Below are positions 1 through 32,744 of a stretch of DNA of 32,744 bases, one piece after another. How positions within the stretch are numbered: the stretch's first letter is position 1; every line of letters starts with the position of its first letter. The position numbers and the translations under genes are program-made. The DNA comes from Hyphomicrobiales bacterium (GTDB taxonomy: Bacteria > Pseudomonadota > Alphaproteobacteria > Rhizobiales > Xanthobacteraceae), in NCBI GenBank assembly GCA_027307405.1, contig DAHUXA010000024.1, positions 1 to 32,744 on the forward strand. Direction: 5' to 3'. The notes under the pieces are model-generated. The model was given only the letters and a program-made list of their open reading frames with translations. It was not told the origin of the DNA and searched no databases.

Positions 1-82
1 TAAACATGAGCGAGCGAAAGTACCGGCACAGGGAGTTGGATTCGCAGATTGAAACGTTATGAAATGCAGGCAAACATGCGTT

Positions 83-108
83 TGTCCGCTTTTGGACAAT
101 AGCGGACA
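83..108. repeat. Short inverted repeat, copy 1 (TGTCCGCT/AGCGGACA)
   Basis: Perfect 8-bp arms TGTCCGCT (83-90) and AGCGGACA (101-108) enclose a 10-nt loop. The arms match those of the copy at 3891-3919, and the loops are related too (TTTGGACAAT here, TTCGGGGCAAG there). It lies downstream of the TPR gene, outside any gene. This looks like a dispersed palindromic element of the Bradyrhizobium group. Its function is unknown; it could form a hairpin in RNA. Confidence 0.6.
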
Positions 109-134
109 TAACTGGATTTTGGCCCGGAATGGCT

Positions 135-160
135 TGTCCACTAATGACCCAAAGCCGACA
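135..160. repeat. Degenerate copy of the same inverted repeat
   Basis: TGTCCACT (135-142) and AGCCGACA (153-160) match the arms of copy 1 with one substitution each, again 10 nt apart. The two substitutions do not compensate, so the hairpin is weakened. It sits 27 nt after copy 1 and about 24 nt beyond the TPR gene's stop codon, so the two copies form a small cluster at the gene's 3' end. Confidence 0.45.
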
Positions 161-183
161 TCGACCGTCTCTGATCGGGACGT

Positions 184-1020
184 CTACTTTATCCCGTACG
201 TCGCGTATTCTTCTGCGATGTCGGCCTTGATTGCCTTTGCGCTTGCTATGTCCGCGTTGCCGCCGCTGGTATCGCCCTTTTTCAATTTTGTCACGCCGCG
301 GGCATAGAGCCAATCGGCATGGTCGGGATTTTTCGTCAGCGCCAACGCTGCATCGTAGTCGGCAAGCGCTTTGTCGAATTGCCCGAGCTTCAGATAGGCC
401 AATCCGCGATAGGCAAGGATCTGGGGAATCTTTGGGGCCAGACTGCTGGCCTTGGTGCAGTCGTCAATCGCCTCCTGCAATTGCTTGCCGACAACGGCGC
501 GCGACCAGCAGCGCTGGCCCCACAAGCGTGAGTTATTGGCGTCCAGTTCGATTCCTGACGTGAAATCCGCGATCGCCAGCTCATGGTCGCCCTTGTGACT
601 GTAGGTCAAGCCGCGGTTATAAAATCCATTGGCGTATGCGGGGTCGACCCGGATTGCTTCGGTGTGATCGGCGATCGCGCGGTCATAATCGCCACGGCGG
701 GCGTAAGCATTGCCGCGATGCATGTATCCTGCGGCGTAAGTCGGATCGGTCCGGATCGCCTCGCTATGATCCTGCATAGCCTTGTCGAAATCGCCCTTGC
801 GCTCCCATTGATTGGCGCGGTTGCTGTAGATCAGTGCGAGATTGCGCCTGTCATACCGGCCGGAATTAAGGAGGCGCGTGCAGGCTTCGATGGCAGTGTC
901 GCCGGATCCCCGTACGCAAATCTCGCCGTCATCCGCTGTTGCCGGAACAACAAACCAAGCGGCAGTCATGCCGATCAGGCCAGCGAGAATCCAGTTTTGA
1001 ACGTCTTTTGCGAGCAGCAC
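184..1020 (-). CDS. Exported TPR-repeat protein
   Basis: After an N-terminal hydrophobic segment (roughly WILAGLIGMTAAWFVVPATA) that reads as a signal peptide, the protein is almost entirely tetratricopeptide repeats. About six are visible, with repeated signatures such as NRANQWERKGDFDKAM, HRGNAYARRGDYDRAI and NRGLTYSHKGDHELAI, each followed by a D-P/A-x-Y-A type turn. Proteins like this are usually periplasmic or membrane-anchored scaffolds for protein contacts; no enzymatic domain is visible. The frame is open to 1161, but that would overlap the divergent gene and prepend a non-hydrophobic tail. The GTG at 1020 (with a GTG at 1032 as alternative) puts the signal peptide at the N-terminus and is preferred. 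It diverges from the gene at 1144, leaving about 120 bp for promoters. The partner is unknown. Confidence 0.8.
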   Translation of the reverse strand: MLLAKDVQNWILAGLIGMTAAWFVVPATADDGEICVRGSGDTAIEACTRLLNSGRYDRRNLALIYSNRANQWERKGDFDKAMQDHSEAIRTDPTYAAGYMHRGNAYARRGDYDRAIADHTEAIRVDPAYANGFYNRGLTYSHKGDHELAIADFTSGIELDANNSRLWGQRCWSRAVVGKQLQEAIDDCTKASSLAPKIPQILAYRGLAYLKLGQFDKALADYDAALALTKNPDHADWLYARGVTKLKKGDTSGGNADIASAKAIKADIAEEYATYGIK

Positions 1021-1143
1021 CAAACGCCCCACTGTTTGGTCGGGTCTGTTTAACTGTAGCCATCGATTCGTTCTCCAGCTACTCCTATGCTGTTGCCCCG
1101 GGCAAAGAGGCACAACCGAGGCTGACACCGGAGAGCGGAGCTC

Positions 1144-2268
1144 GTGCGTATTCTGGATCATCCTCGTTTATTGGCGGTCATCGGACTGTGCAGTCTCGCA
1201 ACTCTTGCCGGGGCCCCCGTCAAGATCGGCAATCCCAGGTTCATTTCCGTCGCGCTGGGTCAGCCCGCACTCACGAAATCACAGTCGGATGCGCTCAATG
1301 CCTACAACAAAACAGTACAGGACTTCAGGTCGATCCTGAGCGAGCGACGCGCACAGATCAATGCGAATCAAAAGCTGCCTGACGTGCCGGGACAGGCACT
1401 CTATCTTGCCCGGGTCAGCATGATGGGCGCCTACAAAGACCTTACCGACGTGCTGCCGTCCAGAATCGGGAGGCCAAATAAATATAAAATTCCTCCGGCA
1501 TATTTCGATGCCGACAATGAGCCGCTTGTCGACGAGTATAAGAATCTTTTTCGCATCATGCAGGTGCCACCCGTCAATGCGCAGAAATCCGATACGCCAT
1601 TTAAAGACGTTGTCGACCTTGGGACCGCAATTGCGCGGATCAAGGGTCTCGATGCAGCGCATGCCGAAGTCGCGGGCCGTATCAGCCTGGCCGTCTTCTT
1701 TGCCGAGACAGATGGCAATCAAAACATAGGCAATGCGCGCTCGAATTCTTACAAAGGAAGTTTTCAGACAGGGGTGTCCGAGGACAAAATTGGTCAGAAG
1801 AAATGGGCGGCAATCAAGAAGTCCGTCGCAGCCCTTGATCCAAAACTGAACGCTCGCGACGACAAGGAAGAGGCGCGGGTCGGAAATCCAGATCAGAGAT
1901 ACAATCACTGGACTGCCGTGAGGAACGGCCTCATGAACGCGCACGCGGACCTTTTCCCGAAAATACCGGCAATCATGAAAGCCTTGCCGGACCCGATCGA
2001 TCAAATGAGATTTTTCGAGCTTATCCAGATTATTCCCAGCCCGGCCAAAGCCGCGCTCAATTCAGGCAATTTAGTTAATTACAGGATTTCCGAGCCGCGA
2101 ATCATGGGATACTTGCGCAACAACAGCATGTTTGCCTTTGGAAAAGCCGACCGGGCGAGGACATCCGCGACCATGCGCGAAATTCTGGATTCGATGTGGC
2201 TCTTCAATGATATATTCGATCGCGCGCTGGCCAAATTCGGCGAGATCAAAGCGCAGCAAAAAGGTTGA
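1144..2268 (+). CDS. Exported protein with a possible lytic-transglycosylase-like core
   Basis: A 374-residue protein starting at GTG, preceded by a purine-rich GGAGAGCGGAG. The N-terminus (about residues 8-40) is hydrophobic and reads as a signal peptide. I do not recognise the whole protein. Residues 183-210 show a Glu in a hydrophobic helix (FFAETDGNQN, E188), followed by Asn-rich sequence and SYKGSFQTG. This resembles the catalytic Glu and G-L-M-Q segments of SLT/lysozyme folds, so a peptidoglycan-cleaving role is possible but unproven. The next gene starts 28 bp downstream and encodes another exported glycoside-hydrolase-like protein, so the two are probably co-transcribed and may act together on cell wall or exopolysaccharide. 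A non-catalytic secreted protein is the main alternative. Confidence 0.6.
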   Translation: MRILDHPRLLAVIGLCSLATLAGAPVKIGNPRFISVALGQPALTKSQSDALNAYNKTVQDFRSILSERRAQINANQKLPDVPGQALYLARVSMMGAYKDLTDVLPSRIGRPNKYKIPPAYFDADNEPLVDEYKNLFRIMQVPPVNAQKSDTPFKDVVDLGTAIARIKGLDAAHAEVAGRISLAVFFAETDGNQNIGNARSNSYKGSFQTGVSEDKIGQKKWAAIKKSVAALDPKLNARDDKEEARVGNPDQRYNHWTAVRNGLMNAHADLFPKIPAIMKALPDPIDQMRFFELIQIIPSPAKAALNSGNLVNYRISEPRIMGYLRNNSMFAFGKADRARTSATMREILDSMWLFNDIFDRALAKFGEIKAQQKG

Positions 2269-2296
2269 GCGGCAGGCAACAGCTCTTCGGGGGCCA

Positions 2297-3346
2297 ATGT
2301 CGATCGTATCGAGACGAACATTCACCAAGGGTTTGCTTGCCAGCGCTTTGGTGCCGGGCCATTCGGCGATTGGGCAACCCAACGATCTGGCGGGTATTGC
2401 CATCATCGATACCCCGAACAATGCCGCAAAAGTCGCGTCGAAGTTGTCAGCCCAGAATGTGAAGGTTGTCGTGCGGTTTTTCGCGCGAAAGCCCCAGCCG
2501 GGTCTGCGCGAGAAGGTCATGGCGTCCGACGGCAATATGATCGACGGCATCCGCGAGCCGACCATATTGATCAGAAACGGCCTTTCGATCGTGTCTCTCT
2601 ACCAATATCGAAATAATCTTCCCGAGAAATTTCTGAAGGGTTTGGAAGACACCGGCTCGGCAAAGGCGGAAGTCGCGGCCGATGCAAAGGCCGCGCTGGA
2701 TCAGGCGAGGCTGGTCGGGCAGCCGGAAGGGTCGGCAATCTATTTCGGAGTCGACTTCAATGTGAATCGCGCCGCCGTGGATCCTGTTCTCGAGTACTTT
2801 CGTGTCATCGGTCAGACGGTCGGCAGCCATTATGCGATAGGGGTTTACGGGAACGGGTTCGTCAACCGTATTCTCAGCCAGGAAAAACTCGTGGCGTACA
2901 ATTGGATCAGCGCATCGCGCTCACACGAAGAAACCGTCGCTTTCTATAACAGCGGACAATGGCATCTTTTTCAGAACCAGGTTGATCGCCGCTGGTTTGG
3001 GCCACCCGGCAAATGCTCGACTGGCCTCGATATCGATACGAATTTGCAGAACCCCAACGTATCTAGCATCGGCGCGTGGGGAGCCGGAGAAGTCGACAGA
3101 AGCCGCAACCAGAAGATTTTTGACCAGCGTCGCTTCGCGATCCGCACAACGCCGGTCGAGAGCGGCGGAGGCGGCAGCTGCAAACCCGACAGCCGCGTGC
3201 CGAGGAATGCCAATGTTAGAATTCTTGCGCAATCCGGCGCCTGGTCCGGCGTGGACATCGACGAAGATGGGTACGCCGACGGCCAGGTAAGAACGTCCGA
3301 TCTGACGTCCGATCTCGCGACGATGCCTCCTTGGGGTCCATCGTAA
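2297..3346 (+). CDS. Tat-exported DUF1906 (Rv2525c-like) glycoside-hydrolase-like protein
   Basis: The frame is open further upstream, but the ATG at 2297 puts a twin-arginine signal at the very N-terminus (SRRTFTKGLLASALVPG, residues 5-21) and follows GGGG closely, so I use this start (349 residues). Residues about 30-250 match the DUF1906 domain, a TIM-barrel relative of GH25 lysozymes: IYFGVDFN (148-155), IGVYGNG (181-187), W-H-L-F-Q-N-Q (222-228) and a closing GLDIDTN (243-249). A Gly-rich linker (289-293) leads to a C-terminal segment of about 50 residues resembling a bacterial SH3 domain (VRILAQSGAWSGVDIDEDGYADG). Family members are thought to bind or cut cell-wall glycans, often with unclear activity. 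Its pairing with the preceding exported protein suggests a shared extracytoplasmic role. Confidence 0.78.
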   Translation: MSIVSRRTFTKGLLASALVPGHSAIGQPNDLAGIAIIDTPNNAAKVASKLSAQNVKVVVRFFARKPQPGLREKVMASDGNMIDGIREPTILIRNGLSIVSLYQYRNNLPEKFLKGLEDTGSAKAEVAADAKAALDQARLVGQPEGSAIYFGVDFNVNRAAVDPVLEYFRVIGQTVGSHYAIGVYGNGFVNRILSQEKLVAYNWISASRSHEETVAFYNSGQWHLFQNQVDRRWFGPPGKCSTGLDIDTNLQNPNVSSIGAWGAGEVDRSRNQKIFDQRRFAIRTTPVESGGGGSCKPDSRVPRNANVRILAQSGAWSGVDIDEDGYADGQVRTSDLTSDLATMPPWGPS

Positions 3347-3625
3347 GACGAGCGCAATCAAGCGGCCATCCTGTGGCGGGTTTCACCTTTCGGCCAAGAT
3401 CAGCTCGCGATCAATCTGCAGCCAGCGGTCAACGCCTCTCCTGAAATAAGAGCGGATATCGGCGCGCTGGGGTGGAGAAAGAAGCGGAAGGCATCAGCGA
3501 CCATATACCTGCGTATAGGTCCTCAATCTCATCCGATCATCCGAATCTTATCTACGTAGAATAGAGCAATTGCACTTGGGCATTTTAAGGTCTGCCCTAA
3601 TGGTTGCTCACCGGAGTTAATCGCC

Positions 3626-3790
3626 ATGACATTCCATCAACCCTATCGCGTGCGCTATTATCCAACCGTTGCTCGTGACCATAGTTTTGCACTTGTCAGG
3701 TGGACGCTGAACGCGACTGCTATCCTGATTGTTAGCTTGGCACTATTCATCGGCTTCTTCATATCCAGCATTGGATTGTTGCACGGATAG
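3626..3790 (+). CDS. Small single-helix membrane protein (54 aa)
   Basis: ATG at 3626 follows GGAG with a 9-nt gap and opens a 54-codon frame ending in TAG. The product has a basic, Tyr-rich N-terminus (MTFHQPYRVRYYPTVARDH), then one long hydrophobic stretch at about residues 29-52 (ATAILIVSLALFIGFFISSIG) that reads as a transmembrane helix, and ends in LLHG. No family is recognised. The ribosome-binding site and the amphipathic-then-hydrophobic layout make it credible as a gene. It stands alone between the DUF1906 gene and the FmdA cluster. The alternative is chance coding in a gene-poor stretch. Confidence 0.5.
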   Translation: MTFHQPYRVRYYPTVARDHSFALVRWTLNATAILIVSLALFIGFFISSIGLLHG

Positions 3791-4174
3791 AAGTATTGGC
3801 ACAGACGGGTTCGACTTGGACCGCGTCCACGCTAGATTTCTTCATCAGTCACTAATTCCTTATGAGTTTGGCGGCATGGCCCTGAGGCCAATGTCCGCTT
3901 TCGGGGCAAGAGCGGACATCGAACCGGCTACCGGGTAGGCCCGTCGCATGGTGATCGCGACGACCCACGTACCAATTTATGCTTCCGAAGCATGAATCCA
4001 ACGATCCGACGGAGCCGGCTGGATCTTTGTCCTTGCAATTGGCTTAGTGATTTCAGCGGAGCACGGCTCGTTACTCGCAACTAGACCGCGCCGAGCGCAG
4101 CCTGGCCCCGTACTATTCGGGAGACCGGGAAGTTGCTATCGTTTTGACCTTCAAATGATAGTGGGGGCTAAGCG
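3791..4174. other. Gene-free stretch before the FmdA-family cluster
   Basis: About 380 bp with no convincing gene on either strand. It contains one copy of the short inverted repeat (3891-3919). The last 150 bp are presumably the promoter and leader of the acetamidase-family operon, but I see no clear sigma70 -35/-10 pair. GTGGGG about 10 nt before the ATG at 4175 can serve as the ribosome-binding site. Confidence 0.5.
3891..3919. repeat. Short inverted repeat, copy 3 (perfect 9-bp arms)
   Basis: ATGTCCGCT (3891-3899) and AGCGGACAT (3911-3919) are perfect inverted arms around an 11-nt loop (TTCGGGGCAAG). It has the same arms as the copy at 83-108. It is intergenic, about 100 bp past the small membrane protein gene. 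It is best read as a dispersed genomic palindrome, with no T-run that would make it a terminator. Confidence 0.65.
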
Positions 4175-5488
4175 ATGCAATTCTTTGGACCGGCTATCGT
4201 GTCCGCGGCCATCTGCGCAGTCACGAGCGGCGCGGTGTTTGCACAACAGCCGCCATCTGCGCAGTCCGGCGCGCAGAAATTGATGGCCGTACCGGGGTCG
4301 AAATATCCGGGCCGCATGCATGTCTTGCCAGCGACTATGGAAACGACGCAGTGGGGCTGGTTCGACAACGCCGAATTACCACGTCTGATTATTGATTCAG
4401 GTGATACCGTCGCTATCGAATCGATGTCGCACTCCCACGGCCAGCTTTGGCCGGGCCGAACCATCGAAGAGTTGAAAAAACTTCGTACGGATTGGCCGGG
4501 CCGCGGTCCGATGACGCTGACCGGCCCAATCTTCGTCAATGGGGCAGAGCCCGGCGACACGCTCCAGATCAAGATCCAGAAAATCGTGCCGCGGCCGTGG
4601 GGCGCAAATTTCAACGTGCCGGGACTGTTCGGGCAATTCCCCAGCAAATTCCCGGATGGACAGGTGAAATATTTCTATCTCGATTCGGAGCGAAAAACTG
4701 CGGAGTTCGCCCCGGGTATCGAAATTCCACTGCGGCCCTTCCCGGGGACGCTAGGCGTCGCGCGCAAGGAACCCGGCCGCTACAACGCGGTACCGCCCGG
4801 ACCCTTCGCCGGAAATCTGGACAACCGCGATCTGGTTGAGGGAACAACGCTGCATGTTCCCGTTTTCGTGCGCGGGGCTCTGGTCTGGCAAGGCGATTCT
4901 CACGCGGCGCAAGGAAACGGCGAGATCAACCTGACCGGACTCGAGACCGCGTTCCAGGAGATTACGATAACGGCGACGGTCGATAAAACGACGAAGCTGG
5001 AGTGGCCGCGCATCGAGACCCCAACCGCATGGATCACTATGGGCTTCGACGAGGATCTCTCCAAGGCGCTTGCCAACGCCAAATCGGAAACGGCAAAGTT
5101 CCTGGCGGAGCAACGCAAGATTTCGCCGGACCAGGCGATGGCACTGGTGTCAAAGACATCCGATTGCCGGGTGACCCAAGTTGTGGACATTAAAAAGGGC
5201 GTCCACTGCACGACATCGAAGGACGCCAGCAAATCGCTCGCCGAACCGCGGCCGACCGTCGAAACTCCAGAATATCTGGTGACCTCCGCCGCCGATCCCG
5301 ACATGAACAAGGCCATGGATAGTGCCTCATGGGCCATGATCGAACTTTTGCAAAAGGAAAAATCACTGTCGCGGCTGGATGCCTATTCGCTCGCGAGCAT
5401 GACCATGGATTGCCGCGTCGGCGAAATGGATGCAGCTGAAAAGAGTGTGCATTGTCTTGTCGCCAAGAGCATGTGGACGAAACGATAA
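4175..5488 (+). CDS. Exported acetamidase/formamidase-family protein (paralogue 1)
   Basis: A 437-residue protein with a signal peptide (cleavage likely after VFA at residue 23). Residues about 45-290 are an FmdA/AmdA fold, the family of metal-dependent amidases releasing ammonia from short amides: HVLPATMETTQWGWFDN (49-65), the hallmark GDSHAAQGNGE (240-250) and PRIETPTAWITMGFDEDL (278-295). The common cytosolic family members run about 300-320 residues; this one adds a C-terminal extension. In that extension, residues 292-349 and 374-431 align without gaps at an 82-residue offset, each holding DCRV and HC with cysteines 14 apart (C331/C345 and C413/C427). Disulfides would suit the periplasm. 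It is followed closely by a second exported paralogue, so an operon is likely. Substrate unknown; activity is inferred from the family only. Confidence 0.85.
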   Translation: MQFFGPAIVSAAICAVTSGAVFAQQPPSAQSGAQKLMAVPGSKYPGRMHVLPATMETTQWGWFDNAELPRLIIDSGDTVAIESMSHSHGQLWPGRTIEELKKLRTDWPGRGPMTLTGPIFVNGAEPGDTLQIKIQKIVPRPWGANFNVPGLFGQFPSKFPDGQVKYFYLDSERKTAEFAPGIEIPLRPFPGTLGVARKEPGRYNAVPPGPFAGNLDNRDLVEGTTLHVPVFVRGALVWQGDSHAAQGNGEINLTGLETAFQEITITATVDKTTKLEWPRIETPTAWITMGFDEDLSKALANAKSETAKFLAEQRKISPDQAMALVSKTSDCRVTQVVDIKKGVHCTTSKDASKSLAEPRPTVETPEYLVTSAADPDMNKAMDSASWAMIELLQKEKSLSRLDAYSLASMTMDCRVGEMDAAEKSVHCLVAKSMWTKR

Positions 5489-5512
5489 GATCAAAACCTA
5501 AGTGTGAGAATT

Positions 5513-5522
5513 AAGGGGAGGG
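5513..5522 (+). promoter_or_regulatory. Strong Shine-Dalgarno site deciding the start of paralogue 2
   Basis: AAGGGGAGGG ends 5 nt before the ATG at 5528. An in-frame GTG at 5504 lies upstream of this site and would put charged residues (RIKGRER) before the signal peptide, so the ATG at 5528 is the start. Confidence 0.75.
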
Positions 5523-5527
5523 AACGT

Positions 5528-6925
5528 ATGATTCATGCATCATTCATGTTTCGCATCGCGGTCGGTGTCAGTGGCGTGCTGATCATCGGCGCTGCAGCAT
5601 TCGCGCAAACGCCGGCACCCGCTCCGGCCGCGCCCGCTTCGGGATTGCCGCCAACCGCGACAATTAATACCCCCGGCTATCCTGCGGCCGGGCCTGCCGA
5701 CCCGGCACTTCGCGTTCTGACATTGCCGGGCGGCAAGAAGGTGCATGTGCTGCCGGCCACGCTTGAAACCACGCAATGGGGCTGGTTCGACAATTCCCAG
5801 CCGCCGGTGTTACGCGTCCATTCCGGTGACACCATTGTGATGGAAACGATGATGCACAGTCACAACCAGGTGGTTCCGGGCGTCACCATCGAACAGATCA
5901 AGAAATTGCGCACCGATTTCCCCGGACGCGGGCCGCACACTTTGACGGGGCCCATCTATATCGAAGAAGCGCAGCCCGGTGATGTTCTCAAGGTCAGGCT
6001 CAATAAAATCATTCCACGGGCATACGCGACGAACTTCAACGTCCCTGGCATGTTCGGCCAGTTCCCGAGCGTCTTTCAGGACGGCCAAGTCAAGTACATG
6101 TACCTCGATCTCGATAACATGACGACCGAGTTCCTGCCCGGCATCGTTTTGCCGGTGCGACCTTTCCCGGGCACGCTTGGCGTCGCGCGCAAGGAGCCTG
6201 GCCGCTACTCAAGCGTGCCGCCCGGCGAATACGCTGGCAACATGGATATCCGTGATTTCGTCGCCGGCACAACGCTCTATGTGCCCGTTCATGTGCCGGG
6301 TGCACTGCTATGGAGCGGCGACTCCCACGCGGGGCAGGGGAACGGCGAGGTCAACCTCACCGCCATTGAGACTGCTTACAAAGAGCTCAACATCACAGTG
6401 GAAGTCGTCAAAGGCAAGCCGCTCGACTTCCCGCGCATCGAGACGCCAAAATCCTGGATCACGATGGGGTTTGACCAGGATCTGAACAAGGCTTGGGCGC
6501 AGGTGAAAGCCCAAACCGTCAAGTTTCTCTCCGAACAGCGCGGCGTATCTGCCGAGCAAGCGGCGAAATTGATGACGAGCGTTTCCGATTGCCGGGTCTC
6601 ACAAGTGGTCAACATCAAGAAAGGCGTTCACTGCCTCAATCCCAAGAATGTGCGCGACAAGGAAGACATGGAGCGCCCGGCCAAGGAAACGCCAAAATAT
6701 TACGTCTCGCACGCCAAGGATCCCGATCTGAACAAGGCGATGAACGAGGCATCGATGGGTATGATCAAGTTCCTCGAATCGGAGAAGAAAATCGCGCGTC
6801 TTGATGCCTATGGGCTCGCTAGCGTGGCGATGGACTGTCGGGTCGGCGCGATTTCCGATGCCGAGAAGAATGTCCATTGCGTGATGCCGAAGAGCATCTG
6901 GGCCGCCAACGCCGGCAAGCGCTAG
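5528..6925 (+). CDS. Exported acetamidase/formamidase-family protein (paralogue 2)
   Basis: A 465-residue close paralogue of the gene just upstream. A signal peptide (cleavage likely after AFA at residue 26) is followed by an Ala/Pro-rich linker (28-45). The FmdA-type catalytic core follows: VHVLPATLETTQWGWFDN (72-89), GDSHAGQGNGE (264-274) and PRIETPKSWITMGFDQDL (302-319). The C-terminal part again carries the duplicated module with exactly the same 82-residue offset (D316/D398, C355/C437, C369/C451), so the duplication predates the split of the two paralogues. About 40 bp separate it from paralogue 1, and a hairpin with a T-rich tail follows it. It is likely a periplasmic amide hydrolase or binding protein acting with its neighbour. 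Substrate unknown. Confidence 0.85.
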   Translation: MIHASFMFRIAVGVSGVLIIGAAAFAQTPAPAPAAPASGLPPTATINTPGYPAAGPADPALRVLTLPGGKKVHVLPATLETTQWGWFDNSQPPVLRVHSGDTIVMETMMHSHNQVVPGVTIEQIKKLRTDFPGRGPHTLTGPIYIEEAQPGDVLKVRLNKIIPRAYATNFNVPGMFGQFPSVFQDGQVKYMYLDLDNMTTEFLPGIVLPVRPFPGTLGVARKEPGRYSSVPPGEYAGNMDIRDFVAGTTLYVPVHVPGALLWSGDSHAGQGNGEVNLTAIETAYKELNITVEVVKGKPLDFPRIETPKSWITMGFDQDLNKAWAQVKAQTVKFLSEQRGVSAEQAAKLMTSVSDCRVSQVVNIKKGVHCLNPKNVRDKEDMERPAKETPKYYVSHAKDPDLNKAMNEASMGMIKFLESEKKIARLDAYGLASVAMDCRVGAISDAEKNVHCVMPKSIWAANAGKR

Positions 6926-6940
6926 CGAAGATTGGGGAGG

Positions 6941-6968
6941 GGCCGCGACCTTCGCGGCCTTCCCTTTT
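6941..6968 (+). terminator. Rho-independent terminator-like hairpin
   Basis: GGCCGCGA (6941-6948) and TCGCGGCC (6952-6959) form a perfect 8-bp stem with a 3-nt loop, followed by TTCCCTTTT. It lies 15 nt after paralogue 2 stops and only 8 nt before the ATG of the metal-binding protein gene. It may end the two-gene transcript or attenuate read-through into the transporter genes. Confidence 0.65.
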
Positions 6969-6975
6969 GCGAGCC

Positions 6976-7887
6976 ATGGTATTGCGTTCCGGTCTCATCG
7001 TCGCATTGCTTGCCTTGGCATCACCGGGATTTCCGCAGGACCGGGTCCTGGTGGTGACCACCACGACCGACCTGCGTAGTTTGACCGAGGCCGTGGGCGG
7101 CGACCGGGTCGTGGCGGCGAGCCTCGTTCCGCCGAACATGGACGCTGAGGAATATCAGCCCAAGCCCCAGGACGTGCTGCGCCTCAGGCAGGCGCGCCTG
7201 CTTGTGCGAGTGGGGCTCGACTACGATCTGTGGGTCGATCGTCTGCTAGCACAAGCCGGCAAGCCCGCGATCAGCCGTGGTGGCCCTGCTTACGTCGACG
7301 CCTCTTTTGCGATTACCGTACTAGAGCTTCGTGGGATGAGCGTCGGCCCCGGCGACGGCCACGCCCATGGCAGCGGCAACCCGCACTATTGGCTGGATCC
7401 GAAAAACGCAGAGATCATCACTGCCAACATTCTTGAAGCCTTGGCGCGAATCGATCCGGCCAATGCCGCACAGTACGAAGCAAATCGGCAGGCATTTCTC
7501 GCTCGTCTGAATTCAAAGCTGGCAGAATGGGAAATAAAACTGAGCGCGCTAAAAAACATGCCGATTGTCGCCTACCACAACAGCTGGCCCTATTTTGCGC
7601 GCCGCTTCCGGCTGGACTTTATCGACTTTATCGAGATCAAACCCGGCGTGCCACCGAGCCCCTCGCACCTTGCCGGAATAGTACGGAGCATGCGTGAGCG
7701 CGGCACCCCTATCGATGTGCGCGAACCGCATGAGCCCGAACGCGACGTTGCTTTCGTAGCAAACAAGGCCGGGGCAAAAGTGGTGACGCTCGCCGCATCG
7801 GTCGGCGCACTGCCGGAGACCGACGATTATATCTCGCTGTTCGAGGTGAACATCGAGGCCCTCATATCAGCGGCGGCCAGGCGATGA
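6976..7887 (+). CDS. ZnuA/TroA-like metal ABC transporter substrate-binding protein
   Basis: A 303-residue cluster A-I (ZnuA-like) protein. The frame is open upstream, but the ATG at 6976 starts directly with a signal peptide (VLRSGLIVALLALASPGFP) followed by RVLVVTTTTDLRSL. Visible family motifs are NPHYWLDP (135-142, ligand H137), AYHNSWPYF (199-207, H201) and a short His-containing loop GDGHAHGSG. Where ZnuA/PsaA carry the first ligand His (PHxYEP), this protein reads MDAEEYQPKP (55-64), with Glu in place of His. Its metal preference may therefore differ, or this may be another subfamily. Its stop overlaps the permease start by 4 bp (ATGA), so the two are translationally coupled. No ATPase gene adjoins them. 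A terminator-like hairpin immediately upstream may limit expression from the amidase-family genes. Confidence 0.82.
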   Translation: MVLRSGLIVALLALASPGFPQDRVLVVTTTTDLRSLTEAVGGDRVVAASLVPPNMDAEEYQPKPQDVLRLRQARLLVRVGLDYDLWVDRLLAQAGKPAISRGGPAYVDASFAITVLELRGMSVGPGDGHAHGSGNPHYWLDPKNAEIITANILEALARIDPANAAQYEANRQAFLARLNSKLAEWEIKLSALKNMPIVAYHNSWPYFARRFRLDFIDFIEIKPGVPPSPSHLAGIVRSMRERGTPIDVREPHEPERDVAFVANKAGAKVVTLAASVGALPETDDYISLFEVNIEALISAAARR

Positions 7888-9161
7888 ACGATGCACTCCA
7901 GTTTCTCTGGCCGTCCTTCCTCGTGGCGGTGGTGCTTGTCGGCATCCATGCCTATTTCGGCATCCAGGTGCTTGCCCGCAAAGTGATCTTTGTCGATCTG
8001 GCGCTCGCGCAGATCGCGGCATTAGGCGCGACGGTGGCGTTCATGCTCGGCCATCCGGCGCAGAGCATTGCGACCTATGGCTATTCGCTCACATTTACGT
8101 TGCTTGCTGCCGTGCTGCTGGCGTTCACGAGGGCTTGGGGTACGCGTGTGCCGCAGGAGGCGCTGATCGGGGTCATTTACGTTGTTGCCGCGGCGATGGC
8201 CATTCTGCTCATCGATAGGGCACCACAAGGCGCTGAACATCTCAAGCAGATCCTGACCGGAAATATTATCACCAGCGGACTCAATGAGCTCGCTGTCATT
8301 GTTCCGCTTTATGCAGCCGTCGGGCTGTTGCACTGGCTGTTGCGCCGTCACATGACGGGAATGGGGTCGCTCGTTTGGGAATTCCTATTTTATGCGACCT
8401 TCGGCATCGTCGTGACCAGCTCGGTCGCAATTGCCGGGGTGCTGCTGGTTTTTTCGTTTCTGATCATTCCTGCCGCCATCGGAGTCATGTTCGGGGAATT
8501 GCTTTCAAGACAGCTCGCAATCGGCTGGATCGTTGGCACGTTCGTGAGTGCCGCGGGTCTTGCCGCCTCGTTTGCCTTCGACTTGCCAACGGGCGCGGCG
8601 ATGGTTTGCGCTTTCGGCGTATCCTTGGCGCTCGCTGGCATGCTCTACCCGTTTTTGCGCGACAACCGCCGATGGGCAATGCGCTCCGCGATTTCAACCG
8701 CTCGCTGGATTGGTGCTGCAATTCTGGCGGGCTCCGCGTTGCAACTCGCGGCCGCGCCACGCGCGGATCAGCCGCTCATCGACATGGCCGAATACGCAAT
8801 TCCATCGCTTCGCGCGCTATATTTCACGCGTGCCGAAGCGACGACGTTTGCAGATGCCAGCGAGCACGCGGAACGTTATCGCAGAGAGGCAGAGCAGCTC
8901 AACGAAATGGAACGGCGCAACCGCACGCAAGGTCAGGCACTCGACGACTTCAGCGTTGCGCGCATTTCCTCGTTCATGAAATCTTATGGAGAAATGCGCA
9001 AAGGCGAGCAATTTGTCATGGGTGAAGTGCGGGCGAGGGCGCGCGAACGTGTCCGATGGGGTGCGAGCTTTGGCTTGTTGGCGTTGTCAGTTCTGGTGGC
9101 CCCTGTTCGCTGGAGACGTCATCAGTCCACAGACAAGACTAACAAACAATTGCCGCGGTAA
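7884..9161 (+). CDS. ZnuB-like metal ABC transporter permease with C-terminal extension
   Basis: Residues 1-260 are an ABC-3 family permease: about eight hydrophobic helices, IFVDLALAQIAALG near residue 35, and GVLLVFSFLIIPAA near residue 185, which includes the coupling region. Usual family length is about 260-290 residues; this one has 425. The extra 160 residues hold another helix (about 268-287), then a charged, probably periplasmic stretch with coiled-coil character (EHAERYRREAEQLNEMERR), and a final hydrophobic segment (about 393-410) with a basic tail. It starts inside the binding-protein stop codon. It should move a divalent metal inward, but no cognate ATPase is encoded nearby, so it must borrow one or work differently. 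The third FmdA-family gene follows after about 100 bp. Confidence 0.8.
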   Translation: MNDALQFLWPSFLVAVVLVGIHAYFGIQVLARKVIFVDLALAQIAALGATVAFMLGHPAQSIATYGYSLTFTLLAAVLLAFTRAWGTRVPQEALIGVIYVVAAAMAILLIDRAPQGAEHLKQILTGNIITSGLNELAVIVPLYAAVGLLHWLLRRHMTGMGSLVWEFLFYATFGIVVTSSVAIAGVLLVFSFLIIPAAIGVMFGELLSRQLAIGWIVGTFVSAAGLAASFAFDLPTGAAMVCAFGVSLALAGMLYPFLRDNRRWAMRSAISTARWIGAAILAGSALQLAAAPRADQPLIDMAEYAIPSLRALYFTRAEATTFADASEHAERYRREAEQLNEMERRNRTQGQALDDFSVARISSFMKSYGEMRKGEQFVMGEVRARARERVRWGASFGLLALSVLVAPVRWRRHQSTDKTNKQLPR

Positions 9162-9256
9162 CGGAATCCCATTTACTTCGGAGATTTTGCGATGAGAGGA
9201 CTTGGCGACTACCAACGCGTCCCTGATAGTCTTATCACTGCACTTGGGAATTGATT

Positions 9257-9260
9257 GGAG
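9257..9260 (+). promoter_or_regulatory. Shine-Dalgarno GGAG selecting a TTG start
   Basis: GGAG followed by a 7-nt spacer reaches TTG at 9268. The only other in-frame starts are TTGs further upstream with poorer spacing, and no ATG in this frame precedes the conserved region. Starting at 9268 gives the short N-terminus normal for cytosolic family members. Confidence 0.5.
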
Positions 9261-9267
9261 ATGTCCT

Positions 9268-10224
9268 TTGCAGAAGCCACTCAGCGTTCCGCGCATCGAC
9301 GCAGGCCCGACTACCGTCCATTGGGGTTTTTTTGACGCGAATCTTTTACCGGTGCGCACCATCGACAGCGGTGAGCGTGTCACGATTTCATCAGTCTCCG
9401 GTGGCCCCGAGTTGATGCCGCCTCCTCCTTTCGAGGTTCCGTCGGCGCTGCCTGCCATTCATGCCGCCAACGGTCCGCAGCGGTTTTTCGGTCATATATG
9501 CACCGGTCCGGTCGCGGTGCGGGGCGCAAGAGCCGGACAGACGTTACAAGTTGATATCGAGACAATCGATCTGCATTACGACTGGGGATACAACGTTATC
9601 CGTCCGCTCGCGGGCGCGCTTCCCGACGACTTTCCGGAATACCGACCGATTTATATTTCGCTCGACAGGTCGCGTATGACCGGCCGATTGCCTTGGGGGC
9701 AGGAAATTCCCCTGAGGCCCTTTTTTGGAGTGATGGCGGTGGCGCCGCCGGCAGAGTGGGGCAGGATCACGACGTTGCCGCCACGCCGGAACGGCGGAAA
9801 TCTCGACAACAAAGAACTTGTCGCTGGCACCACTTTATACCTTCCGATTTTCACTGACAGCGCGCTTTTCTCCGTAGGTGATGGGCATGGAGCGCAGGGC
9901 GATGGTGAAGTTTGCGTCACTGCCATCGAGACCGGGCTAGTTGGCACATTCCGTCTCACGGTTCGCGACGATATGCGCATCGAATGGCCGCGTGCCGAGA
10001 CACCTACGCACATGATCACCATGGCGTTCGACCCCGATCTCGATGATTGCGTGGTCATCGCGCTGCGGCAGATGATCGATGTTGTTTGCGCGCGCGCCGG
10101 TCTTGATCGCTATCAGGCTTATGCATTGCTGAGCCTTGTCGCCGATTTACGCGTCACGCAGGTGGTGAACGGCAACAAGGGTATTCATGTTATGTTGGAC
10201 AAGCGCTATTTGACGCGCGGCTAA
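9268..10224 (+). CDS. Cytosolic acetamidase/formamidase-family protein (paralogue 3)
   Basis: 318 residues from the TTG at 9268, the usual family size, with no signal peptide. Family motifs are TTVHWGFFDANLLP (15-28), GDGHGAQGDGE (204-214), which is the presumed metal/active-site segment, and RAETPTHMITMAFDPDL (242-258). The C-terminus ends in a single copy of the module that is doubled in the two exported paralogues, reading ADLRVTQVV...KGIHV (292-308), with Leu and Val where they have Cys. This supports a cytosolic enzyme without disulfides. It probably hydrolyses a small amide, perhaps a product made or imported by the neighbours; that link is inferred from gene order. It is convergent with the hydrolase gene that ends at 10286, and I see no clear terminator between them. 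Confidence 0.83.
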   Translation: MQKPLSVPRIDAGPTTVHWGFFDANLLPVRTIDSGERVTISSVSGGPELMPPPPFEVPSALPAIHAANGPQRFFGHICTGPVAVRGARAGQTLQVDIETIDLHYDWGYNVIRPLAGALPDDFPEYRPIYISLDRSRMTGRLPWGQEIPLRPFFGVMAVAPPAEWGRITTLPPRRNGGNLDNKELVAGTTLYLPIFTDSALFSVGDGHGAQGDGEVCVTAIETGLVGTFRLTVRDDMRIEWPRAETPTHMITMAFDPDLDDCVVIALRQMIDVVCARAGLDRYQAYALLSLVADLRVTQVVNGNKGIHVMLDKRYLTRG

Positions 10225-10285
10225 CAAGCCGGACCAACAAAAAATGGCTCCGCAGGGTGCAGAACCGTTTATCCGCTTGGGCTGC

Positions 10286-12097
10286 TCACCGTCGCCGCTT
10301 TGATTTGGCTATGGGTCTTGCCGACTTAGTCCGTTTTATATTTACTTCCCGCTTCGCGGGGATAATCGGCAGCAGCACAAAGTTCTCGCGCCCGCCGCCG
10401 ACATGAATAGTCGTTTGACCGCCATAGATCTCCATCGGCCGGTCGCGCGGGTCATCGTGCAAGAACGGGCCGCAGCCGGTGAATTCGTTTTTCATGTTTG
10501 AAAGTTTGCCGCCCGAGCCGCCGGGGTAGACATAGTCGCGCCCGCGCACGCTCAACGCCACGCGATGCCCTTTCGGTACAACAATGCAGGTCGGAATGAT
10601 TTCGATATCGAGCTCGTAGGCCTGTCCAGGCTTAAGCTGCTGCTTTTCGTCGTGGGTGTGGTACGGCCGGAAGGGCAGCGTCAGCTTCTTGTCGAGTTTG
10701 CGATGGGAGGCGCGCAACCAGCCTTGCCCGATTGGCGTGTGTGGGTCGAGCGCACCCTGGAATACGATCTCTTTCATGTCGGGAGAAAACACGCGCAGCA
10801 CCAGAAAGATGTCGGCGTCCTCTGTCGACGACGAGATATGAAGCTTGGCGGCAACCGGTCCGGTGATCTCGGTCGCCTCTTGCATCGGTTCGGTGAGGAA
10901 AGTAACGCCGTCACTTGGCGCCTCGAACGTCACCGTCGCCGAACTCCTCGGCGCTTCGGGCGACAGTTTGTGGCCGTCGGCGACCAGGTGAAACTTAGTC
11001 CACTTGGTACTGGGCAGCGGCCAATTGTCTTCGTGGCGAATCACAAATTTTTCGCCCGGATGACGGACGTTGAGCTGCACGCGTGGCTGTTTGTTCCAAC
11101 CATTTCGCTCGCCCTTGAGGAAATAGCCGAAGAACTTCCTCTGCAATCCGACCCCATAGTCGGTGTAGTAATGCGTCCAATGCTCGATGCCGTGCACTTC
11201 AAGCCATTTCTGTTTCGATGCAGATCGGAAGAAACCCTCGAAATTGCCGCGCGGGTGAAGCGGCTGTCCGCCCCAATTCGCGGCTGAGAGTAGCGGCACC
11301 TTGACCTTCGACCAGTCCGGCAACATCGCCTTGTAGAAATCATCGTCGAACGGATGGGCGAAATAGGTTTTGCCGAGATCATAACGGCTGGCGCCCATTT
11401 GTTCGGCCGTGAGTGTTTCTGGGCCCGACACCCAGTCGCCGTTCATTCGACTGCGGTGGCCTTTGGTGCCAAGGCCGTACTGCACGGTCTTGACCTGCAT
11501 GTCATACCAATTTTGCGCAAATGTATTGTAGATCCCGCCATTGTGGCTGAGCTCGCGATAAAAATCGGCGAACCCTTCCCAGACGCAAATGGCGGCAAGA
11601 TGTTTCGGCTGCATGGCCGCCACCTGCCACTGGTTGATGGCGTAGTAGGAAATGCCGCTCAGTCCGACCTTGCCATTCGACCAAGGCTGCACCCCGGCCC
11701 ATTCGACGCAATTATAAAAATCCTTAGTCTCGCGCGGAGACCAGTGCTCAACGTAACCAGGCGAGCGGCCGCAGCCGCGCGAATCGACGCGCACGCACAC
11801 ATAGCCGTCGGGTACCCATTTTTCCGGATCGCAGATTTCCCAGCTCTGGTATTTGTTGGTCGATCCAGCCATCACATCCGGCTGCTTTTCTTCCATGCGT
11901 TTCCAGGCGGTCTTGTAGCCGTCTTCGAAGTGCAGCCACTTGCCATATGGGCCGTGGCTCAGAATAACCGGATAGCGGCCTTTCTTTACCGGCCGAAATA
12001 CATCGCATCGCAGCACCAGCCCGTCATCCATCTCGATCGGCATGTCCCAATCGATCTGCATACCGTCGCGAACTTCACTGACCTCGCGATAACTCAT
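10286..12097 (-). CDS. CocE/NonD family (S15-like) hydrolase, copy B
   Basis: A 603-residue alpha/beta-hydrolase of the X-Pro dipeptidyl-peptidase S15/cocaine esterase group, which cleaves esters or amides. From the ATG at 12097 it lines up residue for residue with the neighbouring copy: 35 of the first 50 residues are identical and both have the nucleophile at S150 (GLSGISYYA). A GTG at 12160 overlapping the upstream stop is possible but lacks a ribosome site, whereas AGGAG lies 9 nt before 12097. Other motifs are CVRVDSRGCGRS (101-112), the His region HGIEHWTHYY and a C-terminal jelly-roll ending GRENFVLLPIIP. The usual GWYD Asp segment reads ANWGGQ, so the acid residue is not where CocE has it. 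It is the last gene of a ten-gene minus-strand block. No signal peptide; cytosolic. Substrate unknown. Confidence 0.85.
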   Translation of the reverse strand: MSYREVSEVRDGMQIDWDMPIEMDDGLVLRCDVFRPVKKGRYPVILSHGPYGKWLHFEDGYKTAWKRMEEKQPDVMAGSTNKYQSWEICDPEKWVPDGYVCVRVDSRGCGRSPGYVEHWSPRETKDFYNCVEWAGVQPWSNGKVGLSGISYYAINQWQVAAMQPKHLAAICVWEGFADFYRELSHNGGIYNTFAQNWYDMQVKTVQYGLGTKGHRSRMNGDWVSGPETLTAEQMGASRYDLGKTYFAHPFDDDFYKAMLPDWSKVKVPLLSAANWGGQPLHPRGNFEGFFRSASKQKWLEVHGIEHWTHYYTDYGVGLQRKFFGYFLKGERNGWNKQPRVQLNVRHPGEKFVIRHEDNWPLPSTKWTKFHLVADGHKLSPEAPRSSATVTFEAPSDGVTFLTEPMQEATEITGPVAAKLHISSSTEDADIFLVLRVFSPDMKEIVFQGALDPHTPIGQGWLRASHRKLDKKLTLPFRPYHTHDEKQQLKPGQAYELDIEIIPTCIVVPKGHRVALSVRGRDYVYPGGSGGKLSNMKNEFTGCGPFLHDDPRDRPMEIYGGQTTIHVGGGRENFVLLPIIPAKREVNIKRTKSARPIAKSKRRR

Positions 12098-12106
12098 GAC
12101 TTCTTG

Positions 12107-12111
12107 CTCCT
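12107..12111 (-). promoter_or_regulatory. Shine-Dalgarno AGGAG for hydrolase copy B
   Basis: CTCCT on the plus strand is AGGAG on the coding strand, 9 nt before the ATG at 12097. It supports that start over the GTG at 12160, which overlaps the upstream TGA but has no such site. Confidence 0.55.
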
Positions 12112-12156
12112 GGAATTTGCTTTCGACCTCGAGCGACGCTGGCGTCTTCGCCACGC

Positions 12157-13911
12157 TCACTTCTTGGGAATGACGGGCAGCAGCACAAAGGCTTGCCGGT
12201 CGGGTCCGGCATGCAGGGTAACATCGCCGCTAAAAACCGCTGGTGGGCGGTCGCGCGGGTCGTCATGGGTGAATGGGCCGACGCCGGTCCAGACTTTGCC
12301 GAGCGTTGCCACGCCGGCGCCGGGCTCACCGGGAAAGACATAATCGGTGCCGCGCACGGAGAGCGCGAGCCGATAGCCTTTCGGTAAAACGATGCAGGTC
12401 GGCCATATTTCGACGTCGACCTCATAGACCTGGCCCGGCGCGAGCTTCTGCTCTTCGTCGTGCGTGTGATAAGGCCGATACGGTAGCGTGAGCTTCGGGT
12501 CGAGTTTACGGTGCGAGCAGCGCAGCCAGCCTTGTGCGATCGGCGTATGCCCATCAAGCGCCCCTTGGAAGGTGACCTCCTTGAGGTCCTGCGTAAACGC
12601 GCGCACTACCAGGAACAGATCGGCATCTTCAGTCGCCGACGACACCCACAGCTTCGCCGCAATTGGGCCAGTGATTTCTGTCTCCTGTTCGAGAGGCTCG
12701 GACAGAAACGTAACGCCCTCGCTAAAGCCAGGATAGGTGACGGCACTTGGTGCATTCTGTGGCGCCGTCGACAGCGCCATGTCCGCCGGATGAAGGTAAA
12801 ATTTTGTCCAATTGGTACGCGCGAGCGGCCACTCGTTCTCGTGCCGCTCAACAAATTTCTCGCCGGGGTGGCGCACCTGAAGGAGCACCTTCGGCTGCTT
12901 ACTCCAACCCGTGTCCTCACCTTTAAGAAAGTGGCCGAAGAACTTCTTCTGCAGCTCGACCCCGTAATTTGTGTAGAAATGTGTCCAGTGCTCGATGCCG
13001 TGCACCTCCAGCCATTTCTGATCGGAAGCGGCGCGCACGAACCCCTCGAAATTTCCGCGGGGGTGCAGGCCTTGTCCGCCCCAGTTGGCGGCAGAGAGCA
13101 GCGGCGTTTTGACCTTGGTCCAGTCCGGCATGCGTGACTGCCAATAGGGGTCGGTGTCGAGCTTGCGCGAGATGCAGTCTTCGTAAAAGTCGCGGCGGTT
13201 GCGGCCAAGTTGTTCTTCTGACAGCGTTTCCGGGCCCGAGACCCAGTCGCCGTTCATGCGGCTCTTGAAACCGCGGGCGCCACGACCGTTCTGTACCGAA
13301 TAGACCTGCGCTTTGGACCAGTCCTGTACAAAGCCGCGATTAAAAATTCCGCCATGGTGCGCCATGTCGCGATAGAAATCGGCAGCGCCTTCCCAGGTGC
13401 AAATGGCGGCGAGATGCTTTGGCTGAAGCGCCGAGGTCTGCCACTGGTTCTGCGCATAATAAGAGATACCGTTGAGGCCGACCTTACCGTTCGACCACGG
13501 CTGCGTGCCGGCCCAATCGACGCATTGCGCCAGATCCTGCGCCTCACGCAACGACCAGATATCGATAATGCCGGGCGAGCGGCCAGCGCCGCGACTGTCG
13601 ACCCGGATGCAGACATAGCCATCGGGTACCCATTTCTCCGGATCGACCACCTCCCAGCACTGATACTTGTTGGTCGAGTCGGTCGGTACATCCGGCTGGT
13701 CGGCGCACATGCGCTCCCATTGGCTCTTGTAGAGATCAGCAAAGTGCAACCACTTGCCGTACGGTCCGAGAGTCATGATCACTGGATACTTGCCTTCGGC
13801 AATCGGCCGGTAAATGTCGCATCTCAACACCAATCCATCTTTCATCTTGATCGGCATATCCCAATCGATTCGCATACCATCGCGGATCTCACTCTTTTCA
13901 CGGTAGTCCAT
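12157..13911 (-). CDS. CocE/NonD family (S15-like) hydrolase, copy A
   Basis: A 584-residue paralogue of the next gene, with the same architecture: an N-terminal alpha/beta-hydrolase domain with nucleophile S150 (GLNGISYYAQNQWQ), DSRGAGRSPG, the His region HGIEHWTHFY, and a C-terminal beta-sandwich (LALSVRGTDYVFPGEPG, then ending FVLLPVIPKK). AANWGGQGLHPRGN replaces the Asp-bearing loop of CocE in both copies. The start ATG is preceded by GAGGAAG. Copy B follows with about 60 bp between coding regions, so this is a tandem duplication. The ABC importer ATPase gene ends about 100 bp upstream in the same direction, which suggests these enzymes hydrolyse what the importer brings in. Candidate substrates are esters or amides; the sequence does not say which. 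Confidence 0.87.
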   Translation of the reverse strand: MDYREKSEIRDGMRIDWDMPIKMKDGLVLRCDIYRPIAEGKYPVIMTLGPYGKWLHFADLYKSQWERMCADQPDVPTDSTNKYQCWEVVDPEKWVPDGYVCIRVDSRGAGRSPGIIDIWSLREAQDLAQCVDWAGTQPWSNGKVGLNGISYYAQNQWQTSALQPKHLAAICTWEGAADFYRDMAHHGGIFNRGFVQDWSKAQVYSVQNGRGARGFKSRMNGDWVSGPETLSEEQLGRNRRDFYEDCISRKLDTDPYWQSRMPDWTKVKTPLLSAANWGGQGLHPRGNFEGFVRAASDQKWLEVHGIEHWTHFYTNYGVELQKKFFGHFLKGEDTGWSKQPKVLLQVRHPGEKFVERHENEWPLARTNWTKFYLHPADMALSTAPQNAPSAVTYPGFSEGVTFLSEPLEQETEITGPIAAKLWVSSATEDADLFLVVRAFTQDLKEVTFQGALDGHTPIAQGWLRCSHRKLDPKLTLPYRPYHTHDEEQKLAPGQVYEVDVEIWPTCIVLPKGYRLALSVRGTDYVFPGEPGAGVATLGKVWTGVGPFTHDDPRDRPPAVFSGDVTLHAGPDRQAFVLLPVIPKK

Positions 13912-14009
13912 GGCTTCCTCGGTGTTCGTTTCTCATCTCATTGTTGATAGTGCGTAATCGGCTGGCGGCTCGCGATTGAAGGGGGTGGGCGCGGAATCCG
14001 CCCGGAATG

Positions 14010-15095
14010 TTATGCAGTGTTGACCCGGCGTCCTTCAGTATCGAAAAGATGAGTCAGGTGTTGATCTAGCGACAACGCGACGCGTTCGCCGACTTTGATA
14101 TCGGCCATACCGAGACCTTCGGTGACCGCTACGAACGCCCGGTCATTGCTGGCATCGAAATAAAGCAGGGTGTCCTTGCCGAGCGGTTCGACCAGCCGCA
14201 CCGGCAGCTCGATGTCGCCCTTTGTACCGACATGGACCTGCACGTGCTCCGGTCGAATGCCGAGCGTAGCGGTGCCCGGGGTTGCCGCCTTGAAACGTTC
14301 GGGCAATGCAAAATCGAACCAACTCGAGCGAAATCGAGTGGACGTGCCGTTCTGCACAACTTCGCCGGCAACCAAATTCATTGATGGTGAGCCAAAGAAA
14401 TCGGCGACAAAATAATTGGCAGGATTTGAATAGATCTCCATTGGCGATCCGACCTGCACGATCTCACCCGATCGCATGACGACAATGCGGTCAGCGAGTG
14501 TCATCGCCTCTTCCTGGTCGTGGGTGACATAAATAAACGTGCGTTTGAGGGTCTGGTGTAGCCGGTCGCATTCCGCACGCAGCTCACGGCGGAGCTTGGC
14601 GTCTAGGCTCGACAGCGGTTCATCCAGCAGGAACGTCGATGGATTGGTAACAAGGGTTCGGGCGAGCGCGACCCGCTGGGCTTCGCCACCAGAACATTGA
14701 TTTGGCATCTTCTCGAGCAGATGACTGATACGCACCATGTCTGCTACTTCGCGGACCCGTTTTACGCGATCCGCCTGCGGCACGCTCTTCATGCGCAGCC
14801 CGAACTCGATGTTCTGAGCGACATTTTTGTGCGGAAACAGAGCGTGACTCTGGAACACCATGCCGAGGCCGCGATCACGCGGCTCAAGGTCATTGACCAC
14901 GCGGCCGTCGATACGAATTTCGCCGGCGCTTGGATCTTCGAAGCCCGCGATCATTCGCAACGTCGTCGTCTTTCCGCATCCGGACGGGCCGACAAAAACG
15001 ACGAATTCGCCATCTTCAATTGTGAAACTGAGATTTTTTACGGCTTTCACTGCGCCGAAAGATTTCTCTAGATTGCACAGCTCGATGCGCGCCAC
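14010..15095 (-). CDS. ABC importer ATP-binding protein (MalK/UgpC/PotA type)
   Basis: 361 residues from the GTG at 15095, which lies 2 bp after the permease stop and has GGAG 6 nt upstream; the frame stays open further but would run into the permease gene. Walker A is GPSGCGKTT (36-44), Q-loop Q82, Walker B FLLDEP (155-160) and D-loop SSLD (162-165). The H-loop is in YVTHDQEEAM, and a TOBE-type C-terminal domain contains LGIRPEHV. The signature reads CSGGE (134-138) where LSGGQ is usual. It powers uptake through the two permeases encoded just upstream. The family handles sugars, polyols, polyamines and related solutes; the substrate cannot be told from the ATPase. Confidence 0.92.
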   Translation of the reverse strand: MARIELCNLEKSFGAVKAVKNLSFTIEDGEFVVFVGPSGCGKTTTLRMIAGFEDPSAGEIRIDGRVVNDLEPRDRGLGMVFQSHALFPHKNVAQNIEFGLRMKSVPQADRVKRVREVADMVRISHLLEKMPNQCSGGEAQRVALARTLVTNPSTFLLDEPLSSLDAKLRRELRAECDRLHQTLKRTFIYVTHDQEEAMTLADRIVVMRSGEIVQVGSPMEIYSNPANYFVADFFGSPSMNLVAGEVVQNGTSTRFRSSWFDFALPERFKAATPGTATLGIRPEHVQVHVGTKGDIELPVRLVEPLGKDTLLYFDASNDRAFVAVTEGLGMADIKVGERVALSLDQHLTHLFDTEGRRVNTA

Positions 15096-15097
15096 GA

Positions 15098-15979
15098 CTA
15101 TCTCCGTACCATGCCGAAGCTGAAGCCGCGGGCGAGATGCCTGCGAATAATCAGCCCAACAATCATGAGCGGAACCGTAATCCCGACCGCCAGCGCGGCT
15201 TGCCGCCCATATACGCGGCCCTCGGTGGAACCTTGGTATTTGGACAATTCGATCGGCAAGGTCGTTACCTGGGTCTTCGTAATGATCAGGGCCAGAAGGT
15301 ATTCGCTCCAAGTCAGGATAAGAATGAACAGGAAGGTCGCCACCAATCCCGATCGTATTAGCGGCAATACAATCTCGAATACTGTACGCCAGCGAGACGC
15401 CCCGAGAATTTCCGCAGCTTGCTCGATCTCTCGCGGCACCTCGTCAATGAAGCTTTTGGTCATCCAAACCGCGTAGGGCAGCGTCGTGAGAAAATAAACG
15501 AGGATGAGACCAAGCCGCGTATCGATCAAACCGATGGCCGTGTAATAGAGCGACAGCGGCGCCACGATCACGATCGGTGGAATCATCCTGAGGACCAGAA
15601 GCTGAAACATGCGCACTTCAGACAGAATGCGATAACGAGATACGCCGTAGGCGATGATCGATCCAAACAAAACCGAGAGAAACGTCGAAGTCGTCGCGAT
15701 GACCGTCGAGTTGTAGAGGGAGATCAACGGTTTTTGAGATGAGATGGCATATTGCGTCTGCGCATATTCTTCAGCGCCAAACCAGACATTCATGTAATTG
15801 GCAAAGGTCGGTGGGCTTGGAAAATAATACGGCGGCCAGGCGAACCACTGCGTGTCGAGTTTGAACGAAGTGGAAACAATCCAATAGATCGGAAAAAATG
15901 CGATCACTCCCCAGACACTAAGCACGGCGTACCGAACAAGCGCTGTGATGCGGCGACGACGCGATTTAGTCATTGCCAT
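15098..15979 (-). CDS. ABC importer inner-membrane permease (MalG-like)
   Basis: 293 residues with six hydrophobic helices, the first at about 12-30 (LVRYAVLSVWGVIAFFPIY). The EAA coupling motif reads EQAAEILGASRWRTVFEIVLP, about two thirds along. It is typical of the second permease of CUT1-type systems (about 270-300 residues). The start ATG directly abuts the stop of the upstream permease with no gap, and a second ATG two codons in is possible. It forms the membrane channel with that partner and is driven by the ATPase encoded just downstream. Confidence 0.9.
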   Translation of the reverse strand: MAMTKSRRRRITALVRYAVLSVWGVIAFFPIYWIVSTSFKLDTQWFAWPPYYFPSPPTFANYMNVWFGAEEYAQTQYAISSQKPLISLYNSTVIATTSTFLSVLFGSIIAYGVSRYRILSEVRMFQLLVLRMIPPIVIVAPLSLYYTAIGLIDTRLGLILVYFLTTLPYAVWMTKSFIDEVPREIEQAAEILGASRWRTVFEIVLPLIRSGLVATFLFILILTWSEYLLALIITKTQVTTLPIELSKYQGSTEGRVYGRQAALAVGITVPLMIVGLIIRRHLARGFSFGMVRR

Positions 15980-16969
15980 TTAAGCCCCCGCGATTGGTTC
16001 ATCGGATTGTTCGTACATCTTGTCGAGCGACCGTTTTTCTCGGCGAAGCAATTGGATCGCAAGTAGAACGATGACGACCATCATGAGCATGACGATGTAA
16101 GACATCGCCGCGCCTTTGGAGATCTGGAAGTACTGCCACGTAGTCATGAATATGTAGACAGGGAGCGTTTCGGTCGCTGAACCGGGCCCGCCCTGGAACA
16201 GGGCCCACGTTTTCGGGAATTCCGCCATGGCCTCAAGGAAGCGCAGCACCAGTGCCAGCAATATCACTGGGCGCAGCAAAGGAAGTTCGACTTCCCAAAA
16301 AATCCGCCATTTGGATGCGCCTAGAATTTCTGCCGCCTCGACCGGCTCCTTCGGGATTGCCGAGAGACCGGCGAGCATGATGATGAAGGAGAAGGGCGTC
16401 CAGTTCCAAATCTCAAGCAGGCTCACCGTCATCAGCGCAATATTCGGATTGCTGAGCCAGGACGGCTTGAATTCGAATCCGCTCAGGCGGGTGATGACAT
16501 CGTTTATCGGGCCGCTCTGATACAGCATCATTTCGGCTGTATAGGCGACGACGACCGGAACGGTGAGCATCGGCAGGATAAAGATGATGTAATAGATCGC
16601 CTGTCCGCGGAACGGTCGCTTCATGAGATAAGCAAGCATGAAGCCAAAGACGAAGCATCCGAGCGTGGAGCTCGTCGCGAACGCCAGCGAACGCAGCGTA
16701 GCCCAGCCGAATCGCGGGTCCGTCAAAACTTCCTTAAAAAGATCAATGCCTACGTAATCTGCGTCCCACCACGAACTGAGATAAACGGTCCACTGGTGAA
16801 ATGAGAAATAAAGCTGAAGTAACAATACCGGGACCAGCAAGAAAGCAAACAACGCGATTAGTGGTGCTAGCAACGAAAGCTTGAAACGTCTGATCGCGCG
16901 CTGTCTGGAGATAGCGCGCGGCGACGCCTGCGGCGGTGCTTCGGCAGCCGAAAGAGCGGCTACGGCCAT
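15980..16969 (-). CDS. ABC importer inner-membrane permease (MalF-like)
   Basis: 329 residues, with an Ala/Arg-rich cytoplasmic N-terminus and then about six helices beginning at SLLAPLIALFAFLLVPVLLLQLYF. EAA motif: EAAEILGASKWRIFWEVELPLLRP. I start at the ATG at 16969, which has AGAGGG about 6 nt upstream; a GTG two codons earlier is the alternative. It is the first permease of a CUT1-like system, encoded between the binding protein (about 80 bp upstream) and its permease partner. A charged tail (RREKRSLDKMYEQSDE) ends the protein. The substrate is set by the binding protein and is unknown. Confidence 0.9.
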   Translation of the reverse strand: MAVAALSAAEAPPQASPRAISRQRAIRRFKLSLLAPLIALFAFLLVPVLLLQLYFSFHQWTVYLSSWWDADYVGIDLFKEVLTDPRFGWATLRSLAFATSSTLGCFVFGFMLAYLMKRPFRGQAIYYIIFILPMLTVPVVVAYTAEMMLYQSGPINDVITRLSGFEFKPSWLSNPNIALMTVSLLEIWNWTPFSFIIMLAGLSAIPKEPVEAAEILGASKWRIFWEVELPLLRPVILLALVLRFLEAMAEFPKTWALFQGGPGSATETLPVYIFMTTWQYFQISKGAAMSYIVMLMMVVIVLLAIQLLRREKRSLDKMYEQSDEPIAGA

Positions 16970-17050
16970 TCCCACCCTCTTGTTAGAACGTCCGGACGAG
17001 CATAGGGCTCGTCCGGCTGATGGAAGACAGGTCTACCGCGCGATCAATGG

Positions 17051-18493
17051 TCACGCTGGGTTGTCGCGTTTCGGCATCACCGCCTTGTAGCTCGCAAGGT
17101 CGTTCTTGAGCTTGCTCTGACCGATGCGGCGGATAATGGCGATCCATTCATCTTCGGTTTTCTTGAGCACATCTTTCGCCGGCAATTGCCCGACATAGGC
17201 TTCCGAGAGATTCTTGCCGAGGGCATCCTGGAATTCCAGATAACCGGTCAAGTAGATCGGGGGCGCCACCACCTGGAAGTTTGTTTCGATCGCTTTGACG
17301 CCAGCTGGGCTATAGGCCTTTTTGACTGCGTCGGACGCCATATGTTCCTTCGCCCAGGCATCGTTGAACGTATTGACCGGGTCGGTCACGATCGGAATGC
17401 TGTTCTTGCCGGAGCCGAGCCAGAGCGCGAGATAGGCGGCCTGGGCTTTGCGTGGGCTGTATTTATTGATCAGGATTGCAGCGAGCGGGGACGATATCGA
17501 ACGATGCATGCGCTTGCCGGAGAAATCGGAACCCGGCACAAGGCCGTAAAGCCATTTGCCAGTTGTTTTTGATTTTGCTGGGTTCTCATTGAGCTTCGCC
17601 GTGCCATCCCAGTATTGGCAGCTCACTACATTTCCTTGCGCGATGCGTGGAATCATTTGCGGCGTGCCCCAATTCGCCGCTTCTGGATGGTTGACCTTTT
17701 TATCTTGCAAGTAGATGTCGACAGCATACTGGCCAGCCGGGGTGTTCAGTGTCGGCTTCATGTCGTCATCGAAGGGGAAGCCGCCGGCGCTGTAGTAGAT
17801 CATGTACCACCAAGTTACGCCGTTGGCTCGGTTGCGCAGGTTTCCCGAACCATAGAGGTCCTTTGATGGATCCATTAGGAATTCTTGAAGACGCAAATTT
17901 TCTTCCCAGGTTTCCGGGAATTTTAGCTCTTTGCCGAATTTGTCAGCAAAACGCTTTTTATTATCCGGGTCCTCAATCAGGTCTTTGCGAACGTATTGGA
18001 TGTGCACGTTGCCATCGGTCGGAATGCCGTAAGTATGTCCGCCATAGGTCATGAAGCTGCCGTAGTCTCCGACGGCTTCAATTTTGAAATTTGCTTTCTT
18101 CATGTACTCATCGAGCGGCTCGAGATAGCCGGCCGAGGCAAGAGAGGGAATCATGTTCGAATCGATATGGATGAAGTCAAACTGAGCTGAGCGTGAAAGT
18201 GCCTCCGCCATTGCTCGCTGCGGCGCATCAAAGATCGAGATATCTTGAACCGCGCCGATGCCGATACCGGTCTCTTTCGTGAATTCGGCGATAACCGGCT
18301 GCATCGGCACCAGATAAGGTGACCAGATCATACCGTTAACTGAAGTTGCGCCGGCTGCCTTTGCGGCTGCGATGGTGCTTTCTTCCATCGACGCAGCTTG
18401 GGCGAATGGAGTTGTGCCCGGTAAAAAATTAGCAACCGTAAGGCCGAGACCACCTTGCACCAACGTTCGTCGCGAAATACCGAGCTTGCTCAT
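17051..18493 (-). CDS. Tat-exported solute-binding protein of the ABC importer (family 1)
   Basis: 480 residues from the ATG at 18493, which has GGGAGGA 5 nt upstream; a further upstream start would add eight residues before the signal. The N-terminus shows a twin-arginine motif (SRRTLVQGG, 7-15), a hydrophobic stretch and an AQA cleavage region, so it is probably exported folded. The rest reads as an SBP_bac_1 type protein: VNGMIWSPYLVPMQPVIAEFTKETGIGIG early, YGIPTDGNVHIQYVRKDL in the middle, and paired Trp/Tyr positions typical of sugar-type receptors. It is the first gene of the binding protein-permease-permease-ATPase-hydrolase-hydrolase series and follows a gene-free stretch of about 420 bp that probably holds a promoter. 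Ligand unknown. Confidence 0.88.
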   Translation of the reverse strand: MSKLGISRRTLVQGGLGLTVANFLPGTTPFAQAASMEESTIAAAKAAGATSVNGMIWSPYLVPMQPVIAEFTKETGIGIGAVQDISIFDAPQRAMAEALSRSAQFDFIHIDSNMIPSLASAGYLEPLDEYMKKANFKIEAVGDYGSFMTYGGHTYGIPTDGNVHIQYVRKDLIEDPDNKKRFADKFGKELKFPETWEENLRLQEFLMDPSKDLYGSGNLRNRANGVTWWYMIYYSAGGFPFDDDMKPTLNTPAGQYAVDIYLQDKKVNHPEAANWGTPQMIPRIAQGNVVSCQYWDGTAKLNENPAKSKTTGKWLYGLVPGSDFSGKRMHRSISSPLAAILINKYSPRKAQAAYLALWLGSGKNSIPIVTDPVNTFNDAWAKEHMASDAVKKAYSPAGVKAIETNFQVVAPPIYLTGYLEFQDALGKNLSEAYVGQLPAKDVLKKTEDEWIAIIRRIGQSKLKNDLASYKAVMPKRDNPA

Positions 18494-18915
18494 GACTTCC
18501 TCCCTAGACGTGTTCACTGTCAGCGCCCAAGATTGCTTCGTACCAATTTCGACATTGCGCCATCGTCAATGACGATCGACCGAATTACTGGTTGGCCGAC
18601 GAAGCTGATTTCGGGCAGATGCATGCGCTTCGTTGCCTGCAGCGTCTCAGCAGCAGACAGACTACGTTCCCGTTCGCGAGAGGAAATACTCAACGGCCCT
18701 CCCGAATCTTAGTCTCAAACGCGAGCAGGCGGGCTGGAGCCGGTACGCGTTAAAACTAAGCACAACTCTGGCGTTTACGTCCCAAAAAAGTCCGCGTTTT
18801 AGGTCGCAGTTATTAATTGCATCGTAGGATGGCGCATATCGGACCGCAACACGCTTCTAAGTCCGAGTGATGGATCTCGTTCGCTATTTCATCCCGAGAA
18901 ACGACGAGAACAGCA
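18494..18915. other. Gene-free stretch upstream of the ABC importer operon
   Basis: About 420 bp between two minus-strand genes, with no credible gene. It is the likely promoter region of the importer operon. It contains the perfect palindrome at 18562-18576, and GGGAGGA just before the binding-protein start. I saw no clear terminator for the aldo/keto reductase gene that ends at 18916, so read-through from upstream remains possible. Confidence 0.5.
18562..18576. promoter_or_regulatory. Perfect 15-bp palindrome, possible operator
   Basis: ATCGTCA-A-TGACGAT: 7-bp perfect arms around a single base, 69-83 bp upstream of the binding-protein start. On the coding strand the right half contains TTGACG, which resembles a -35 element, so a bound regulator would cover the promoter. 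The divergent GntR/FCD gene at 23175 is the only regulator in the window and a possible binder. No clear -10 box was found. Confidence 0.4.
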
Positions 18916-19767
18916 TTATGCAATGGTCTCCACGTCCCACTTGGGCGCGCGCTCGGGCGGATCGGCTATACGGATATTGCGTCTGCGTAGTGCGGAAATT
19001 TGCCGCATCTCCTCGTCGCTGAGCGCGAAATCGAACAGGTCAAGGTTTTCCCTAATATGCGCCTCTTCAAGCGCGCGCGGCACTGCAGCGACCATCGGCT
19101 GTTGGATCAGCCAGCGTAAGCAGATCTGGGCGTGCGTCTTTCCGCGCGCCTTGGCAATTTCGCCGATGGTGGGATCGTCAAGCAGCTTGCCGCGTGCAAC
19201 CGGACAATAAGCAGTTAGGATCATGCCGTGGCGCTTAAGCGCCGCGAGCATGCGGTCCTGCGGCAGATAGGCGTGATACTCGATCTGGTTGGTGACGAGT
19301 GGTTCGGGGCAGACACTTACTGCCTCCTCGAGCATAGCGAGTGTGAAATTCGATACGCCGACGTGTCGCGTAAGCCCACTCCGCTTGGCTTTCGCAAGTG
19401 CCCCGAGCGTTTCAGTAAATGGCACTTTGGGTTGTGGCCAATGGATCAGGAGGAGGTCCACATAATCGAGGCCAAGCGCTCTTAGACTGGTCTCGACCGA
19501 ACGCATAAAATCGGCTTCGCGCGCATTCTCCTCGGTCACTTTGGTGGTAACGAACAATTCATTTCGCACAATACCGCTTGCGCGAATGCCTTCGCCGACC
19601 CGCTCTTCCGTACCGTATTTACGCGCAGTATCAATGTGCCGATAGCCTATGGCGATGGCTGCAGCGACCAGTTCGGCCGGACGATGCGGCAACTCCATAG
19701 TGCCAAAACCGATCGCCGGCATTTTTGCGCCGTGTGCGGCGAGTACGAATGCCTTTGGGGATTGCAT
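18916..19767 (-). CDS. Aldo/keto reductase
   Basis: 283 residues of the AKR superfamily, a TIM-barrel NADPH-dependent oxidoreductase interconverting carbonyls and alcohols. The catalytic tetrad is complete: D46 and Y51 in HIDTARKYG, K76 in FVTTKV, and H109 in LLLIHWPQP. VGVSNF and a C-terminal nucleotide-phosphate region (VAAVPRALEEAHIREN) are also present. I start at the ATG at 19767 with GGAG 6 nt upstream; a TTG four codons earlier overlaps that site. No signal peptide, so cytosolic. It sits between a TctC receptor gene (about 55 bp upstream) and the ABC importer operon, suggesting it reduces a carbonyl intermediate of the same pathway. Substrate unknown. Confidence 0.92.
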   Translation of the reverse strand: MQSPKAFVLAAHGAKMPAIGFGTMELPHRPAELVAAAIAIGYRHIDTARKYGTEERVGEGIRASGIVRNELFVTTKVTEENAREADFMRSVETSLRALGLDYVDLLLIHWPQPKVPFTETLGALAKAKRSGLTRHVGVSNFTLAMLEEAVSVCPEPLVTNQIEYHAYLPQDRMLAALKRHGMILTAYCPVARGKLLDDPTIGEIAKARGKTHAQICLRWLIQQPMVAAVPRALEEAHIRENLDLFDFALSDEEMRQISALRRRNIRIADPPERAPKWDVETIA

Positions 19768-19823
19768 CGAGAGCTCCAAGGGAAGGGGGTACTAGTGACG
19801 CGCAGCGGGCAAGCGAATTGACC

Positions 19824-20819
19824 TCACGGCGCGATGTCGATCTTCACCACGCGGGTAATGTTTTCCCAGTGCTTCATTTCGTCGGCATGCCAAGCTTTGG
19901 CATCGGCGAGCGACTTGTTCGGTACAAGATTGAAATTCTGCTTATTGAGTTTTTCAATCGTCTCGGGCAACTGCATGGCTTTGCTCACCACCTGAAACAG
20001 CGTTTCCAATATCGGCTTCGGAGTGGCGCCCGGCGCGAACAAGCCTTGCCAAGCCATGGTGCCTACGTCGGGATAGCCGATCTCCTGCATTGTCGGGACG
20101 TTAGGGAATTCCGGCAGGCGCGTGCGATTGACAACCGCGAGCGGTCGCAGTTTCCCCCCTTCCACAAGGCTGCCGGAGCTGGCGACATTGAGAAAGGCGG
20201 CCTGCACATCACCGCGCAACATGTCTTGAATTACGCCGGATGCACCGTTTTTGTTGGGCAGGGCAAGCAGATCAAGGTTACCCGCGCGTTTTGCGAAATA
20301 AGCCATGTCGTAATGCGGATATGAGCCGACACCAACGGTGCCGTAACGGATCGCCCCGGGGTTATTCTTGGCGTACGTGATGAATTCCGAGGCGGTCTTG
20401 GGCGTGAAATCATTGGCGGTCGTTGCCATCAGGAACGCCGGGACGTCGACCAAATTGGTCACTACCGCCACGTCCTTCGCATAATTAATGGAGAGCTTGT
20501 TTGCATAGAGAATAGGCGTAATGGCGTTGGTCGTGACGTTACCAACCATCAGCGTGTAACCGTCGGGCGCCGACTTCGCCATTTCATCAAGCGCCAGCAT
20601 TCCGAAGGCGCCGGGCTTGTTGAGCACGACAAATCCCTGACCGGTGACTTTCTGCACCGCATCGCCGACGATGCGCGCAACGATATCGGTGGCGCCGCCC
20701 GGCGCATAAGGCACGATCACCTTGATTGGCCGGCTTGGATATTTGTCTTGTGCCATCGTCACTATAGGGACGAAGGCGAGGTAGAGGGCCGACAGGAGGA
20801 TGAGGACCACTCGTTTCAT
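19824..20819 (-). CDS. TctC (Bug) family tripartite tricarboxylate transporter receptor, copy 1
   Basis: 331 residues from the ATG at 20819, which puts a signal peptide (KRVVLILLSALYLAFVPIVTMA, cleavage near 23) at the N-terminus; a TTG further upstream would add basic residues before it. The ribosome site is weak. Family marks are YPSRPIKVIVPYAPGGATDIVAR (read as segments at 26-48), PDGYTLMVGN, the middle-domain YGTVGVGSYPHYD, and LPEFPNVPTMQEIGYP near residue 255. These periplasmic proteins bind carboxylates or related small organics and feed TctAB permeases. No TctA or TctB gene is present, as is common for this expanded family, so it may use a distant permease or act in sensing. Confidence 0.9.
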   Translation of the reverse strand: MKRVVLILLSALYLAFVPIVTMAQDKYPSRPIKVIVPYAPGGATDIVARIVGDAVQKVTGQGFVVLNKPGAFGMLALDEMAKSAPDGYTLMVGNVTTNAITPILYANKLSINYAKDVAVVTNLVDVPAFLMATTANDFTPKTASEFITYAKNNPGAIRYGTVGVGSYPHYDMAYFAKRAGNLDLLALPNKNGASGVIQDMLRGDVQAAFLNVASSGSLVEGGKLRPLAVVNRTRLPEFPNVPTMQEIGYPDVGTMAWQGLFAPGATPKPILETLFQVVSKAMQLPETIEKLNKQNFNLVPNKSLADAKAWHADEMKHWENITRVVKIDIAP

Positions 20820-20916
20820 GCGCGCCGTCAGGAAAGTTTGCACTCGGAGTTTCCGACGCAAAAAGGGTGCTTCCAACCGACTGGGTCAGGAGCACCTCTT
20901 GTCATGCGTCGCTACA

Positions 20917-22047
20917 TCACTTCGTGAAGTCAAAAACATCGTGCGTATCGGTGTAGGCCGTCACGCCAGGTATGCCGGCGGTCTGGATATCGCCAGCGAC
21001 GACGTGAAGCTGATCGCCGATGACCGCTCCGGCAAAGCCGTGGCGCGGAATGCGCATACGCGGAAGGCTTTGATCCCACGTATTCGAAGCCGGATCGTAA
21101 GCCTCGAACGCGCGAAATGCCGCCATGATCTTGTCATTTTGGAATTCACCACCACCGATGAAGATCCTTCCCTTATAGACCCCACCGGCGACGCCACTGC
21201 GTGCTGTCGGCATCTGCGCTTTTGTCGTCCATAGATCTTGGGTGACGTCATATTCTTCGTTGACGTCCGTGTTGCTTGAACGCGTCACGAATGTCGATCC
21301 GAGGCGGCCGCCGATGGCATAGATTTTTCCGTTGACTACTCCGCTGAGGAAATGATTGCGAGCCGTCGGCATGGGCGCACGTGAACGCCAAGTATTGGTT
21401 GCCGGGTCATACTCCTCATTCGCCCCAACGCACATGTCGTGAGGCTTGCCATCGAAACGAATCGCCGGATCAGCCGCGCCGGGCAGAATGGTGGCACCAC
21501 CGATCACATAGATTTTGCCATTGAAGACCGTGGCGGTGCCGCCGCCGCGTTTGGTCGGCAGTGGGGCGATTGCTTTCCAGGTGTCGGTATCTGGTGAATA
21601 TTCCCATGCGTTGTCGACCGGCTGCCAAGCGATGTCTTTGCCGGGTCGCATGAATCCCCCGAACACATAAATCTTGCCGTTCAGCGCGGCGGTCATCCCA
21701 TGATGAACGTGCGGCTCGGGCATCGGGGCCTTCTTTGTCCAGGTTTGGGTGGCCGGGTCGAACACATAGACCACGCCCATTGGCTGGAATCCGCCATCCG
21801 TGAGGCCCTGGATGATGTAAAGCTTGCCATCAACGACGGCGCCGACCGGTTCTTCCATCGGCATTGGAAACGGCGTGGAAGGTACCCATTGTCCCTTGGC
21901 CGGCGTCGTCTCCGCCTTCTGCGCCGCTTCGAACTTCTTTGTCGTATCCGCGTCGGGCTTTGTAGTCTGCGCGGCGGCCGCCGCCGCCATTGTCAATAGT
22001 CCGACGGTTACGAGCCTTGCCAGTCGCAGCGTCTTGAACAGGATCAT
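20917..22047 (-). CDS. Exported kelch-repeat beta-propeller protein
   Basis: 376 residues with a signal peptide (cleavage near AAA-Q, residue 26), then a linker rich in Thr, Lys and Ala. Six kelch repeats follow, each with a hydrophobic strand plus double Gly or its remnant: LYIIQG, IYVFGG, IYVIGG, IYAIGG, IFIGGG and LHVVAG. Each is followed by a paired Y/F-DPA/D-TxTW motif such as VFDPATQTWTKKAPMP. This gives a six-bladed propeller. Kelch propellers may be enzymes (oxidases, sialic-acid mutarotases) or binding scaffolds; no catalytic residues are obvious. Start: ATG 22047, with GGGAGG upstream; a GTG one codon earlier is equally possible. It lies between two TctC receptor genes in one direction, so it may handle the same ligand in the periplasm. 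Confidence 0.85.
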   Translation of the reverse strand: MILFKTLRLARLVTVGLLTMAAAAAAQTTKPDADTTKKFEAAQKAETTPAKGQWVPSTPFPMPMEEPVGAVVDGKLYIIQGLTDGGFQPMGVVYVFDPATQTWTKKAPMPEPHVHHGMTAALNGKIYVFGGFMRPGKDIAWQPVDNAWEYSPDTDTWKAIAPLPTKRGGGTATVFNGKIYVIGGATILPGAADPAIRFDGKPHDMCVGANEEYDPATNTWRSRAPMPTARNHFLSGVVNGKIYAIGGRLGSTFVTRSSNTDVNEEYDVTQDLWTTKAQMPTARSGVAGGVYKGRIFIGGGEFQNDKIMAAFRAFEAYDPASNTWDQSLPRMRIPRHGFAGAVIGDQLHVVAGDIQTAGIPGVTAYTDTHDVFDFTK

Positions 22048-22131
22048 CACGTCTAGCCTCCCTGATAATTGTGTATTTTTGTTTTCTTCGTCGCCTGAGA
22101 TTTTGCTCAGTTGCGCCGTTTACGAACTGAA

Positions 22132-23100
22132 TTATTCCGCCGGCAGCGCCAACACCTCCGGAAGCAATTGTTGCCATGTGGCCATCTCGGCCTTGATCTC
22201 GCTTGCGAACTTGACGGGTGTCTCGCTGGTTGTGATGGTGGCGTTCACTTTGTCAAACGCCGCTTTGGCCTCGGCGGTGTTCATGGCCTTGACCGTCGCC
22301 TGGTGCAGAAACTGGACAATCTCGGGAGGCGTCTGTCGCGATACAAACAATCCCTGCCAGTTGCTGGTGCCGAGTCCGGCATAACCGGCCTCAGTCATGG
22401 TCGGCACATCGGGGAAATTCGACAGACGACGCGCGCCGGTCACCGCAAGCGGCTTGAACTTGCCGATGTTGGCGGTCGCCGTTGCGACGTTGAGGAATGC
22501 TATATTGCTCTTGCCGGCGACCAGATCGGCCAGAACGCCATTCGCGCCGTTCGGATTCGGGTGATAGGAAACTTTGAGACCGGCGGTCTTGGCGAGCATG
22601 ATCGTGTCGACATCGACAAAAGTTCCAATGAAGTCGGTGCCAAGCGTGAGTTTGCCCGAACCTTGCTTCAACGAGGCCAAGAAGTCCTGCACCGAGTTTG
22701 CGGTTGCCGAGGGGCTAACCATCACCACGCTGGGGAAATCCGCAAGCCGAGTGACCGGCATGATCTCGCCGTCATAATCGAATTTTATGTCTTGGCGATG
22801 CATCACCGGAGTCATTGAATTGGTGATGACGCTGCCGACCAACAGCGTGTATCCGTCGGATTGTCCAACGAGTTCACTGATCGCGTTGATGCCGAAGTTT
22901 CCCGGCTTTGCATCGAGCGCGACTGGCTGGCCGACAATTTTCGCCAGTTCGTCGGCAAGCACTTTTGCGGCGTAGCCGGTCGATCCGCCAGGCGGAAATG
23001 GAATTACGATGCGAATTGTCTTGTCCGGATATGTCGCTTTGGCAGGAAAGGCGCTGAGTATCGCCAAAAGCATTGCAAGCACGCAGCGTTTGGCCCACAT
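22132..23100 (-). CDS. TctC (Bug) family tripartite tricarboxylate transporter receptor, copy 2
   Basis: 322 residues from the ATG at 23100, with GGGGA 7 nt upstream and a signal peptide (WAKRCVLAMLLAILSAFPAKA, cleavage near 22). Conserved segments are DKTIRIVIPFPPGGSTGYAAK in the first lobe, DGYTLLVGSVITNSMTP, and LSNFPDVPTMTEAGYAG with the usual P-D-V-P-T motif. It is clearly related to copy 1 but divergent, so the two probably bind different ligands. It is the first gene of the minus-strand block and diverges from the GntR regulator gene over only 74 bp, which suggests ligand-dependent control of this promoter by that regulator. No TctA/TctB partner is encoded here. Confidence 0.9.
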   Translation of the reverse strand: MWAKRCVLAMLLAILSAFPAKATYPDKTIRIVIPFPPGGSTGYAAKVLADELAKIVGQPVALDAKPGNFGINAISELVGQSDGYTLLVGSVITNSMTPVMHRQDIKFDYDGEIMPVTRLADFPSVVMVSPSATANSVQDFLASLKQGSGKLTLGTDFIGTFVDVDTIMLAKTAGLKVSYHPNPNGANGVLADLVAGKSNIAFLNVATATANIGKFKPLAVTGARRLSNFPDVPTMTEAGYAGLGTSNWQGLFVSRQTPPEIVQFLHQATVKAMNTAEAKAAFDKVNATITTSETPVKFASEIKAEMATWQQLLPEVLALPAE

Positions 23101-23174
23101 CGGACAATCCCCAAATTTTGACGCGACCCACACAGATTCAATGTTGGCACCGTCGCGCCCGCAGCGAAAGCGCC
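23101..23174. promoter_or_regulatory. Divergent promoter region between TctC copy 2 and the GntR gene
   Basis: 74 bp separate the two start codons. It must hold both promoters and probably the regulator's operator. I see CGCGAC (23122-23127) and GTCGCG (23152-23157) as inverted arms 24 nt apart, and a TTGACG hexamer at 23119-23124 on the plus strand, but no good -10 box. The regulatory role rests mainly on gene layout. Confidence 0.4.
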
Positions 23175-24050
23175 ATGATCGTTGACAGCAAGGCAAGGTT
23201 GTCAGACAACATACAGGTGACGGGTTCGGTGCTCAAGCTCAATGTTGCCCGCCTGCCCACTCTCAATCGGGTGGAGGAGGTCGCGCGCGAATTGGTTGGT
23301 CGGATCCGGTCTGGGGAATGGCATCCCGACACGCGACTGCCATCCGAGCAGAGCATGGCGGACCAATTCGGCGTCAGCCGCACGGTTATTCGAGAAGCGA
23401 TCGCGCGCTTGAAGAACGAGGGCTTGGTCGTGACACGCCAAGGCAGCGGCGCCTTCGTGCGCGATTGGCAAACGAGCTCGCTTCACTTAGGGCCGGAGAT
23501 CACCAAAAGCCTCAAGTCGGTTCTGTTTATCGCGGAGTTGCGCAAGGGCATTGAAGCGGAGGCGGCGGCGCTCGCCGCCGAGCGGCGGACGCACAAGGAC
23601 TTGGCCGCAATCGAAAAGGCGTTTGCGCGCGTTTCCGAAACCGCGCGGGTGCGGGGCGACAGTACGCGAGCCGACATGGGATTTCATCGCGCGATCGCAG
23701 ATGCGTCGCACAATCCCTATTACACGGCCATTCTCGATTATCTGAGCCAGTTTCTTGTGCAAGCGCTCCGCGTGAGCCGCGGCAATGAAGCGTTGCGGGA
23801 CGATTTCGCGCGGCAGGTTGAAAGCGAGCACCTCGATATTGTTGATGCAATCCGCCGCAAAGACAGTTCGGCAGCACGACTGGCCGCACAAATTCATATG
23901 GATCAAGCGCGTATCCGGATCGGTAAGGCTGGTCGGGACATTTGGTCGAAACGGGGCAAACGGTTGACAGAAGAACTTATCCCACCATCGCTATTGTCGC
24001 CGCGCCCGGCAAAGAGACGAAAAGATAAGCTGCCAGGACCGAATGGCTAA
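23175..24050 (+). CDS. GntR family transcriptional regulator (FadR/FCD type)
   Basis: 291 residues from the ATG at 23175. An N-terminal extension of about 28 residues precedes the winged helix (about 31-96), with LPSEQSMADQFGVSRTVIREAIARL and the wing GLVVTRQGSGAFV. The C-terminal FCD ligand domain follows (about 115-250). The metal/ligand positions typical of FCD are visible: D167 and H171 in ADMGFHRAI, H219 in SEHLDI and H241 in QIHMDQA. Such proteins are usually repressors released by an organic acid. It diverges from the ten-gene minus-strand block, making that block the likely target; it may also repress itself. A cupin gene follows about 50 bp downstream in the same direction. The Arg/Lys-rich C-terminal tail is not conserved in the family. 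Confidence 0.92.
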   Translation: MIVDSKARLSDNIQVTGSVLKLNVARLPTLNRVEEVARELVGRIRSGEWHPDTRLPSEQSMADQFGVSRTVIREAIARLKNEGLVVTRQGSGAFVRDWQTSSLHLGPEITKSLKSVLFIAELRKGIEAEAAALAAERRTHKDLAAIEKAFARVSETARVRGDSTRADMGFHRAIADASHNPYYTAILDYLSQFLVQALRVSRGNEALRDDFARQVESEHLDIVDAIRRKDSSAARLAAQIHMDQARIRIGKAGRDIWSKRGKRLTEELIPPSLLSPRPAKRRKDKLPGPNG

Positions 24051-24097
24051 CGAGTGCCAACAAAACGAAATCCCGAACGCGGCAACGAGAGGTTCAG

Positions 24098-24526
24098 ATG
24101 GCAATGCCCGACAATAAGATCACTCAGGCAACTGATGTGCGTACGCCTGGCGCTAAGCGCGCTGGTCCTGGTGAATATTATTTTGACATGACAAAGGTCA
24201 ACTCGATCATGGGCGGGCCAGCCTATTCGACTGTCTTCGGCGGATGTGTCGAGGGGGACAGGATGATTGTTGCGCTGATGCGCATGCCGGCGGGTACCGG
24301 AGCTGAGCCTCATTCCCACCCAAACGAGCAATGGGTCTATGTGATCGAAGGCACAATGGACTCAATGGTCGATGGTCACCGAAACTTAGCGGGCCCGGGC
24401 TCGGCCATTTATATTCCGGCCAACACCATCCACCACGCAAAAGCAACAAAAGACCGTGATGTCATCTTCTTTACGGTCAAAGACGCCTCTCACGGTCTAC
24501 ACGGGGTCAAAGCGAAAAGCGTCTAA
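24098..24526 (+). CDS. Small cupin-domain protein 1
   Basis: 142 residues with a single cupin barrel. Motif 1: PHSHPNEQWVYVIEG, with two His and a Glu available as metal ligands. Motif 2: GPGSAIYIPANTIHHAKA. AGAGG lies 5 nt before the ATG. Small cupins of this sort may be isomerases, dioxygenases or metabolite-binding proteins, and assignment by sequence alone is unsafe. It follows the GntR gene within about 50 bp and precedes the cupredoxin gene by about 30 bp, so it belongs to a plus-strand operon. Two other small cupins lie within 5 kb. Confidence 0.85.
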   Translation: MAMPDNKITQATDVRTPGAKRAGPGEYYFDMTKVNSIMGGPAYSTVFGGCVEGDRMIVALMRMPAGTGAEPHSHPNEQWVYVIEGTMDSMVDGHRNLAGPGSAIYIPANTIHHAKATKDRDVIFFTVKDASHGLHGVKAKSV

Positions 24527-24557
24527 TCCGATTGAGAGGACTACGGAGCGTCAGCCA

Positions 24558-24971
24558 ATGCTTTGCATTCTGAGAATGGCGACGATTGCCTCCGTACTAT
24601 TGACGCCGGTATTCGTCAGTTTAGGTCTCGGGCCAAGCTTTTTGTCTTTGGCTATTGCGCAGAGTTCGGAGTCTCGACAATTCGCCGTGACGATCAAGCA
24701 ACGCAAGGTGATACCACCCACCAATGTAATCAGTGTGACCAAGGGCGATGCTGTCGAAATCGTTCTGACCGGCGATGAGGCGGCCGAGCTTCATTTGCAT
24801 GGCTATGATCTCTTGCTTTCTCTAACGCCGAACGTGCCTGGCAAGATTCAATTTACGGCGAACATCGCCGGCCGTTTTCCGCTTGAGGCGCACCGATATG
24901 GGACTGGCGCACAGAGCGGAAGATCCCGCAGCGACAGGCCGCTGCTGTATGTCGAAGTTCATCCTCGTTAG
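24558..24971 (+). CDS. Exported cupredoxin-like protein
   Basis: 137 residues from the ATG at 24558, with GGAG 9 nt upstream. A signal peptide with a long hydrophobic core ends near AIA-Q (residue 34). The mature part matches the small cupredoxin-like fold: FAVTIKQRKV, VTKGDAVEIVLTGDEAAELHLHGYD, then PGKIQFTANIAGRFPLEAH. His 79, 81 and 112 could bind copper, but the Cys expected in a type 1 site is absent, so a different metal site, or none, is likely. It is encoded 6 bp before the polytopic membrane protein gene. I recall this pairing from other proteobacteria, so the two probably form one complex at the membrane's outer face. Confidence 0.75.
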   Translation: MLCILRMATIASVLLTPVFVSLGLGPSFLSLAIAQSSESRQFAVTIKQRKVIPPTNVISVTKGDAVEIVLTGDEAAELHLHGYDLLLSLTPNVPGKIQFTANIAGRFPLEAHRYGTGAQSGRSRSDRPLLYVEVHPR

Positions 24972-24977
24972 TCCACC

Positions 24978-26462
24978 GTGCGCATCTTCGCCTTTTATTT
25001 GGCACTCCTCGCTTGGCTAGGCGATGGCCTGGTCGCGGAGGCGCAAGCGCATGGGTTTGGCCAGCGTTATGATCTTCCCATCCCGCTGTCGTTTTATGTT
25101 TTTGGGGCCGGCGCGACGGTCACGTTGTCCTTCGCAATGGCGGCGTTATTTCTGCGGAGTGCCCATCTGCCGGAGACCTATCCGCAGTTACGGCTGTTGC
25201 GTTCCGCCGCGTCGCGCCGATGGTCAGACGCCGTCGCGACCGCTGCGCGCACGCTTGCAGCCGGCTATTTCATCTTGATGATCGCGGCTGGACTCTGGGG
25301 CGCTCAGACGCCGTTACGAAATATCATCGTCGTATCGGTATGGATATTAGGGTGGGTTGCCATATCGTTGTGCTCGGCGCTGGTCGGAAACGTCTGGCGC
25401 ATACTCAATCCGTGGAGCACGCTTTTTGCAGCCGCTGATCTGGTCTACGCTCGGCTACGTCCGACCCGTTCAATTTCGCTCGGCTTGCCCTATCCGGCCA
25501 CGCTCGATGTCTGGCCGGCTTTATTCCTTTTCATCGCATTTGCTTGGATGGAGCTAGTCTGGGCCGGACGAGACGTACCAGCGCGGCTCGCAACTGCCAT
25601 GCTGTTTTATTCGGGCCTAACCTGGCTCGGCATGTTTGTTTTCGGCCGCGAAAGGTGGTGCCGGCGGGCCGAAGTATTCACCATTGTTTTTGGAATCTTT
25701 GCGCGTTTCGCTCCACTCACGTCTACTGAAAGTTCCGGCAAGGGGATGGTTCTTCGGTTTCCCGCCATCGGCCTTTTGGAAAATCGATACACTTCCTGGG
25801 CGATGATGTTGCTGGTCATCGCACTGCTCGCCACCGTTAGTTTCGATGGCATATTAGAAACACCGCTGTGGGCGTACATGGACACAGCAATAATCGATTC
25901 CCCAGACGACTCTTTGTTGTGGACGTTTTTTGGCTTTAGTGAGGGCGCGGCGCTGCGTTTCGGCCGCACGATTGGACTCGTAGTGTTCGTTGTGTTGTTT
26001 ACTGCCGCATATTTATTGGCATGCAAGGCCATGGTTGCGACTGGCGGTAAACACGGCGGAGCGGCTGATTTAGGCCGGCGATTTGTATTCAGCCTGCTGC
26101 CGATTTCAATCGCCTATCACATCGCCCATTACTTCTCATACCTGTTTAACGGCGGGCAATTGATCATTCCGCTGCTCTCCGATCCATTCGGCTTCGGATG
26201 GGATTTGTGGGGGACAGCGACGTACCGCCCGCGTATCGATCTCGTCGGTCCGCTCTTGCAATGGTATGTCGCGATTGGCGCGATTGTCGTAGGGCACGTC
26301 ATCGCGATTTACATTGCCCACATCACGTCTTTGTCGACGTTCGGCAAGCGGCGGGAGGCTTTGCGCACCCAAATTCCGATCGTCGTGTTGATGGTGTGTT
26401 ACACGATGCTCAGCCTATGGATTCTGTCTCAGCCGATCGTTGAGACGAATCCTGCTGGGTAA
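24978..26462 (+). CDS. Polytopic membrane protein, fenitrothion-hydrolase-like family
   Basis: 494 residues starting with GTG, 6 bp after the cupredoxin-like gene stops. The N-terminus has a signal-like helix ending at AEAQAHGFGQRYDLPIPLSFYV. About ten further hydrophobic helices follow, and a conserved-looking HIAHYFSYL motif lies near residue 380. From memory, databases label proteins of this look (HGFGQRYDLP...) as fenitrothion hydrolase, after a membrane-bound organophosphate hydrolase described with a partner subunit. I cannot verify that here and would not infer organophosphate activity. The several His residues in membrane segments and the cupredoxin-like partner suggest metal-dependent chemistry or copper handling at the membrane. 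Confidence 0.6.
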   Translation: MRIFAFYLALLAWLGDGLVAEAQAHGFGQRYDLPIPLSFYVFGAGATVTLSFAMAALFLRSAHLPETYPQLRLLRSAASRRWSDAVATAARTLAAGYFILMIAAGLWGAQTPLRNIIVVSVWILGWVAISLCSALVGNVWRILNPWSTLFAAADLVYARLRPTRSISLGLPYPATLDVWPALFLFIAFAWMELVWAGRDVPARLATAMLFYSGLTWLGMFVFGRERWCRRAEVFTIVFGIFARFAPLTSTESSGKGMVLRFPAIGLLENRYTSWAMMLLVIALLATVSFDGILETPLWAYMDTAIIDSPDDSLLWTFFGFSEGAALRFGRTIGLVVFVVLFTAAYLLACKAMVATGGKHGGAADLGRRFVFSLLPISIAYHIAHYFSYLFNGGQLIIPLLSDPFGFGWDLWGTATYRPRIDLVGPLLQWYVAIGAIVVGHVIAIYIAHITSLSTFGKRREALRTQIPIVVLMVCYTMLSLWILSQPIVETNPAG

Positions 26463-26611
26463 CGGTTGGTTTCAACGACAGCGATACTTGCAGTGCCTCG
26501 CTATTGAGCGGCGTGTAACATCTTGTAAGGGTGTCCTCGGCAGGATTGGTAATCTTGGTTCGAGCGTGGCTTTGCAATCCACGCGAGGCGCCAACACTTT
26601 ATGAGGTTGCT

Positions 26612-26956
26612 ATGCCCATTTACCAACTTGAAGATATTCCGGAGGAGTTTGTCACGCCCGAGCATTCCACGGCCTACGGCCGTTTGATCACGGGCACGCA
26701 GGTCGAAGTCGGATTGTTACGATACAAGGCTGGTGAAGGAGCGAGGCAACATGCCCATCCTCATGAGCAGGTGCTCCTCGTTTTGAGCGGGAAGTGCCGT
26801 CTCACGCTTGACGGCAAGTCGACGATCATTGGCAGTAGCATGGCAGCGCTTATTCCTCCCAATACTCCGCATGCGCTAGAAGTCTTGGAAGATGCTGAAG
26901 TCGTCAGTTGTAAGGGTGTGATAGGCGGCGTTGGTCATAGAATCTCCAGGACGTGA
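26612..26956 (+). CDS. Small cupin-domain protein 2
   Basis: 114 residues from the ATG at 26612, with GAGG 5 nt upstream; the frame is open earlier but without a ribosome site. It is a single cupin barrel: RQHAHPHEQVLLVLSG carries His, His and Glu in motif 1, and ALIPPNTPHALEVLEDAEV holds the motif 2 His. Upstream are 150 bp without a gene, including an imperfect hairpin (GCGTGG 26564-26569, CCACGC 26579-26584) whose meaning is unclear. It may be transcribed apart from the membrane-protein operon. Function unknown. Confidence 0.82.
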   Translation: MPIYQLEDIPEEFVTPEHSTAYGRLITGTQVEVGLLRYKAGEGARQHAHPHEQVLLVLSGKCRLTLDGKSTIIGSSMAALIPPNTPHALEVLEDAEVVSCKGVIGGVGHRISRT

Positions 26957-27075
26957 TTTAATTTTCTTCGGGGAGCGTCACGGGCACCAGACTAGGTGAC
27001 CGTCGAATTATGAACCCAAGCTATTTATTGGGGCGACGACGATCCTCTGCGACCACGCCCTCCTTCCTTTGCGCG

Positions 27076-28137
27076 CTAGGGCACGATCCTCTCTTCGCGA
27101 AAGCGGCGGAGCAGACGCACAAACATGGCCTCGCTATCGACCGCGTCGTGGAAGCCGTAAAGCCGCGACTTGGTTACGTCCGACATTACGTCCCAGTCGG
27201 CGCCAAAGACATAATCCGCAAATGGCCAAGCGACGAGATCGGTGTAGGGGACGCGCTTGAGCTTGTACTTGGCTGTCATTTCCTCCCAGAGTGGACCCTT
27301 ATCGGTCATATGCTGCGTGAGGCAAATTGTTTGCGGATCTGCGACCGGCATTTCGAAGACCGCTGCGATCTTGGGCCAAAGGTTCCGCCATCGGAAATAG
27401 TCGCCATTAGTGATGTTGAAGGCCTGATTTCCGCATCGCTGATCCGTTGCAGCCCACAATGCTGCATTTGCAAAATGCGTTGACTCAGTCACCTGATAGA
27501 TCGTGCCGTAGGCACCAGGCTTGCCCGGAAAGCGCAGCGGCAAACCGAGTTCTTTCGATATCGCAGCGTAAACCGCGATTGCCGGAAGGATGCTCATTGG
27601 CGAGCCCGGTGCGAAGCCACAGAGCGTCTGGGGGCGGAGCTCCACCCAATCCCACGCCTTTCCCGGCTGGTAGGCCGTGAGCCAGTCGATCTGATCGAAA
27701 TAGTAATTGGGCGGCATGTGGCGCGGATCGGTTTCCCGCATCGGCGTCTTCAGCGGCCCAAGGTGCACGCCGTAGTATTTGGTGCCGGTGACAAGCACGA
27801 CCCGTTTTAGATGAGGCGCGGCGCGACTGATGGCGGTGACCGAGTTCACCAACATCTCGCGATTTGGACCCGTGTTAGAGGCGAAGTTCGATGCGCTTCC
27901 GGGCGCGGCTTGGAATGCGGCGTAGAAGACGTGTGTCGCATCCGTCAGCTCAGCGAGCTCGCGTTTCGTATAGTCAGCGTCAAGTAGATCGACTGCGATA
28001 TGCCGGTAACGTGGCCCGTCCGACGCCGTTCGCCGCGACAGGCCCACCACTTGCCAATCGGGGTCCTCGACCAGCTTCTCGACGATGTAGCGCCCGATGA
28101 CACCGAGCGCACCAACAACGACCGCCTTATTCTGCAT
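27076..28137 (-). CDS. SDR oxidoreductase of the PRISE (progesterone 5-beta-reductase/iridoid synthase-like) type
   Basis: 353 residues from the ATG at 28137, where the Rossmann fold begins (VVVGALGVIGRYI, GALGVIG at 9-15). A longer open frame upstream adds only unlike sequence. LVTGTKYYG (115-123, K120) and PNYYFDQIDWL (143-153) match the distinctive catalytic motifs of PRISE enzymes, NADPH-dependent reductases of enones named from plant progesterone 5-beta-reductase; bacterial members exist. WVELRPQTLCGFAPG and FNITNGDYFRWRNLWPKIA are also typical. The ribosome site is weak. It faces away from the cupin gene at 28391 across about 250 bp, suggesting a shared regulatory region. It probably reduces an activated C=C bond of a small carbonyl compound; substrate unknown. 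Confidence 0.8.
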   Translation of the reverse strand: MQNKAVVVGALGVIGRYIVEKLVEDPDWQVVGLSRRTASDGPRYRHIAVDLLDADYTKRELAELTDATHVFYAAFQAAPGSASNFASNTGPNREMLVNSVTAISRAAPHLKRVVLVTGTKYYGVHLGPLKTPMRETDPRHMPPNYYFDQIDWLTAYQPGKAWDWVELRPQTLCGFAPGSPMSILPAIAVYAAISKELGLPLRFPGKPGAYGTIYQVTESTHFANAALWAATDQRCGNQAFNITNGDYFRWRNLWPKIAAVFEMPVADPQTICLTQHMTDKGPLWEEMTAKYKLKRVPYTDLVAWPFADYVFGADWDVMSDVTKSRLYGFHDAVDSEAMFVRLLRRFREERIVP

Positions 28138-28390
28138 GCTTTGTCTAGCCGTTTGCGCCTTTGGCCGCCGTCCGCTTTCGACTTTACGGACCAGCAAGCG
28201 CACTGCCAACGTTTGCCAATGAATTACCTGAACCAAGCGCGAACAAATGTCATTGATCGCATCTCCCGGACCCACCACGCGGTGCACTCTGCAGTAAAAT
28301 CATCTGCTCGAGCCTCGCGGCAGTAGCCGCTGGCGCTCCCGCGATCCATCATTTAGTTTACGCGGAACGCGTGAGAGGGAGTGGCGGGCA

Positions 28391-28846
28391 ATGCAGACGA
28401 TGACACCGGGCGTCACCAAGGCCAATTCGGGCCTGGACGGAATTGTTTGGAATATTTTGGGCCAGACCTACGTTCCCAAGCAGCTCACCGAAGCCTCGTT
28501 CGCCTGGCACGCGACGCTGCCGCCGACCACTTTCGTGCCGCCGCATATCCATCCGACGCAAGACGAATTTGTCTATATGCTGGAAGGACGCATGGATGCG
28601 TTGATCGACGGCAAGGAATTTGCCGCCACCGCCGGCGACCTGATCAGATTGCCGATGGGAATCCCGCACGGACTATTCAACAAATCCGACCAGGTCCTCA
28701 AATGTCTTTTCTGGGTGACGCCGACACGCAAGCTTTATGACCTGTTCTGGGCGATCCACTCGATGAAAGAGCAGAATCCGCCAGACGTCGTTGCGCTATC
28801 TGCCAAGCACGAAGTCAACTTCCTGCCGCCGCCTCCGGGCGCCTAG
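28391..28846 (+). CDS. Small cupin-domain protein 3
   Basis: 151 residues with one cupin barrel. PPHIHPTQDEFVYMLEG gives the canonical H-x-H-x4-E of motif 1, and RLPMGIPHGLFN gives the motif 2 His. GAGGGAG lies just upstream of the start. The C-terminal 35 residues (LFWAIHSMKEQNPPDVVALSAKHEVNFLPP) form a helical tail usual for quercetinase-like small cupins. Its TAG stop interlocks with the stop of the convergent monooxygenase gene (4-bp overlap, CTAG), so transcription of one opposes the other. It may be an isomerase or dioxygenase acting on the monooxygenase's substrate or product; this is inference from adjacency. Confidence 0.85.
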   Translation: MQTMTPGVTKANSGLDGIVWNILGQTYVPKQLTEASFAWHATLPPTTFVPPHIHPTQDEFVYMLEGRMDALIDGKEFAATAGDLIRLPMGIPHGLFNKSDQVLKCLFWVTPTRKLYDLFWAIHSMKEQNPPDVVALSAKHEVNFLPPPPGA

Positions 28847-30093
28847 GCGACCTTGCCGGGCTTGTTGACCTGCTCCTTGGCGAACCCCGCCTTGGCGGCA
28901 TAGCCGCGCACGATCGCCTTGCGCTCCTCATAGGACAGGACGTTGTCGATATTGTCGAAGCCGTCGGGTGCGCGCTGTTCGACCGCATCGATCACACCCT
29001 CCGGCCCGCCGGAGCGGTTCGACTGCACGATCTGCGCCGTCATCGGCAGCCGCTCGCGCTCATAGGCCCATAGCGCCTGTCCGACATGATCGGCCTCGCG
29101 CAACTGATCTGCCAGGCAGCGCGCATCGAGGATCGCCTGCGAGGCGCCGTTCGAGCCCACCGGATACATCGGATGCGCAGCGTCGCCGAGCAACGTGACG
29201 CGGCCGTGCGACCAGTGCGGCAGCGGATCGCGGTCGCACATCGGATATTCCCAGAACTCCGGCGTCGATTCGATCAACGACTTGGCGTCGACGAATGGAA
29301 TACTGAAACGTTGCACGTGCGGCATCAGATCTTCGAATTTGCCGGCGCGCGACCAGTCTTCCTTGCGCGGTGGTGCTCCGCCTTCGCCGACTTTCACCAG
29401 CACGGCCCAGTTGGTGAGCGGCTTGTCCTCGCGGGCGCCTTCGCCGATCGGATAGACGACCAGCTTGCCGGCCATGCCGCCAGCGATCACCATCGAGCGT
29501 CCGGTCAGAAATTTCGGCCAGTCGATCGCGCCCCGCCAGAGCATCGAGCCGTTCCAGCGCGCCGGGCCTTCGTTCGGGTAAAGCGTCTCGCGCACGATCG
29601 AATGGATGCCGTCGGCCCCGACCAGGATGTCGCCGCGCACAGTTGTGCGGTGCGAGCCGTCGCGGCCAAAGAAATAACACGTGACGCCGCCTTCATCCTG
29701 CGTGAACGAGCCGAGCCGGTGCCCAGTGTGGATGCGGGATTCACCAAGCCGCGCACGCACGGTCTGGTAGATCACCGCCTGCAAACGGCCGCGATGGATC
29801 GAGAATTGCGGATATTCGAAGCCGGCATCAGTCCCGCGCGGCTCGCGCCAGATCTCCTGGCCGATGCGGTTCATATAGAAGAGTTCGTGGGTCCGGATTC
29901 CGACCTGGTCGAGCTTCGAGAGCAGCCCGAGTTGCGCCAGCTCCTTGATCGCGTGCGGCAGCGTGTTGATGCCGACGCCGAGCTCGCGCACGGTTTCGGC
30001 CTGCTCGAAAATCTCGCAGTCGATGCCACGCGCGTGCAGCATGAGGGCCGTGGTGAGCCCGCCGATGCCCCCGCCGACGATGATCGCCTTCAT
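28843..30093 (-). CDS. FAD-dependent monooxygenase (aromatic hydroxylase type)
   Basis: 416 residues, class A flavoprotein monooxygenase. The dinucleotide-binding GGGIGG is at 7-12. The DG motif is in DILVGADGIHSIVRE, and the GD motif is GRVTLLGDAAHPMYPVGSNGASQAILDARCL. These enzymes use NAD(P)H and O2 to hydroxylate aromatic or conjugated substrates in the cytosol. The sequence resembles those annotated as flavin-dependent oxidoreductase in proteobacteria, close to salicylate and 3-hydroxybenzoate hydroxylase-like proteins. It diverges from the LivK-type receptor gene with about 150 bp between starts, and its stop overlaps that of the cupin 3 gene. An aromatic substrate brought in by the adjacent receptor is plausible but unproven. 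Confidence 0.88.
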   Translation of the reverse strand: MKAIIVGGGIGGLTTALMLHARGIDCEIFEQAETVRELGVGINTLPHAIKELAQLGLLSKLDQVGIRTHELFYMNRIGQEIWREPRGTDAGFEYPQFSIHRGRLQAVIYQTVRARLGESRIHTGHRLGSFTQDEGGVTCYFFGRDGSHRTTVRGDILVGADGIHSIVRETLYPNEGPARWNGSMLWRGAIDWPKFLTGRSMVIAGGMAGKLVVYPIGEGAREDKPLTNWAVLVKVGEGGAPPRKEDWSRAGKFEDLMPHVQRFSIPFVDAKSLIESTPEFWEYPMCDRDPLPHWSHGRVTLLGDAAHPMYPVGSNGASQAILDARCLADQLREADHVGQALWAYERERLPMTAQIVQSNRSGGPEGVIDAVEQRAPDGFDNIDNVLSYEERKAIVRGYAAKAGFAKEQVNKPGKVA

Positions 30094-30190
30094 AGCTTAC
30101 GCCCGACGCTGACAACCGCCGGCATAATGCGGCCTGCGGGCCGCCGAGGCAATCGGGTTGCGCCGCGTAGCGATTGACTCTCTTGAGCTT

Positions 30191-30203
30191 TATTGGACCA
30201 ATA
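30191..30203. promoter_or_regulatory. Perfect 13-bp palindrome, possible operator
   Basis: TATTGG-A-CCAATA: 6-bp perfect arms around a single base, about 40 bp upstream of the receptor gene start and 12 nt after a TTGACT hexamer (30174-30179). It sits between two divergent genes, so a regulator bound here could control both. The spacing from TTGACT does not give a standard -10 box. Confidence 0.4.
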
Positions 30204-30241
30204 GGCGGGACAAACGCCGGTGTTTTGGGAGGAGTTCGGTC

Positions 30242-31414
30242 ATGCGGGCTATCGTATGCAGATTGACGGCTGCCGCGGCACTTGTACTCGTAGTTAACGC
30301 AGCGGCGGCACAGGACAAGATCCGCATTGGCCTCATCTACACGCTGTCGGGTCCGCCATCCACGCTCGGCCAGCAGTCGAAGAACGGCTTCGAGCTCGCG
30401 CTGAAGGACCTCGGCGGCAAAATGGGTGGCAAGGACGTCGAGCTCGTCGCGGTCGACGATGAACTCAAACCCGATGTCGCGATCCAGAAAGTGCGCGGCA
30501 TGATCGAGCGCGACAATGTTGATTTTGTGGTTGGCCCGATCTTCTCGAACATCCTGGTCGCGATCCACAAGCCGGTGATCGACGCCGGCAAAATTCTGAT
30601 CAGCACCAATGCCGGCGCGTCGTCGTTCGCGGGCGCGGCGTGCAGCCCCAATTTCTTCGTGACGTCGTACCAGAACGATCAGATTTACGAGGCGATCGGC
30701 GAGGCCACCAACAAGCTCGGCTACAAGCGGGTCTATGCCCTGGTGCCAAACTATCCGGCCGGCAAGGATGCGATTAACGGCTTCAGGCGCACCTACAAGG
30801 GCGAGATCGTCGAGGAATCGTTGCTACCGCTCAATACCACCGACTTCGGGCCGGAAGTCTCAAAAATTTCGGCATCGAAGGCCGACGCGCTCTTCACTTT
30901 TATGCCGGGCGGGCTCGGCATCAATCTCCTCAATTCGTTCATCCAGGCCGGACTCAAGGACAAGATCCCGGTGATCTCCGCATTCACGGCCGACGAGGCA
31001 ACGCTACCCGTGCTGAAAGACAATGCGATTGGCGTCTATGGCGTGCTGACCTGGGCGCCGAACATGGACAATCCGGCCAACAAGAAATTCGTCTCCGAAT
31101 ACGAAGGTGCCTACAAAGCGGTACCCGCATCCTACGCCATGCAGGCCTATGATACGGCGATGCTGATCAACAGCGCAGTGGTCGCAGTGAAGGGCAACCT
31201 TGCCGACCAGAACGCAGTGCGCGCCGCGCTCAAGAAGGCCGCCTTTACCTCGGTGCGCGGACCGTTCAAGTTCAACGTCAATGGCTATCCGATTGAGGAT
31301 TTTTACCTCACCAAGGTCGCCAAACGCGCCGACGGCAAGTACGAGACGCAGGTGGTCGAGAAGATCTTCTCCAACCACGCCGACGGCTACGCCAAGGATT
31401 GCAAGACCCAGTAA
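30242..31414 (+). CDS. LivK-type ABC transporter substrate-binding protein
   Basis: 390 residues from the ATG at 30242, with GGGAGGAG upstream; an earlier in-frame ATG adds a non-signal tail. Signal peptide cleavage is near AAA-Q (23). The mature protein is a type I periplasmic receptor: IRIGLIYTLSGPPSTLGQQSKNG split over the first strand and helix, VDFVVGPIFSN, VYALVPNYPAGKD, and a C-terminal YDTAMLINSAV. This family binds branched-chain amino acids, but in rhizobia and Rhodopseudomonas members near aryl-CoA genes often bind aromatic acids. Permease and ATPase genes are not in the window. The aryl-CoA monooxygenase gene 135 bp downstream supports aromatic acid uptake. A GC hairpin follows the stop. 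Confidence 0.88.
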   Translation: MRAIVCRLTAAAALVLVVNAAAAQDKIRIGLIYTLSGPPSTLGQQSKNGFELALKDLGGKMGGKDVELVAVDDELKPDVAIQKVRGMIERDNVDFVVGPIFSNILVAIHKPVIDAGKILISTNAGASSFAGAACSPNFFVTSYQNDQIYEAIGEATNKLGYKRVYALVPNYPAGKDAINGFRRTYKGEIVEESLLPLNTTDFGPEVSKISASKADALFTFMPGGLGINLLNSFIQAGLKDKIPVISAFTADEATLPVLKDNAIGVYGVLTWAPNMDNPANKKFVSEYEGAYKAVPASYAMQAYDTAMLINSAVVAVKGNLADQNAVRAALKKAAFTSVRGPFKFNVNGYPIEDFYLTKVAKRADGKYETQVVEKIFSNHADGYAKDCKTQ

Positions 31415-31428
31415 TCTCGGCTTTTGCG

Positions 31429-31457
31429 GGCCCCTTCCTGATCCACAGGGAGGGGCC
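31429..31457 (+). terminator. GC-rich stem-loop after the LivK-type gene
   Basis: GGCCCCTTCC (31429-31438) pairs with GGGAGGGGCC (31448-31457) over 10 bp, with one G-T wobble and a 9-nt loop. There is no T-run after it, so it may act as a weak terminator or as an mRNA-stabilising hairpin between the receptor and the monooxygenase gene. Confidence 0.45.
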
Positions 31458-31480
31458 TGTCATATACGAAAAAAATGCTT

Positions 31481-31503
31481 TAGGTTTAAAAATTATAGGT
31501 TTA
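31481..31503. promoter_or_regulatory. AT-rich region with TAGGTTTA direct repeat before the monooxygenase gene
   Basis: TAGGTTTA occurs at 31481-31488 and 31496-31503, 15 bp apart, within about 45 bp of AT-rich sequence that contrasts with the GC-rich surroundings. TATAGT just after could serve as a -10 element. It lies about 50 bp before the start at 31550 and is the likely promoter of that gene. The repeat may be a regulator's half-sites or chance in AT-rich DNA. Confidence 0.35.
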
Positions 31504-31549
31504 TAGTAATAAGGCTGAAATTGCCGCAGAATGATCATCGGATGGGCTC

Positions 31550-32744
31550 ATGCGCGCGGTTTGTCTTGGCGGCGGTCCCGGCGGGCTCTACTTCGCGATC
31601 TCGCTGAAGCTGCGGGATCCCACGCACGAGGTCGTGGTCGTCGAGCGCAACCGGCCAAACGACACGTTCGGCTGGGGCGTGGTGCTGTCCGACGATACGC
31701 TCGCCAATCTCCAAGCCAACGATCCGGACAGCGCGGCGCGCATTCGCGAGTCTTTCGTTTATTGGGACGATATCGCGGTGCATTATCGCGGTCAGACCGT
31801 ACGCTCGGGCGGTCACGGCTTTTCGGGCATCGGCCGCATGCGGCTGTTGAACATCCTTCAGGAGCGTGCGCTCTCGCTCGGGGTCAAGCTCGAATTTGAG
31901 ACGGAAGCCAAAGATGTCTCCGCTTACGCCGACTATGACCTGATCGTCGGTGCTGACGGTGTCAACTCGCGGGTGCGTGCCGCCCACGCCGATGTGTTCA
32001 AGCCCGATATCCAAGTGCGCGCCTGCAAGTACATTTGGCTTGGTACCGACCAGAAATTCGACGACGCCTTCACCTTCATCTTCGAGCAGACCGAGCACGG
32101 CTGGATCTGGGCGCACGCCTACCAGTTCGATGCCAGCACCGCGACCTTCATCGTCGAATGCTCAGAGGAGACCTGGCGCCGTGCCGGCTTCGACCGGATG
32201 AGCACCGAGGAGACGATTGCGGCCTGTGAGAAAATCTTCAGTCGCAATCTCGGTCGCCATAAATTGATGTCGAACGCGACGCATTTACGCGGTTCGGCCT
32301 GGCTGAATTTTCCGCGCGTTCTGTGCGAGACCTGGTCGTACGAAAATATCGTGCTGATGGGCGATGCCGCCGCCACCGCGCATTTCTCGGTCGGTTCGGG
32401 GTCGAAACTTGCACTGGAAAGCGCCATTGCCCTGGCCGATTATCTGCACAGCGAGCCGATCATGGCGAACGCCTTCCGCCGCTATGAGGACGAGCGGCGG
32501 CTCGAGGTGTTGCGGCTGCAAAGCGCGGCGCGCAATCGCATGGAGTGGTTCGAGGACGTTGAGCGCTACGTCCACCTCGAGCCCGAGCAGTTCACCTACA
32601 GCCTGCTGACCGGCAGCCAGCGCATCGGACACGAGAACCTGAAGTTACGCGACGATCGGTATGTGACCGGAGTCGAATCATGGTTTGCCAAGCGCACCGG
32701 GGTGTCCCAACCCGTTCCGCCGATGTTCACGCCCTTCCCTGTAC
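31550..32744 (+). CDS. Salicylyl-/anthraniloyl-CoA monooxygenase, N-terminal part (runs off the window)
   Basis: 398 codons are visible and no stop is reached. The frame opens at ATG 31550 with [19 protein letters not shown] (GGGPGG, 7-12). GWGVVLSD and [13 protein letters not shown] follow, then [21 protein letters not shown], the FAD monooxygenase motifs as found in the family of salicylyl-CoA 5-hydroxylase and 2-aminobenzoyl-CoA monooxygenase/reductase. The last visible residues, PPMFTPF (390-396), are how the second, Old Yellow Enzyme-like domain of that fusion begins. So this is probably the bifunctional form of about 770 residues. It hydroxylates and may reduce a CoA-activated aromatic acid in the cytosol. 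The LivK-type receptor gene upstream fits an aromatic uptake and degradation unit continuing to the right. Confidence 0.85.

Follow-up and report, generated by a model that had tools for sequence, protein, structure and literature searches.

What do exported proteins of the FmdA family with a second C-terminal module do beside the genes of a metal importer? The question is raised by the window, a stretch of 32,744 nucleotides from a Hyphomicrobiales bacterium, in which two consecutive genes encode such proteins, P1 and P2 (Table 1).

Table 1. Genes and modules of the locus, numbered in the window
Feature	Position	Strand	Length or basis
P1, exported FmdA-family protein, double C-terminal module	4175–5488	+	437 aa; PF03069, repeat, cysteines
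P1 copy A, residues 278–349, with C331 and C345	5006–5221	+	Offset-82 segment; aligned to 2ii1 and 3b9t
P1 copy B (extra unit), residues 360–431, with C413 and C427	5252–5467	+	Repeat; fold prediction of the copy alone
P2, second exported double-module FmdA	5528–6925	+	465 aa from ATG; PF03069; AlphaFold model
P2 copy A, residues 299–375, with C355 and C369	6422–6652	+	Repeat; AlphaFold model
P2 copy B, residues 381–457, with C437 and C451	6668–6898	+	Repeat; AlphaFold model
ZnuA/AztC-type (cluster A-I) metal-binding protein, signal peptide	6976–7887	+	PF01297; alignment A4
ABC-3 metal permease	7884–9161	+	PF00950; alignment A5; 4-base overlap with the binding-protein gene
Permease C-terminal appendage	8667–9158	+	12 full-length tails aligned (A6)
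P3, FmdA of the ordinary kind with a single copy, no evident signal peptide	9202–10224	+	PF03069, 103 bits

The duplicated C-terminal unit

P1 and P2 belong to the FmdA_AmdA family, their PF03069 scores, 96.4 and 117.5 bits, exceeding the cut-off of 27. On NF045496, the equivalog model for formamidase FmdA, they score 54.3 and 67.3 bits where the cut-off is 500, and P3 reaches only 63.6 bits. Their signal peptides (MQFF...AVFA in P1, assigned by eye; MIHASF...AAAFA in P2) would direct them to the periplasm by the Sec route. The mechanical open reading frame of P2 begins at GTG 5504, which shifts its residue numbers by 8; since a GGGAGG-like stretch lies immediately 5' of ATG 5528, the latter is the better start. 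A scan for promoters and terminators gave a signal no better than chance.

The sequence-only reading had described an ungapped repeat in P1 (residues 292–349 against 374–431, 20 of 58 identities) and the same offset in P2 (C355/C437 and C369/C451). The former is reproduced by recomputation, and the latter is correct for the translation from ATG 5528. The DCR...HC motif, with its cysteines 14 residues apart, is present in both copies of both proteins, and P3, as described, has a single copy with Leu and Val in place of the cysteines (DLRV...IHV). The repeat unit is about 75 residues long and occurs as two ungapped copies offset by 82 in each protein. When all offsets from 15 upward were scanned for ungapped BLOSUM62 segments, offset 82 gave the best segment in P1 (123) and in P2 (137), the next best segment scoring 34 in both, while P3 contained no segment above 27. 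In P1 and P2 alike, copy A against the remaining tail outscored 2000 of 2000 shuffles. The duplication is thus real, but the module as a whole is not new: copy A is the ordinary C-terminal β-α-α-β-β unit of FmdA, alignable to P3 and to solved acetamidases, and the extra unit is copy B.

The predicted structures agree with this assignment. The AlphaFold model of P2, in which block means of pLDDT in the modules range from 71 to 93, shows the same order of elements in the two copies and not differing folds. Copy B of P1, folded alone, is predicted as β-α-α-β-β with a pLDDT of 86. A structure search of the PDB with this copy, an approach already proposed for the C-terminal units, returned solved acetamidases: ranks 1–15 are all FmdA-family chains with TM values of 0.71–0.78 on the query, and the high-confidence matches are exclusively of this family.

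A tree was built from 15 B copies, 12 A copies and 31 rows for single copies, in which P3 was added to the 30 distinct units with the highest scores and is present twice. In it, the A copies form one group and the B copies another (99/98 and 99/97), separate from the single-copy rows, although the program cautioned that columns were few and that long branches met. A recent tandem duplication within each protein was rejected, since each kind of copy forms one group. The unit was probably duplicated once, in an ancestor of a small subfamily, which is sparse and occurs mainly in alpha- and betaproteobacterial records. Two module copies were found in none of the 78 other FmdA proteins that have a module match. 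The module was also considered as a mobile domain outside FmdA; this was rejected, as its profile matches in the scanned loci L054–L111 all lie within FmdA proteins and the PDB search gave FmdA chains alone at high confidence. One weak match, to Lpp20, had an E value of 0.077.

Cysteines of the terminal hairpins

Beyond the signal peptide, P1 and P2 contain no cysteines other than the four of the modules. Across the subfamily, the cysteines outside the signal region number exactly four in all 18 rows of alignment A3 that reach the protein end; the L021 row stops early and has two, and A3 is without L023, whose gene is split over two frames in that metagenome-assembled genome. C355 is present in 20 of 20 subfamily members and in 0 of 76 other FmdA proteins, and the second cysteine of the pair also occurs in 17 of 62 others. 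Given the C355 counts and the restriction of the double copy to the subfamily, the motif is not ordinary across FmdA.

In the P2 model, both cysteines of a copy lie on opposite strands of one hairpin, and their register (355 + 369 = 359 + 365) agrees with that of residues 359 and 365, which close the strands. The model suggests that each copy most likely contains one disulfide, which would staple its terminal β-hairpin. It is unlikely that the four cysteines instead form a metal site or bonds across the copies: their conservation, the conserved His that adjoins them in each copy and the neighboring metal importer genes would fit such a site, but the placement of each pair on two strands of the same predicted hairpin points to a bond within the copy. 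In copy B folded alone the hairpin register is one off, which weakens this argument.

The sequence-only reading had regarded the proteins as adapted to the periplasm by duplication and disulfides. An exported subfamily, a true duplication and, in each copy, cysteines positioned for one staple are supported, but adaptation to the periplasm is not supported as the reason for the module. Like P1 and P2, 3b9t, a predicted acetamidase/formamidase from Methylobacillus flagellatus that is filed as a Tat-signal protein, is exported by name and lacks His83 (Ser), yet it has a single C-terminal unit without the hairpin cysteines and keeps the Asp at position 272. The module is therefore not needed for export.

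Linkage to a metal importer

Neither the linkage to a metal-transporter pair nor two changed FmdA residues, described below, had been noticed in the sequence-only reading. Of 17 related loci, 15 have a gene for a ZnuA/AztC-type binding protein directly 3' of the double-module FmdA gene; the usual order is FmdA, binding protein and then an ABC-3 permease with a C-terminal appendage. The appended permease is present in 15 of the 17 genomes of these loci. Of 43 genomes in the genus, 3 have this permease, and the same 3 have the double-module FmdA; two of them appear to be those of L007 and L008, so the locus and genus counts overlap. No match to the binding protein or the permease was found in 84 ordinary-FmdA loci, whose flanks are short, with a median of about 1.5 kb on the downstream side. 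L018 is the only locus with 4 kb of room but no transporter, and no appended permease was found in its genome. A P3-type gene was found in none of L007–L023 within the stretches covered, and P3 was for this reason rejected as a part of the cassette.

The binding protein scores 197.5 bits on PF01297 (cut-off 29). In alignment A4, which is without L013 (binding protein split over two frames), L018 and L021 and is numbered from position 6970, E60, H131, H133, H139 and H203 are invariant, and residues 131–133 form an HxH loop. Through an alignment of the profile with 1pq4, a binding protein of a zinc transporter, the protein was compared at the usual four cluster A-I metal-ligand positions. H139 and H203 are retained, the first His is replaced by E60 and the C-terminal acid is not kept. 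Because two usual ligand positions are changed, the cargo may be something other than zinc, or not a free metal. The permease scores 73.8 bits on PF00950 (cut-off 20.1). Its appendage, aligned for 12 of 14 tails (the other two are cut by contig ends), appears by eye as a charged, helical-looking segment between two hydrophobic stretches and has no Pfam match and no sequence match in the PDB.

An adjacent ATPase gene was sought by phmmer with two known ABC ATPases in the 17 related loci, L103, L104 and the window. Just two matches were obtained, at 14013–15311 on the minus strand of the window and upstream of the FmdA gene in L015; a motif filter agrees on L015 and misses the ATPase of the window itself. 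The best AztA match in the genome of the window, on another contig, has 152.8 bits against a cut-off of 220. As no cognate ATPase was found, transport by the cassette is putative. The wide genome searches scored only part of the first-look candidates (up to 4, 9 or 21 per genome, depending on the search), so absence in them is weaker than it looks.

According to excerpts of PMC6689063 and PMC7463823, AztD is a periplasmic zinc chaperone that is encoded with aztABC and gives zinc to AztC, whose loop histidines are required; the metal-ligand histidines of AztC include His138 and His204 (excerpts of PMC7463823). The present cassette resembles AztABCD in encoding a putative periplasmic partner with a cluster A-I binding protein and an ABC-3 permease, and its binding protein, like AztC, has a short His loop. 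Unlike AztABCD, its partner has the FmdA fold and not the β-propeller of AztD, an adjacent AztA ATPase is lacking, two binding-protein ligand positions are changed and the permease is appended. Scores on the AztC and AztB equivalog models (NF040870 and NF040871) are 114.5 against 350 and 40.1 against 280.

Altered residues and the candidate role of P1 and P2

Family members of known structure (2f4l, 3tkk, 2ii1, 5ubu, 3b9t and 2wkn) resemble P1 and P2 in whole-protein sequence and fold, their C-terminal unit corresponding to copy A. What P1 and P2 add is copy B, the paired hairpin cysteines, a signal peptide, Q83, N272 and the linkage to a metal importer. Residues were compared among 104 FmdA open reading frames of at least 250 aa, with duplicates and contained frames removed. 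Alignment A1 is without L021 and L023. The core residues N238, D240, D265, H267, Q270 and E274 are kept in 20 of 20 subfamily members. H83 is replaced by Gln in all 18 scorable members and D272 by Asn in 20 of 20; the other FmdA proteins have His in 60 of 68 (the solved 3b9t, too, lacks it) and Asp in 74 of 84, counts that are not population frequencies, since these 84 were sampled at the class, order and genus levels and include up to 18 chosen by hand in the order search, many of them because their frame is long. Catalytic residues of FmdA were not found in the literature searched, including excerpts of PMC10781810. As H83 and D272 are neither shown to be catalytic nor a published criterion, their replacement does not exclude the subfamily from FmdA_AmdA.

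P1 and P2 may thus have been recruited to serve the neighboring transporter instead of being ordinary enzymes. Our favored reading, tentative and with a near-even chance of being right, is that they are disulfide-stabilized, FmdA-derived periplasmic partners of the importer. They would bind a metal or metal complex through an FmdA scaffold with an altered active site and pass it on to the binding protein, in the way that AztC receives zinc from AztD, presumably by direct contact and from a cassette that is probably transcribed together. Since the core residues are intact, the data fit an amidase whose specificity has changed almost as well. Indeed, P1 and P2 could quite possibly be active periplasmic amidohydrolases that cut an amide ligand, e.g., a metal chelator, while the neighbors import the metal or product; the kept core, the PF03069 scores well above the cut-off and the tight cassette all fit. 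The replacement of H83 and D272 in every scorable member argues against such activity, as do the low NF045496 scores, though ordinary P3 does no better than P2 there.

That P1 and P2 are simply formamidases or acetamidases of the periplasm, stabilized by copy B and the disulfides and only incidentally beside a transporter, is improbable. The FmdA fold is intact and the cysteine pair is seen only in the exported subfamily, as such a role would predict, but 3b9t is filed as exported and lacks the module, and the subfamily has replaced two residues that are conserved in most of the family. The transporter is linked in 15 of 17 loci, which come from both alpha- and betaproteobacterial records; together with the co-occurrence in the genus, this argues that the neighbor is not incidental. 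Among the matches listed for open-access PMC, in which the slashed spelling may have been missed, no description of an exported FmdA or of FmdA with a metal importer was found.

If the partner reading is true, an old amidase fold now serves metal acquisition, along with an unusual importer that has no ATPase gene beside it and carries an undescribed permease domain, and annotations that name such genes formamidases would be corrected. That the locus represents a new uptake cassette in full, with a doubled and stapled amidase-fold carrier, a binding protein with a rebuilt site, an appended permease and a borrowed ATPase, is more doubtful. Because the genes are linked, experiments on three or four of them could test the function directly. 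Among 19 scorable members of the FmdA subfamily, only L018 lacks H112 of the HxH motif, so that in this single case, which favors the partner reading, the loss coincides with the absence of the transporter; in L023, where the transporter is present, the first His of the motif is missing.

Duplicated C-terminal unit and its predicted fold

P1 and P2, the putatively exported paralogues of the FmdA family, carry two C-terminal units (copies A and B), and only one unit was found in their neighbor P3. The gap-free alignment of residues 292–349 with 374–431 of P1, noticed by eye in the sequence-only reading, was reproduced with 20 of 58 identities, and the offset of 82 residues is common to both proteins, with scores of 123 (P1) and 137 (P2) (runner-up offset, 34). 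None of 2000 shuffles reached the copy-to-copy score of either protein. The C-terminus of solved acetamidases aligns with copy A, and that of P3 likewise aligns to them; judged from sequence, copy A is the normal FmdA C-terminus and copy B is the extra unit. A tree of 58 units and 81 columns, in which P3 occurs twice, many forks are unresolved and long branches meet, places 15 B copies (99/97), 12 A copies (99/98), and 31 single-copy rows (91/86) on separate branches, which fits one old duplication. The copies seem to have divided the old features between them, since copy A has mostly lost the second-helix serine (3/20 subfamily members vs. 74/76 other FmdA proteins), while copy B keeps DAY-x-L-x-S (15/15 aligned rows). 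Of 84 other FmdA proteins, 78 had a module match and none had two.

The AlphaFold2 model of P2, based on 20 aligned sequences, has a mean pLDDT of 67.6 and a pTM of 0.68, with module block means of 71–93. Copy A is modeled as a strand (309–316), two helices (319–338 and 342–352), and two strands (354–359 and 365–372), and copy B as a strand (391–398), two helices (401–418 and 424–434), and two strands (436–442 and 447–454). Copy B of P1 modeled alone (pLDDT 86) has the same set of elements. A Foldseek search with this model gave FmdA-family chains at ranks 1 to 15 (TM 0.71–0.78 on the query). Fold and match do not count as evidence separate from the sequence comparison, since A copies and P3 were part of the alignment behind the model and these PDB entries were presumably known to the predictor.

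In the models, the cysteines of each copy lie on the two strands of its final hairpin; in P2, 355 + 369 = 359 + 365, the closing strand pair, and in P1 copy B alone the register is one off. One disulfide per hairpin is plausible in these predictions. The motif is not ordinary for FmdA: among 104 FmdA ORFs, C355 is present in 20/20 subfamily members and in 0/76 of the others that have a residue at this position. As for the second cysteine, 20/20 members carry it, and so do 17/62 of the others with a residue at its position, so the pair may have arisen when the first cysteine joined an older ‘GIHC’ form. The interpretation offered in the sequence-only reading held in part: duplication and cysteines are best seen as stabilization, with a possible docking surface, in an oxidizing compartment, whereas 3b9t, a single-copy FmdA protein filed as exported, argues against the module being a requirement of export.

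Gene row, linkage and distribution

Features of the window
Feature	Position	Strand	Remarks
Rv2525c-like glycoside-hydrolase-like protein	2132–3346		upstream of P1
P1	4175–5488	+	FmdA_AmdA (PF03069), above curated cut-off
P2	5528–6925	+	FmdA_AmdA (PF03069), above curated cut-off
ZnuA/AztC-type binding protein	6976–7887	+	cluster A-I by profile
ABC-3 permease	7884–9161	+	ABC-3 core kept
Permease C-terminal appendage	8667–9158		conserved; some 100 charged residues with a hydrophobic stretch on either side
P3	9202–10224	+	FmdA_AmdA (PF03069), above curated cut-off
Two neighboring S15-type (X-Pro dipeptidyl-peptidase family) hydrolases	10286–13911	-	convergent with P3
ABC importer (ATPase, permease, SBP_bac_1 protein)	14010–18517		adjoins S15-type pair
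TctC-type binding protein	19827–20876		flanks Kelch-type protein
Kelch-type protein	20920–22050		six repeat matches
TctC-type binding protein	22135–23196		flanks Kelch-type protein

Inspected by eye, the N-terminus of P1 (up to AVFA↓QQ) and that of P2 (up to AAAFA↓QT) look like typical signal peptides, and none is apparent in P3. Translation of P2 very likely starts at ATG 5528, not GTG 5504; the earlier numbering of P2 follows from taking this ATG.

A search for other double-module proteins, as the sequence-only reading had proposed, yielded 17 loci from a genome-contig scan. A binding protein gene of the same type lies directly 3′ of the FmdA gene in 15/17 (split in two frames in L013), and the permease is next in 14 within the stretch examined; the sequence of L016 is cut off, and that of L021 stops at its FmdA gene. 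Among double-module loci with 4 kb of room downstream, only L018 has neither gene, and no appended permease was found in its genome. By comparison, the pair occurs at 0/84 ordinary FmdA loci, whose flanks are short (at least 900 bases downstream for 79/83 ORFs measured). P1 adjoins P2 only in the window and L007 (same contig as L103) among the loci compared, some with little upstream sequence.

The double-module subfamily is rare in the genomes sampled. With part of the candidates per genome scored, subfamily-strength module-B matches (147 and 170 bits, against 67 for the runner-up) in 249 genomes of the order, and the subfamily in 398 genomes of the phylum, were confined to the window's own genome; in the genus, 3/43 genomes have it. 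The titles of the 17 loci are mostly alpha- or betaproteobacterial, and the few broad or improbable ones (Euryarchaeota, Klebsiella) may be binning errors.

Possible role of the double-module proteins

The FmdA fold and both transporter families are already known; among the open-access PMC papers listed, none was seen to describe the double module or an FmdA/metal-importer cassette. The closest working analogy is AztABCD, in which an operon-encoded periplasmic chaperone passes zinc to the binding protein (PMC6689063, PMC7463823). By this analogy, we think that the double-module FmdA holds the corresponding place in the cassette, and we tentatively favor a metal carrier.

The profile of the binding protein family matches chains named as binding proteins of zinc, manganese, and iron transporters. 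H139, H203, and the HxH loop (H131, H133) are kept, and an invariant Glu, E60, occupies the first-His place, with the usual C-terminal acid not kept, relative to what we take to be the usual cluster A-I ligand positions. Because of these two changes, the metal or cargo is possibly different.

Somewhat less probably, the double-module FmdA would be an enzyme whose substrate is a metal ligand or another amide and whose product is imported. Compared with 84 other FmdA proteins, the subfamily shows H83→Q, D272→N, G236→A, P221→R, and S262→W, each in at least 90% of its members, while N238, D240, D265, H267, Q270, and E274 are unchanged in 20/20. P3 retains H and D at the 83 and 272 positions; 8/68 other FmdA proteins also lack H83, with Q in its place in one of them, and the residue is Ser in 3b9t. 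No assignment of catalytic roles among these residues was found in the literature searched. The subfamily also has HxH at 110–112, and H112 is kept in 18/19 scorable members, the exception being the transporterless L018 (HAQ). That H112 loss goes with transporter absence is only a hint, and it is weakened by L023, a locus that has the transporter but whose N-terminal FmdA piece is missing the first histidine of the pair.

Permease and ATPase

The permease appendage has no Pfam match and no PDB sequence match. In the samples searched, the appended permease was seen only in genomes with double-module FmdA: one per genome in 15/17 locus genomes, and in exactly the three such genomes of the genus, two of which appear to be those of L007 and L008, so that the two tests overlap.

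A search with two ABC ATPases revealed no cassette-linked ATPase in the 17 loci, L103, L104, or the window, with about 4 kb of room on both sides in 9/17 loci and a gene farther off possible. It did find the window's minus-strand ATPase, which belongs to another transporter, and one in L015, upstream of the FmdA gene with a generic ABC_tran match. The window's genome has one PF01297 match, and its sole strong PF00950 match is the cassette permease, although at 93% completeness others may have been missed. Its best AztA-like ATPase (152.8 bits vs. a cut-off of 220) lies on another contig, C424 (L122), in one cluster with a periplasmic binding protein and a permease that is FecCD-like by eye and weakly above the ABC-3 cut-off (23.0 vs. 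20.1). This ATPase is a candidate for the missing cassette ATPase.
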